Below, piece after piece: positions 1-45,917 of a stretch of DNA of 45,917 nucleotides. How positions within the stretch are numbered: the stretch's first letter is position 1; each line of letters opens with the position of its first letter. Location of the stretch: IMG/VR virus record IMGVR_UViG_3300032242_001593, positions 1 through 45,917 of that record; one strand, written 5' to 3'. This DNA is from a virus. The notes under the pieces are model-generated. The model was not told the origin of the DNA, did no database searches, and saw only the letters and a program-made list of their open reading frames with translations. The position numbers were made by a program, and so were the translations under genes.

Positions 1-360
1 ATAACTGAAGAGAAAGATAAGATGTTGAGTATTGCTACAATGCAAGCTCAACAAGAATATGATCGTATAATGGAATTAGTAGTTGTTCTAAAGAAACAAG
101 CTGATGACATTAAGAGAAGAATGAACACAACAAGATTAATACATTCTGCTAAATTTGCATTTAAGGTAGTTCCAGGTAAAAAGTATTGGTTAATTGAAGA
201 AACACGTTTTGTTGGAGATAAAATTATAATTTTGTCATCATTGGGACCAGATGATTGGTCTTGTGGTGCGCCTGTGTCATATCGATATATAACCGAAGTG
301 TTATGTTTAGGTGATTTTACTTGGCAAGAAGTTTATAAGGACCCATCGTCTAACGGTTAG
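1..360 (+). CDS. DUF2452-like conserved phage protein (5' end probably outside window)
   Basis: Small soluble protein with no assigned activity. An N-terminal helical part (about residues 1-40 from the ATG at 22) precedes a beta-rich part with the pattern F-K-V-V-P-G-K-K-Y-W-L, then L-G-P-D-D-W-S, then a final G-D-F-T-W-Q-E. That order resembles the DUF2452 family seen in T4-like phages. The frame is open back to base 1 with no stop, and family members usually have more residues before this point, so the gene probably starts upstream; ATG 22 is only the first visible start. Its last 22 bases lie inside the tRNA-Glu gene, so stop codon and tRNA D-arm share sequence. The family resemblance is from memory and of medium certainty. 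Confidence 0.65.
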   Translation: MTEEKDKMLSIATMQAQQEYDRIMELVVVLKKQADDIKRRMNTTRLIHSAKFAFKVVPGKKYWLIEETRFVGDKIIILSSLGPDDWSCGAPVSYRYITEVLCLGDFTWQEVYKDPSSNG

Positions 361-413
361 GACAGCACCCTTTCACGGTGCTAATGCGGATTCGAATTCC
401 GCTGGGTTCACCA
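339..413 (+). tRNA. tRNA-Glu (UUC)
   Basis: Cloverleaf with acceptor GGACCCA pairing to TGGGTTC (one G-U), anticodon loop CTTTCAC giving UUC, T-arm GCGGATTCGAATTCCGC and an encoded CCA end. It reads GAA/GAG. The first 22 bases overlap the 3' end of the preceding coding region. Confidence 0.93.
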
Positions 414-417
414 TTTT

Positions 418-495
418 GTGGATGTGGCAGAGAGGTCAAATGCAAGAGTCTGCAAAACTCTAAAGTCGTCGGTTCGAATCCGACCATCCACTCCA
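418..495 (+). tRNA. tRNA-Cys (GCA)
   Basis: Acceptor GTGGATG pairs perfectly with CATCCAC. The anticodon stem AGAGT/ACTCT encloses loop CTGCAAA, giving GCA. T-arm GTCGGTTCGAATCCGAC, discriminator T, encoded CCA. Four bases separate it from tRNA-Glu. Confidence 0.93.
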
Positions 496-497
496 AT

Positions 498-532
498 GCT
501 CGATTAGCTCAGTGGTGAAGAGCAGGAAAGAT
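498..532 (+). pseudogene. tRNA 5'-half remnant
   Basis: The stretch GCTCGATTAGCTCAGTGGTG then AAGAGC has a 5' acceptor-like strand followed by a perfect D-arm (GCTC...GAGC). No matching anticodon arm, T-arm or 3' acceptor strand follows; the intact tRNA-Asn begins at 537 instead. It looks like a truncated tRNA gene left by recombination or deletion in the array. Confidence 0.6.
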
Positions 533-536
533 TAAT

Positions 537-611
537 TGGCGATTAGTTCAGCGGTAGAACCCAGAACTGTTAATTCTGTTGTCCCTGGTTCGAATCCAGG
601 ATCGCCAGCCA
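537..611 (+). tRNA. tRNA-Asn (GUU)
   Basis: Acceptor TGGCGAT pairs with ATCGCCA. Anticodon stem CAGAA/TTCTG with loop CTGTTAA gives GUU. T-arm CCTGGTTCGAATCCAGG, discriminator G, encoded CCA. Confidence 0.92.
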
Positions 612-616
612 ATTTT

Positions 617-691
617 GGGACTATAACTCAATGGTAGAGTAACTGGCTTTTAACCAGTAAGTTGTGGGTTCGAGTCCCACTGGTCCCACCA
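617..691 (+). tRNA. tRNA-Lys (UUU)
   Basis: Acceptor GGGACTA pairs with TGGTCCC (one G-U). Anticodon stem ACTGG/CCAGT with loop CTTTTAA gives UUU. T-arm GTGGGTTCGAGTCCCAC, encoded CCA. Confidence 0.94.
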
Positions 692-700
692 ATTTGATAT

Positions 701-786
701 GGGTAGTGAGTAGCATTGGTGACTACAGCAGACTGTAAATCTGCCGTCTTATGACATACTTGGTTCGACTCCAAGACTACCCACCA
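701..786 (+). tRNA. tRNA-Tyr (GUA)
   Basis: Class II tRNA with a long variable arm, as expected for bacterial tRNA-Tyr. Acceptor GGGTAGT pairs with ACTACCC. Anticodon stem GCAGA/TCTGC with loop CTGTAAA gives GUA. T-arm CTTGGTTCGACTCCAAG, encoded CCA. Confidence 0.93.
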
Positions 787-792
787 GTTTTT

Positions 793-886
793 GCCCCTGT
801 AGTTTAACGGTAGAACAACGGCCTTATACTCCGTCTTGGCGCCAGATTAGCGCATGGTACAGGTTCGAATCCTGTCGGGGGCACCA
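793..886 (+). tRNA. tRNA with UAU anticodon (Ile-like) and abnormally long variable region
   Basis: Acceptor GCCCCTG pairs with CGGGGGC and the T-arm ACAGGTTCGAATCCTGT is intact, with encoded CCA. The anticodon stem ACGG/CCGT with inner loop CTTATAC gives UAU (Ile, AUA codon), but the fifth stem pair is C-T. The region between anticodon and T stems is about 24 bases and contains a GCGC/GCGC hairpin, whereas tRNA-Ile is class I with about 5 bases there. The extra stretch resembles a tRNA D-arm (ATTAGCGCATGGTA). It may be an insertion-bearing or chimeric tRNA, possibly non-functional or needing processing. Confidence 0.7.
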
Positions 887-906
887 CATATATATTTAAG
901 TATAGA

Positions 907-983
<77 letters not shown>

Positions 984-1004
984 ATTTGTTTTTGAGGTGA
1001 TTAT

Positions 1005-1655
1005 ATGAGTACGATGCAAATGTTTCCTTTGTTTTCTATTCCTTTTGCAAAGATTAATTTATCTGATCAGATTGAACAGGCTGATATTGATGCAGTTTTG
1101 GCTTATGCCGACAACAAAGAAATTCTTGATAAAAGTGTAATGAATTTAAAAAGTACAAATTCATATGTGTTGAATAGTGGACTTTCAAAAAATTCAAAAC
1201 TAAAGAATTTAATGAAAGAACACGTACAATTTTTTCTACATACTGTTCTCGGAGAACAAAGCGCAGAAGTTAAAATAACTCAATCGTGGATTAACGTTAC
1301 GCCTCCGGGTGATGCTCACCATAGACATAAACATACTAATAGCATAATTAGTGGTGTTCTATTCTTCAGAGTTCCTTCTCAAAGTGGAAAATTTGTTGTC
1401 GAGAAACCTGATTATCAATTATCTTCTGTTAGAAATTTTGCAACAGCCGAAACTAATTATAATAATGATTTTTATGAGTTTGTTCCAGACGATCTTGAAT
1501 TGTGCTTGTTTCCTAGCCATCTTATTCATTACGTAACAAAGAATGAATCTACATTCGATAGAGTATCATTATCGTTTAATACATTCTACACTGGAGAAAT
1601 AAACACAGATCATAACAGTGGTAGAAATTCTCTATCTTATCTGTATTTTGAATAA
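1005..1655 (+). CDS. Putative 2-oxoglutarate/Fe(II)-dependent oxygenase
   Basis: Double-stranded beta-helix oxygenase of the phage type often annotated as 'putative 2OG-Fe(II) oxygenase' (TIGR02466-like). Visible landmarks are S-W-I-N-V-T-P-P-G (94-102), the metal-site histidines in H-R-H-K-H (about 106-110), S-G-V-L-F-F (116-121), the distal histidine in F-P-S-H-L-I-H-Y-V (169-177) and R-V-S-L-S-F-N (186-192), whose Arg is the expected 2-oxoglutarate anchor. A GAGGTGA ribosome site lies 7 bases before the ATG. The substrate is unknown; phage relatives are proposed to hydroxylate proteins or nucleic acid. It sits as a cargo gene between tRNA-Pro and tRNA-Thr. Confidence 0.8.
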   Translation: MSTMQMFPLFSIPFAKINLSDQIEQADIDAVLAYADNKEILDKSVMNLKSTNSYVLNSGLSKNSKLKNLMKEHVQFFLHTVLGEQSAEVKITQSWINVTPPGDAHHRHKHTNSIISGVLFFRVPSQSGKFVVEKPDYQLSSVRNFATAETNYNNDFYEFVPDDLELCLFPSHLIHYVTKNESTFDRVSLSFNTFYTGEINTDHNSGRNSLSYLYFE

Positions 1656-1661
1656 TGTTTT

Positions 1662-1737
1662 GCCCTTATAGCTCAGTTGGTAGAGCACCTGCCTTGTAAG
1701 CAGGGGGTCTGGGGTTCAAATCCTCATGGGGGCACCA
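1662..1737 (+). tRNA. tRNA-Thr (UGU)
   Basis: Acceptor GCCCTTA pairs with TGGGGGC using two G-U pairs. Anticodon stem CCTGC/GCAGG with loop CTTGTAA gives UGU. T-arm TGGGGTTCAAATCCTCA, encoded CCA. Confidence 0.93.
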
Positions 1738-1740
1738 ATC

Positions 1741-1814
1741 GGGGGATTAGTTAAATGGGATAACGGGAGCTTTGCAAGCTCTTATTGAGAGTTCGATTCT
1801 CTCATCCTCCACCA
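1741..1814 (+). tRNA. tRNA-Ala (UGC)
   Basis: Acceptor GGGGGAT pairs with ATCCTCC. Anticodon stem GGAGC/GCTCT with loop TTTGCAA gives UGC. T-arm GAGAGTTCGATTCTCTC, encoded CCA. Three bases separate it from tRNA-Thr. Confidence 0.92.
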
Positions 1815-1831
1815 TTTTTATAGGTTGTATT

Positions 1832-2014
1832 ATGAATTGTTTATCTGATTTGAAAGAAGCTTTGCTTAAACAAGGACAGAAAGTGTCTGGATTTACAGGA
1901 TATCAGTTGATATATAAAGATGAAGTATATTCAATGTCTTTAGGTGAATTTTTTGTTGACGGTAAACCAATTGAAAAAAAAGTTTTAATAGATAAATTAA
2001 AGCTTAAAAAATAA
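1832..2014 (+). CDS. Small hypothetical protein (60 aa)
   Basis: Lysine-rich 60-residue protein that I do not recognise. The frame is open further upstream to 1772, but that extension lies in tRNA-Ala, so ATG 1832, after TAGGTTGTATT, is chosen as start. The middle reads G-Y-Q-L-I-Y-K-D-E-V-Y, suggesting a small beta fold, and the C-terminus is a basic helix rich in K and L. There is no signal peptide or membrane segment. Its TAA stop directly abuts the first base of tRNA-Trp, so it is transcribed as part of the tRNA array. Confidence 0.6.
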   Translation: MNCLSDLKEALLKQGQKVSGFTGYQLIYKDEVYSMSLGEFFVDGKPIEKKVLIDKLKLKK

Positions 2015-2088
2015 CTCCCGTTGGTGTAACGGTAACACAGCAGTCTCCAAAACTGCCTTTTGCGGTTCGAATCCGTAACGGGAGGCCA
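2015..2088 (+). tRNA. tRNA-Trp (CCA)
   Basis: Acceptor CTCCCGT pairs with ACGGGAG. Anticodon stem GCAGT/ACTGC with loop CTCCAAA gives CCA. T-arm TGCGGTTCGAATCCGTA, discriminator G, encoded CCA. It begins on the base after the preceding stop codon. Confidence 0.94.
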
Positions 2089-2102
2089 TCAAAGGATAAA
2101 TC

Positions 2103-2579
2103 ATGCAAAAGATAAATCTAGAACAAGTAAAAGAATTCATACGCAATCAAACACCAGAAACTAAAATTTATCTTGGTGCAGATTCGGAAAGATTTATTCG
2201 TGATGATGAATGGTACGCAGATTATACTTTGGCAATTGTTGTTCATCTTAGTGGCAAACACGGATGCAAAATATTTGGTGAAGTAATTCGAGAAAGAGAC
2301 TACGACAAGAAGAAAAGCAAACCTTCTATGCGATTGATGAATGAGGTATACAAGGTCGCAGACCTGTTTCATTCTCTCGCTGACGTATTAGAAGATCGTT
2401 ATGTTGAGGTACACCTGGACATTAATCCAGACGAGATGCATGGGTCATCTTGTGTTGTACATCAGGCAATAGGATATATTAAGGGAACGTGTAATGTTGT
2501 TCCTATGGTTAAACCCAATGCGTTTGCTGCATCATATGCGGCCGATAGATTAAAGGAATTTTTAGATAAAGTAGCCTGA
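2103..2579 (+). CDS. YkuK/DUF458-like RNase H-fold protein
   Basis: 158-residue soluble protein with the DUF458 (Bacillus YkuK-like) pattern. It has an early G-A-D-S-E-R (25-30) giving the first acidic residue of an RNase H-like core, R-E-R-D-Y (62-66), L-D-I-N-P-D-E (104-110), G-Y-I-K-G (123-127) and a C-terminal K-P-N-A-F-A-A-S-Y-A-A-D-R (137-149). Conserved Asp/Glu residues fit two-metal chemistry, but no activity is established for the family, so nuclease function is inference. It lies between tRNA-Trp and tRNA-Val, with its stop just before the latter. An AAGGAT ribosome site precedes the ATG. Confidence 0.7.
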   Translation: MQKINLEQVKEFIRNQTPETKIYLGADSERFIRDDEWYADYTLAIVVHLSGKHGCKIFGEVIRERDYDKKKSKPSMRLMNEVYKVADLFHSLADVLEDRYVEVHLDINPDEMHGSSCVVHQAIGYIKGTCNVVPMVKPNAFAASYAADRLKEFLDKVA

Positions 2580-2580
2580 T

Positions 2581-2655
2581 GCGTGGTTAGCTCAGCGGTA
2601 GAGCAACGCCCTTACAAGGCGTGGGTCGTAGGTTCAATCCCTACACTACGCACCA
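2581..2655 (+). tRNA. tRNA-Val (UAC)
   Basis: Acceptor GCGTGGT pairs with ACTACGC (one G-U). Anticodon stem ACGCC/GGCGT with loop CTTACAA gives UAC. T-arm GTAGGTTCAATCCCTAC, encoded CCA. Confidence 0.94.
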
Positions 2656-2660
2656 ATTAT

Positions 2661-2737
2661 CTGCCCGTAGCTCAGTTGGATAGAGCAACAGCCTTCTAAG
2701 CTGTCGGTCGGTGGTTCGAATCCACTCGGGCAGGCCA
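2661..2737 (+). tRNA. tRNA-Arg (UCU)
   Basis: Acceptor CTGCCCG pairs with CGGGCAG. Anticodon stem ACAGC/GCTGT with loop CTTCTAA gives UCU, reading AGA/AGG. T-arm GGTGGTTCGAATCCACT, discriminator G, encoded CCA. Confidence 0.94.
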
Positions 2738-2750
2738 AATTTAAATTTTA

Positions 2751-2834
2751 GCGAGTGTGGTGGAATGGTATACGCATCAGACTTAAAATCTGACTCCGAA
2801 AGGATTGTGGGTTCGAGTCCCACCACTCGCACCA
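2751..2834 (+). tRNA. tRNA-Leu (UAA)
   Basis: Class II tRNA with a variable arm (CTCCGAAAGGATT). Acceptor GCGAGTG pairs with CACTCGC. Anticodon stem TCAGA/TCTGA with loop CTTAAAA gives UAA. T-arm GTGGGTTCGAGTCCCAC, encoded CCA. Confidence 0.93.
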
Positions 2835-2847
2835 TTTTGGAGTTTGT

Positions 2848-3726
2848 ATGTACGACGGTAAACAAGTAAGAATTTATTATCATTGTTTTTTAACCGAAGA
2901 TAAAACTTGGGTTTTTACATTATTAGATCAATTTAATATGTTGAAATGGTCTGGTTTGTTGGACGTTGTAGATTATTTTCCTGTCTTTGTCGGCGGTTCA
3001 AAAAAACAAATTGACTTGTTCAAACAATTTGCTTTAGTCTGTCCTAAAATTACAATTGCCAAAGAAATGATTGTAAATACCACAAACGAAGATATTCGCA
3101 CAGGTCAACACAATCATTTTGATAATGAAAACATTTTTTCTGAAAGACAAACCATGAATCAAATATGGTTAGATTCACAAGAAAAAGATTTTTATTTTCT
3201 TTATCTACAAACAAAGAGTGTAACTTCATTTGCATTGAACATAGATAGTGATATCAAAAACGTTCAGAGATTTTCTTTTGATTTTACTGCAAGAAAATTA
3301 ATGGAAGAAAACAATATCAATCGATGGAAAGAATGTATTGATAAGTTAGAAGATTATAATATGGTGGGTTGTTTTTTGTCTGATGACCGGTGTAATTTGC
3401 ACGATTCGAGTTTAGATGAATTATCAGAAGATAAGATCGATAAAGAAAATTATGATCTAGACAATAGGCAATATCTTCCTAGAGGCTATAGAGGTAATAT
3501 TTTTTGGTCCAAAAGTTCACATATAAGAAAACTTAATTCTATAATGGACAACACATGGTGGGATAAAGAAAAAAAGAAAAACACCTATTCTATTCCTGAT
3601 AGATGGATAGCAGAAGTTTGGCCGATGTCTTACGAAGATAGTATTGAAAATTATTTCAACTTTAAAGAAGAAAGGTTAGAGAAAATATACAAAAGAACGA
3701 TAAATTCAAATAGCGAAAACCTATGA
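2848..3726 (+). CDS. Putative glycosyltransferase-like protein, paralog of the protein at 19356
   Basis: 292-residue protein sharing a pattern with the 19356-20057 product: W-K-E-C-I-D-K-L-E-D-Y followed by G-N-I-F-W-S-K-S-S-H-I-R (against W-K-E-C-V-E-K-L and G-N-F-F-W-A-K-S-S-Y-L-R there). The G-N-F-W-W-A/S-K-S-x-Y-I/L motif is typical of poorly described glycosyltransferase-like proteins in viral and bacterial glycan clusters. A sugar-transfer role is inferred from that motif and from the paralog's location inside a glycan cluster. An N-terminal alpha/beta part (I-Y-Y-H-C-F-L-T) could begin a GT-A fold. The ATG follows TTGGAG. The 3' end overlaps the next gene as ATGA, so the two are translationally coupled. 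Confidence 0.6.
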   Translation: MYDGKQVRIYYHCFLTEDKTWVFTLLDQFNMLKWSGLLDVVDYFPVFVGGSKKQIDLFKQFALVCPKITIAKEMIVNTTNEDIRTGQHNHFDNENIFSERQTMNQIWLDSQEKDFYFLYLQTKSVTSFALNIDSDIKNVQRFSFDFTARKLMEENNINRWKECIDKLEDYNMVGCFLSDDRCNLHDSSLDELSEDKIDKENYDLDNRQYLPRGYRGNIFWSKSSHIRKLNSIMDNTWWDKEKKKNTYSIPDRWIAEVWPMSYEDSIENYFNFKEERLEKIYKRTINSNSENL

Positions 3727-4028
3727 ATAGAAAAGAAGAATTGTTGCTTGTTCTGATGGAAGAATGTGCAGAAATAATACAAGCCGTATCCAAGATCCGA
3801 AGATTTGGAGAACACGCTTATAATCCATTAGACAAGAAGAAAATTACCAATTCGGTTCATTTAGAAACTGAGATTGGTGACTTCATGGGAGTATTAAAAC
3901 TCTTAGTCGAAGAGAACCACATAAACGGTGAGAACTTGATAGAATTGGCAGAAAAGAAAATAAAAAAACTGGACAAGTACATGAATGCCAAAAGACCTAT
4001 TGACAAGTACGACCAAGATGATATATAA
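3723..4028 (+). CDS. MazG-like nucleotide pyrophosphohydrolase
   Basis: All-alpha NTP pyrophosphohydrolase of 101 residues, the usual length for short phage MazG-like proteins. The metal-binding E-E-x-x-E pattern is seen in M-E-E-C-A-E (12-17), then K-I-R-R-F-G (23-28), and a second acidic helix E-T-E-I-G-D-F (48-54). Family members hydrolyse (d)NTPs to NMP and PPi. Phage versions may clean the nucleotide pool or lower stress alarmones; which applies here cannot be seen. The start overlaps the previous stop (ATGA). It forms a two-gene unit with the glycosyltransferase-like gene, wedged between tRNA-Leu and tRNA-Gly. Confidence 0.8.
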   Translation: MNRKEELLLVLMEECAEIIQAVSKIRRFGEHAYNPLDKKKITNSVHLETEIGDFMGVLKLLVEENHINGENLIELAEKKIKKLDKYMNAKRPIDKYDQDDI

Positions 4029-4037
4029 TACTAGTAT

Positions 4038-4111
4038 GCGGGCATGATGTAATGGTAGCCTGTGACCTTGCCAAGGTTAGCGTGTGAGTTCGATTCTCAC
4101 TGCCCGCTCCA
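4038..4111 (+). tRNA. tRNA-Gly (GCC)
   Basis: Acceptor GCGGGCA pairs with TGCCCGC. Anticodon stem TGACC/GGTTA with loop TTGCCAA gives GCC. T-arm GTGAGTTCGATTCTCAC, discriminator T, encoded CCA. Confidence 0.93.
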
Positions 4112-4156
4112 CATATCTTTTATATGTCATACATATATTTGTTGATTCAGTTTATT

Positions 4157-4229
4157 GCGGATGTTCTCCTGGGAGAGAACTTAGCCTTCCAAGCTAATGA
4201 AGCCGGTTCGAATCCGACCATCCGCTCCA
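4157..4229 (+). tRNA. tRNA-Gly (UCC)
   Basis: Acceptor GCGGATG pairs with CATCCGC. Anticodon stem TTAGC/GCTAA with loop CTTCCAA gives UCC. The T stem GCCGG/CCGAC has one C-A mismatch. Discriminator T, encoded CCA. It is the second Gly isoacceptor of the array. Confidence 0.9.
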
Positions 4230-4234
4230 TTTAT

Positions 4235-4309
4235 TGCGGGGTAGCTCAGTAGTAGAGCGATGGACTCATAATCCATAGGTCGTCGGTGCGAGTCCGGCCC
4301 CCGCTACCA
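4235..4309 (+). tRNA. tRNA-Met (CAU), initiator-like acceptor
   Basis: Anticodon stem ATGGA/TCCAT with loop CTCATAA gives CAU. The acceptor GCGGGG/CCCCGC resembles bacterial initiator tRNA, and position 1-72 is a T-T mismatch, the key initiator feature. However, the anticodon stem lacks the three G-C pairs of initiators and the D stem has an ordinary C11-G24 pair. It could be elongator Met, initiator, or a lysidine-modified Ile tRNA; sequence alone does not decide. Encoded CCA. Confidence 0.9.
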
Positions 4310-4369
4310 CTAAGATAAAAAAACTTCACTCTATGAGTAGACTGTCTGCTCAAACAAAAGGATAATTTT

Positions 4370-4696
4370 ATGAACGTTATAGCTCTCAAGTTGGTCACAG
4401 GCGAAGATGTTCTCGGTGAATTAGTTGCCGGAAGTCTCGACTGTCTCGACTCATCAGAATTTGTTATCGAAAACGCGGTAGGTATTGCGGTCGTCAGAGG
4501 CAAAGATGGTACTCCTAATGTTGGACTATCACCGTTTCCTCTACATGGTGAACAAGAGAAAGGCAAGACAATTTCCATTGCCAGAAAGCACGTAGTGTAT
4601 TATTATACTCCAGCAGAAGATTTTATTACGCATTACAACCAGATCTTTGGTTCTGGTCTTGTCGTACCCACTCCTAAAAGCTTAATTAAAGGCTAA
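4370..4696 (+). CDS. Small Sm/LSM-like conserved phage protein upstream of DNA polymerase
   Basis: 108-residue protein beginning A-L-K-L-V-T-G-E-D-V-L-G-E-L, a strand-turn-strand pattern like the first strands of Sm/LSM barrels. A proline/aromatic stretch follows, then I-A-R-K-H-V-V-Y-Y-Y-T-P (about 70-81). Similar short proteins are common in T4-like phages of aquatic bacteria. The fold is a suggestion, not an assignment, and RNA binding would be inference. It is preceded by AAGGATAATTTT and its stop is immediately followed by the polymerase ATG, so the two are probably co-translated. Confidence 0.65.
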   Translation: MNVIALKLVTGEDVLGELVAGSLDCLDSSEFVIENAVGIAVVRGKDGTPNVGLSPFPLHGEQEKGKTISIARKHVVYYYTPAEDFITHYNQIFGSGLVVPTPKSLIKG

Positions 4697-7228
4697 ATGA
4701 CTTTTTATACAAACGTTAAGAATCTTAGCGGTAACATCCTTTATCGGGGTGTTGTAGACGGAAAGAGAGTTAAACAGAGAATTGAATATTCTCCCTCTCT
4801 TTTCTTACCCTCAAAGCGCGTCACTAGTTACACCAGTCTTGAAGGTGACTATCTTGACCAAAAGATTTTTGGAACTATTCGTGAAGCAAAAGACTTCATC
4901 AAGCAGTTTGAGGGTGTATCAAATGCTCCAAAAATCTATGGTCAGACTAGATTCGAATATGCCTTTATTGCCGACCAGCATAAGGGTATGGTCGATTACG
5001 ACTTTGAGAAAGTTCTGGTAGGAGTAGTCGATATCGAGGTCGGTTCTGAGAACGGATTCCCTGATCCATATCAAGCAAACGAACCTATTACGGCCATTAC
5101 TGTCAAATATCTTGGTGGCGCCACGTTTGTTTTCGGTTGCGGCGATTATGAAACTCGCGGCGAAGAACGTTATGTCAAATGTAAAGATGAGTGGACTCTC
5201 TGCAAAAGATTCATTGAACTGTGGACAAAGAGATGTCCAGATATCATTACTGGTTGGAATACAGACTTCTTTGATATACCCTATCTCGTTAATCGTTTCC
5301 GTAAAATTCTTGGAGAAGATGAAACCAAGAATCTTTCACCGTGGAGATATATTTTTGAACGTACCACCAAGGTCAATGGCCGTGAACTAACCGCCTATGA
5401 TCTTGTTGGCATATCATCATTAGATTACATCGAACTGTACAAGTGGTATGCACCTGGCGGCAAATCACAAGAATCATATCGACTTGATAATATTGCCAAC
5501 GTAGAACTTGGTGAACGTAAGATCGACTTCTCCGAATATGATTCCTTACATCAACTGTATAAGCAAGACCATCAAAAGTTTATTGAGTACAACATCAAAG
5601 ACGTTGAACTTATTATTAAACTGGAAGATAAGTTAAAGTTGTTAGAACTGGCCGTTACTCTGGCATATGATACCAAATCTAACTTTGACGATGTGTTTGC
5701 ACAGACCCGTATGTGGGACGCATTAACATATTCTTATCTATTAGATCAAAACATTATCGTGCCTCCTAAAGTGGTCAAAGAAAAGAACGCGGCCTTTGAA
5801 GGTGCGTATGTAAAGATACCACAAGTTGGTCTACATGAATGGGTTGCCTCATTCGACCTTGATTCTTTGTATCCGCACCTCATGATGCAATACAATATCT
5901 CTCCAGAAACTTTGATTGAACCAGAGAACTATAGCCAAGAGATGCGAGACATACTTTCACAAGGCGTCACGGTTGAGAAATTACTCAAGAAAGAAATTGA
6001 TACCTCGGAATTGGTTAATGCTACACTGACACCTAATGGTCAGTTTTTTCGTACCGACATTCAAGGATTTCTGCCTAAGATGATGGTAGAAATGTACGAA
6101 GATCGCAAGAAGTTTAAACAGTTAATGTTGGCAGCAAAACAAGAAAAAGAAAACGAAAATAATCCTGCCAAAAAATACGAAATTGAAAAGAAAATTGCTA
6201 AATACAATAACATTCAATTGGCGAAAAAAGTATCTCTAAACTCAGCTTATGGTGCATTGGGTTCACAATACTTTCGTTTCTATGACTTGCGTATGGCTCT
6301 TGGAGTTACTACTGCCGGTCAATTGTCAATTCGGTGGATTGAAGCAAAGATCAATGAGTACATGAACAAACTATTAAGTACGAGTAAAGATTATGTTATC
6401 GCCTCAGATACGGATTCAATCTACCTTAATCTTGGTCCGTTGGTACATAAAGTGTATTTACAACCAACTCAGATTGAATCGGTTATCTCCTTCATGGACC
6501 GTGTCTGTGAGGAAAAAATTCAACCGTATATCGATAAAAGTTATCGAGAACTTGCTGAATATGTCCACGCCTACGATCAAAAAATGAGAATGAAGCGAGA
6601 AGGACTCTCTAACAAGGGAATCTGGACCGCCAAAAAACGATACATTCTCAATGTCTATAACAATGAAGGCGTACAATACAAAGAACCACAGATGAAGGTG
6701 ATGGGTCTAGAGATGATTAAGTCATCTACACCATCTGCCATTCGTGAGAAGATGATGACCGCCGTGAAACTAATGGTATCTGGTACAGAACTTGATATTC
6801 ACCAGTTTATTGCTAACTTTCGAGAAGAATTCAAAAAATTGCCCGCCGAAGAGATTTCCTTCCCTCGCGGATGTAACGGACTCAATAATTATTCTGACGC
6901 AACTACTCTATATAAGAAAGGTACGCCGATCCATGTTAAAGGTGCCCTTCTATATAACTATCATTTGAAACAAAAGAATCTAGATAAAAGATATCCCTTT
7001 ATTCAAGAAGGTGAGAAATTAAAGTTCGCCTATCTGAAGATGCCAAATCCATTTAAAGATACCGTCATCTCATATCCAGGTCGCTTACCAACCGAATTTG
7101 GGCTTGACAAGTATATCGATTATGATGTACAATTTGAAAAAGCATTTCTAGATCCTATCAAAGTTATTCTTGATTGTATGGGATGGAAAACTGAGAAGAT
7201 GAATTCAATTGAAGATTTTTTTACTTGA
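4697..7228 (+). CDS. 43: Family B DNA polymerase (T4 gp43-like)
   Basis: Replicative polymerase with 3'-5' proofreading; 843 residues, slightly shorter than T4 gp43. Exonuclease motifs: D-I-E (112-114), G-W-N-T-D-F-F-D-I-P (186-195), Y-N-I-K-D-V-E (298-304). Polymerase motifs: F-D-L-D-S-L-Y-P (386-393), K-V-S-L-N-S-A-Y-G (511-519) and the catalytic D-T-D-S (571-574). The C-terminal I-E-D-F-F-T resembles a sliding-clamp-binding tail. It should act with clamp, loader and gp32 encoded outside this window. The start directly follows the stop of the Sm-like gene, and UvsX follows after a GAGGTAATAAT ribosome site, giving a compact replication operon. Confidence 0.97.
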   Translation: MTFYTNVKNLSGNILYRGVVDGKRVKQRIEYSPSLFLPSKRVTSYTSLEGDYLDQKIFGTIREAKDFIKQFEGVSNAPKIYGQTRFEYAFIADQHKGMVDYDFEKVLVGVVDIEVGSENGFPDPYQANEPITAITVKYLGGATFVFGCGDYETRGEERYVKCKDEWTLCKRFIELWTKRCPDIITGWNTDFFDIPYLVNRFRKILGEDETKNLSPWRYIFERTTKVNGRELTAYDLVGISSLDYIELYKWYAPGGKSQESYRLDNIANVELGERKIDFSEYDSLHQLYKQDHQKFIEYNIKDVELIIKLEDKLKLLELAVTLAYDTKSNFDDVFAQTRMWDALTYSYLLDQNIIVPPKVVKEKNAAFEGAYVKIPQVGLHEWVASFDLDSLYPHLMMQYNISPETLIEPENYSQEMRDILSQGVTVEKLLKKEIDTSELVNATLTPNGQFFRTDIQGFLPKMMVEMYEDRKKFKQLMLAAKQEKENENNPAKKYEIEKKIAKYNNIQLAKKVSLNSAYGALGSQYFRFYDLRMALGVTTAGQLSIRWIEAKINEYMNKLLSTSKDYVIASDTDSIYLNLGPLVHKVYLQPTQIESVISFMDRVCEEKIQPYIDKSYRELAEYVHAYDQKMRMKREGLSNKGIWTAKKRYILNVYNNEGVQYKEPQMKVMGLEMIKSSTPSAIREKMMTAVKLMVSGTELDIHQFIANFREEFKKLPAEEISFPRGCNGLNNYSDATTLYKKGTPIHVKGALLYNYHLKQKNLDKRYPFIQEGEKLKFAYLKMPNPFKDTVISYPGRLPTEFGLDKYIDYDVQFEKAFLDPIKVILDCMGWKTEKMNSIEDFFT

Positions 7229-7237
7229 GGTAATAAT

Positions 7238-8275
7238 ATGAGTATACTTGATAAGATCAAGAAGAACAGTTCAATCAAAGATTCGGCAATTTTGTCAAAG
7301 TCGAAGTTCTTTACCGATAAAGATATGATCCCTACCGCAATTCCCATTATCAATGTGGCATTGTCTGGTAAGTTAGATGGTGGGTTGACACCAGGTCTTA
7401 CAATGTGGGCTGGCCCGTCTAAACACTTTAAGACGGCATTTTCACTATTGATGGCCAAATCTTATATGGACAAGTACGATGACGCAGCGTTACTTTTCTA
7501 TGATTCAGAGTTTGGTACTCCTCAGTCTTATTTTGACTCGTTTGGTATTGATACTGATCGTGTTTTACATACACCGCTAACCGACATCGAGCAATTAAAG
7601 TTCGATGTGATGAAGCAACTTACCGATTTAGAGAGAGGCGAACACCTCATTATCGTTATTGATTCGATTGGTAACTTGGCGTCTAAGAAAGAAGTTGAAG
7701 ATGCCTTGGATCAAAAGTCTGTTGCTGATATGTCCCGTGCCAAACAGGTCAAGTCTTTGTTCCGCATGGTGACACCGCATCTAAATCTAAAAGATATTCC
7801 GATGATTGTTGTGAATCACACATACAAAGAAATTGGTATGTTCCCTAAAGATATTGTTGGCGGCGGTACAGGATCATATTACTCAGCCGATAACATCTTT
7901 ATTCTTGGTCGTCAACAGGAGAAAGAAGGAACCGAAGTTATTGGTTACAACTTCATCATCAATGTTGAGAAGTCTCGTTATGTTCGAGAGAAGTCCAAGA
8001 TTCCTGTGACTGTATCATTTGAAGGAGGCATCTCCAAATGGTCTGGTCTCCTTGATCTCGCACTAGAATCTGGTCATGTCAGTAAACCTTCCAATGGTTG
8101 GTATTCCCGCACACTGGCTGACGGTGAAGTTGAAAATAAGAAGTGGCGTATCAAAGAAACTGATACCAAAGAATTCTGGGAAGATGTTCTTGCACAAGAA
8201 ACTTTTCAAAACTTTATTGTTAGTAAGTATCAGATTTCAAATGGCAATATAATGCAAGATACGGATGATGAATAA
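7238..8275 (+). CDS. uvsX: UvsX RecA-like recombinase
   Basis: Strand-exchange ATPase driving recombination-dependent replication and repair in T4-like phages. The Walker A motif is the UvsX-type G-P-S-K-H-F-K-T (59-66). A Walker B-like L-I-I-V-I-D-S-I-G-N lies near 138-147, and V-V-N-H-T-Y-K (about 187-193) followed by G-G-G-T-G-S-Y-Y is the DNA-loop region. Length 345 is close to other phage UvsX proteins. The acidic C-terminus (D-T-D-D-E) fits the regulatory tail of RecA proteins. It lies directly after gp43 and two small genes before gp41, the arrangement seen in T4-like phages of aquatic bacteria. Confidence 0.95.
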   Translation: MSILDKIKKNSSIKDSAILSKSKFFTDKDMIPTAIPIINVALSGKLDGGLTPGLTMWAGPSKHFKTAFSLLMAKSYMDKYDDAALLFYDSEFGTPQSYFDSFGIDTDRVLHTPLTDIEQLKFDVMKQLTDLERGEHLIIVIDSIGNLASKKEVEDALDQKSVADMSRAKQVKSLFRMVTPHLNLKDIPMIVVNHTYKEIGMFPKDIVGGGTGSYYSADNIFILGRQQEKEGTEVIGYNFIINVEKSRYVREKSKIPVTVSFEGGISKWSGLLDLALESGHVSKPSNGWYSRTLADGEVENKKWRIKETDTKEFWEDVLAQETFQNFIVSKYQISNGNIMQDTDDE

Positions 8276-8284
8276 GGAACAATT

Positions 8285-8587
8285 ATGCCAAAAATATATG
8301 AAAGTCCCGACAACGGTGATACTGTGTATGAAAGAGAATTTGGTACTTTAGATAGAACGCAGATTAAGCAGAAACGTGGTAAGCGTATTATGCAACGACA
8401 AGCCGCAATTAAAAAACAAGTTAAAATTGCCAAATCACATGGTCTGAAGGTGGAAGAACCACACAGATATGCAAAACACCACGCATTAGATTGTGGTGTT
8501 CCTAATTGTCCAATGTGTGCTAATCCACGGCGACAGGGTAAAAAGACGTTACAAGAAAGGAAAGCAGATGAAGCCGGATATGATTGA
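8285..8587 (+). CDS. Small basic protein with CxxxxCxxC zinc-type motif
   Basis: 100-residue, strongly basic protein with a long K/R/Q-rich helix (about 25-50) and the motif H-A-L-D-C-G-V-P-N-C-P-M-C-A-N-P-R-R (about 65-82), which could bind one zinc ion with the nearby histidines. Proteins of this type sit between uvsX and the helicase gene in several T4-like phages; I know no assigned function. Nucleic-acid binding is a reasonable inference from charge and the Cys motif. An AAGGAAC ribosome site precedes the ATG, and the 3' end overlaps the next gene. Confidence 0.7.
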   Translation: MPKIYESPDNGDTVYEREFGTLDRTQIKQKRGKRIMQRQAAIKKQVKIAKSHGLKVEEPHRYAKHHALDCGVPNCPMCANPRRQGKKTLQERKADEAGYD

Positions 8588-8903
8588 GGGAATTGATTAT
8601 TCTTTTATATTCCCCGAGAACGACGATAAAAGAGTACACATAAAACTGATATCGGGTCCATACAAAGATGTTGTGTACCGGTATGGTGGAGTCAAAATTG
8701 AGGAAAAGAATGACGAAGGACATTTACTTTTTAATTATGAAATAGTAGAATCAACTGTTGTTAAGCCAAAGAAACTTGAAAAAGATATGGCATTTAAAAC
8801 ATACATTGGTGATTTACTTGTACAATTGATGACCTCAAATATAAATCAGGATATTATAGATGAAACTGGAACAGACGATACTCAAAAACTTAATTTACAA
8901 TGA
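8568..8903 (+). CDS. Hypothetical protein between uvsX and helicase
   Basis: 111-residue acidic protein of the pattern I-D-Y-S-F-I-F-P-E-N then I-K-L-I-S-G-P-Y-K-D-V-V-Y-R-Y-G, suggesting a small beta barrel, followed by a helical tail. The frame runs further upstream to 8493, but ATG 8568 is chosen because AAGAAAGGA lies just before it and the upstream extension is out-of-frame shadow of the zinc-motif gene. It overlaps its neighbours by 20 and 44 bases. Similar small proteins sit at this place in T4-like phages; the function is unknown, with a helicase accessory role possible but not shown. Confidence 0.65.
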   Translation: MKPDMIEGIDYSFIFPENDDKRVHIKLISGPYKDVVYRYGGVKIEEKNDEGHLLFNYEIVESTVVKPKKLEKDMAFKTYIGDLLVQLMTSNINQDIIDETGTDDTQKLNLQ

Positions 8904-10230
8904 TGATTACCTACGCAAGGTTCTACCATTTGTAAAAGAAGAATACTTTTCGGATAATGTTGAAAAGGTAATCTTTAATGAAATACAATCGTTTACACAA
9001 ACTTATAATAATACGATCTCGACTGAGGCACTTATACTTGCCGTGCGAGAAAAACGTAATATTACAGATGATGAAGTGGAACGATCCGAATCTTATATTG
9101 CAGAAATTGTTAAAGCTAAGGACGAAACATCACCGATTCAATGGCTTGTTGATAGGACAGAAAAGTTTTGTCAAGAAAAGGCGATCTACAACGCAGTATT
9201 GGGGTCTATTTCTATTCTCGACGGAAAGGACAAGGCTCATGACAAAGGTGCAATACCCAAGATATTATCGGACGCCTTGGCGGTAAGTTTTGACAATTCG
9301 GTTGGCCACGATTATCTAAAAGACTACGATTCTCGATATGAGTTTTATCATCACAAAGAAGAACGCACACCTTTTGATCTAGATTACTTTAATAAGATCA
9401 CAAAAGGCGGATTACCAAATAAGACTCTCAACATCGCTTTGGCTGGCACAGGTGTTGGCAAATCTCTTTTCATGTGCCACGTTGCTGCGGGTGCCTTGGT
9501 TCAAGGTAAAAATGTCCTATACATAACGTTGGAAATGGCAGAAGAAAAGATTGCAGAAAGAATTGACGCGAATCTGCTCAACGTAAAACTTGACGATCTT
9601 ATTGATTTACCAAAAGATATATATGACCGAAAGGTCTCAAAAGTCCGAGAGAAAACTACCGGCAATCTAATTATAAAAGAATACCCAACAGCATCCGCTT
9701 CGGCTATACATTTTAGGACATTATTAAATGAACTCAATCTTAAAAGGTCTTTTGTTCCTGATATTATTTTTATTGATTACCTCAACATTTGTTGTTCTTC
9801 TCGTATCAAGCCTGGTTCTAATATTAATTCATACACTTACGTTAAAGCCATTGCTGAAGAGCTTCGAGGCCTTGCGGTCGAGTATAATGTCCCTGTTGTA
9901 AGTGCAACACAAACTACAAGAAGTGGTTTCACTAATTCAGATCCAGGTCTTGAAGATACTTCAGAGTCGTTCGGACTACCAGCTACAGCAGACTTTATGT
10001 TTGCTTTAATCTCTACCGAAGAATTGGATAGTTTGAATCAGATCATGGTCAAACAATTGAAGAATCGTTATAACGATCCAACACTATACAAACGATTTGC
10101 ACTCGGGATAGATAGATCAAAGATGAAACTATATGATGTTGAACAGTCTGCACAACTAGACATTGTGGATTCTGGTCAGAACGTAGTTCCTATTAAAGGT
10201 AAAGCTAAGTTTAACGATTTCAAGGTATAA
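8860..10230 (+). CDS. 41: DnaB-like replicative helicase (T4 gp41-like)
   Basis: Hexameric 5'-3' helicase of the replisome, partner of the gp61 primase encoded at 34297. An N-terminal helical domain (about 1-140) is followed by a RecA-like core with Walker A A-G-T-G-V-G-K-S (195-202), L-Y-I-T-L-E-M-A (220-227), Walker B I-I-F-I-D-Y-L-N (302-309) and the sensor-type S-A-T-Q-T-T-R-S. Length 456 is close to T4 gp41. The ATG lies inside the preceding gene (44-base overlap), so translation is coupled. The dTDP-sugar gene starts 3 bases after its stop, so the glycan cluster may be read through from the replication operon. Confidence 0.94.
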   Translation: MKLEQTILKNLIYNDDYLRKVLPFVKEEYFSDNVEKVIFNEIQSFTQTYNNTISTEALILAVREKRNITDDEVERSESYIAEIVKAKDETSPIQWLVDRTEKFCQEKAIYNAVLGSISILDGKDKAHDKGAIPKILSDALAVSFDNSVGHDYLKDYDSRYEFYHHKEERTPFDLDYFNKITKGGLPNKTLNIALAGTGVGKSLFMCHVAAGALVQGKNVLYITLEMAEEKIAERIDANLLNVKLDDLIDLPKDIYDRKVSKVREKTTGNLIIKEYPTASASAIHFRTLLNELNLKRSFVPDIIFIDYLNICCSSRIKPGSNINSYTYVKAIAEELRGLAVEYNVPVVSATQTTRSGFTNSDPGLEDTSESFGLPATADFMFALISTEELDSLNQIMVKQLKNRYNDPTLYKRFALGIDRSKMKLYDVEQSAQLDIVDSGQNVVPIKGKAKFNDFKV

Positions 10231-10232
10231 TA

Positions 10233-11222
10233 ATGAGTATACTGGTGACGGGTGGATGTGGGTTCATTGGAACCAATTTTATCAAACGTTACATGGAATT
10301 ATTTCCTGAAGAGCGAGTGGTCAACATTGATAAGTTGACTTATGCTGGTAATAGACAGAACCATTTAAATCTAAGTGCCGATAATCGATATGTATTTTTG
10401 TCAATCGATATCACTGATAGTAATACAATAAGAACATTGTTACACAACCATAAACCAAAAGCTATCATTCATTTTGCTGCGGAGAGTCATGTTGATAATT
10501 CGATTAAAGACTCGAGCCCATTTATTACTACTAATGTATTGGGAACACATAACCTTTTGGAATGTGCTAGGAAGTATGTTGATTGGAATTTTAAGTTTAT
10601 TCATGTCTCTACTGACGAAGTATATGGATCTTTAAATTTAAACGACCCTAGATTCACAGAAAAAACACCTTATGATCCTCGGTCACCATATTCGGCTTCC
10701 AAGGCCGCATCAGATCATATCGCTAGCGCATACTATCATACATATGATCTTCCCGTAATCATTACTAACTGTTCCAATAATTATGGACCATATCAATTTC
10801 CTGAAAAGTTAATTCCTGTGGTCATTAGCAAAGTATTGAATAACGAAAAAGTACCTGTATATGGAACAGGTATGAATATACGCGATTGGATTTATGTAAC
10901 CGATCATTGCGATGGTATCATCAAAGTTTTAGAGAATGGGAAATTTGGCGAAAAATATAACATTGGCGGTAATTGCGAAGTGGATAATATAACACTTGTC
11001 AACAACATTCTCGATATCATGGGTGCAGAAAAAAACTTAATTGAATATGTCGAAGATCGTAAAGGACATGATTTCAGATATGCTATTGATAATACCAAGA
11101 TGGCCAACGAACTTGGTTGGACTCCAAAAACACGCCTCAAAGACGGATTGAAACAGACTATAGATTGGTATATTCTTAATAGAGAATGGTTAAATGTTAT
11201 GAAAAATAGAGTAAAACAATGA
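10233..11222 (+). CDS. rfbB: dTDP-glucose 4,6-dehydratase
   Basis: Extended short-chain dehydrogenase converting dTDP-glucose to dTDP-4-keto-6-deoxyglucose. N-terminal NAD-binding G-G-C-G-F-I-G (7-13) and the family signature D-K-L-T-Y-A-G-N (33-40) are clear. The catalytic T-D-E (near 128-130) and Y-S-A-S-K (near 151-155) are present, followed by S-N-N-Y-G-P-Y-Q-F-P-E-K, a classic RmlB stretch. Length 329 is normal. It overlaps rfbA by ATGA, so the two consecutive pathway enzymes are coupled. The later rhamnose enzymes RmlC and RmlD are not recognisable in the cluster, so the end product is likely another deoxysugar or is finished by host enzymes. Confidence 0.94.
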   Translation: MSILVTGGCGFIGTNFIKRYMELFPEERVVNIDKLTYAGNRQNHLNLSADNRYVFLSIDITDSNTIRTLLHNHKPKAIIHFAAESHVDNSIKDSSPFITTNVLGTHNLLECARKYVDWNFKFIHVSTDEVYGSLNLNDPRFTEKTPYDPRSPYSASKAASDHIASAYYHTYDLPVIITNCSNNYGPYQFPEKLIPVVISKVLNNEKVPVYGTGMNIRDWIYVTDHCDGIIKVLENGKFGEKYNIGGNCEVDNITLVNNILDIMGAEKNLIEYVEDRKGHDFRYAIDNTKMANELGWTPKTRLKDGLKQTIDWYILNREWLNVMKNRVKQ

Positions 11223-12109
11223 GAACATTAGGTATTATATTAGCTGGTGGTAAATCATCAAGATTGTATCCTACAACACTTGGAGTGACCAAACAGTTAC
11301 TTCCAATCTATGATAAACCACTAATTTATTATCCTTTGTCCACGTTGATGTTGGCAGGAATAAAAGATGTTCTTATCATCACTTCACCAAGTGAATCTGA
11401 TATTTTTAAAAAACTATTATTGAATAGTAACTTAGGAATCAATCTTCATTTCGCTACACAAAAAGAACCTAAAGGTATTGCAGAAGCCTTAAGCATCGCC
11501 AATTTTGTTTTTGGTATTAACATTATGGATTTTGATAGAACTTGTTTGATACTCGGCGATAATTTCTTCTATGGATCAGGGTTAACTGGAGAACTTAGAA
11601 ATGCGATAAACTCAGATCAAGCAGTTCTATTTGGTATCAAGGTAAAAGATCCTCACCGCTTTGGTGTTATGGAACTTGGTGAGAATAATATCATCAAGAG
11701 CCTCGAAGAGAAACCTAAAAATCCAAAGAGTAATCTTGCGGCTACTGGGATCTATTTTTATCCACCTAAAGTTTATAAGTATGTCGATCAAGTCATTCCA
11801 TCACCCAGAGGTGAATTGGAAATAACCGACTTGAACAGAATATTTCTTCAGAATAAAGAGTTATCGGCTGTTGTACTCAAACGAGGTATGACCTGGTTCG
11901 ATACTGGAACTTTTGATTCGATGCTAGAGGCCTCTCATTTTGTGCAAACACTACAAAAACAACAAGACGTTTTAATAGGTTCACCACATGAAGTGGCATT
12001 CAATAATGGTTGGATTGATAACGAAACCCTTGCCAAATTTGCTTCAACGTGTAATAATGACTATGGATTTTATTTGAAGGAATTGGTAATTGAATCTCAA
12101 CAAAAGTGA
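11219..12109 (+). CDS. rfbA: Glucose-1-phosphate thymidylyltransferase
   Basis: Makes dTDP-glucose from glucose-1-phosphate and dTTP, feeding RfbB. The nucleotide-binding L-A-G-G-K-S-S-R-L-Y-P-T-T (8-20) with K-Q-L-L-P-I-Y-D-K-P (25-34) is diagnostic; L-G-D-N-F-F-Y-G (near 112-119) carries the metal-binding Asp; E-E-K-P and W-F-D-T-G-T complete the fold. Length 296 is typical. Using dTTP for sugar activation is notable in a phage that also encodes ThyX. The start overlaps rfbB and the end overlaps the DruA-like gene by 20 bases. Confidence 0.95.
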   Translation: MRTLGIILAGGKSSRLYPTTLGVTKQLLPIYDKPLIYYPLSTLMLAGIKDVLIITSPSESDIFKKLLLNSNLGINLHFATQKEPKGIAEALSIANFVFGINIMDFDRTCLILGDNFFYGSGLTGELRNAINSDQAVLFGIKVKDPHRFGVMELGENNIIKSLEEKPKNPKSNLAATGIYFYPPKVYKYVDQVIPSPRGELEITDLNRIFLQNKELSAVVLKRGMTWFDTGTFDSMLEASHFVQTLQKQQDVLIGSPHEVAFNNGWIDNETLAKFASTCNNDYGFYLKELVIESQQK

Positions 12110-13193
12110 TGCACTGCATTGTGCCAAGGTAATCGAAGATTATTTTGGTAGCTTTAATCGCATCGACGAGTATATGCGAGATCAAAAGTTGGCTTCTTTA
12201 GAAGATATACCAACGTCTTTGTTTCCGCCAGAGAATGATCTTTTCTCAGACTTTTCCGTACACCCAAATGACATGGATCTTGAAGTGGTTGATATACCAG
12301 GTACCACATGGGAGACATTACTTTCCATTACCTCTTCACACATCAATATTGCTCCAGTAGGCCGCAATATACGCCTTGCGGTACGTGAAAGGAACTCAGG
12401 ACAGTTCGTAGGATTCATTCGTCTAGGGTCACCTGTGATCAACTGCAAGCCCCGTAACGAGATGCTTGGACAAGTTTTTACGCAGTCTCCTGATCGTGCC
12501 ACCCGATTCAATAACTCGGCAATGATGGGCTTTGTGATCGTACCAGCACAGCCTTTTGGTTACAATTATCTTGGTGGTAAATTACTGGCTGCCATCTGTT
12601 GTTCTCATACAGTACGAGAGATGGTTAATAAAAAGTATGGTATGAATATGTGTCTGTTTGAAACGACTAGTTTGTACGGTTCAACCAAGACCACATCACA
12701 GTACGACGGTATGAAACCATATATTCGATACAAGGGTCTGACTGATTCGGACTTCTTGCCTTTGATGCACGGAAAGACTTATTCTGATCTCCGTGATTTT
12801 GTTCAAGACAAGGTTGGTAAGTTAGTTGAAGATGGCGTATCAAGCAAAAAACTCAAGACCTCTATGAAGATCATTTCATTGACCAAAGCCGCACTGAAAG
12901 GTACAGATGAACTTGCCAAGTTTAATCAGGTGATTGATAATGCAAAGAATCTGACCGAACAGAAGCGGTACTATATCTCACATTATGGTTTCAAGAATTT
13001 TATTGATTATGTGAACTGCAAGACAGACACACTAATCAAAGACGATACATACGATAAGTTTGAATTAGAGAACATCATTGCTTGGTGGAAGAACAAGGCC
13101 AGCAATCGATACGAAACACTGAAGGCTGAGAATCGCCTGAGAACCGAACTTGAGGTTTGGACCAGTGGAAAAGACATTCAGATCATAAGATAA
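12090..13193 (+). CDS. DruA/DUF4338-like protein (tentative)
   Basis: 367-residue protein, not a glycan enzyme. The middle reads F-V-G-F-I-R-L-G-S-P, then N-N-S-A-M-M-G-F-V-I-V-P, G-Y-N-Y-L-G-G-K-L-L, and L-F-E-T-T-S-L-Y-G-S-T-K (about 190-201). This order of 'IGxI' strand, 'N..xxxxIxP', 'LGgkLL' helix and 'ETtxxxGt' recalls the DUF4338 domain of DruA, a component of Druantia defence systems, but the match is from memory. The C-terminal 120 residues are helical and basic. A late-promoter-like GATAAATA spans its stop codon. The function in a phage is unknown: DNA binding, defence or counter-defence are possible. Confidence 0.6.
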   Translation: MNLNKSDALHCAKVIEDYFGSFNRIDEYMRDQKLASLEDIPTSLFPPENDLFSDFSVHPNDMDLEVVDIPGTTWETLLSITSSHINIAPVGRNIRLAVRERNSGQFVGFIRLGSPVINCKPRNEMLGQVFTQSPDRATRFNNSAMMGFVIVPAQPFGYNYLGGKLLAAICCSHTVREMVNKKYGMNMCLFETTSLYGSTKTTSQYDGMKPYIRYKGLTDSDFLPLMHGKTYSDLRDFVQDKVGKLVEDGVSSKKLKTSMKIISLTKAALKGTDELAKFNQVIDNAKNLTEQKRYYISHYGFKNFIDYVNCKTDTLIKDDTYDKFELENIIAWWKNKASNRYETLKAENRLRTELEVWTSGKDIQIIR

Positions 13194-13196
13194 ATA
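13189..13196 (+). promoter_or_regulatory. Possible variant late promoter box (GATAAATA)
   Basis: GATAAATA differs by one base from the T4 late promoter box TATAAATA and lies 19 bases before the ATG at 13216. It overlaps the stop codon of the DruA-like gene. The evidence is weak: one mismatch and a short distance. Confidence 0.3.
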
Positions 13197-13215
13197 CTTT
13201 CATTTAGGTATCATC

Positions 13216-14301
13216 ATGGCATATACATTTTTTCCTAAGTCGGCAACTGAAATAAAACAAACGTTAAAGGCCGGTAGTAAAGATAAAGTTGATGATATCG
13301 TAAATGTATTTACATATCTTAGAAAACAATTCAAGAATTATCCAACTCCTATAAATGTAGATCCAAAAGCTATTGCTAAAATAAATGTAACTAGGGAACT
13401 ACAAGGCGATGTTGATTTGGCTGATGTTAAAAGAAAAGCAAAAGTCAAAAGCATAACAATGAAATTTGGTTCTGGATCTTCTGGCGGCCGCGGCGTTCAA
13501 AACAAAGGCAACGCTTACGAAGGAATTTTAGCCACAGCCATAGAGAAATGGTGGGACGGAGAAAATGTAGAAGCGTCATTACTAGAAACGGTTGAAAAGA
13601 TTGCTAAACTACACGGACTTAATAAGTGTCCTTCATTAGAAGTAAAAAAGGTTGGAGAACTCAACAATAAAAGACCTTTTGTTTTTACACCAAAGGTTAA
13701 AATATCTTCTCAAATTCCAATCACAAATAACAACTTAGGTCCTGTAGTTACCGACATTACACTACTCTGTGGAAAAAGACAGTCTAGAGAAATATACCTA
13801 AGTTTAAAAACCGGCGGTACAGTAACCTTTTTCAATTCAGGTGTTAGAACTGTACTAACACCACAAGAAATTAAAACCGGAAAAATAGAAAACGATAATG
13901 GATTAAAAATTCTGGATATGTTTAACATTGATCCAGCCTTATTTTGTGATGTATTTAATGGTAAACTAAAAAAATCTTATTCGGAAGATGTTTGGTCAAC
14001 TATGAGTTCTTCTCAAAAAAGAAATCTCAAAGAATTTTTAAAATCTGGAATAGGCCATGGTTATACTGTAGTGCATAAGTTAACCAAAGAAACCAAAGTA
14101 TATGAAGTAGACGAAACATATATGGAAGAAGCTGCAACTCCAAAATCTTGTGTTGTATACTACGGTGGTAAGACAGGCACAGGAAAAAGAGTTGATATGG
14201 AGATCGAAACAGGTCACTATATTTTGAAGCTAAATATGCGTGATACACAAGGTGGCGACGGTTATCCTACCAGAATGATGTGTGATTATTCTTATCTTTG
14301 A
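13216..14301 (+). CDS. Possible PD-(D/E)XK-type nuclease
   Basis: 361-residue protein I do not recognise by name. The centre has an order compatible with a restriction-enzyme-like core: N-K-G-N-A-Y-E-G-I-L (helix with Glu, about 95-104), then V-V-T-D-I-T-L-L (Asp, about 177-184), then E-I-Y-L-S-L-K-T-G (about 192-200), giving D...(S/E)-x-K. The flanking N-terminus is basic. The C-terminal part has G-G-K-T-G-T-G-K and a Gly/Arg-rich end. The G-K-T-G-T-G-K is not in Walker context (a strand-turn within a late C-terminal domain), so ATPase activity is unlikely. It follows the DruA-like gene by 22 bases, so the two may be a unit. Nuclease function is inference. Confidence 0.6.
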   Translation: MAYTFFPKSATEIKQTLKAGSKDKVDDIVNVFTYLRKQFKNYPTPINVDPKAIAKINVTRELQGDVDLADVKRKAKVKSITMKFGSGSSGGRGVQNKGNAYEGILATAIEKWWDGENVEASLLETVEKIAKLHGLNKCPSLEVKKVGELNNKRPFVFTPKVKISSQIPITNNNLGPVVTDITLLCGKRQSREIYLSLKTGGTVTFFNSGVRTVLTPQEIKTGKIENDNGLKILDMFNIDPALFCDVFNGKLKKSYSEDVWSTMSSSQKRNLKEFLKSGIGHGYTVVHKLTKETKVYEVDETYMEEAATPKSCVVYYGGKTGTGKRVDMEIETGHYILKLNMRDTQGGDGYPTRMMCDYSYL

Positions 14302-14309
14302 GGTAAATT

Positions 14310-15017
14310 ATGACTGCAACTGTGATTATACCGACCACTGGATCTCCAGAGGTCAAAGAAGCGATTGAATCTGTTATTAACCAATCTTACCCAACAACTT
14401 GTTATGTTGTGGTCGATGGTGAAAAATTCTACGACCGTTCAAAAGAGATTCTAAAATCTTTTGATCCAGACAATGTAAAGGTCTGTTACCTTCCACTTAA
14501 TGTAGGTGCCAATGGATTCTATGGCCACCGAGTGTACGCGGCATTCACAAATCTTCTCAACACAGAATACGTTACCTATCTCGACCAAGACAATTGGTTA
14601 GAACCTAATCATATTGAATCTTGTATTCAAACAATAGAATCTCAGAAATTAGATTGGTGCTATTCACTACGCAATGTGTATAGCAAAGAAGGTAAATTCG
14701 TTTGCCAAGATAATTGTGAATCGTTAGGTAAATGGCAAACGTATCACGGATTGAATCATATAGATACTAACACCTATTGCCTTAAGACCAAGGATGCGAT
14801 AAGATTATCATCTGTATGGCATGGAGGTTGGGGTCAAGATAGGGTGTTTTACTCTGCAATCAATCAACATATTCCAAATTACGGTTGTTCTGGTAAGTAC
14901 ACAGTCAACTACAGAGTAGATGGTGGACAAGGATCTGTTACGTCAGATTTTTTTGTTCATGGTAACAAAGTGATGAATGATCTTTATAATGGAAATTTCC
15001 CGTGGAAAAAGTCTTAG
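14310..15017 (+). CDS. Family 2 (GT-A) glycosyltransferase
   Basis: Begins V-I-I-P-T-T-G-S-P-E-V-K-E-A-I-E-S-V-I, the classic GT2 N-terminus, then Y-V-V-V-D-G. N-V-G-A-N-G (about 65-70) and Y-L-D-Q-D-N-W-L (about 90-97) give the DxD-type metal/sugar-nucleotide site. W-H-G-G-W-G-Q-D-R (about 170-178) supplies a catalytic-type acidic residue. Length 235 is one compact domain with no membrane segment. A GAGGTAAATT ribosome site precedes the ATG. Donor and acceptor cannot be told. It opens the second half of the glycan cluster and overlaps the next gene by 16 bases. Confidence 0.85.
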   Translation: MTATVIIPTTGSPEVKEAIESVINQSYPTTCYVVVDGEKFYDRSKEILKSFDPDNVKVCYLPLNVGANGFYGHRVYAAFTNLLNTEYVTYLDQDNWLEPNHIESCIQTIESQKLDWCYSLRNVYSKEGKFVCQDNCESLGKWQTYHGLNHIDTNTYCLKTKDAIRLSSVWHGGWGQDRVFYSAINQHIPNYGCSGKYTVNYRVDGGQGSVTSDFFVHGNKVMNDLYNGNFPWKKS

Positions 15018-15775
15018 TAGTAGGCAAAAATAGTTTCATAGCGAAGTCTTTGCCTTACGACAGAGTATCATATAAAGATTTTGATACTGTCGATCTATCA
15101 CAATATCACACAGTAATTAATTGTGCGTTAGATCCAGAATACAAATCAAAATCTTATAGTGAAGTTAAAGATGTTGATCTTGAAATTGGTACAAAGGCTT
15201 GCCACAAATCGTTGAGATATATTATGTTCTCTACGAGTAAGGTCTATGGAAATAATATAGAACTAAGAACATATACAGAAAAATCAGATGTGTCTCCTTT
15301 TGATTATCACAGTGATAATAAACTAAGAACCGAACATAAGTTAATCTCAAACTTTGGTGACAACGTAACTATATTCAGAGGATCAAATATCTTTGGACTC
15401 GAATACGGAAGAAATTCGTTTATTGGTTATATGATGACTAGCCTTCTCGATCATGGACTCATAAAGATGAGTATTGATCCTTCTACCAAAAAAGATTTTC
15501 TATTTGTAGAAGATGCATCTAGAATTATTCAACTGTCTTGCAAACAAAAATTGTCAGGAATATATAACCTAAGTTCTAATTATGGACTTGAGGCAGGAAA
15601 GATTGCTGAATACTTGACCACATCGAACGGAAGTGTTGTTGCAATAGACTTAAAACCAGATCGGGCATTCATACTAGATAATAAAAAATTACAGGACGAT
15701 CTCGAAATAAAGATTGGTCCTTTTGACTTTGAAAATATATTTAAGAAACTTGGAAGTGAATTATGCAAGATTTAG
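15002..15775 (+). CDS. NAD-dependent epimerase/dehydratase (SDR), divergent
   Basis: 257-residue extended SDR with a shortened nucleotide-binding start V-V-G-K-N-S-F-I-A (6-14), then V-I-N-C-A (about 39-43), M-F-S-T-S-K-V-Y-G (about 74-82) and the catalytic Y-H-S-D-N-K (about 101-106, YxxxK). I-F-R-G-S-N-I-F-G and I-Y-N-L-S-S-N-Y-G follow, as in sugar-nucleotide epimerases. The Rossmann motif is degenerate (G-K-N-S-F-I in place of G-x-x-G-x-x-G), so cofactor binding may be altered. It overlaps both neighbours by a few bases, as expected in a coupled glycan operon. The substrate is unknown; a keto-sugar reductase role is plausible. Confidence 0.75.
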   Translation: MEKVLVVGKNSFIAKSLPYDRVSYKDFDTVDLSQYHTVINCALDPEYKSKSYSEVKDVDLEIGTKACHKSLRYIMFSTSKVYGNNIELRTYTEKSDVSPFDYHSDNKLRTEHKLISNFGDNVTIFRGSNIFGLEYGRNSFIGYMMTSLLDHGLIKMSIDPSTKKDFLFVEDASRIIQLSCKQKLSGIYNLSSNYGLEAGKIAEYLTTSNGSVVAIDLKPDRAFILDNKKLQDDLEIKIGPFDFENIFKKLGSELCKI

Positions 15776-16611
15776 TTATTTCGGCCATATCGACTTACAC
15801 GTTCGATAAAATAAAATGTTGGGTACATTCGTTGGAGAGAACAGGCTACAAAGGCCGCAAGGTCATGATCGTACACAATGTTTTGGACGATACGATCAAA
15901 CAATTAAAAGATCATGGGTTCGAGGTTGTTTTGACCAGTACAACTCGCAACAAAGAAAATAACGGTTATCATTTTGCCGATAACTTCACCTTTCAAGTGC
16001 CACACACCCGACATTATTTTTATTGGGATGTCTTGAGAAAAATGTCAGGTATTAGGTATGTTATTTCTACCGACGTTGATGTTGTATTTCAAAGTAATCC
16101 ATCTGAATGGTTAGAAAAGAATCTCGGTGATAAGAAACTAAACTATGGTTGCGAAGGACTAAAGTACAAAGATGAGGCTTGGGGAAACGAGAACGTTAAC
16201 CAATGTTTTGGTCCTGTTATTCACGATTATATGAAAAATAAACCAATTTACAATGCCGGTTCGATGGCTGGTGAATTCAAGACATTCGTAGACTACTCTT
16301 TGAATGTTTGGTTAACAGTTCAACACATCAAGCACCCAACACCAGATCAAGCAGGAGTCAATGTGGTTTTGTCTTTAGAACCTTATCAGTCAATCACTAA
16401 GTTTAATGACCACGACACCAATTGGGCCTGTCAGTGCGGCACTACTGTAGATCCGTCTAAGATTGCAGGATTCAGACCAAACCTATTGAGTCCTGAACCG
16501 ACTTTTGATGGCGAATACGTTTACAACAGCAAGGGCGAGAAGTACGTATTGGTGCACCAGTATAACCGAGTGCCTGCATGGAAAGAAAAGATTGAGAAGA
16601 AATATGGATAA
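15763..16611 (+). CDS. Putative GT-A glycosyltransferase
   Basis: 282 residues. The N-terminal half is alpha/beta (V-I-S-A-I-S-T-Y, K-V-M-I-V-H-N), then Y-V-I-S-T-D-V-D-V-V-F-Q-S-N-P (about 101-115), a GT8/GT-A-type DxD site. P-I-Y-N-A-G-S-M-A-G (about 162-171) is the acceptor-loop pattern seen in these enzymes, and the C-terminus has V-L-V-H-Q-Y-N-R-V-P. There is no membrane helix. The ATG follows GGAAGTGAATT and overlaps the end of the SDR gene. The sugar transferred is unknown. Confidence 0.75.
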   Translation: MQDLVISAISTYTFDKIKCWVHSLERTGYKGRKVMIVHNVLDDTIKQLKDHGFEVVLTSTTRNKENNGYHFADNFTFQVPHTRHYFYWDVLRKMSGIRYVISTDVDVVFQSNPSEWLEKNLGDKKLNYGCEGLKYKDEAWGNENVNQCFGPVIHDYMKNKPIYNAGSMAGEFKTFVDYSLNVWLTVQHIKHPTPDQAGVNVVLSLEPYQSITKFNDHDTNWACQCGTTVDPSKIAGFRPNLLSPEPTFDGEYVYNSKGEKYVLVHQYNRVPAWKEKIEKKYG

Positions 16612-17434
16612 TGAGATTACACTCATAACCAACTTCTTTGATATTGGTCGTGGAAATTTACCAAAACAAAAACACGGTATAATTCTTCCACACTTTCAAC
16701 ATAGAAGCACCGAAGTATATTTTAATTACTTTGATAAATTGGCTAAAATCAAAAACGACATGATCGTTTATACTTCCAAAGAATATGCCGATAGAATTTA
16801 TAGTATTAGAAAAAAGTATGGTCTAGAAGATAGAACCAAAATTGTTGTTCTTGATTCTTATTGTTTTGAACCTAAGGTGTTTGAACCTTGGAAAAAAAGA
16901 ATCTCCGAGATTATGGAAGATCCTAAATTTTACAATAGAATAGACAAACCACACTTTGTTGAATATTGGTGGCCAGATTATACTTTAATTCAGTTGATGA
17001 AAGTTTTCTACGTCAACCATGCTATTGAAAATGGTTTGGTTAATACCAATCTAACCGCATGGATTGATTTTGGTTATTGCCGTGATGATATAACACTACC
17101 TGCATCAAATGAATGGAAGTATCCATTTAATCCAAATAAGATGCACCTGTTTAGTGTGCGACCTGTGGAATCACAAAGACCAATAGACGATATTATCTTT
17201 CGTGGTGATGTGTACGTCATGGGTTGTCACATCATTGGTGGTAAAGAACAATGGCCGAAGTTCAAGGAGTCCGTACTTAAGAATTTTCAGTTATTGTTAG
17301 ATAATAATTTGGTACACTATGATCAGACACTATATCTGATGTCGTATCTTATTAATCAAGATAACTTTGAATTACGGTATGCAAGTGATAACGATTGGTT
17401 TATAGTCTTTAGGAAATTCAATGAACTTGCTTAA
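16604..17434 (+). CDS. HtrL/YibB-like putative glycosyltransferase
   Basis: 276 residues when started at ATG 16604 (M-D-N-E-I-T-L-I-T-N-F-F-D-I-G-R-G). The frame is open to 16505, but that part lies inside the previous gene and reads as shadow. Family marks are I-T-x-x-T-x-F-F-D-I-G-R-G, Y-F-N-Y-F-D-K-L-A-K-I-K-N-D-M-I-V-Y-T, and W-I-D-F-G-Y-C-R. This is the HtrL_YibB pattern found in LPS/capsule clusters and phages, probably GT-A-like. The biochemical role is not established for the family. Confidence 0.75.
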   Translation: MDNEITLITNFFDIGRGNLPKQKHGIILPHFQHRSTEVYFNYFDKLAKIKNDMIVYTSKEYADRIYSIRKKYGLEDRTKIVVLDSYCFEPKVFEPWKKRISEIMEDPKFYNRIDKPHFVEYWWPDYTLIQLMKVFYVNHAIENGLVNTNLTAWIDFGYCRDDITLPASNEWKYPFNPNKMHLFSVRPVESQRPIDDIIFRGDVYVMGCHIIGGKEQWPKFKESVLKNFQLLLDNNLVHYDQTLYLMSYLINQDNFELRYASDNDWFIVFRKFNELA

Positions 17435-18167
17435 AGTATACTCACCTAGAATACACAATTTAGGAGACTTTGCCAATTGTCTTCCTACTCTATCTGGATT
17501 ATACAAGACTACAGGACTAAAAATGTCCTTTGGTATTTGTGATCGATTGCAGAGATTTAAAGGCATTAAAGAACTATTACTACAACAAGAAATGTTTGCT
17601 GAAGTTCATTTTATGCATGAGAGACCTACCATATCAGAGTACATTGTGATAGATGATACTGGATTGGATAATAACCACGGCGTGAATCCTTATGCCACAC
17701 AAAGATACACAAATTTTGTTATCGACAATTATAAAATTCAATTTGAAACCGATTCAAATTTTGAATTAATAGTTCCAAAATTGGATATTGATTACCAACA
17801 AGATAGGTTTATAATTGGTGATAGATGGTCGCCAAAAGATGCTCCCGATGTTGATGATAGAAGATATTCCAATATGATAGAGTCTTTAGGTTTAGTACCT
17901 GAAAATAAGAGTTTTTATCTTGACTATACCAAGGATTTGATATATAATTGTTCTATGGTTAAGTATAATCCTAATACTTTTATAACCACATTTACAGGTA
18001 TTGGTATTTTAGCCGACTTAATGAAAAAAGATTTGTGTGTTTTATGGGGAGAAGATGTGAGGAATTGGGCAGGAAAGCCTGTTGTTAATTCTTTTGAGAC
18101 GCACTACTACTTTAATAGAAAAGCAAAATTAGTATACGTGAACGACTTTAATGTGGAGACCATTTAA
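17421..18167 (+). CDS. Putative GT-B (family 9-like) glycosyltransferase
   Basis: 248-residue soluble protein: N-terminal N-L-G-D-F-A-N-C-L-P-T-L-S-G-L-Y (about 13-28) matches the 'GDxxxxlPxl.al' opening of heptosyltransferase-like family 9 enzymes, and the C-terminal half has F-I-I-G-D-R-W-S-P-K, then F-T-G-I-G-I-L-A-D-L and L-C-V-L-W-G-E. It is shorter than bacterial family 9 enzymes, so it may be a reduced form. The start overlaps the HtrL-like gene by 14 bases. Assignment is by pattern only. Confidence 0.6.
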   Translation: MNLLKVYSPRIHNLGDFANCLPTLSGLYKTTGLKMSFGICDRLQRFKGIKELLLQQEMFAEVHFMHERPTISEYIVIDDTGLDNNHGVNPYATQRYTNFVIDNYKIQFETDSNFELIVPKLDIDYQQDRFIIGDRWSPKDAPDVDDRRYSNMIESLGLVPENKSFYLDYTKDLIYNCSMVKYNPNTFITTFTGIGILADLMKKDLCVLWGEDVRNWAGKPVVNSFETHYYFNRKAKLVYVNDFNVETI

Positions 18168-18665
18168 TTGGAAACTATAAAATTTAACAATAAGAATTAT
18201 CCTTTGTTTCAAACTGAGGGTAATGCTTCTCAGTTTTCTATACCTTTCGCCAAACATTTTTGTAAAGGCAAAGGTTACGACATTGGCTGCAACCGTTTAG
18301 AATGGGCATTTCCTGGTGCTACACCAATCGATTTGTCATTCGATGATGAATGGGAAGCATATAATCTACCAGGTCCTGTAGATTACATTTATTCTAGTCA
18401 TTGTCTAGAACATCTGGTTGATTGGGTAAAGGCTCTTGATTACTGGACCAAGTGTTTAAACAACAAAGGAATCCTTTTTCTATATTTGCCTCACTACGAT
18501 CAGGAATACTGGCGTCCATGGAATAACAGAAAACATAATCACATTTTCAGTCCACAAATAATTAAAGACTACATGGTATCTAGAAATTACACAAACATTT
18601 TTCATTCAGAAAGAGACCTGAATGATTCATTCATTATAGTTGGTGAATTGAATAATGGTGATTAA
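18168..18665 (+). CDS. SAM-dependent methyltransferase, class I (TTG start)
   Basis: 165-residue class I methyltransferase core: G-K-G-Y-D-I-G-C-N-R (motif I, about 34-43), P-I-D-L-S (motif II acid, about 52-56), D-Y-I-Y-S-S-H-C-L-E-H-L (about 72-83) and G-I-L-F-L-Y-L-P-H-Y (about 101-110). The L-E-H-L pattern is typical of small-molecule or sugar methyltransferases. The start is TTG at 18168, immediately after the previous stop; no in-frame ATG exists before the C-terminal part. In this cluster O-methylation of a sugar residue is the most natural role, but unproven. Confidence 0.8.
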   Translation: METIKFNNKNYPLFQTEGNASQFSIPFAKHFCKGKGYDIGCNRLEWAFPGATPIDLSFDDEWEAYNLPGPVDYIYSSHCLEHLVDWVKALDYWTKCLNNKGILFLYLPHYDQEYWRPWNNRKHNHIFSPQIIKDYMVSRNYTNIFHSERDLNDSFIIVGELNNGD

Positions 18666-19359
18666 TATACCTCTTGGGGCTTTTGGTGGTCCATTAAGAA
18701 ATGGAGACCTGATAGGTGTAGCCAACATCGTCGAACATCTACGCCAGAGTGACTCAACAATTTCTTTCTATTTGATGCCTGATGCAATATCAAACTCCGA
18801 GTATTGCCATAGATTTTACAAGTTTCTTGTAGAAAATACCAATTATTTTTCAAAAGAACCAGGAAATAATGTTATCAATTGGAGAAATATTAGTGTTTGG
18901 GATTATCGAGGAATTTCTGGAGATATCGTCAAGATACACAACACTAAAAAGAAAGAAAGAAAGATAGTTATATTCCCTTTGTTTAACGCACAATATAACC
19001 AATACAGAAATTGGCCTGTCAGACTATTTGAAGAATTAATCCATAAGTATAACTCAGATATGTACTTTGATTACAAGAAAGTTATTTGTACAGAAGATAA
19101 CATAACAGTAGAAGGTTGGGAAACCTCTAAAGATTTTATGGCAAATATTGATCATATCATGACGAGTGAAATATTTGTCGGTGGAGATACCGGAACTAGT
19201 CATTTTGTGGGTGCGTTAGTTAATGGACCAGACGAGATATTTTATTACTGTTCTGGTCATGGCTTGTTACACACAACACCTTTTTATTCTTTATCGGGAA
19301 AAGGTACATTAGTGCAATACTGGAAAGATGTTGAAAATCAAGATTGGAACAGACAATGA
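18655..19359 (+). CDS. Putative GT-B (family 9-like) glycosyltransferase, second copy
   Basis: 234 residues: N-terminal P-L-G-A-F-G-G-P-L-R-N-G-D-L-I-G-V-A-N, then I-V-I-F-P-L-F-N-A-Q-Y-N-Q-Y-R-N-W-P (about 102-118) as in heptosyltransferase-like enzymes ('hPga...NWP..f..L'), and F-V-G-G-D-T-G-T-S-H-F-V-G-A-L (about 178-192), equivalent to the 'sgDTGpmHlAaAL' nucleotide-sugar site of family 9. That last motif makes it the better supported of the two GT-B-like genes. The start overlaps the methyltransferase gene by 11 bases. Confidence 0.72.
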   Translation: MVINIPLGAFGGPLRNGDLIGVANIVEHLRQSDSTISFYLMPDAISNSEYCHRFYKFLVENTNYFSKEPGNNVINWRNISVWDYRGISGDIVKIHNTKKKERKIVIFPLFNAQYNQYRNWPVRLFEELIHKYNSDMYFDYKKVICTEDNITVEGWETSKDFMANIDHIMTSEIFVGGDTGTSHFVGALVNGPDEIFYYCSGHGLLHTTPFYSLSGKGTLVQYWKDVENQDWNRQ

Positions 19360-20057
19360 ATATAAAATTATATAGCCATGTAGTAAATATTGGTAATGGC
19401 ATGGATATTACTCATGAACAAGCAGACCTTCTGGAACAAACTGGATTACTGGATGCTTGCCAATCAGCCGAGTTTTTTCTGCACTTCAAAGAGAGTGATT
19501 ATGATTGGTTGAAAGACCGTTGGAAGAACAGATCGAATGTTTCTTTTCACGTATTCGATGAATCATACCAACCTTGGTACGAAGCTACGTCTGTAAACTA
19601 TCTGCAAGAGTATTGTCACAACACGCAGGAAGATTTCTATGCGTGTTTCATTACACATAAAGGTGTGAGTCATGGACCAGGCGGTCATCAGAACTGGCGC
19701 AAGTATATGCAGTACTGGAACATAGAAAAATGGAAAGAGTGTGTAGAAAAGTTGGACGAAGGATACGATACCTGTGGTGCCTCTTTTTTAAACAACCCGC
19801 CATATCCTTATTATGCTGGTAACTTCTTTTGGGCCAAATCATCGTACTTACGGCGTTGCCGCAGACTAAAGACTCCGGCAGATAACAATTACGAACCACA
19901 ATTCGTCGGTCAACCACATCATCGTTACGACCTTGAGTGTTGGCATGGCAGTGGTAATCCAAAATGGTATGATATGCATCCAGGTGAAGATAATAGATGG
20001 TATTCACCACCCAACAATTATCGAAACGATATCTTAACTTTTAATACAACAGTGTAA
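19356..20057 (+). CDS. Putative glycosyltransferase-like protein with GNFFWAKS motif
   Basis: 233 residues from ATG 19356, which overlaps the previous stop (ATGA); a start at 19344 is also open. Landmarks are H-V-V-N-I-G-N-G, F-L-H-F, W-K-E-C-V-E-K-L and Y-A-G-N-F-F-W-A-K-S-S-Y-L-R-R (about 156-170), followed by a His/Trp-rich C-terminus. It is a diverged paralog of the 2848-3726 product. The motif recurs in uncharacterised sugar-transfer proteins. Placement between glycosyltransferases and RfbH supports a glycan role; the reaction is unknown. Confidence 0.65.
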   Translation: MNIKLYSHVVNIGNGMDITHEQADLLEQTGLLDACQSAEFFLHFKESDYDWLKDRWKNRSNVSFHVFDESYQPWYEATSVNYLQEYCHNTQEDFYACFITHKGVSHGPGGHQNWRKYMQYWNIEKWKECVEKLDEGYDTCGASFLNNPPYPYYAGNFFWAKSSYLRRCRRLKTPADNNYEPQFVGQPHHRYDLECWHGSGNPKWYDMHPGEDNRWYSPPNNYRNDILTFNTTV

Positions 20058-20059
20058 TT

Positions 20060-21340
20060 ATGAATACAAAAGAAATGATTGAGAGTTTGTCCAAAACAAT
20101 TCAGCCAAAGTACGTGAAGAACTATGACGATTATCAAGATGGTCAGTTCGTGCAATACTCAGGTCAATTATGGGACGAGAAAGAAATGTTTGCGGCCATG
20201 GATACACTACTTAATGGTAAGTGGATTACCGCAGGTGAACGTGTCGCACAATTTCAAATCAAGTTCAGTAAGAGATTCAATGTAAAGTATTCTCACATGG
20301 TCAACTCAGGAAGTTCGGCCAACCTGGTACTCATTACTGCAATGAAGAAGAAGTTTGGTTGGAAAGAAGGCGATGAGGTTATTGTTTCACCTGTTGGATT
20401 TCCAACAACTATTGCGCCTATTGTACAGAATGGTTTGAAACCGGTCTTTATTGACATCGAACTCGACACACTAAATTTTGATGTTAACCTAATTGAGTCT
20501 AAGATCACCAACAGAACCAAAGCAATACTGGTTTCTCCTGTTCTTGGTAATCCTCCTGATATCGACGCATTACTTGATATCTGTAAGACTCATAATCTAA
20601 TCCTTTTGGGTGATAACTGTGACTCTCTTGGTACTCTATGGAGAGACAAGTTACTCACCGATTATTACTACGCATGGACAACATCATTTTATCCTGCACA
20701 CCATATCTCGACTGGTGAAGGTGGTATGGTGTGTTCGAACGATGAAGAATTTATCAAAGAAGCCCGCAGCATTTCTTGGTGGGGTCGAGACTGTTATTGC
20801 ATTGGTTCCAACAACCTTTTAGAGTGTGGTACTTGTGGTAACAGATTTGATAACTGGTTAGATAATTATGACGGCATTATTGATCATAAGTATCTGTTCA
20901 CCAATATTGGTTACAATCTTAAACCATTAGATTTACAAGGTGCAATTGGTATTGAACAATTGAAGAAGTTTGATATGCTTGAGAGTAAGCGTAGAGAGTA
21001 TAAGGCCAAGATTCAAAAATTCATTGAGGATAATGTTGATGTTGCTAGAGTCATAAACGCAACAGAAAACTCTGATCCGTCTTGGTTCGGTGTTCCTATT
21101 TACTGTTCTTCACAGTCAGGAAAAGAATCACTAGTCAAGCACCTAGAAGATAATAAGATACAGACCAGAAACTATTTTAGTGGAAACATACTACTACATC
21201 CAGGTTACAAACATTTAGATGACTATAAACAATATCCAAACTCCAATTTGGCTTTGAGTAATGTATTCTTTATTGGTTGTTCACCTTTATATAATGATAA
21301 GGTGCTTTCTTACATTGAGAAGGTTCTGAAAAAATGGTAA
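20060..21340 (+). CDS. rfbH: RfbH/E1-type sugar 3-dehydrase (DegT/DnrJ fold)
   Basis: 426-residue PLP-fold enzyme of the DegT/DnrJ/EryC1 family. The expected PLP-binding lysine is replaced: T-S-F-Y-P-A-H-H-I-S-T-G-E-G-G (208-222) has His214 where aminotransferases have Lys. This marks PMP-dependent 3-dehydrases such as RfbH/E1. Cysteines 245, 247, 256 and 259 (G-R-D-C-Y-C ... C-G-T-C-G-N-R-F) fit the iron-sulfur site of that group. Such enzymes start C3 deoxygenation of a 4-keto-6-deoxy sugar nucleotide and need an electron-transfer reductase, which I do not see here. RfbA/RfbB upstream could supply a dTDP-4-keto-6-deoxy substrate, although classical RfbH uses CDP sugars. Confidence 0.88.
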   Translation: MNTKEMIESLSKTIQPKYVKNYDDYQDGQFVQYSGQLWDEKEMFAAMDTLLNGKWITAGERVAQFQIKFSKRFNVKYSHMVNSGSSANLVLITAMKKKFGWKEGDEVIVSPVGFPTTIAPIVQNGLKPVFIDIELDTLNFDVNLIESKITNRTKAILVSPVLGNPPDIDALLDICKTHNLILLGDNCDSLGTLWRDKLLTDYYYAWTTSFYPAHHISTGEGGMVCSNDEEFIKEARSISWWGRDCYCIGSNNLLECGTCGNRFDNWLDNYDGIIDHKYLFTNIGYNLKPLDLQGAIGIEQLKKFDMLESKRREYKAKIQKFIEDNVDVARVINATENSDPSWFGVPIYCSSQSGKESLVKHLEDNKIQTRNYFSGNILLHPGYKHLDDYKQYPNSNLALSNVFFIGCSPLYNDKVLSYIEKVLKKW

Positions 21341-22161
21341 ACCTTTTAGGTAAAGGGTTTGTCGGTGGAAGATACTGTGAATTGTATCCTGACGTTATCG
21401 TAAATGACCGAGAAGATTATGAAGTAAAAAGCAACAATGTTTTATACTTTATATCGACGGTTGATAACTATAACGTACATACAGATCCTTATATTGATAT
21501 TGAAACCAATCTTATAAAATTGATAGAAACGTTAGAGTCTTGTAAAGGTAAAGACGTAACATTCAATTTTATAAGTTCTTGGTTTGTATATGGATCTACC
21601 GATCTTCCTGCCAGAGAAGATTCATATTGTAATCCAACAGGATTCTATTCTATTACCAAGAGATGTGCAGAACAGTTATTGATATCTTATTGCCAAATAT
21701 TTGGTATAAATTATAGAATATTGAGGTTGGCTAATGTTTTAGGTAACCAAGATAAAAAAGTCTCCAAGAAAAAGAATGCCATACAGTATATGATAGGACA
21801 AGTTCTTAGGAACGAGACGGTTTCTCTATATGACGGAGGAACATCTTATAGAGATTGTATTCATGTGGATGACGCTTGCCAAGCTATTAATCTTGTTCTT
21901 GAAAAGGGAAATCTGAACGAAATCTATAACATTGGTAATGGAGTACCTGTAAATATATATGACGTTATACATTATGCGTTTTCAAAGTCTGGGTCTACTT
22001 CTAAGATTGAGAACATAGAGACAACTGAATTTCACAAGATAGTACAAACAACAAATATGGTTTTAGATGTTTCCAAGATAAAATTACTAGGTTACATACC
22101 AAAATACGACAAATACAGTATCATAGATTCTCTAATTGGAATAGAAAACCCAACAAAATAG
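21334..22161 (+). CDS. NAD-dependent sugar epimerase/dehydratase (SDR)
   Basis: 275-residue extended SDR: L-L-G-K-G-F-V-G-G-R-Y (3-14) is the Rossmann loop, N-F-I-S-S-W-F-V-Y-G (about 78-87) the catalytic Ser strand, and F-Y-S-I-T-K (about 106-111) the YxxxK pair. R-L-A-N-V-L-G, Y-R-D-C-I-H-V-D-D-A and I-Y-N-I-G-N-G complete the family signature. The substrate is probably the keto-sugar left by RfbH or RfbB. It overlaps rfbH by 7 bases and ends the glycan cluster; a gap of about 100 bases with a late promoter follows. Confidence 0.85.
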   Translation: MVNLLGKGFVGGRYCELYPDVIVNDREDYEVKSNNVLYFISTVDNYNVHTDPYIDIETNLIKLIETLESCKGKDVTFNFISSWFVYGSTDLPAREDSYCNPTGFYSITKRCAEQLLISYCQIFGINYRILRLANVLGNQDKKVSKKKNAIQYMIGQVLRNETVSLYDGGTSYRDCIHVDDACQAINLVLEKGNLNEIYNIGNGVPVNIYDVIHYAFSKSGSTSKIENIETTEFHKIVQTTNMVLDVSKIKLLGYIPKYDKYSIIDSLIGIENPTK

Positions 22162-22217
22162 ACACTATATATCAAACACTATATTTTTATCTTTTTGAGA
22201 AACGAATTAAAAAGTTA

Positions 22218-22225
22218 TATAAATA
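22218..22225 (+). promoter_or_regulatory. T4-type late promoter box TATAAATA
   Basis: Exact TATAAATA, the -10-like element read in T4 by the gp55 late sigma factor. It lies in the only intergenic gap between the glycan cluster and the head-content genes, 38 bases before the ATG at 22264. It should open late transcription of the following module. Confidence 0.7.
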
Positions 22226-22263
22226 TTGCTACTGGCAACCAAAGTGCGTTGTGGTAAGGAAAT

Positions 22264-23439
22264 ATGCAAACATTTAAAACGTTTCTCACTGAAGAGGAAG
22301 AAGGCGCGAAACTTAAACACATTACTCATGTGGAAGATCGCCCTCTACAAAACGGATCTTCCGGATTCAAGCGAGCTTATGACGTACTTACTGCAGCACA
22401 TAACCACATTAAGTCTGGTGGTCATTCTTCTGCATTAACAATGAAATACGATGGTTCTCCTGCTATCGTATTCGGTCGTCATCCAGAAACGGGCAAGTTC
22501 TTTGTCGCTTCTAAGTCGGCATTTAATAAGAATCCCAAAATCAATTACTCACACGAAGATATTGAAAAGAACCATGGCCATGCACCTGGTCTTACCGAAA
22601 AACTACACTCGGCATTAAACCACCTTAAGAAGATTGCGCCCAAGTCTGGAGTATATCAGGGTGACCTGATGTTCTCAGAAAGAGACAAGAAAGAAGAGAA
22701 AGATGGTGGTGTATCGTTTGAACCTAATACAATCCGATATAAAGCCAAAGGTGAAGATGCAGATAGGGTTCGCAGAGCCAAACTAGGTGTGGTGGTACAC
22801 ACTCAGTATCATGGTGATGATATCAATTCTATGCGGGCTGACTCACATCCAGACCTTCATCATTTTGCTTCACATCCCGATGTTTGGACAAAACCAGCCA
22901 ACCATGATACCAGACAGGTACACTATTCTGATAAAGACCAAGAAGAATTCTTAAATCATATTAAGAAGGCTAAAGAGATACATGATGCTCATGGAAAGAA
23001 GATGTATTCTGCCGTTACGCCTCATGCAGGTGCTGGTAACCATTTAGAGACATACATCAACCATACCGTCAGAACAGGTGAGACTCCTTCGGCCGAAGGT
23101 CTAAAAAAACATATTGCAGATAAACTTAATAAAAATATTAAGAAGGTAAGTACTCCTGCTGCTAAAGGTCGTTATCAAGCTCAGGCTGACGCTCACGCCA
23201 AGCATATAGACCAACATAAAGAACATTACGACAATCTATTAGCAATGCATCATCACTTGCAACAGGCTAAGAATGTTCTGGTACGAAATTTAGAACAACA
23301 CCAAGGTGGATTGCAACATACGATTAACGGAAAGAAAACAGGTCCAGAAGGGTTTGTGTTTAATCACGGTGGAGAGCCGGATAAATTAGTTAACAGAGCC
23401 GAGTTTGCCCGTGCCAACCTATTAAAAGTGCGTAAATGA
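22264..23439 (+). CDS. Ligase-fold nucleotidyltransferase-like protein with capsid-targeting-like N-terminus (DUF6267-like)
   Basis: 391 residues. Residues 1-10 (M-Q-T-F-K-T-F-L-T-E) match the T4 internal-protein targeting peptide with a prohead-protease-like L-x-E end. The body carries ATP-dependent ligase-type motifs in order: motif I K61-Y-D-G-S-P, motif III-like Y-Q-G-D-L-M-F (131-137), motif IV E-G-F-V-F (362-366) and motif V-like K-L-V-N-R (374-378). Ligase-fold enzymes attach AMP to the motif I lysine. A long His/Lys-rich helical insert (about 210-345) lies between motifs III and IV. Whether it seals RNA, DNA or something else is unknown. Late promoter upstream; ATGA coupling with the next gene. 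Confidence 0.75.
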   Translation: MQTFKTFLTEEEEGAKLKHITHVEDRPLQNGSSGFKRAYDVLTAAHNHIKSGGHSSALTMKYDGSPAIVFGRHPETGKFFVASKSAFNKNPKINYSHEDIEKNHGHAPGLTEKLHSALNHLKKIAPKSGVYQGDLMFSERDKKEEKDGGVSFEPNTIRYKAKGEDADRVRRAKLGVVVHTQYHGDDINSMRADSHPDLHHFASHPDVWTKPANHDTRQVHYSDKDQEEFLNHIKKAKEIHDAHGKKMYSAVTPHAGAGNHLETYINHTVRTGETPSAEGLKKHIADKLNKNIKKVSTPAAKGRYQAQADAHAKHIDQHKEHYDNLLAMHHHLQQAKNVLVRNLEQHQGGLQHTINGKKTGPEGFVFNHGGEPDKLVNRAEFARANLLKVRK

Positions 23440-25343
23440 AAACATTTAGAGACCTATTAGAAGAGAATGAACCAAAGAAACCGGTTGTAGTTGGGTTTGG
23501 TCGTTATAACCCACCAACAACGGGTCATCTTAAACTCATCGATAAAGTTCGTGAAGTTGCCGATAAGCACAAGGCAAAACATACCGTTATTGTGTCTCAC
23601 TCACAGGACGCTAAGAAAAATCCTTTGTCTGCTGCTCAGAAAATAAAGCATCTAAAAAGATATTCTCCTGGTACTCACTTCGAATCTTCTTCTAAAGATA
23701 TGCCGACGCTTCTACACCATGCAGCCAGACTCCATGCCGCCGGCCACGACCATTTAATCGTTGTTGCTGGATCTGATCGTGTTAAAGAGTTTCACGATCT
23801 TTTACACAGATACAACAATGTTAACGGTCGTCATGGCCATTACAACTTCAAGAAAATTTCTGTAGTATCTGCTGGCCACCGAGATCCAGATGCCGAAGGT
23901 GAGGAAGGTATGTCGGGTACCAAAATGCGCCAACACGCAAAAAATAATGACTTTTCATCATTCCGTCATGGCGTACCATCACACGTTTCAGATCAACACA
24001 CGAAAGAACTCATGCACGATGTCCGTAAAGGCATGGGTATGAACGAGTCCTTTGATCGAGGTATGTTCAAAGCAATATTCATTACAGGCGGACCTGGTTC
24101 AGGTAAAGATGTTGTGATTCGTGAAGGTGTTGCATCAGAAAAAATAGTCGAAATGAATTTCAATCAAGTTGTTGATATTTTAAATAATATACATAACCGA
24201 GCGATGAAGTCGATGAATCCATTAATGGATGCGATTGTTTCAAGAGGTCCTCTTATTATTAATGGACCAGCAGAACAGTTTGATAATATTAGATCAATAA
24301 AAGAACAATTAGAATCATTTGGTTATGATACTCTTATGGTATTTGTTGATACCACAAACGAAGAAAGTAAGAATCGAAATTCTAACCACAAAAGAATGAT
24401 GGTCGAATCCATTCGTCTAGAAAAGTGGAAATCAGCACAAAATAATAAGAAACATTTTACTGATGTATTTGAAAATTATCTTTGGTTTGATAATACAGGA
24501 TCAATTCAAGAAAAAGAAGAAGATATCGATGACATTTATAACGTAATCAAAAATTTTCTCGATTATAAACCAAACAATGAAAATGTAATTGATTGGATGG
24601 AAAGAAATGGTAAAATTACCATCAATGAAAAGTTTAATATGACATTTAAGGAAGCCAACAATGTTCAAAAAAATTCTAAATCTATTCAGAAAGCAACAGT
24701 CTCAAAATATAACCATGAACTTAGAGCCGTTGCCCCAGGCGAATCCACCCCAGACAATGCTCCCACAGATAAAAATGCCGACAATATCAAATGGGACGCA
24801 AACAAACGGACCAAAACTTACACCTTCGGCCAAGGCAGCGGCGTCTACGCGGAAGCCTCGAGCGCCAAAATTAGATGGCGGCCAGAACCAAAAGAAAGCA
24901 ACTTCTCGCAAGATAACGACAAAATCAAAAAGAAAAAGCTAGGAGATACTTCTCTAAGTGCTGGTAGAATTGGTAAACCCAGCGGTGTCGGACCAGAATA
25001 CGATACCAGAGCTGGTGGCCAGAGTGCTGCTGCCGGCGCAGGCCTTGGTAACCAAACATATGCAGAGAGTCAGGAATATAGTAATGCGAGTCCATCTTCT
25101 GCCGCATTACCTGGTGGTTCTGTACAACCAAATCCATTGAGTAATCAATATGATGCACCATCAAAGAAGTCTTTCAAGAAATTTAGAATGAAAGAGGCTA
25201 TAGACGATCCAGGTGCAGTTGATATGGGCGTTGGTGGTACATTAGGTGGTGCAAGTAACAAAGAACCTATGCAGACACCTATGGACAAATTTGGTCTTTC
25301 TGGTATAACAATAAAAAAGAAAAAGAAGAATGTTAGGGTTTAA
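23436..25343 (+). CDS. Nucleotidylyltransferase + P-loop kinase fusion with capsid-targeting-like N-terminus
   Basis: 635 residues, three parts. Residues 1-10 (M-K-T-F-R-D-L-L-E-E) are the targeting-like peptide. Residues about 15-200 form a HxGH-type nucleotidylyltransferase: F-G-R-Y-N-P-P-T-T-G-H (21-31) and M-S-G-T-K-M-R (159-165), as in NMN adenylyltransferase/phosphopantetheine enzymes. Residues about 208-390 are a P-loop kinase with Walker A G-G-P-G-S-G-K-D (218-225), plausibly a polynucleotide or nucleoside kinase. Residues about 400-635 are low-complexity, Gly/Pro/Ser/Lys-rich, ending in a basic tail, suggesting a disordered capsid-associated region. Coupled to both neighbours by overlaps. 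Substrates are unknown. Confidence 0.75.
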   Translation: MKTFRDLLEENEPKKPVVVGFGRYNPPTTGHLKLIDKVREVADKHKAKHTVIVSHSQDAKKNPLSAAQKIKHLKRYSPGTHFESSSKDMPTLLHHAARLHAAGHDHLIVVAGSDRVKEFHDLLHRYNNVNGRHGHYNFKKISVVSAGHRDPDAEGEEGMSGTKMRQHAKNNDFSSFRHGVPSHVSDQHTKELMHDVRKGMGMNESFDRGMFKAIFITGGPGSGKDVVIREGVASEKIVEMNFNQVVDILNNIHNRAMKSMNPLMDAIVSRGPLIINGPAEQFDNIRSIKEQLESFGYDTLMVFVDTTNEESKNRNSNHKRMMVESIRLEKWKSAQNNKKHFTDVFENYLWFDNTGSIQEKEEDIDDIYNVIKNFLDYKPNNENVIDWMERNGKITINEKFNMTFKEANNVQKNSKSIQKATVSKYNHELRAVAPGESTPDNAPTDKNADNIKWDANKRTKTYTFGQGSGVYAEASSAKIRWRPEPKESNFSQDNDKIKKKKLGDTSLSAGRIGKPSGVGPEYDTRAGGQSAAAGAGLGNQTYAESQEYSNASPSSAALPGGSVQPNPLSNQYDAPSKKSFKKFRMKEAIDDPGAVDMGVGGTLGGASNKEPMQTPMDKFGLSGITIKKKKKNVRV

Positions 25344-25950
25344 GCAGTTCATAATTGAATCCGTACATCATGAGGGAGGACACCTTCACAATTTTGACAT
25401 TGATGGTACATTATTTCATCCTGACGTAAGAGTTAAAGTGATGCACGGCGCACATCATGTTGAATCCTTGACCCATCATGAATTTAATACTCACGTATTA
25501 AAACCTGGACATCATTATGATTTTTCTGAGTTTAAATCATCAAAGAAATTTGAACGGTCTAAACCTATACCTAAGATGCTTAATAAACTGCAAGCCATTC
25601 ATAGGAATATAAAAAATAAACCAAGACATAGAATAATTCTAAATACAGCAAGGGCCGATTTTGACGATAAGCCTCGTTTTCTAAATGCTCTGAAAAGACA
25701 TGGAATAGATACCGAAAAGGTCCGTGTTGAAAGAGCCGGAAATGATGCAAGTCAGATACCTACTGGCGAGAAAAAAGCAAGAATTATTAGTAGACATTTA
25801 GAGACTGGAAAGTACAAACACGTATCATTATATGACGATGATAAAGAAAATTTGAGTCACTTCCTAAAATTAAGGAAGAAGCATCCAAATGTTCAGTTTC
25901 ATGCTTACCATGTTCATCACGACGGTTCAACAAGAAAATTTGAAGAATAA
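25330..25950 (+). CDS. HAD-fold phosphatase with capsid-targeting-like N-terminus
   Basis: 206 residues. The N-terminal M-L-G-F-K-Q-F-I-I-E (1-10) again has the targeting-like form. The HAD core shows motif I F-D-I-D-G-T-L (22-28, nucleophile Asp23), motif II L-N-T-A-R-A-D (104-110), a lysine near 148-149 for motif III, and motif IV L-Y-D-D-D-K-E-N (167-174). Similar HAD domains form the 3'-phosphatase half of T4-type polynucleotide kinase-phosphatase; here it follows a P-loop kinase as a separate gene. Many His residues lie in the insert between motifs I and II. The start overlaps the previous gene by 14 bases. The substrate is unproven. Confidence 0.78.
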   Translation: MLGFKQFIIESVHHEGGHLHNFDIDGTLFHPDVRVKVMHGAHHVESLTHHEFNTHVLKPGHHYDFSEFKSSKKFERSKPIPKMLNKLQAIHRNIKNKPRHRIILNTARADFDDKPRFLNALKRHGIDTEKVRVERAGNDASQIPTGEKKARIISRHLETGKYKHVSLYDDDKENLSHFLKLRKKHPNVQFHAYHVHHDGSTRKFEE

Positions 25951-25964
25951 ACTAGGAGACGCAG

Positions 25965-28061
25965 ATGTTTCATAATAATAAGAAAACTGACGCAGTTGCA
26001 GAAGCTGTAAAAAAGATATTGGAAGTTTCTGAATCTGTTGAATCAGTTGAAGAAGATATGCACAAACCATTGATGCCTGCTCAAAAAATGGTGCAGAAGA
26101 AAGTTGATGCTGAAACAAAGAAACAAAATCCTCCCAAGAAACAGGCTGGCACCAATATTGCCGCGGCGATGGGTGGATTGAATAAAGAAGAAAAATCCTT
26201 CAAAGACCGTCTCATTGAAGCATTCAAACAGAAAGAGAATCCAGAAGAACTTCTTCCTGATTTAGAAGAAGAAATGTCAGATTCACAAAAGAAGAAGCGT
26301 GAAGAAATTGTGATGTCGATGAAAGACAGAACCTCTTACTTCAAGAAGAAGTATGGTGCTAAATGGAAGAACGTAATGTATGCAACTGCTACCAAGCAAG
26401 CCATGGGTGAGCAGATTGTTTATGACGACTACATTTACGACCGCGTTGTAGAAGCCACCCATGACGATGAAGAAGAAGCTGAGAAGCAGATGAAAGCACA
26501 CAATGCTGACCCCGATTCACATAAGCCAGCCATCAAGAAGATGGTCAAAAAGGATTGCCTGAAGTCGGAAGAAGTCGAGCAGATTGATGAGCTCAAGGCA
26601 TCTACTCTGCGTTCATATGTTACTAAAAGACAATCTTCTGATAAAGAAAGTGGCAAGGGCGCTGAAATAGCTTTAGCAATGACAAAGGCTAAAGGTAAGC
26701 CACCATTTCCAGGAATGAAAGACGCTAAAGTTCATGCGACTAAAGAAGAAGTCGATCAGTATGATGAAGAAGAACACGCCGGTCATTTAGGCCATGCCGC
26801 TCGTCAGGCAGCCAAAGCTGGTAAAAAAATGTTTACTCTTGGTGGCAAAACATTTCCAGTAAAAGTAAAAGCGGTTAAAGAAAATAATGAGAGTCACACT
26901 CATGCAGCCCATTACGAAGATCCAAAAACTGGCGAATGGACCGGAATGAAACTTATTTCTGCAACAGACGATAAAGATGCTATCGAGCAAGCGCATAAGA
27001 ATTGCGAAGATGGATGCCGTTTGTCTAAAGTGGAACGTCATATTCCAGTTAAAGAAGAAGTCGAACAGGTCGATGAGGGTGGAATGCCTTCTAGCGTAAT
27101 TAAGAGCAAGCAAGCTAGAGAAAAGATGTCGCCAGAAGAGTTACACGCACACGTTAAAAGCCTTCAAGCCAAGGGTGGTCCTATATTTGGCGGTAAGTCT
27201 GTAGAACATATTGCTAGAGAAATGGCATGGAGCCATGGTCATGGTAAGATGTCGCCTCATTATTGGAATAGAATTAAACATCTAGAACCAAAGAATGAAG
27301 AAGTCGAACAGGTTGATGAGATTTCAACTAAGTTAGCAAATAGATATTTCTCAAAAGCAAGTAAGCAATCACAAAAGCGTGGTGCTAAGGATCGTGATGC
27401 TGGTATGGCCATGGCATATAAAAAGGTGCAGGGTCGCCATGCTAATGTTCCTACTACTGATCGGCGGAACCAGCAAGAGCTGTTACCTGCAAGAGAAGAA
27501 GTAGTATTTGAAGCTTCCGAACAAGACATAGACGATAAAGATATAACAACAGATACGCTCGGTGGTCGTGTTGCTGACGGTAAAGTAAATTCATTCAAGA
27601 ATTTCAAAGTCAAATTAAAGAGCGACAGAGAATATCAGAGAGCTCCCGATGACAGAGATAGTATTCCTGCATCTACTGCGGCTCGTGCTTCAATAACAGC
27701 AAAGAAGTGGAATCCACCATCGAATGTTAAGACAGAAGAAGTTGAGCTTGATGAAAAGAAAAAGTCTCATATGCTTGTCATTCCTAAGAAGCCAGACCCT
27801 AAGACTGGAAGAAAGGATGTCAAAAAGATTCCTGCTCATATGTGGCCGCAGATGAGAGACACACATTATCAAGCCGAAGAAGTCGACCTTGAAGAAGGAA
27901 AAGATCCATCAATGGATGCTGGTGTAGGTTCTGAACCATATTTCGTACAAAATGCAAATACATCTTCAAATCCATCACCAAAGCACACACCTATGTCTAA
28001 GGCTAAAGAATTAGCTCATAAAACAATTGGTAAAATTAAGGCCGACTTAGGAAGAAAATAA
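25965..28061 (+). CDS. Polyprotein-like head/core protein with EEVEQVDE repeats
   Basis: 698-residue, highly charged protein built of small basic modules separated by acidic linkers of the form E-E-V-E-Q-I/V-D-E (near residues 202-209, 364-371, 445-452), with variants E-E-V-D-Q-Y-D-E (261-268), E-E-V-E-L-D-E and E-E-V-D-L-E-E near the end. Two modules look related (I-D-E-L-K-A-S-T-L-R-S-Y and V-D-E-I-S-T-K-L-A-N-R-Y, each followed by a Lys-rich part and A-M-x-x-A/K). Such repeats occur in head-associated proteins of T4-like phages. The I/V-D-E ends resemble prohead-protease sites, so processing into internal peptides is possible. AGGAGACGCAG ribosome site. Function is inferred. Confidence 0.7.
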   Translation: MFHNNKKTDAVAEAVKKILEVSESVESVEEDMHKPLMPAQKMVQKKVDAETKKQNPPKKQAGTNIAAAMGGLNKEEKSFKDRLIEAFKQKENPEELLPDLEEEMSDSQKKKREEIVMSMKDRTSYFKKKYGAKWKNVMYATATKQAMGEQIVYDDYIYDRVVEATHDDEEEAEKQMKAHNADPDSHKPAIKKMVKKDCLKSEEVEQIDELKASTLRSYVTKRQSSDKESGKGAEIALAMTKAKGKPPFPGMKDAKVHATKEEVDQYDEEEHAGHLGHAARQAAKAGKKMFTLGGKTFPVKVKAVKENNESHTHAAHYEDPKTGEWTGMKLISATDDKDAIEQAHKNCEDGCRLSKVERHIPVKEEVEQVDEGGMPSSVIKSKQAREKMSPEELHAHVKSLQAKGGPIFGGKSVEHIAREMAWSHGHGKMSPHYWNRIKHLEPKNEEVEQVDEISTKLANRYFSKASKQSQKRGAKDRDAGMAMAYKKVQGRHANVPTTDRRNQQELLPAREEVVFEASEQDIDDKDITTDTLGGRVADGKVNSFKNFKVKLKSDREYQRAPDDRDSIPASTAARASITAKKWNPPSNVKTEEVELDEKKKSHMLVIPKKPDPKTGRKDVKKIPAHMWPQMRDTHYQAEEVDLEEGKDPSMDAGVGSEPYFVQNANTSSNPSPKHTPMSKAKELAHKTIGKIKADLGRK
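26568..27320 (+). repeat. Dispersed 24-base repeats encoding EEVEQ(I/V)DE linkers
   Basis: Near-identical 24-base units start at 26568, 26746 (diverged), 27054 and 27297, each beginning GAAGAAGTCGA and encoding E-E-V-x-Q-x-D-E. Shorter relatives lie near 27737 and 27879. The spacing between units (about 180-290 bases) corresponds to one small module each. Both protein and DNA sequence are conserved, suggesting duplication or recombination between units. Confidence 0.75.
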
Positions 28062-29116
28062 TGGACGACCGTGCAAAGAAACTTAAAGAATTGATTAAAC
28101 GGCCAGCACCAAAGTCAACTTTTGGTACGAATCCTACAGACCCATGGTCAGCAAAGTATGATCTTGCTGAGACTGCTATGTTGGATCGTTATCTCAGTTC
28201 AAGAGGAATAAACCCTAAGTTTCTTCCTGTTTCCGCCAAAGTTTCTCATGCAAAGTCAAATCAATTCAAAATGTGGGCCCAAAATCACCGTAATGAAGAG
28301 GTGCAAGCCGAGGATCTCAGTCATACTGCTCAACAACCCGGTGGCAAAACTGCCGAAAGAGCAAAAGAGTTAAAGAATCGAGTCAAACAACACAAAGAAA
28401 TTAAGACTCCTCCAACTTCAATGCACACGATTAGAAATGTCAAACCGCATCAAGAAGAACATACCAACTGTGGTACTCCTGATTGTTGCGGTCAATGTGA
28501 TACGGTAGAAGATATTGTTGAAGCCGCCCAACACGATGCCGTTACCTCGCATCTCCATAAACACGGAATTGGTTCTCATTGGAGAAACAATAACACCTTA
28601 GCGGTTCATGACAAGCACGTAGATAAAGTGCAGAAGTTCATGGACAAACACACAGGCGGTTATGTCAACGTTGTGGGTCATTCAGAAGATCCAGTTAAAG
28701 AAGATGTATATCAAGATCCACAGGCGGCAACACAGACCGTATTCGATGGTGCCAACAATACCAATGACCTTGCCGAAAAGAGAAGGCAATTGTCTAAGTC
28801 TGCTCGTATGATTAAGTCACTCTATAGAAAGCATAGAATGTATGAAGATATGTACGATCATGAAAAAGAAGATAAGTCTGTGGCCACGTATGGCAAGAAG
28901 CCAAAAATGGACACCGTAGACAAAAAAGATAGTATGGGTGAAAACAAACCAAAAGCATCCGCTGTGGTTTCAGGTGGAACAACATTGACTGGTCAAGACA
29001 GAGATACCGTTGAGATTGATCCACAAATGAGAGTTCGTCCTGGTCAACCTGATCCTACCAAAAAGGATGACAAGAAAAAGGATGACGATAAGAAAGAAGG
29101 CAAGAAAGATAAATAA
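28061..29116 (+). CDS. Head-associated protein of unknown function with Cys cluster and charged tail
   Basis: 351 residues. The N-terminal part has D-P-W-S-A-K-Y-D (about 27-34), M-L-D-R-Y-L-S-S-R-G-I-N-P-K-F (about 40-54) and S-H-A-K-S-N-Q-F-K-M-W (about 62-72), a conserved block in T4-like phages of aquatic hosts. A short cysteine cluster C-G-T-P-D-C-C-G-Q-C (about 138-147) could bind metal. The C-terminal 100 residues are disordered-looking, ending in a long Lys/Asp run. The start overlaps the previous stop (TAATG). Its place between the repeat protein and a virion protein suggests head or core function; nothing more specific can be seen. Confidence 0.65.
   Translation: MDDRAKKLKELIKRPAPKSTFGTNPTDPWSAKYDLAETAMLDRYLSSRGINPKFLPVSAKVSHAKSNQFKMWAQNHRNEEVQAEDLSHTAQQPGGKTAERAKELKNRVKQHKEIKTPPTSMHTIRNVKPHQEEHTNCGTPDCCGQCDTVEDIVEAAQHDAVTSHLHKHGIGSHWRNNNTLAVHDKHVDKVQKFMDKHTGGYVNVVGHSEDPVKEDVYQDPQAATQTVFDGANNTNDLAEKRRQLSKSARMIKSLYRKHRMYEDMYDHEKEDKSVATYGKKPKMDTVDKKDSMGENKPKASAVVSGGTTLTGQDRDTVEIDPQMRVRPGQPDPTKKDDKKKDDDKKEGKKDK
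29108..29115 (+). promoter_or_regulatory. Probable variant late promoter box (GATAAATA)
   Basis: GATAAATA, one base from the consensus TATAAATA, spans the stop codon of the preceding gene and lies 33 bases before the ATG of the virion protein at 29149. The spacing resembles the exact boxes at 22218 and 32979. Confidence 0.45.
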
Positions 29117-29148
29117 GTAGAAACCTTTGATTTCACAGGAGATATAAA

Positions 29149-29745
29149 ATGCCATCATGGGGTAATACAGACGCAGCAACCGCAAAACCAAAGTGGAATG
29201 CAGAGCGTCAAGCAAGAGAAGTTGTTGTTCTCACTACAGCTAATAGTACTGCTGTTAGTGCGAACACCATAAAATTTACATATTACGACGGATACCAAAA
29301 CAATCTCGCCAATGTTGGTGTTGCTGTTGGTCAATCTGTTATCGCTGTGAATTTAGCAAGTAATGGTGTTTCGAATTATTTTACTTCGAACAACCAAGTC
29401 GCGTCTATTAACGGAAACCTAGTATCATTTACAGCCAACACGTTTGGAACAATTGCTGCTGGTGCATCAATTGAGTTCGATGCGGTTATTCCTTATCTTG
29501 CCGCGAAGGGTGTGACAAAAACATATAATCCCGACACTGTATTGGTAACAGCGACACGCACGAGCTCGGCCAATAATAATATTGGTGGTAATCTTAGTCC
29601 AGGTTGGATGCACGTTCAAAAGAAAGTAAATAACGATGGTACTGTTCGCTATATCAGAGAAACCTTAATTTCTTTGGCTAGCCCATCAGCTTCTAACGTT
29701 TATTCTGGTAACACTTCATGGGGCGTGGCTTTCGCCAATACCTAA
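29149..29745 (+). CDS. Putative virion structural protein
   Basis: 198 residues, rich in Ala, Asn, Ser, Thr and Val, with little charge, the composition of an exposed beta-sandwich virion protein. The N-terminus M-P-S-W-G-N-T-D-A-A-T-A-K-P-K-W matches the opening of structural proteins I recall from T4-like cyanophages (M-P-x-F-G-N-T-D). The C-terminal part has G-W-M-H-V-Q-K-K and R-Y-I-R-E-T-L-I. A strong ribosome site (AGGAGATATAAA) and a probable late promoter box suggest high late expression. Exact location in the virion cannot be told. The stop overlaps the next ATG by one base. Confidence 0.65.
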   Translation: MPSWGNTDAATAKPKWNAERQAREVVVLTTANSTAVSANTIKFTYYDGYQNNLANVGVAVGQSVIAVNLASNGVSNYFTSNNQVASINGNLVSFTANTFGTIAAGASIEFDAVIPYLAAKGVTKTYNPDTVLVTATRTSSANNNIGGNLSPGWMHVQKKVNNDGTVRYIRETLISLASPSASNVYSGNTSWGVAFANT

Positions 29746-30251
29746 TGATTAAATTTCGTGAATTTATCAGTGAAGGTGGTTACAACGTTCCTGTTGTATC
29801 GTTGGATAAGGAAAAGGTTGACTTATCCAACGAATCCACCCGAAATGAAATTAATAGAAACCTTGCAGCGGTCTTGTCAAGTGGATCAACTAACCCCTAT
29901 GGCAGCTGGATAAGAATTAGCAAGGTTCTATCAATGTATGGAGTTAACTTACCAAGAGTTACATTCCAAGACGCAGAAGAAGGCGAAGAAGTTGTAGAAA
30001 TAAATCAGTTTGGTGAGAAATGGGGTGCAAGTCTTGACGGCACCGTTACTCAACCAAACGATATTGGATATCCTGATTACTATCTTTATTTCAATTACGG
30101 AATAGGTGAAAATGGGTTCTATGAGTCTTTCGCAACGGTAACGGATGAAGAAGGACTAAATGATTTTATTGGTGATGATGTTGATGAGGCAGATGAAATA
30201 TTGCCCGACGAACTCACACCAAAGGATCAATTAGAAGTAACACCACAATAA
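29745..30251 (+). CDS. Conserved phage protein with capsid-targeting-like N-terminus
   Basis: 168 residues from ATG 29745 (TAATG overlap with the previous stop); the frame is open back to 29718 but that part is shadow. The first ten residues M-I-K-F-R-E-F-I-S-E are nearly the T4 internal-protein peptide, with I-S-E as the potential cleavage site. The rest is acidic: N-E-S-T-R-N-E-I-N-R-N-L (about 28-39), N-P-Y-G-S-W (about 50-55), P-D-Y-Y-L-Y-F-N-Y (about 104-112), then a strongly acidic tail. Conserved in T4-like phages, function unknown. Packaging in the capsid is inferred from the peptide. Confidence 0.7.
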   Translation: MIKFREFISEGGYNVPVVSLDKEKVDLSNESTRNEINRNLAAVLSSGSTNPYGSWIRISKVLSMYGVNLPRVTFQDAEEGEEVVEINQFGEKWGASLDGTVTQPNDIGYPDYYLYFNYGIGENGFYESFATVTDEEGLNDFIGDDVDEADEILPDELTPKDQLEVTPQ

Positions 30252-30255
30252 CATT

Positions 30256-30642
30256 ATGTTTCAAAATTTGAATGAAGAAAACTTTATGATGTATGCGGTT
30301 AAGTGTTATACTTCTCCGCATTGCATTTTGTCTGAATTTGAAAGCGATATTAAAAGAACCAAATATCTAAAAAGATTGTTTCGTAGATATAAGGCGACAG
30401 GTTCTTTGAAAGAAAGATTAATACTTAATCATATTATTTTATTGAATAATGTTTTTGGCCAAGAGGCAACATCAAGAATATTATTCTATAAAATAGACGA
30501 AAGAGATTATGATGTTTTGAAAACCTTTTTGTCTTATCTTAATATTATGCCTGAATATGTGACTGGTATAAGAGGTAAAGACATAAATGTATCAGAAATA
30601 TTTATAGACCAATATGTCGCGGATATATTGAGGAAGATATGA
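30256..30642 (+). CDS. Small conserved phage protein (helical)
   Basis: 128 residues, mostly helical and basic: L-N-E-E-N-F-M-M-Y-A-V-K-C-Y (5-18), R-T-K-Y-L-K-R-L-F-R-R-Y (about 33-44) and L-I-L-N-H-I-I-L-L-N-N-V-F-G (about 55-68). Proteins of this form are common in the structural region of T4-like cyanophage-type genomes, but I know no function. No targeting-like peptide is present. The end overlaps the next ATG (ATGA). A possible scaffold or regulator; not assignable from sequence. Confidence 0.65.
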   Translation: MFQNLNEENFMMYAVKCYTSPHCILSEFESDIKRTKYLKRLFRRYKATGSLKERLILNHIILLNNVFGQEATSRILFYKIDERDYDVLKTFLSYLNIMPEYVTGIRGKDINVSEIFIDQYVADILRKI

Positions 30643-31139
30643 AAACTTTTAAACAGTTTATCAACGAAAAAGGAAGATGTTGGCCTGGTCATAAACCAGT
30701 TCCAGGTAAACCTGCATATTCTCCTGGTAGCTGCAAAAAAGAAGATCATGTAAAAGAATTAGAAAATGGTCTAAAACGATTAGATAGCCATGACTATGAA
30801 ACAATTAACAAGTTGATGATGAGAATATCTAAAGACCACGGTATAACAGGCCAAGAGTTACATAACGATTTTAAATCAAAACACGGAAAAACTCCGGACG
30901 ATTGGATTAATGAGGACTTAAGACAGTGGTTTAAGCAAAAATGGGTCCGCATGGACACCAAAGGTAATATTAAAGGTGGCTGTGCAAGAGAAAAAGGAGA
31001 AGGTAAACCAAAATGTTTGCCTCAAGCAAAAGCACACTCACTAGGTAAAAAAGGTCGAGCGTCAGCTGCACAAAGAAAACGTCGTGAAGATCCAAATCCA
31101 GAACGGCGCGGTAAAGCAATAAATGTTAGGACAAAATAA
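30639..31139 (+). CDS. Basic protein with capsid-targeting-like N-terminus (DUF5872-like)
   Basis: 166 residues, strongly basic. Residues 1-10 (M-K-T-F-K-Q-F-I-N-E) are the clearest targeting-like peptide in the window, directly comparable to T4 IPIII. Then C-W-P-G-H-K-P-V-P-G-K-P-A-Y (14-27), a helical middle, and R-Q-W-F-K-Q-K-W-V-R-M-D-T-K-G (about 96-110) with C-A-R-E-K-G-E-G-K-P-K-C (about 115-126), a block resembling DUF5872-type proteins, ending in K-R-R-E-D-P-N-P-E-R-R-G-K-A. The charge suggests binding to packaged DNA. Overlaps both neighbours, so co-translated. Confidence 0.72.
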   Translation: MKTFKQFINEKGRCWPGHKPVPGKPAYSPGSCKKEDHVKELENGLKRLDSHDYETINKLMMRISKDHGITGQELHNDFKSKHGKTPDDWINEDLRQWFKQKWVRMDTKGNIKGGCAREKGEGKPKCLPQAKAHSLGKKGRASAAQRKRREDPNPERRGKAINVRTK

Positions 31140-32153
31140 ATGAAAACATTAAAAGAAGTATTAGGAAAAATTGAAAATCTAGATGAAAAAAATAAACCAA
31201 CAAGTCCTGATAAATGGGCTCGCGCCAAAGCTGCAGCCAAATCTAAGTTCGCTGTTTACCCTTCTGCATACGCTAATGCTTGGGCTTCAAAGAAGTACAA
31301 GTCGATGGGTGGTGGTTGGAGAAGTACCAAAGAAGAATTTGAATTAGAAGAAGAACAGAAAAAAATTGATAAAACTAAAATAGAAAAATTTCATAAAAAG
31401 TTAGATACACTCGTTCATTCGACTTTTGGAAAAAGACCTGATGAAAAAAAGATGAAAGAAGATGTTGAAGTTATTTGGGAAGCAAAAGACGAAGATGAAG
31501 ATGATATGCCCGATAATGAGGTAGAAGTATTTGATTACGACACAAACTACTTCCATGTTTGCCCGCTAGCAACAAAATTATACAAAGACATCGAAGATAA
31601 AATTGAAGATGATGAGTATGATTTATTTGAAGGCATGGCCAAATTACAAGATTGCATTTTCTTTATTGAAAAACACCTAAAAGAAAAGAAAGGTTCACCA
31701 AAAGAAGATGACATGGGTTATCTTCTCATGGCTCAAAATATAAAAGATCAATTAGATCGTATGTTATCGATGACCACACCAGAGATGCGTATGGAACATG
31801 GATATTTACAAGGCCACATTGAAACAATTAAAGAACTTCTTGATTGGGAAAACCGTAAAGAAGAATTAGACGAAGAATATGAATGGCTAGAAGAATCTGC
31901 AGCATGGAAACGCAAAGAAGGAAAGAGTCCTACTGGCGGACTAAATGCAAAAGGTATTGCATCTTATCGCCGAGAAAATCCAGGTTCAAAATTAAAGATG
32001 GCAGTCACAGGTAAAGTAAAACCTGGTTCTAAAGCAGCAAAGCGTCGCAAGTCATTCTGCGCTCGTATGTCCGGAATGAAAGGTCCAATGAAGAAGCCAA
32101 ATGGTGAACCAACCCGTAAAGCTTTATCATTAAGGAAATGGAAATGCCGGTAA
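31140..32153 (+). CDS. Modular basic/acidic head-content protein (DUF6321-like C-terminus)
   Basis: 337 residues in three parts. The N-terminus begins M-K-T-L-K-E-V-L-G-K-I-E, a weaker version of the targeting-like peptide, then W-A-R-A-K-A-A-A-K-S-K-F-A-V-Y-P-S-A-Y-A (about 26-45) and G-G-G-W-R-S (57-62). The middle (about 75-245) is acidic and helical. The C-terminus has G-G-L-N-A-K-G-I-A-S-Y-R-R-E-N-P-G (about 268-284) and R-R-K-S-F-C-A-R-M-S-G-M-K-G-P (about 302-316), a basic block of the DUF6321 type found widely in phages. DNA or capsid binding is inference. The ATG follows the previous stop directly. Confidence 0.7.
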   Translation: MKTLKEVLGKIENLDEKNKPTSPDKWARAKAAAKSKFAVYPSAYANAWASKKYKSMGGGWRSTKEEFELEEEQKKIDKTKIEKFHKKLDTLVHSTFGKRPDEKKMKEDVEVIWEAKDEDEDDMPDNEVEVFDYDTNYFHVCPLATKLYKDIEDKIEDDEYDLFEGMAKLQDCIFFIEKHLKEKKGSPKEDDMGYLLMAQNIKDQLDRMLSMTTPEMRMEHGYLQGHIETIKELLDWENRKEELDEEYEWLEESAAWKRKEGKSPTGGLNAKGIASYRRENPGSKLKMAVTGKVKPGSKAAKRRKSFCARMSGMKGPMKKPNGEPTRKALSLRKWKCR

Positions 32154-32365
32154 AATCATTTAAAACATTTTTAGATGAAATGGGTGGCGGCGCCGGTGGC
32201 GCAGCCGCAGCAGGGCCAACAAATACAGCTGGCGGTGGACAAGTTGCTGGTATTGGTGTGGGCCCACAAGGTGAGCCTGGTGTTGATATTAGAAAAAATA
32301 AGAAAAAAAGAACGGCAGATCCAAGACTTCCTATGGGAATGGGTAGAAGAAAAAAAGTAGGTTGA
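32144..32365 (+). CDS. Small Gly/Ala-rich protein with capsid-targeting-like N-terminus
   Basis: 73 residues from ATG 32144, preferred over 32138 because AAGGA lies at a better distance. Residues 1-12 (M-P-V-K-S-F-K-T-F-L-D-E) are the targeting-like peptide with L-D-E as possible cleavage site. The rest is a Gly/Ala/Pro-rich flexible chain with a basic C-terminus (R-K-N-K-K-K-R, then G-R-R-K-K-V-G). Size and composition fit a small internal head peptide like those released from T4 internal proteins. It overlaps the end of the previous gene. Confidence 0.65.
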   Translation: MPVKSFKTFLDEMGGGAGGAAAAGPTNTAGGGQVAGIGVGPQGEPGVDIRKNKKKRTADPRLPMGMGRRKKVG

Positions 32366-32366
32366 A

Positions 32367-32978
32367 ATGATAACCGAAAGCCAGCTGGCATCTATACTTC
32401 CACTCAACAAAAATATATCAAATTTAACAAACGCTTTAAATCAAATATTACCAAAGTACGACATTACGACATCTGATCGTATTGCGTCTTTTATTGGTCA
32501 GTGTGCCGTAGAAAGTTGTGAGTTTACGGTATTTGAAGAAAATTTAAAGTATTCAGCAAAAGGCTTGATGGGTGTTTGGCCGAATCATTTTCCAACAGAA
32601 GATATTGCAAAACAATACCAATATAAGCCAGAGATGATAGCTAACCTTGTATATGCAAATTTACTTGGAAATGGACCCACCGAGTCTGGTGATGGATGGA
32701 AATACAGAGGTCGTGGCGCCATACAACTAACGGGTAAATCAAACTGGACAAAATTCTCATCGTATTTGAATAAGAGTATCAATGATACCTTGTCCTACGG
32801 CGGAACATTATCTGGCCAAATAGAGTCTGCTTGTTTTTTCTGGTATATGAACAAATTGAATACGTATGCCGATCAAAAAGACATTATTACACTTACCAAA
32901 CACGTTAACGGATCTAGATGCTTGGGACTAGAAAACCGAACAAAATACTGGAAAAAAGCTTTACAGATATTGACTTAG
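32367..32978 (+). CDS. Endolysin, glycoside hydrolase family 19 (chitinase-like)
   Basis: 203 residues, a single catalytic domain that should cleave peptidoglycan glycan strands at lysis. R-I-A-S-F-I-G-Q-C-A-V-E-S-C-E-F (about 37-52) contains the catalytic Glu of family 19, followed by N-L-K-Y-S-A-K-G-L (about 58-66), F-P-T-E-D-I-A and the signature Y-R-G-R-G-A-I-Q-L-T-G-K-S-N-W (about 111-125). No signal peptide, so it needs a holin, which probably follows at 33016. First gene of the lysis block; a late promoter lies at its stop for the next genes. Confidence 0.92.
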   Translation: MITESQLASILPLNKNISNLTNALNQILPKYDITTSDRIASFIGQCAVESCEFTVFEENLKYSAKGLMGVWPNHFPTEDIAKQYQYKPEMIANLVYANLLGNGPTESGDGWKYRGRGAIQLTGKSNWTKFSSYLNKSINDTLSYGGTLSGQIESACFFWYMNKLNTYADQKDIITLTKHVNGSRCLGLENRTKYWKKALQILT

Positions 32979-32986
32979 TATAAATA
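32979..32986 (+). promoter_or_regulatory. T4-type late promoter box TATAAATA
   Basis: Exact TATAAATA directly after the endolysin stop codon and 29 bases before the holin-like gene, followed by a GTGGAGAAAT ribosome site. It is expected to time expression of the lysis proteins late in infection. Confidence 0.7.
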
Positions 32987-33015
32987 CAAGTATATAATAA
33001 CCGTGGAGAAATATT

Positions 33016-33291
33016 ATGATAGAACAATTCACATCATTTATTACGTTATTTCGTCAGGGAAAGGAATTAACACACTCTGCGACCTGGAAGAATAGAACGA
33101 TAGCAACAAATTGCTTGGTTTCTGTTTTTGGTGCCGTTCTAGTTATCGCAAAGGGATACGGATATGATTTTCCTATCAACGAAGAGAGCATTCAAAACAT
33201 CGCAGTGGGTGCTGTTGCTGTTGTTGGTGCTATCAACGCCGTCATGCACGTTATCACATCTTCAAAGGTCGGATTGCCGGCCAAAAGTTGA
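33016..33291 (+). CDS. Putative holin (two membrane segments)
   Basis: 91 residues with a basic/hydrophilic N-terminus (about 1-33), a first hydrophobic segment N-C-L-V-S-V-F-G-A-V-L-V-I-A (about 34-47), a short Tyr/Asp loop, and a second segment I-A-V-G-A-V-A-V-V-G-A-I-N-A-V-M-H-V-I (about 61-79). Size, two-helix topology and position right after the endolysin fit a class II holin that permeabilises the inner membrane. Assignment is by context and topology, not by family match. A second reading frame overlaps its 3' half (33164-33412). Confidence 0.6.
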   Translation: MIEQFTSFITLFRQGKELTHSATWKNRTIATNCLVSVFGAVLVIAKGYGYDFPINEESIQNIAVGAVAVVGAINAVMHVITSSKVGLPAKS

Positions 33292-33412
33292 AATATCTGA
33301 CGTTTATGATGAGTATGGGAGAAAAAAAATTGAAGATTCGAAGATAATTGAATCTGGTATAAAAAATGGAAGCATACCCATCATTGTCGGGTTTACGTGT
33401 AAGTTAAATTAA
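33164..33412 (+). CDS. Possible embedded outer-membrane spannin-like lipoprotein
   Basis: 82-residue frame starting inside the holin-like gene and running 121 bases past it. The N-terminus has basic residues (K-R-A-F-K), then W-V-L-L-L-L-L-V-L-S-T-P-S-C (15-28), a lipoprotein-signal-like end with a lipobox that is not canonical. The mature part is charged and short, ending I-P-I-I-V-G-F-T-C. AAAGGGA lies about 8 bases before the ATG. Embedded lipoprotein genes next to holin/endolysin are typical of phage spannins. The Leu run could also be a by-product of GCT/GTT codons in the other frame, so this is tentative. Confidence 0.4.
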   Translation: MIFLSTKRAFKTSQWVLLLLLVLSTPSCTLSHLQRSDCRPKVEISDVYDEYGRKKIEDSKIIESGIKNGSIPIIVGFTCKLN

Positions 33413-33432
33413 AATTTTATTAGGAGAAGATT

Positions 33433-33789
33433 ATGTCAATTCTTTCAGATATCGTTGCAGAAGTAATTACCCTCGAGCATAAGTTATTGGCTGCTTTCGA
33501 AGCAAGCCCTGTTGGTAAGATGATCGAAGATGATTTTAAGGCCGCAGTCAAAGAACTAGAATCGGTTGCTGCACATGACTTAGCAAATGTTGTTAAGACC
33601 ATTGGCGTTGCTATTCTAGAAGGTTTGGCAACTAGTGGCGGAAATACAACAGCTGCTATTGCTGCAGGTATCGCTGCTGCTGGTCCTGCATTTAAGGCGG
33701 CAGAAGCTGATATTTCACAAAAGACAGTAACAACACTTGTTGGCACAGTTGTCAATCAGTTAGCAGTTGTTGCTCCAGTAACAAAGTAA
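33433..33789 (+). CDS. Small Ala-rich hypothetical protein
   Basis: 118 residues: amphipathic N-terminal helix region (I-V-A-E-V-I-T-L-E-H-K-L-L-A-A-F), an acidic/basic helical middle, then an Ala/Gly-rich stretch A-A-I-A-A-G-I-A-A-A-G-P-A-F (about 73-86) and T-T-L-V-G-T-V-V-N-Q-L-A-V-V (about 99-112) that could insert weakly into membranes. Strong ribosome site (TTAGGAGAAGATT). Position between holin-like genes and a terminator suggests a lysis or membrane accessory role, but I do not recognise the family. Confidence 0.6.
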   Translation: MSILSDIVAEVITLEHKLLAAFEASPVGKMIEDDFKAAVKELESVAAHDLANVVKTIGVAILEGLATSGGNTTAAIAAGIAAAGPAFKAAEADISQKTVTTLVGTVVNQLAVVAPVTK

Positions 33790-33804
33790 CTAATAAATTA
33801 GAGG

Positions 33805-33838
33805 CCCATTGGCGGTACCGATGGGTTTACTATATTTT
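33805..33838 (+). terminator. Rho-independent terminator-like hairpin
   Basis: CCCATTGG, loop CGGTA, CCGATGGG form an 8-pair stem (one G-U), followed by TTTACTATATTTT. It lies 16 bases after the stop of the Ala-rich gene and would end the lysis transcript. Confidence 0.65.
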
Positions 33839-33849
33839 AGAAGGTGACC

Positions 33850-34278
33850 ATGGCCAGCACAGAGCAGGACATAACTACAATAAAAGTAGATGTTGGTGTA
33901 TTAAAAACACAAATTGATTTGATTACCAAATTGTGTGGTAAGATGGATGATGTTATTGAAAAATTAGTTCAACAACACGACCGCCATTTAGCCAAGGTAT
34001 ACACGGACATGGAAGATAGAAGAAGAGAAACTGATGCAGATGTGAAAGAAATTCACGGCCGCATTGATATAGTTTTGGATAAAGTCCAACAAGTTGAACT
34101 TAGACTCGTTGAAGAAATAAAAAGTCTGCGAGTCGATATGCAAAGCCGCGGCGTCGAAGAAAAAGAAATCTTAGATAAACTTCTTAAATGGAAATGGATG
34201 ATTGTAGGTGGTATTATTGTAGTCACATGGTTGATTTCTCACGTAGGTCCTGATACACTTGCTACATTAATGAAATAA
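33850..34278 (+). CDS. Coiled-coil protein with C-terminal membrane anchor
   Basis: 142 residues from ATG 33850 (AAGGTG just before; GTG 33844 is also open). A long coiled-coil-like region with heptads (about 10-110: V-L-K-T-Q-I-D-L-I, I-D-I-V-L-D-K-V-Q-Q-V-E-L-R-L) is followed by a single membrane segment W-M-I-V-G-G-I-I-V-V-T-W-L-I (about 116-129) and a short tail. Tail-anchored topology. It could be a lysis-associated or envelope protein, though i-spannins usually have the anchor at the N-terminus. It lies just after the terminator, so it probably starts a separate transcript or is read through. Confidence 0.65.
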   Translation: MASTEQDITTIKVDVGVLKTQIDLITKLCGKMDDVIEKLVQQHDRHLAKVYTDMEDRRRETDADVKEIHGRIDIVLDKVQQVELRLVEEIKSLRVDMQSRGVEEKEILDKLLKWKWMIVGGIIVVTWLISHVGPDTLATLMK

Positions 34279-34296
34279 TAAAGTGATTTTTATATT

Positions 34297-35301
34297 ATGA
34301 GTGTCTATATTGACCGAGCATTCTTGCTCCGCATTTCTGCCAAGCTTCCGCGTTTTGCACAAAAGAAAGATGACCTGTACAACTTCAGGTGTCCTCTCTG
34401 TGGCGATTCACAGAAAAATAAAACCAAATGCCGCGGTTATATTTACCGTAAGAAAAACGATTACTTCTATATGTGCCATAATTGCGGCGCATCTACCAAT
34501 TTCTATAACTTTTTGGAAAAGGTAGAACCAACTCTTATCAAAGAGTATGCACTGGAAAGATACAAAGACGGCAGTGCAAACAACTCACCAAAGCCAACTT
34601 TCTTCGAAGCAAAAATAAAACCTATATTCAGGGAAAAAATTGATTTACCGTCAATCGAATCTTTATCAGAAGAACATTTTGCTAGAGAGTATGTTACATC
34701 TAGGCAAATTCCTAGAAAATTTTGGTCGCAGTTGTATTTTGCCGAAGATTTTAAAAAGTTTGCAGAAGATAATGGTATTCATAACGAAGGCCTTAAAACC
34801 GACGACCAGCGATTGGTTATACCATTCTTTGATAAGAAAAAAGAACTGGTAGCTTTCCAAGGTCGAGCTCTTGGTAAATCTCCACTACGTTATATCACAC
34901 TCAAGACACACAATGATAACAATAAGGTCTATGGACTCGACCGAATTGACGAGGACAAGACGATCTATGTGACCGAAGGTCCTATTGACTCCATGTTCTT
35001 AGACAACGCCGTGGCGACTGCGGATTCAAATCTGGAGTCTATTGGTAAATTACTGGATAAAACAAAAGTGGTACTGGTATTTGACAATGAACCGCGCAAC
35101 AAAGAAATTTGCCATAAAATAGACAAGGCAATTGATAATCATTTTCAAGTTGTCATATGGCCAGAAATGGTAGAAGCCAAAGATATCAATGACATGATTC
35201 TTGACGGCTTGACATCTGAAGATATTCAAGATATTATTGAAAGTAATACGTTCGTTAATTTACGAGCTAAAGCGGAGTTTGTAAATTGGAAAAAGATATA
35301 A
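34297..35301 (+). CDS. 61: DNA primase (T4 gp61-like)
   Basis: 334 residues. N-terminal zinc-binding domain with C-P-L-C (32-35) and C-H-N-C (60-63), then a TOPRIM core: Y-V-T-E-G-P-I-D-S-M-F (about 228-238) with the conserved Glu, and V-V-L-V-F-D-N-E-P (about 257-265) with the acidic pair. It makes RNA primers on the lagging strand with gp41 helicase. Length matches T4 gp61. It is separated from the gp41 gene by 24 kb of glycan and late genes in this genome. It ends overlapping the next small gene by 16 bases. Confidence 0.94.
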   Translation: MSVYIDRAFLLRISAKLPRFAQKKDDLYNFRCPLCGDSQKNKTKCRGYIYRKKNDYFYMCHNCGASTNFYNFLEKVEPTLIKEYALERYKDGSANNSPKPTFFEAKIKPIFREKIDLPSIESLSEEHFAREYVTSRQIPRKFWSQLYFAEDFKKFAEDNGIHNEGLKTDDQRLVIPFFDKKKELVAFQGRALGKSPLRYITLKTHNDNNKVYGLDRIDEDKTIYVTEGPIDSMFLDNAVATADSNLESIGKLLDKTKVVLVFDNEPRNKEICHKIDKAIDNHFQVVIWPEMVEAKDINDMILDGLTSEDIQDIIESNTFVNLRAKAEFVNWKKI

Positions 35302-35768
35302 AAGATGTTGTTTATGAATGGGTTAATAAATTATCCAAAAGAAGAAAAGAAATAGATGGTCTAAGTCTTTGTCCTTTTTCTATGAAGGCGCTGGTCGAAA
35401 AAAAAGTTTTCTGGTACGACATGGAAGGCGATCCTGAAGTATACATAGAGAGCTGTCTTAGTAAATTGTTTGACTTTGAAGTAGCAATATTTTTCGATAC
35501 TAAAAAAGAATTGACCGATGAAAATTTGTCAGAGATAATAACCAATTTAAATAAAAAAAGAACAGATTTAATATTCTTGAAATCACATCCTGATAATGCA
35601 GGACATATTCAAGGCATTTTTACAGGCAATGGTTTTTATCCAGCTATATTAGCGCAACAGAAAGATAAATTGTTGTTGGCTCGTAGTGCTCTGAAAAAAA
35701 CAAATTATTATGATTTTTGGGACGACGAATATTTGAAAGAAATTTGGGGATACGGAAATGAATTATAA
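35286..35768 (+). CDS. Hypothetical protein (TTG start)
   Basis: 160 residues starting at TTG 35286 inside the primase 3' end; GCGGAG lies about 10 bases before it and no ATG is available before residue 40. The pattern L-S-L-C-P-F-S-M-K (about 27-35) recalls the 'LCPF' opening of DUF1415-like proteins, followed by E-V-A-I-F-F (about 65-70), T-D-L-I-F-L-K-S-H-P (about 95-104) and G-N-G-F-Y-P (about 116-121). Function unknown. Overlaps the LpxH-like gene by 11 bases, so the three genes are probably coupled. Confidence 0.65.
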   Translation: MEKDIKDVVYEWVNKLSKRRKEIDGLSLCPFSMKALVEKKVFWYDMEGDPEVYIESCLSKLFDFEVAIFFDTKKELTDENLSEIITNLNKKRTDLIFLKSHPDNAGHIQGIFTGNGFYPAILAQQKDKLLLARSALKKTNYYDFWDDEYLKEIWGYGNEL

Positions 35769-36507
35769 ATCTATCTTTATCTCCGATGTACATCTAGGAA
35801 CCAAAGGGTGCAAAGCAGATTTGCTTTGTAATTTTCTAAAGCAGAATAATTCTGATAATTTGTTCCTAGTCGGAGATATTATTGATGGGTGGAGATTAGA
35901 GCGTAAGTTCTATTGGCCACAGAGTCACAGTAATGTTATCCGCCGTATTCTAACAGCAGCCAAACGTGGCACTAATGTTGTGTACATTGTGGGTAACCAT
36001 GATGAAGTTTTAAGAAAGATTCTACCATTTGGCATATCTTTTGGTGAGATTAAATTAAAAAATCATCATAGATATACTGCTATTGATGGCAAAACTTATT
36101 TGGTTATACACGGCGATTTATTTGATACCGCAATTCGTAATAAATTAAAGTTCCTATATCATTTGGGTGACGTAATTTATGACCGTCTATTAGATCTAAA
36201 TCATGTGGTGAATTGGTTTCGAAAGAAATTCGGTCTCAAGTATTGGAGTCTAAGTGCGTATCTAAAAGGCAAAACAAAAGAAGCTGTTGCCTTTATGTCT
36301 GACTTTGAAAATTTGATTGCTGAGTATTGCACAAAGAAAAAAGCAGACGGAATTATCTGTGGGCACATTCACCATGCTGACATTAAAGATATTAATGGCA
36401 TCACCTATATGAATGATGGTGATTGGGTAGAAAGTTGTACAGCACTTGTTGAACATTATGATGGCAAGTGGGAAATTATTGATTGGAGAAAAGAAATTGA
36501 AAGTTAA
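35758..36507 (+). CDS. LpxH-like UDP-2,3-diacylglucosamine hydrolase / metallophosphoesterase
   Basis: 249 residues with all calcineurin-type metal motifs: S-D-V-H-L-G (9-14), G-D-I-I-D-G-W (39-45), G-N-H-D-E (79-83), H-G-D (119-121) and G-H-I-H-H-A-D (200-206). The G-D-I-x-D-x-W and W-x-K/R-x-K-F-G-L-K-Y-W stretches resemble LpxH-family enzymes acting on the lipid A precursor UDP-2,3-diacylglucosamine. If so, it is a host-derived metabolic gene affecting outer-membrane lipid synthesis; a different phosphoester substrate remains possible. Coupled by overlap to the gene before and to thyX after. Confidence 0.82.
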   Translation: MNYKSIFISDVHLGTKGCKADLLCNFLKQNNSDNLFLVGDIIDGWRLERKFYWPQSHSNVIRRILTAAKRGTNVVYIVGNHDEVLRKILPFGISFGEIKLKNHHRYTAIDGKTYLVIHGDLFDTAIRNKLKFLYHLGDVIYDRLLDLNHVVNWFRKKFGLKYWSLSAYLKGKTKEAVAFMSDFENLIAEYCTKKKADGIICGHIHHADIKDINGITYMNDGDWVESCTALVEHYDGKWEIIDWRKEIES

Positions 36508-37147
36508 GTTGATGTCTCATACGCAAACAGTAGATGGATTAAGTTTGACAGAACAAGTTGCATATGCAGCTAGAGTTTCGAACCCAGCAAATCAAGGTAA
36601 TAACGATACAGCTGAAAAGCTTGTCAAATACCTAATCAAGAACAAACATTGGTCGCCATTAGAGATGGTATCAGTTTGTTTGGAAATTGAAACAACACGG
36701 GACATTGCTCGCCAAATTTTGCGGCATCGTTCATTTAGTTTTCAAGAGTTCAGCCAACGTTATGCTGATCCAACAAAAGAATTAGATTTTGAAGTCAAAG
36801 AAGCAAGACTACAAGATTCAAGCAATAGACAGAATAGTATTAAAACTGATGACTATATGTTAGATGCTGCTTGGGATAATGTGCAACGAAATGTTATACG
36901 CGAAGCTCAAGCCGCATATAAGTGGGCAATAGAGAATGGTATTGCCAAAGAACAAGCAAGAGCAGTGTTACCTGAAGGCCTTACAGTATCAAGATTGTAT
37001 ATGACGGGAACACTTAGATCATGGTTGCACTACATAGAGATCCGCAGCGGTAACGGAACACAGAAAGAACATATGGATGTTGCTCGAGCCTGCGCCGATA
37101 TTATTACTGAAGTATTTCCATTAACTAAACAATTTGTACAAGAATGA
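36497..37147 (+). CDS. thyX: Flavin-dependent thymidylate synthase
   Basis: 216 residues from TTG 36497, giving M-K-V-K-L-M-S-H-T, a normal ThyX N-terminus; GGAG lies 8 bases before. The ATG at 36512 would drop the first strand. The ThyX motif R-H-R-S-F-S-F-Q-E-F-S-Q-R-Y (about 75-88) is complete. C-terminal R-L-Y-M-T-G-T-L-R-S-W-L-H-Y is also typical. It methylates dUMP to dTMP using FAD and methylenetetrahydrofolate, supplying dTTP for replication and possibly for dTDP-sugar synthesis by RfbA. Overlaps the LpxH-like gene by 11 bases; the RNR gene follows after 9 bases. Confidence 0.94.
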   Translation: MKVKLMSHTQTVDGLSLTEQVAYAARVSNPANQGNNDTAEKLVKYLIKNKHWSPLEMVSVCLEIETTRDIARQILRHRSFSFQEFSQRYADPTKELDFEVKEARLQDSSNRQNSIKTDDYMLDAAWDNVQRNVIREAQAAYKWAIENGIAKEQARAVLPEGLTVSRLYMTGTLRSWLHYIEIRSGNGTQKEHMDVARACADIITEVFPLTKQFVQE

Positions 37148-37156
37148 GGATCAATT

Positions 37157-39058
37157 ATGCCCACTAGACTTCCCACAATTTACCAGGACTTTATTCATAT
37201 TTCTCGTTATGCTCGTTATTCAGACGAACTAAAGCGTCGTGAGACATGGGACGAAACCGTTGGTAGATATATCGATTACTTCAAAAAAAGAACAAATAAC
37301 AATAAGAAAGTTCCGTGGGAAGAAATTCGTACCGCTATTTTAAATCTCGAAGTAATGCCATCAATGCGTTGCTTGATGACTGCTGGTCCCGCACTCGACA
37401 AGGATCAGGTCGCTGGTTATAATTGCTCTTATATTTCCATAGACTCTCCAAAGTCATTTGATGAGATCATGTATATTCTCATGTGTGGAACTGGTGTTGG
37501 TTTCTCTGTTGAATCCAGATACACAAGTAAACTTCCTGAAGTGCCTGATGAATTGCACGATACAGACACAACAATCGTATTTAAAGACTCTAAGATTGGT
37601 TGGGCAACAGGATTCAGAGAGTGGATCTCACTTCTGTATTCGGGAAAGATTGCTAAGTGGGATGTTTCAAAAGTACGTCCAGCAGGCGCTCGTCTAAAGT
37701 CATTTGGCGGCCGCGCTTCTGGTCCTGAACCATTAGTAGACTTGCTTAAGTTTACATTAAACATTTTTCAAAAAGCACACGGTCGCAAGTTGACCACATT
37801 AGAGTGTCATGACATCGTATGTAAGATTGCTGATATTGTGGTGTGTGGCGGCGTTCGTCGTTCTGCATTAATCTCACTGTCTGATTTGAATGATGACCAC
37901 ATTCGTAATGCAAAAGCAGGTAATTGGTGGTTGGCAGATGGCCAACGTGCGCTTGCCAATAACTCAGCTGTATATGAACAGAAACCAGACATGGAGACGT
38001 TCTTAACCGAATGGGTTGCACTCTACAAGTCGAAGTCTGGTGAGCGTGGAATGTTCTCTCGCCAAGCATCACAGGCTGCAGCAGCCAAATACGGCCGTCG
38101 TGATCCGAAGGCAGAATACGGAACAAACCCATGTTCCGAAATTATTCTCCGACCATATCAGTTCTGCAATTTATCAGAAGTTGTGGTTCGCGCAGAGGAC
38201 AATTTGGAATCCCTGACTCGCAAAGCAAGAATTGCCACAATTCTAGGAACATTGCAATCAACACTTTCGGATTTTCGTTACATTAATAAGAAATGGAAGA
38301 ACAACACCGAAGAAGAAAGATTGCTCGGTGTTTCTCTTACTGGTATATGCGATCACGAAGTATTAAATGGTAAAAACTTAGGAAAAAGTCCAGTAGACCT
38401 TGCAGATTGGTTAAAGACATTACGCGAATCGTGTGTCAAGACTAATCAGGAGTTTGCCAAGATTCTTGGTGTTCCTGAGTCTGCTGCTGTTACTTGCGTG
38501 AAGCCTTCTGGTACCGTATCACAGTTGGTCGATTCTGCATCAGGTATTCACCCACGTTACGCCAAATACTATATTCGTCGTGTTCGTGCCGATAAGAAAG
38601 ATCCTCTCGCTGATTTCATGATTAAAAATGGTTATCAGGCAGAAGAAGATTTCTACGGAAAGAGCAACTGGGTATTCAGCTTTCCAATGAAGGCACCAGA
38701 AGGCGCAATGTTAACTAAAGATGTTTCTGCAATCAAGCAACTTGAATTATGGCAGGTCTATCAGGATCATTGGTGCGAACATAAGCCATCGATCACAGTA
38801 TTCGTCGGTGAAGATGAATGGTTAGAAGTCGGCACATGGGTATACAAAAATATGTCCACACTCTCAGGTGTTTCTTTCCTACCTAGAGATACTGGTTCTT
38901 ATCGTCAGGCTCCATATGAGGAAATCGATGAGACTAAGTATAACGAACTACTTGCTACGCAAAATGTTTCCATAGACTGGACTAAGTTCATGGAAGAAAC
39001 TGATACGACAACAAGCACTAAAGAGTTGGCTTGTTCGGCAGGTGTTTGTGAAATATAA
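37157..39058 (+). CDS. nrdJ: Adenosylcobalamin-dependent class II ribonucleotide reductase
   Basis: 633 residues, single-chain class II enzyme resembling the monomeric triphosphate reductase type. Landmarks are N-C-S-Y-I (first redox Cys, about 94), C-G-T-G-V-G-F-S-V (about 110-118), G-G-V-R-R-S-A-L (about 233-240), the catalytic N-P-C-S-E-I (about 324-329), P-S-G-T-V-S-Q-L (about 452-459) and a C-terminal redox pair C626...C631 in C-S-A-G-V-C-E-I. It reduces ribonucleotides to deoxyribonucleotides and needs coenzyme B12 from the host. Works alongside ThyX. No class I NrdA/B is present in the window. Confidence 0.94.
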   Translation: MPTRLPTIYQDFIHISRYARYSDELKRRETWDETVGRYIDYFKKRTNNNKKVPWEEIRTAILNLEVMPSMRCLMTAGPALDKDQVAGYNCSYISIDSPKSFDEIMYILMCGTGVGFSVESRYTSKLPEVPDELHDTDTTIVFKDSKIGWATGFREWISLLYSGKIAKWDVSKVRPAGARLKSFGGRASGPEPLVDLLKFTLNIFQKAHGRKLTTLECHDIVCKIADIVVCGGVRRSALISLSDLNDDHIRNAKAGNWWLADGQRALANNSAVYEQKPDMETFLTEWVALYKSKSGERGMFSRQASQAAAAKYGRRDPKAEYGTNPCSEIILRPYQFCNLSEVVVRAEDNLESLTRKARIATILGTLQSTLSDFRYINKKWKNNTEEERLLGVSLTGICDHEVLNGKNLGKSPVDLADWLKTLRESCVKTNQEFAKILGVPESAAVTCVKPSGTVSQLVDSASGIHPRYAKYYIRRVRADKKDPLADFMIKNGYQAEEDFYGKSNWVFSFPMKAPEGAMLTKDVSAIKQLELWQVYQDHWCEHKPSITVFVGEDEWLEVGTWVYKNMSTLSGVSFLPRDTGSYRQAPYEEIDETKYNELLATQNVSIDWTKFMEETDTTTSTKELACSAGVCEI

Positions 39059-39078
39059 CAACAAAAAAGGATCAAACC

Positions 39079-39267
39079 ATGTCAGAGAAACACGTAAATG
39101 GAGAATGTTCTAGTTGTGAATCGACATTTCATGTTGCATACGTTGAAGAACTAGTATCTTCGGATCTTCCCGAGCACTGCCCTTTTTGCGGTGATCGGAT
39201 TGAAGATGTATCAGAGTCATATATAGAGGATGATTCTGATGAAGAGGATACTGGAGAATGGGAATAG
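39079..39267 (+). CDS. Small zinc-ribbon protein
   Basis: 62 residues with two Cys pairs, C-S-S-C (11-14) and C-P-F-C-G (about 35-39), separated by about 20 residues: a zinc-ribbon of the rubredoxin-like kind. The C-terminus is a very acidic tail (E-D-D-S-D-E-E-D). Proteins of this sort occur in many T4-like phages near nrd genes; possible roles are transcription or protein contacts, none shown. Ribosome site AAAGGATC; overlaps the next gene by 10 bases. Confidence 0.75.
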   Translation: MSEKHVNGECSSCESTFHVAYVEELVSSDLPEHCPFCGDRIEDVSESYIEDDSDEEDTGEWE

Positions 39268-39698
39268 CGTGGACATATAATGGAAAAGAATTTACCGAGG
39301 ACATGATTGGTGAAAATTATGGTTTTGTTTACCTGATCACCAATCTCTCCTCTGGTAGAAAATATATTGGCAAAAAACTGTTTTATTCTGCAAAGACAAA
39401 GCAGGTTAATAAAAAGAAGAAAAAATTCAAAGTTGCCAGCAATTGGCAAACATACTTTGGATCCAGTGAAATTCTCCTAAAAGATGTTATAATGGAGGGA
39501 GAAGAAAATTTCTCCAGAGAGATAATACATCTTTGCAGAAGTAAAGGTGAGTGTAGTTACCTGGAAACTAAAGAACAATTCCAAAGATCGGTTTTGGAAA
39601 GTGATGATTACTACAATACATGGATTATGTGTCGAGTAAGAAAATCACACATCAAGGATTATAATGCTAGAGTGTCTAAGACAAATTCAAGACCGTGA
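39258..39698 (+). CDS. GIY-YIG-like putative endonuclease
   Basis: 146 residues. G-F-V-Y-L-I-T-N (about 22-29) and R-K-Y-I-G-K-K (about 34-40) form the two strands of a GIY-YIG domain in a common phage variant (F-V-Y ... Y-I-G). S-N-W-Q-T-Y-F-G-S-S (about 62-71) supplies the mid-domain block, and N-F-S-R-E-I-I (about 85-91) and E-T-K-E-Q (about 102-106) include possible catalytic Arg and Glu. It is a conserved single-domain phage protein rather than an obvious mobile homing gene, as no intron is visible nearby. Overlaps both neighbours. Confidence 0.75.
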   Translation: MGIAWTYNGKEFTEDMIGENYGFVYLITNLSSGRKYIGKKLFYSAKTKQVNKKKKKFKVASNWQTYFGSSEILLKDVIMEGEENFSREIIHLCRSKGECSYLETKEQFQRSVLESDDYYNTWIMCRVRKSHIKDYNARVSKTNSRP

Positions 39699-40035
39699 TT
39701 TCGATATGATATCCTTCGTTGAAGGAGAAAACGATGTGATAAAGATTATTGGTAGTAATTATGAAGATAGTGGTGAAAAATTAGGAGGCTCAGAATTAGG
39801 CGATTCATATCATATCGTACTATTTCGAGACAGCAAAACTGATTCAGAAAAATATGATGATTTTGAAACCTTTGATGCCATTCTAGGTGATCCTTTGGAA
39901 TACATTTCTGGATTATTACCAAAATCAATTTATGGTATAGTTGCCAAAAGAACTACTACATCTGGTACATTTATCAATAAGATACTTGACAATATCAGAG
40001 AAATGGAGTATACTGTAACAGTATTTTCAAAATAA
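39664..40035 (+). CDS. Hypothetical protein
   Basis: 123 residues, acidic, with no recognisable family. ATG 39664 is preferred since AAGGA lies 5 bases upstream; ATG 39706 is an alternative. Pattern: I-S-F-V-E-G-E-N-D-V-I (about 16-26), S-Y-H-I-V-L-F-R (about 48-55), Y-G-I-V-A-K-R-T-T (about 90-98), a likely alpha/beta fold. No membrane part. Overlaps the GIY-YIG-like gene by 35 bases; the RNase H gene follows 9 bases later, suggesting one operon. Confidence 0.55.
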   Translation: MLECLRQIQDRDFDMISFVEGENDVIKIIGSNYEDSGEKLGGSELGDSYHIVLFRDSKTDSEKYDDFETFDAILGDPLEYISGLLPKSIYGIVAKRTTTSGTFINKILDNIREMEYTVTVFSK

Positions 40036-40044
40036 AGCACTCTA

Positions 40045-40908
40045 ATGATTTTAGTCGATCTCAACCAAGTCCTTCTCTCTGGACTTATGGCACAAATGTC
40101 CTCTCAAAAAGATTTTAAGTTGGACGAGAACCTTGTTCGTCACATGGTTCTGAATACTCTCCGAAATAACATCAAGACGTTCCGTAAAGACTATGGTGAC
40201 GTTGTTCTCTGTTGTGACAATCGTAAGTATTGGCGCAAAGAAATTTTCCCCTTCTACAAGGCCGGCCGAAAGAAGGCTCGCGAAAAGTCCGATCTAGACT
40301 GGCACTTAATTTTCGATATTCTTGGTATCATTAAGCAAGAACTGAAAGAAAACTTTCCATATAAGGTGATTGACGTTGAAGGTGCGGAAGCTGACGATAT
40401 TATTGGTACTCTTGTTCCTCGCTATGCTATGTCTGAAAACATTCTCATTCTTTCGAGTGATGGAGACTTCATACAATTACAACAATATGGTTTTAACTCT
40501 AACTTTAAAGTTTCCCAGTTTAACCCAGCACTAAAGAAGTTTGTAATCTCTGAAAATCCTTTGATGGATCTTAAAGAGAAGATTATCCGCGGTGACAAGG
40601 GTGATGGTATTCCAAATATCTTTTCTCCATCTGATTGCTTTGTCCGTGAACTAAGGCAAAAGTCTATCTCAAAAGGCAAGCTTGAAGAACTGATGAAAGA
40701 AAATTATGACCAATGGGCAGATGATGCCGCCAAAGCAGGTTATGTTCGTAATCAGATGCTAATCGACCTCAGGCATATTCCTTCAGAGATTAAAAATAAC
40801 ATCATAAATACTTTTGATGAATTGAAACCTGCATCAAAGCAAAAGATGCTTAACTACTTTATTGACAAGAGATTGAAAAATCTAATGGAAGTAATTGAGG
40901 AATTTTAA
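40045..40908 (+). CDS. rnh: T4-type RNase H (FEN-1-like 5' nuclease)
   Basis: 287 residues. Removes RNA primers and flaps from Okazaki fragments. Acidic metal-binding residues are in I-L-V-D-L-N (2-7), V-L-C-C-D-N-R-K-Y-W-R (about 54-64), E-G-A-E-A-D-D-I-I-G-T-L (about 113-124) and L-S-S-D-G-D-F-I-Q-L (about 137-146), followed by the helix-hairpin region R-G-D-K-G-D-G-I-P-N (about 181-190). Very close in form to T4 Rnh. The stop and next ATG overlap (TAATG). Confidence 0.94.
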   Translation: MILVDLNQVLLSGLMAQMSSQKDFKLDENLVRHMVLNTLRNNIKTFRKDYGDVVLCCDNRKYWRKEIFPFYKAGRKKAREKSDLDWHLIFDILGIIKQELKENFPYKVIDVEGAEADDIIGTLVPRYAMSENILILSSDGDFIQLQQYGFNSNFKVSQFNPALKKFVISENPLMDLKEKIIRGDKGDGIPNIFSPSDCFVRELRQKSISKGKLEELMKENYDQWADDAAKAGYVRNQMLIDLRHIPSEIKNNIINTFDELKPASKQKMLNYFIDKRLKNLMEVIEEF

Positions 40909-41336
40909 TGAAAAATGTATATGAAATTTTTGATGAGTTCGAAGAAGCAAAGAACAAAAAGCAAAAAATGAAAGTTCTTGAAAATAACCTTTCAACTTTA
41001 CTAGTCACCGTACTACAACTGACTTACCATCCGAATATTAAATGGAAGATCAGTGAAATGCCAGACAACTATAAAGTCCAAGAAGATTCTAAACTTCCAG
41101 GATTGTCTCGCTGCCAACTATCAACCGAAATTCGTAAGCTGTATATGTTCCAAGAAGGAAATCCCACAGCAGAATCATTAACTCTCCGCAAACAAAATGA
41201 ATTACTGATCCAGCTACTAGAGTCGCTGGAACCCCGTGAAGCCGAGGTCGTTATGGGTATTTTCAGGAAAGACCAAGGCGTCCAAGGCTTAGATTACAAA
41301 TTTGTAAAAGAAGCCTTTCCACAAATGCTACCATAA
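40908..41336 (+). CDS. Conserved helical phage protein (DUF6433-like)
   Basis: 142 residues, helical: V-Y-E-I-F-D-E-F-E-E-A-K (4-15), then L-T-Y-H-P-N-I-K-W (about 38-46), L-P-G-L-S-R-C-Q-L-S (about 64-73), and E-P-R-E-A-E-V-V-M-G-I (about 108-118). It resembles the DUF6433 family that sits next to rnh in many T4-like phages. Function unknown; location suggests a DNA metabolism or replisome-linked role. Coupled to rnh by a one-base stop/start overlap. Confidence 0.7.
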   Translation: MKNVYEIFDEFEEAKNKKQKMKVLENNLSTLLVTVLQLTYHPNIKWKISEMPDNYKVQEDSKLPGLSRCQLSTEIRKLYMFQEGNPTAESLTLRKQNELLIQLLESLEPREAEVVMGIFRKDQGVQGLDYKFVKEAFPQMLP

Positions 41337-41348
41337 CAGGAGAAACAA

Positions 41349-41531
41349 GTGTCGAAGTTTGCTGATAAGTTTCAGAAAGATTTTTATTTCGAAGAAGATG
41401 AAGATTCTGAAAATTTCTTTTTAGAAAAGCGTATGAGGAGAGATATTTCTCCAAAAAAAGAAAAAATACGCAAAAATGAAGAAATGCTTAAACAGTTACG
41501 CCGAGAAGATATGAAATACGGCGAAAAATAA
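41349..41531 (+). CDS. Small basic hypothetical protein (GTG start)
   Basis: 60 residues starting at GTG 41349, 12 bases after the previous stop and with AGGAGAAAC at good distance. An acidic patch F-E-E-D-E-D-S-E (13-20) is followed by a highly basic helix (M-R-R-D-I-S-P-K-K-E-K-I-R-K). No known family. Last gene of the primase-to-rnh run; a strong sigma-70-like promoter follows at 41554. Confidence 0.6.
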   Translation: MSKFADKFQKDFYFEEDEDSENFFLEKRMRRDISPKKEKIRKNEEMLKQLRREDMKYGEK

Positions 41532-41553
41532 TTGGTATAGATGAAAATAACGC

Positions 41554-41582
41554 TTGCCATTTGCAGAAAACTCCTGTATGAT
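41554..41582 (+). promoter_or_regulatory. Sigma-70-like promoter (TTGCCA-17-TATGAT)
   Basis: TTGCCA, exactly 17 bases, then TATGAT, in the 77-base gap before the gene at 41609. Together with flanking bases it shares CGCTTGxCA and CTCCTGTAxGAT, at identical spacing, with the promoter at 42809. This points to a recurring early-promoter class read by host RNA polymerase. Confidence 0.75.
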
Positions 41583-41608
41583 GGTCACGTTTTTGATGGT
41601 AATTTATT

Positions 41609-41950
41609 ATGATGATCTATACACGAATTCCAAAGCATAATCGCAGAAAAAAGAAAAAGGCAAAATCTGTCGCTCCTGTCAGTTATGCCCATATAACACT
41701 TTCAGGTAAACCTGTCAGTATTGATCGGCAAACTAAAGTTGTTGCTACCTACAAACCTTCTCCAGTTTTTCGTAGAGACGAACCTCGTATTCCTTCATTA
41801 AATAGTAATGTTGGTAATACCCATCGTAAAGAACCGATGAAATATACTGGTACTTTGATTAAAGGTATCGCTACGATGCACAAATCCAATGCGGTACCCG
41901 TAATCAACGAAGAAGAAATGATTTCCATTTCAAGGATGCGTCGTGGATAA
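41609..41950 (+). CDS. Small basic conserved phage protein
   Basis: 113 residues; ATG 41609 or 41612. The N-terminus is a Lys/Arg cluster (K-H-N-R-R-K-K-K-K-A-K), the middle is extended and Pro-rich, and the C-terminus carries K-E-P-M-K-Y-T-G-T (about 74-82) and M-H-K-S-N-A-V-P-V (about 89-97), a block I recall from diverse marine phages. It might be a DNA- or RNA-binding early protein. First gene after a strong promoter, so likely expressed early. Ends overlapping the AbrB-like gene by 8 bases. Confidence 0.7.
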   Translation: MMIYTRIPKHNRRKKKKAKSVAPVSYAHITLSGKPVSIDRQTKVVATYKPSPVFRRDEPRIPSLNSNVGNTHRKEPMKYTGTLIKGIATMHKSNAVPVINEEEMISISRMRRG

Positions 41951-42131
41951 CACAAAAAAGTATTATGCAAGAGTCGAGGACGCCAAAGATGGCTCAGGAG
42001 ATGCAATTTTAATCTTTCCTGACGATTTTGCAGAAGAATTTGGCTTACTCCTTGGCTCAAAAGTTGATTTGAGAGTAGAAAATGGCGATTTGATAATGAG
42101 AAAAGTTGATGAAAACGATAAAATTGTCTGA
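41943..42131 (+). CDS. AbrB/MazE-like DNA-binding protein (GTG start)
   Basis: 62 residues from GTG 41943 with AAGGA upstream. The sequence G-D-A-I-L-I-F-P-D-D-F-A-E-E-F-G-L (about 19-35), then G-S-K-V-D-L-R-V-E-N-G-D-L-I-M-R (about 38-53), is the swapped-hairpin AbrB/SpoVT/MazE pattern. Such proteins are dimeric transcription regulators or antitoxins. Here it overlaps, in a different frame, the start of the metallopeptidase-like gene, the arrangement of a coupled two-gene module. Regulator of the local promoter or antitoxin are both possible. Confidence 0.75.
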   Translation: MDNTKKYYARVEDAKDGSGDAILIFPDDFAEEFGLLLGSKVDLRVENGDLIMRKVDENDKIV

Positions 42132-42795
42132 AAATATACTTCTTTTCACTTTCGAGACGCAAAAAGAACTCGCTTTAACGTTTTTTCGTGTTCAGGAGTA
42201 CTATGAGTCACCATACAATGATCTTCACGGTAAGGAATTTTCTGTTTTTGATTTCCTAAAGACGATGATGAACGAAAAAGGCGAAATTGACTACTTTGCC
42301 AAATGGTGCGGATTCAATATTCCGGGTATTGTCATTAACAAATGGATAAATTCGTTAAAAGATTCACCAACTCCTTCGGAAAACATTTTTTGTGAAGAAA
42401 TTTACAAAAATGTTTCGTTGAAAAAGCCATTTTATGTTATTGGTGCTCTGGAAAAAGATAGTAAAACAATCGATCATGAAATTGCACACGCACTTTATTA
42501 TATGAATAAAGAATTTTATGAAAATATGGATATTTTGAATGATAAATTCCGTAAGAATTTTCCAAGAATATATAATTCAATGTCTAGTCATTTACGAAAG
42601 ATGGAATATCGCTCGGAAGTGATAAAAGATGAAATTCAAGCATATTTGTCATCCGAATCAAAAAAATATTTGGATGAGGAATTCAATTTTGATTGGAACG
42701 CCAAATCTAAATTAAAAAATACGTATAAATTCAATCACTTACGAAAAGAGTATGTCAAAGTGTTGCGTTTTTACAACACTTTTAAGTGGCAATAA
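42109..42795 (+). CDS. Putative zinc metallopeptidase (HEIAH)
   Basis: 228 residues from ATG 42109 (TTG 42106 adjoins). Central D-H-E-I-A-H-A-L (122-129) is a complete HExxH zinc site, and D-E-I-Q-A-Y-L (about 176-182) about 50 residues later could supply the third ligand, as in gluzincin-like enzymes. No signal peptide or membrane helix, so cytoplasmic. The gene begins inside the AbrB-like gene (23-base overlap). Substrate unknown; host-protein cleavage or a toxin-like role is speculation. A second, larger HExxH protein follows under its own promoter. Confidence 0.7.
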   Translation: MKTIKLSENILLFTFETQKELALTFFRVQEYYESPYNDLHGKEFSVFDFLKTMMNEKGEIDYFAKWCGFNIPGIVINKWINSLKDSPTPSENIFCEEIYKNVSLKKPFYVIGALEKDSKTIDHEIAHALYYMNKEFYENMDILNDKFRKNFPRIYNSMSSHLRKMEYRSEVIKDEIQAYLSSESKKYLDEEFNFDWNAKSKLKNTYKFNHLRKEYVKVLRFYNTFKWQ

Positions 42796-42808
42796 TTAGT
42801 CAAAGCGC

Positions 42809-42837
42809 TTGACACCAGCCTTGGCCTCCTGTAGGAT
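42809..42837 (+). promoter_or_regulatory. Sigma-70-like promoter (TTGACA-17-TAGGAT)
   Basis: Perfect -35 TTGACA, 17-base spacer, TAGGAT, 30 bases before the ATG at 42867. Shares CGCTTGxCA and CTCCTGTAxGAT at the same spacing with the promoter at 41554, while the 11 bases between them differ. Confidence 0.75.
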
Positions 42838-42866
42838 ACGCATACTGGTTAAACAACGGACAACCC

Positions 42867-45095
42867 ATGCAAGCTACTGAATCTAAATCGCTTATCCAAT
42901 CTAAATCACTTCTAGCCAAACTGATGGCTATGGAAAATATCACAATCGAACAACGTCCTGTACCCACGGCAATGTTTGACGTTAAGAACCGAATTTTGAC
43001 TATACCGGTTCTTGATGAAAAGATTTCTTCCGAACTTTATGACCTTTTCGTTGGTCATGAAGTCGCCCATGCGCTTTGGACTCCAATGGATGGTCTACTT
43101 AAAGCCCATGAGCAAAAAGTGTCTAAGGGTGTGACCAATTGCGTCGAGGATGCCCGCATTGAGCGTAAGATCAAGGTGAAATATCCTGGTCTCCGCAATT
43201 CGTTCACGAAAGCTTACCGTGAACTTATGAGCAAAAACTTTTTCAATACCGATGGTTACGATATTAATGATATGAATTTCATTGATCGTGCCAATTTGTA
43301 TTTCAAGTCCGGTGCTTCTCTCGGTATTGAGTTTACTCCCGAAGAGCGAGAATTGGTCAATGAGATTGGTTCGACCGAAACGTATGATGACGTTATCGAA
43401 GTTTCGAAAAAAATCTGTTCCTTTATGAAAGAACAATACGATCAGAGAGCACAAAATTCTGATAGTGAAGATGAGTCTGAAGATTTTGACTTTGATTTTG
43501 ATTCGAACGATTCTTCTCATTATAATTATGATGAAGATTACGATTCAGAAGATTCGGATGATTCTAACGGTTCAAATGCAGATTCTGATGACTATGATTC
43601 CGAAGAAACCGAAGATGGTGATTCATCGGAAGATTCTCAAGGCGAATTTGAGGACGATGGCGATTCTGAGTCCGACAGCGGCACAGGTGAAGCAACCAAT
43701 TCAAGTGGCCGTAAAGATTCTAACGCTAAACAGGCTGCCGGTTTTGTTGAATTCAACGAAGAAGATATTCGTTCGTACACCGATGAAGCATTAAAACAGA
43801 ATGAAAGTATGTTATTTGCCGCCAATAGTCAGCAAATCAATTATGCTAATATTCCTCAGTTTGATTTGAACAATCATATTGTCGATCATAAGTATTTGTA
43901 TAAAAAGTATCGTGAGGATAGTGATCTTGAATTTGCCGTTGACCGTGAAGGCTTCCAAAAAATTCGCAAAGACACAAGCAAGATTGTTTCTTTCCTTGCG
44001 AAAGAATTTGAGTTACGCAAAAATGCCGATCAACTAAAACGCGCATCAACGGCTAAAACCGGCGACTTAAATATGTCAAAGATTTTCTCATATCAATTCA
44101 ATGAGGACATTTTCAAAAAGATTACTGTTCTTCCCGGTGGTAAATCTCACGGCCTCGTCATGTTCCTTGACTGGTCTGGTTCAATGAACAATCATATGCC
44201 CAACACAGTCAAGCAGCTCATTTCGATTGTGATGTTCTGTAAAAAAGTCAATATTCCTTTTGAAGTGTATTGCTTCTCTGAGTCTGGTCCAAATGAACCA
44301 CATAGACCGACTCCTAAAGATGGCGACCTTGGCATGGATGCTTTCTTTCTACTAAACATTCTTTCAAGCCGTATGTCGGCCAGCGAATTTACTTTTGCTG
44401 CGTCTGCACTAGTTTATATTTCTAGTCCGAATCGCCGTTATTCTTCCTGTCCTCATTGGTTCATGCTTGGCTCTACTCCGTTCAACGAAGCAATTATTTC
44501 TGCGATGGACATTGTTCCTGCCTTTCAGGCCAAATACAAACTTCAAATAGTGAACACGGTATTCTTGACCGATGGTGAGGCCAATCAATGTCGGACAATT
44601 TATCGCAAAGATATTATCACCGGCAATCTTGGACATGATTATTGCGCTGATAATTACAAGCGGCGTTTAATTGTTCGTGATCCTATCACTAGAAATGAAG
44701 TTACTGTTCGTAATTTGTATGATCGCGGCGCTTTGACCGCAGGCTTAATCAAATTGTTAAAAATGCGTACTGATTGCAATGTGGTTGGTTTCTATCTCTT
44801 ATCTTCACGCGATTTTCGTCGTGAGATGTATCAATGGTTTCCGCATAATAAACAAATTGATATGCGTGCCAAGTTCCGCAAAGAAAAGTTTGCAATTGTC
44901 AAGTCCGCTGGTTTTGATGAATACTATCTGATGCGTTCAGAAGGTCACTCATTAGATAACCTAAACGAAGATGAAGATTTTGTGGTTGAAGAAGGTGCAA
45001 CTACTCGAAAGCTAGTTAACGCCTTCTCTAAATACACCAGTAATCGTCTTGCGAACCGAGTGGTTCTCAATCGATTTGTTGGAATGATTGCGTAA
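42867..45095 (+). CDS. CobT-like VWA-domain metallopeptidase
   Basis: 742 residues. N-terminal zinc-type H-E-V-A-H-A-L-W (64-71), then V-E-D-A-R-I-E-R (about 92-99), as in CobT-like proteins. Residues about 195-295 form a very acidic, Ser/Asp/Glu-rich linker. The C-terminal half is a von Willebrand A domain with MIDAS D435-W-S-G-S and a later T-D-G-E (about 570). Such VWA proteins work with a MoxR/CobS-type AAA+ ATPase, which is probably encoded outside the window. In bacteria CobT/CobS insert cobalt in B12 synthesis; in phages the role is unknown and may be remodelling or proteolysis. Confidence 0.85.
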   Translation: MQATESKSLIQSKSLLAKLMAMENITIEQRPVPTAMFDVKNRILTIPVLDEKISSELYDLFVGHEVAHALWTPMDGLLKAHEQKVSKGVTNCVEDARIERKIKVKYPGLRNSFTKAYRELMSKNFFNTDGYDINDMNFIDRANLYFKSGASLGIEFTPEERELVNEIGSTETYDDVIEVSKKICSFMKEQYDQRAQNSDSEDESEDFDFDFDSNDSSHYNYDEDYDSEDSDDSNGSNADSDDYDSEETEDGDSSEDSQGEFEDDGDSESDSGTGEATNSSGRKDSNAKQAAGFVEFNEEDIRSYTDEALKQNESMLFAANSQQINYANIPQFDLNNHIVDHKYLYKKYREDSDLEFAVDREGFQKIRKDTSKIVSFLAKEFELRKNADQLKRASTAKTGDLNMSKIFSYQFNEDIFKKITVLPGGKSHGLVMFLDWSGSMNNHMPNTVKQLISIVMFCKKVNIPFEVYCFSESGPNEPHRPTPKDGDLGMDAFFLLNILSSRMSASEFTFAASALVYISSPNRRYSSCPHWFMLGSTPFNEAIISAMDIVPAFQAKYKLQIVNTVFLTDGEANQCRTIYRKDIITGNLGHDYCADNYKRRLIVRDPITRNEVTVRNLYDRGALTAGLIKLLKMRTDCNVVGFYLLSSRDFRREMYQWFPHNKQIDMRAKFRKEKFAIVKSAGFDEYYLMRSEGHSLDNLNEDEDFVVEEGATTRKLVNAFSKYTSNRLANRVVLNRFVGMIA

Positions 45096-45106
45096 GAGTA
45101 AATACA

Positions 45107-45304
45107 ATGACATATTTTAATATCAGAAATAACATACCCTACAAAGTTCTAGTAGAAAAGAATCTGTCTGGTTATGGTTATACAGTACAATGTTTTGAAA
45201 ACGATAAGATGGTTGCCACGACGGTGGTAGATGATGTGTCGATTGCAAATAGTATTGCCGAAAGTTTTGTTGGTCCATCAGAACCCCAATTATTGATAGG
45301 ATAA
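45107..45304 (+). CDS. Small hypothetical protein
   Basis: 65 residues, with Y-K-V-L-V-E-K-N-L-S-G-Y-G-Y-T-V-Q-C-F-E-N-D (about 12-33) suggesting a small beta sheet and I-A-N-S-I-A-E-S-F (about 46-54) a helix. No family recognised. ATG 45107 lies 11 bases after the preceding stop, with AAGAGTAAA upstream. The stop is followed at once by a TATAAATA late promoter box. Confidence 0.6.
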   Translation: MTYFNIRNNIPYKVLVEKNLSGYGYTVQCFENDKMVATTVVDDVSIANSIAESFVGPSEPQLLIG

Positions 45305-45306
45305 CT

Positions 45307-45314
45307 TATAAATA
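45307..45314 (+). promoter_or_regulatory. T4-type late promoter box TATAAATA
   Basis: Exact TATAAATA 36 bases before the small gene at 45351, the same spacing class as the boxes at 22218 and 32979. Confidence 0.6.
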
Positions 45315-45350
45315 AACCTGCTCGTTAACTTACATCGAAGGAGTATCTTT

Positions 45351-45515
45351 ATGGATAGCTTACAGACTTATCTCTGGTCGATTGTACATGATTACGAAGA
45401 TGGAAAACCGGTCTCTGAAATTTCAGAAGATACGGATATACCAGTAGAAGATATTATTTTTGTTCTAATAGATATAGGTAAATTTACTGAACACGATTTT
45501 GCCGGCGACCTTTAA
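45351..45515 (+). CDS. Small acidic hypothetical protein (54 aa)
   Basis: 54-residue frame with a strong GAAGGAG ribosome site 8 bases before ATG and a late promoter box upstream. It reads S-L-Q-T-Y-L-W-S-I-V-H-D-Y-E-D-G-K-P-V-S, then I-P-V-E-D-I-I-F-V-L-I-D-I-G: an acidic helical protein with a possible helix-turn-helix-like rhythm (V-S-E-I-S-E-D-T-D-I-P-V-E-D-I). I recognise no family. The next gene starts 17 bases after its stop. Confidence 0.6.
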   Translation: MDSLQTYLWSIVHDYEDGKPVSEISEDTDIPVEDIIFVLIDIGKFTEHDFAGDL

Positions 45516-45532
45516 GCGTCAAGGAATTTTAA

Positions 45533-45917
45533 ATGGCCATAGATTCAGATCCAAGATCCCTAGTAGGAAAAACCACACAAACTGTGGGTAATACAACTAT
45601 ACATTTCGATAAAAAAAACGATATGTGTTCTTGGATTAGCCAAGATTTTGTTGATGTTATTTCAGATAAAAATTCTGGATTAACTTTTGACAATTGTTTG
45701 GAATGGTGTTCTGGATCTGGATTTATAGGTCTTAGACTTCTTGAATCCGGAGTATGCAATCACGTAACGTTTTTAGAATCTTCTGATGATTGCGTAAGCG
45801 ACATTCAAGAAACTTTAAATGATCCTTCAAATGCACACCTCGCATCAAAAGTTTCAATAATAACTGGAACTTCAGTGACGGACTTATCTAATAGTAAATT
45901 TGATTTGATCGTAGGAA
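45533..45917 (+). CDS. SAM-dependent methyltransferase, 3'-truncated by window end
   Basis: 128 visible residues from ATG 45533 (AAGGAATTTTAA upstream), still open at the last base. L-E-W-C-S-G-S-G-F-I-G-L (about 62-73) is class I methyltransferase motif I, followed by V-T-F-L-E-S-S (about 84-90) with the acidic residue of motif II, and F-D-L-I-V-G at the very end, the start of motif IV. The form resembles the 'small-domain' methyltransferases (HemK/RsmC-like). The substrate cannot be told without the missing NPPY-type motif. Confidence 0.75.
   Translation, partial: MAIDSDPRSLVGKTTQTVGNTTIHFDKKNDMCSWISQDFVDVISDKNSGLTFDNCLEWCSGSGFIGLRLLESGVCNHVTFLESSDDCVSDIQETLNDPSNAHLASKVSIITGTSVTDLSNSKFDLIVG

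Follow-up and report, generated by a model that had tools for sequence, protein, structure and literature searches.

A shared N-terminal peptide resembling the T4 capsid-targeting sequence on unrelated proteins of a virus genome fragment

In bacteriophage T4, mutagenesis of the internal protein IPIII assigned capsid targeting to residues 4 and 7 of its capsid-targeting sequence (CTS), and cleavage by the prohead protease gp21 to residues 8 and 10. The internal proteins (IPs) and Alt are ejected. Substrates of gp21 further include the core proteins gp22, gp67 and gp21 itself, and head assembly is influenced by IPIII. The injected proteins of marine and freshwater T4-like phages are largely unknown. 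In published virion proteomes, mass spectrometry detected an NMN-adenylyl/cytidylyltransferase in S-CREM2 (ORF154), S-SZBM1 (_140) and S-SCSM1 (ORF91), and S-SM1 virions also contained the cyanophage-core cytidylyltransferase; the recurrence of these enzymes in cyanophage virions has so far been unexplained.

The window analysed here is a DNA stretch of 45,917 nucleotides from a T4-like phage (IMG/VR record IMGVR_UViG_3300032242_001593), in which the first-pass annotation had reported, between positions 22,264 and 32,365, six products beginning with the common form M-x-x-F-x-x-[FL]-[IL]-x-E or a close variant. This shared N-terminus is a real observation: ATG open reading frames (ORFs) with the claimed N-termini were present for all six (Table 1), five matching the strict pattern M..F..[FL][IL].E and the sixth, at 32144, fitting it with two extra residues, a number far above chance. 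The expected matches were 0.003 per 50 genes from composition and 0.009 with N-terminal composition, the latter being inflated by the tags themselves, while the binomial P of 1e-13 to 1e-15 is post hoc because the motif was defined on these same genes. Tagged starts were limited to one cluster (6/11 genes vs 0/39 elsewhere; Fisher P 3e-5). The start at 29745 is internal, the first ATG of its ORF being 29718, and is favoured because it overlaps the upstream stop (TAATG); the choice between 32144 and 32138 is ambiguous, the tag being identical either way. The late-promoter-like box ahead of the cluster is suggestive only, because the total TATAAATA count over the window was not above chance.

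Table 1. Tags, protein bodies and neighbouring features of the cluster (window coordinates)
Feature	Coordinates	Strand	Remarks
TATAAATA, T4-type late-promoter-like box	22218..22225	+	39 nt upstream of first tagged gene
Tag MQTFKTFLTE	22264..22293	+	predicted cut after LTE10
DUF6267 body	22294..23439	+	Pfam 1.1e-99; AF2 mean pLDDT 88
Tag MKTFRDLLEE	23436..23465	+	predicted cut after LEE10; Leu at residue 7
Cytidylyl/NMN-adenylyltransferase-like domain + P-loop kinase (NadR-like architecture), long tail of unknown structure	23466..25343	+	PF01467 1.6e-8
Tag MLGFKQFIIE	25330..25359	+	predicted cut after IIE10
HAD-superfamily phosphatase-like body (FDIDGTLF, TARAD motifs)	25360..25950	+	weak phrog_415 polynucleotide kinase match, 7e-5
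Untagged island protein, seven [VLI][DE]E motifs (EEVEQVDE-type repeats)	25965..28061	+	enriched over shuffles, P 0.001
Untagged island protein, no function assigned	28061..29116	+	
Untagged island protein	29149..29745	+	weak kinship to S-SZBM1 YP_010656619, phmmer E 0.001
Tag MIKFREFISE	29745..29774	+	predicted cut after ISE10; 14.1 bits on DUF6267-tag profile
Acidic protein, no function assigned	29775..30251	+	pI 4.1
Tag MKTFKQFINE	30639..30668	+	predicted cut after INE10; 16.9 bits on DUF6267-tag profile
Basic protein, phrog_727-related	30669..31139	+	pI 10.0
Decayed tag MKTLKEVLGKIENLDE	31140..31187	+	F4 and E10 lost; LDE16 site retained
Body with C-terminal DUF6321	31188..32153	+	Pfam 1.7e-23
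Tag MPVKSFKTFLDE	32144..32179	+	predicted cut after LDE12; two-residue extension
Small Gly/Ala-rich basic protein	32180..32365	+	pI 10.7

The fixed positions of the tag (residues 4, 7, 8 and 10) coincide with the targeting and processing residues of T4 IPIII, whose start MKTYQEFIAE may be set beside MKTFKQFINE of the window gene at 30639. A T4 CTS is a propeptide of about ten residues with aromatic or hydrophobic residues at 4 and 7, which the window tags match with the exceptions of 23436 (Leu7), 31140 (no F4) and 32144 (the extension); they likewise have I/L in position 8 and E in position 10, the site lying at residue 12 in 32144 and at residue 16 in 31140, and they precede non-homologous bodies, as in T4. 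The I/L-8/E-10 site was absent from some orthologues of other families. The earlier statement that T4 IPI–IPIII and Alt carry such a tag holds for the residues of IPIII, but IPI (MKTFKEFTSTTTPVSTITE) and Alt (MELITELFDE) are divergent, and T4's own CTSs scored low on a profile trained on DUF6267 tags.

This profile was built from the DUF6267 tags of other phages only, and the unrelated window proteins at 25330, 29745 and 30639 scored 14-17 bits on it; about 1 in 7,500 shuffled N-termini reached 12 bits. The protein at 23436 was missed because its residue 7 is Leu. Across 1,425 proteins the tag core occurred at N-termini with about 67 times the density seen in protein interiors, and in the same set no C-terminal copy of the tag matched the strict core, so that such copies were rejected as a general trait. 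A viral-database scan with one exact tag form matched at least 119 stretches, whereas a pattern with these residues scrambled matched 1, and the 90 tagged ORFs examined fell into 54 unrelated body clusters behind this one form. In loci L068-L070 the kinase domain that is internal in the window protein carries its own tag.

Within the window, the tagged bodies belong to different Pfam/PHROG families, in agreement with the initial claim that they are unrelated. In the DUF6267 protein, F4 and E10 of the tag were at least 90% conserved in the alignment, residues 1-15 were disordered in the AF2 model, and 62/72 loci of its relatives retained the tag. Cultured phages with a tagged DUF6267 protein include Methylophilales phage Melnitz and Stenotrophomonas phage DLP_6. 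Its body is possibly a covalent, ligase-like nucleotidyltransferase, an activity inferred from K61-x-D63-G64, E362-G363 and K374, which were invariant in 31 aligned sequences and by our own assignment fit motif I (KxDG), motif IV (EG) and the motif V Lys of the ATP-dependent nucleic-acid ligase superfamily; for the adenylyltransferase fold, Foldseek returned several ligases at E 0.7-1.6, none individually significant. Weak amyloid-precursor-like helical matches to the DUF6267 profile (E 0.009) were dismissed as general helical similarity. The tag at 23436 had M1, K2, F4 and E10 invariant in six sequences, and a low-confidence model of this protein matched NadR (6gye, 2e-6) and ATP sulfurylase (1i2d, 3e-8) in Foldseek, with no match in a PDB sequence search. 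Relatives of the HAD protein at 25330 bore the strict tag in 29/42 cases and near-forms in several more; a PDB sequence search and a tblastn search against phage records both returned no match for it.

The acidic protein at 29745 had two database relatives only; its similarity to HTVC008M gp139, a protein beginning with MKSFKDFQNVNE, was marginal. The protein at 30639 showed weak kinship to S-CREM2 ORF160, which, like the weak S-SZBM1 relative of the untagged 29149 protein, was detected in virions. The weaker start noted at 31140 is a decayed copy of the tag, as explained by its orthologues, in which MKTFNQFLNEAETLEE↓KNKPT stands in place of the window's MKTLKEVLGKIENLDE↓KNKPT (the arrow marks the inferred cut), with MLRFKAFLNEAEQLDE as a further orthologue form; T4 IPI has a longer propeptide comparable to the LDE16 site. 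Relatives of the 32144 protein bore the tags MKSFKEYIQE (L004) and MKSFKQFINE (L070). An excess of L-x-E sites in the untagged island proteins was rejected as proof of multiple cleavage, as a clear excess was confined to 25965 and to the broader [VLI][DE]E motif.

A PF03420 search found no prohead protease in the window, and this 45.9-kb stretch holds no head genes; the window being a fragment, nothing follows from this absence. The gp21-like protease gene that the first-pass annotation had proposed to look for outside the window was encoded by relatives: a gp21-type (S77) prohead protease was present in 8/9 of them and in 10/12 tag-bearing contigs > 60 kb. Relatives' gp23 carried L-x-E ahead of the mature shell domain (ALFE↓AAPT, LNE↓TDNG, FLYE↓APT), from which cleavage is inferred. 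In one relative (G003), a tagged HAD protein lay just downstream of gp23 and a tagged 93-aa protein immediately upstream of gp21.

Tagged nucleotidyltransferase (NTase) orthologues are present in the mass-spectrometric virion proteomes of three relatives; for the window phage itself, virion presence of the tagged proteins is predicted by analogy. Where they could be checked, the refuting outcomes named in the first-pass annotation did not appear, since relatives encode the prohead protease and their virions hold tagged orthologues. The virion NTases begin MKNFSSFLTE↓ADEK (S-CREM2), MRFRQFIIE↓AVAA (S-SZBM1) and MKSFLQFLKE↓AAES (S-SCSM1), so that the tag is common to these three and the window, and in IMG/VR all 47 complete-start relatives of the virion NMNAT start with MK[SN][FLY]..FL.E. 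The NTase domains of the S-CREM2, S-SZBM1, S-SCSM1 and S-SM1 virion enzymes are orthologous to that of the window protein, which adds a kinase domain, and the cluster is syntenic in S-SZBM1 and S-SCSM1; S-SCSM1 genes 89-93, 95 and 97, annotated as virion proteins, lie like the window cluster between helicase and primase. The parts of these proteome papers available to us do not mention the tag, and we found no literature report of processed N-termini for these relatives. DUF6267 is missing from the S-SZBM1 virion list; the S-SZBM1 DUF6267 orthologue is without a tag and the next gene is tagged. HTVC008M had only degenerate tags.

Chance resemblance might be suspected of a short motif defined after the fact; the out-of-sample profile test, the scrambled-pattern control and the N-terminal density refute it, and we regard it as practically ruled out. 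That the tags merely descend from a single duplicated N-terminal segment and play no part in sorting is very improbable: recombination could spread so short a peptide, but the synonymous sites of the tag codons differ among the tagged window genes, so the tags are not recent copies and a recent duplication is ruled out, F4 and E10 are retained while adjacent residues drift, and 54 body types across contigs follow one tag form.

The peptide could instead be a localisation signal for another target (membrane, replisome or tail), the detection of orthologues in virions being contamination. The cluster does sit among replication genes, and the S-CREM2 and S-SCSM1 authors allow that virion preparations may hold abundant non-virion proteins; we nevertheless hold this to be quite unlikely, since conservation falls on residue 8 and E10, as a protease site requires, the capsid proteins of related phages follow the same (L/I)-x-E rule, and the S-SCSM1 island is rich in virion proteins. 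It is also conceivable, though unlikely, that the tag recruits assembly aids to the prohead core, which are degraded or kept in the head without host delivery. The T4 core proteins cut by gp21, the effect of IPIII on head assembly and the tagged neighbour of gp21 in G003 would fit such a role, whereas tagged bodies whose domains can be recognised are mostly enzymes without an assembly role, and T4 Alt and the IPs are ejected.

The shared N-terminus is, in our judgement very probably, a T4-type CTS on modular cargo, with cleavage, ejection and cargo roles inferred. The tag very likely marks capsid-packed, DNA-delivered enzymes because a tagged sister protein was found in the particles of three related phages, and the earlier capsid-loading interpretation is supported, post-cut virion N-termini and injection being inferred for these phages. 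The motif, its conservation, its modularity and the protease with matching capsid sites in relatives were obtained in this analysis; it was others who showed that virions of three cyanophages contain tagged orthologues and what the motif does in T4. Late in infection, the aromatic/hydrophobic residues 4 and 7 would recruit tagged proteins to the prohead core, where the prohead protease (gp21, S77 family, presumed to be encoded outside the fragment) would cut after (L/I)-x-E and leave the mature proteins free inside the capsid, to exit with the DNA at infection. The cargo would comprise the NadR-like nucleotidyltransferase-kinase, the possibly ligase-like DUF6267 protein, the HAD phosphatase and small, mostly basic proteins, and in the first minutes would plausibly act in the metabolism of NAD or nucleic acids and in counter-defence. 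The proposed load of enzymes and basic proteins is supported, except that not all cargo is basic (29745).

We lean, only slightly, towards a broader reading in which the tag defines an open-ended modular repertoire of injected proteins in uncultured T4-like viruses, among them at least one contig of 350 kb; whatever body stood behind the tag would then be cargo, likely injected effectors could be listed from DNA alone (ADP-ribosyltransferases, zeta-type kinases, muralytic domains and dozens of uncharacterised families), and the NAD/nucleic-acid kit found here would act before phage gene expression. Because the tag is readable from sequence, candidate injected effectors can be listed in practice; many have no assigned function, and they probably act in taking over the host early or against anti-phage defence. 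The tag also offers an explanation, with a prediction at the level of the cut site, for the cyanophage virion NMNAT/cytidylyltransferases, and a source of packaging signals beyond T4.

The mechanism is known from T4; in the literature searched, the cargo set and the wide use of the tag seem not to have been described. Like the T4 CTS, the window tags have an aromatic residue in position 4, an aromatic one or Leu in position 7, I/L in position 8 and E in position 10 under the (L/I)-x-E rule, with F and not Y at position 4, and phages related to the window have, like T4, an S77 protease with a matching gp23 site. Unlike T4, the window phage gathers a larger number of tagged genes in a single island, between helicase and primase, and several of its tagged proteins are enzymes, in contrast to the small basic cargo of T4. 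The N-terminal packaging signal of DarB in phage P1 likewise sends a defence-related protein into the head, but the Dar N-termini have no common consensus. Many ejection proteins of SPN3US and phiKZ are likewise packaged with the DNA, several of them processed by the prohead protease. Their propeptides and cleavage motif (A-x-E type) differ from the window tag.

Six N-termini were re-read in the ORFs of the window, and all the shared starts reported by the first-pass annotation were present, which confirms that observation. Five of the 50 window genes match the strict motif M-x-x-F-x-x-[FL]-[IL]-x-E, for which 0.003-0.009 matches among 50 genes would be expected from composition, and the sixth fits given two extra residues. 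The P value from composition is post hoc, and independent tests were therefore used instead. A profile trained solely on the tags of DUF6267 proteins from other phages recovered three unrelated window proteins (25330, 29745 and 30639) at 14-17 bits, and only 0.013% of shuffled N-termini reached 12 bits or more. Among 1,425 proteins, the tag core was about 67-fold denser at N-termini than in protein interiors (25/17,100 versus 6/275,691). All window tags lie in a single block, the island, on 6 of 11 genes inside versus 0 of 39 outside. The "weaker" tag suggested at 31140 is tag-derived and retains an LDE site further on, but is a decayed copy.

Tagged genes of the window, recognised bodies carrying the exact tag form, and other located features
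Feature	Location	N-terminus	Remark
DUF6267 protein	window, start 22264	MQTFKTFLTE	body 22294-23439
Nucleotidyltransferase (NTase) + kinase	window, start 23436	MKTFRDLLEE	
HAD-like protein	window, start 25330	MLGFKQFIIE	
Acidic protein	window, start 29745	MIKFREFISE	
Basic protein	window, start 30639	MKTFKQFINE	
Tagged ORF	window, start 32144	MPVKSFKTFLDE	two residues longer than strict motif
Sixteen tRNA genes	window 339-4309		within first 4.3 kb
12-kb block	window 10233-22161		between helicase and island; sugar-nucleotide/glycosyltransferase-like by eye
698-aa protein	window 25965-28058		[VLI][DE]E occurs seven times, within repeats of EEVEQVDE type (P 0.001)
HAD phosphatase (25330 relative)	G003 77025-77645	tagged	
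93-aa protein	G003 73451-73729	tagged	
S-SCSM1 gene 93	L119 31627-31836		virion protein; C-terminus ...RTFKEFLEYIE resembles copy of tag
Cytidyltransferase, phage C48C1	OQ984149 63451-64857	MKNFSQYLLE	deposited start 63514 removes this perfect tag
ADP-ribosyltransferase (ART-PolyVal)	tagged ORF, among matches listed		Pfam 1e-23
Zeta-toxin-like kinase	tagged ORF, among matches listed		Pfam 5e-15
Glucosaminidase	tagged ORF, among matches listed		Pfam 4e-13
DPBB lytic transglycolase domain	tagged ORF, among matches listed		Pfam 3e-9

The tag is kept in 62 of 72 IMG/VR relatives of the DUF6267 protein, and several of the remainder carry L-x-E a little further downstream. Across 31 aligned sequences, conservation reaches at least 90% at F4 and E10 while residues 2, 3, 5, 6, 9 and 11-16 drift, and the AlphaFold model places residues 1-15 in a disordered segment outside the confident body. 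Relatives were sought with six patterns per query, one being the tag peptide, so a bias to exact copies of the window tags is possible; almost all relatives differ from the window in tag residues, which indicates that they were found via the body. In relatives L068-L070, the kinase domain that lies inside 23436 stands alone as a protein beginning with MKNFKDF, and in other phages the tag leads straight into the domain found at the C-terminus of 30639-family proteins (MKSFKQYLGEDLRQWFKQKW). The viral contigs scanned held at least 119 DNA stretches encoding MKTFK[QE]FIxE, against one for a scrambled-order control of the same residues, and 90 ORFs with the exact form, among the matches listed, fell into 54 body clusters. 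This is in line with a sorting tag on unrelated bodies; judged from sequence, the tag goes with the N-terminus and not with the body. Zn-protease and phospholipase-A2-like matches among the tagged ORFs listed were weaker, under Pfam curated cut-offs. Three to four tagged ORFs lie close together on contigs L374 and L433 and on L376 and L410; in L376/L410 the protein encoded after a tagged ADP-ribosyltransferase is tagged as well, and the tag also occurs on a 350-kb, jumbo-size contig with an S77 protease (L441). Misannotated starts, as in phage C48C1, may hide tags in other genomes.

Regarding the cargo, 23436 combines an NMN-adenylyltransferase-like domain with a P-loop kinase; ATP sulfurylase and NadR are the best matches to its model, which is of low confidence (pLDDT 67), and 25330 shows a weak polynucleotide-kinase match. 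DUF6267, present in 470 phage records and not mentioned anywhere in the literature searched, has invariant KxDG, EG and K, a residue type seen in covalent nucleotidyltransferases, which suggests a putative ligase-like nucleotidyltransferase that has gone unrecognised and contains a large helical insertion (the fold search was inconclusive). That the cargo jointly serves NAD or end-repair metabolism is speculation. The cargo had been described as enzymes and basic proteins; "basic" does not fit every member, since 29745 is acidic. The 698-aa protein is possibly a core protein cleaved at multiple sites. The window is a fragment of a T4-like phage (DNA polymerase, UvsX, DnaB-type helicase, primase, RNR) and shares broad synteny with Pelagibacter phage HTVC008M and cyanophages, in which the helicase-primase interval is also a block of mostly hypothetical genes. 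Degenerate tag-like starts occur in the HTVC008M block (gp130 MKTLKELLRKK, gp139 MKSFKDFQNVNEK, gp143 MKTFTDFSTDLL). A TATAAATA box lies 39 nt upstream of the first tagged gene; such boxes are not over-represented across the window.

Tagged proteins are expected in virions, and for NTase orthologues of other phages this has been observed: proteome papers list S-CREM2 ORF154 (PMC10665884), S-SZBM1_140 (PMC9146016) and S-SCSM1 ORF91 (PMC9602691) in CsCl-purified virions, and a core cytidylyltransferase has likewise been reported from S-SM1 virions (PMC3037559). Their N-termini read MKNFSSFLTE, MRFRQFIIE and MKSFLQFLKE for S-CREM2, S-SZBM1 and S-SCSM1, respectively, and among IMG/VR relatives of the S-SCSM1 NTase, the 47 whose start is complete all carry the tag or an F4L/F4Y form. 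S-SCSM1 genes 89-93, 95 and 97, the counterpart of the island, are annotated as virion proteins. Carry-over into the preparations could not be ruled out by the authors of two of the cyanophage papers; for the virion-detected proteins, the tag argues for true packaging.

Packaging is also consistent with the protease check, which was run on relatives: an S77 prohead protease (gp21) is encoded by 8 of 9, and by 10 of 12 tag-bearing contigs >60 kb (no matched control set). On the 188-kb contig G003, the tagged HAD phosphatase is situated directly 3' of the major capsid protein gene (gp23), and the gene for the tagged protein of 93 aa shortly precedes gp21, with one small ORF between. No prior report of the tag in these phages was found, since "capsid targeting" and "cyanophage" co-occurred solely in a T4 head review in the literature searched; most subscription literature lay outside the search. 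In the searchable literature, neither this set of cargo proteins and its clustering nor the occurrence of the tag across dozens of protein families appears to have been described, while the kind of system, the T4 capsid-targeting sequence (CTS), is known already.

In T4, IPII and IPIII start with MKTYQEFIAE, IPI with MKTFKEFTSTTTPVSTITE and Alt, which is also cut C-terminally (PMC9026906), with MELITELFDE, as read from the T4 genome as controls. Mutagenesis of IPIII assigned targeting to residues 4 and 7 and processing to residues 8 and 10 (PMC9026906), and the four fixed tag positions in the window are these same residues. Corresponding to the T4 gp23 site LTE|AEIGG, the major capsid proteins of relatives carry L-x-E in the N-terminal arm (ALFE|AAPT, RALLE|AGTH, MQLNE|TDNG, FLYE|APT), as does that of HTVC008M (LGE|IANV). 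The capsid-targeting interpretation is supported and reaches wider than first stated, and cleavage of the tag and injection of the tagged proteins in the window phage and relatives are inferred. All sequence features testable here agree with the T4 CTS, and by these features the tag works like, and belongs to, that system.
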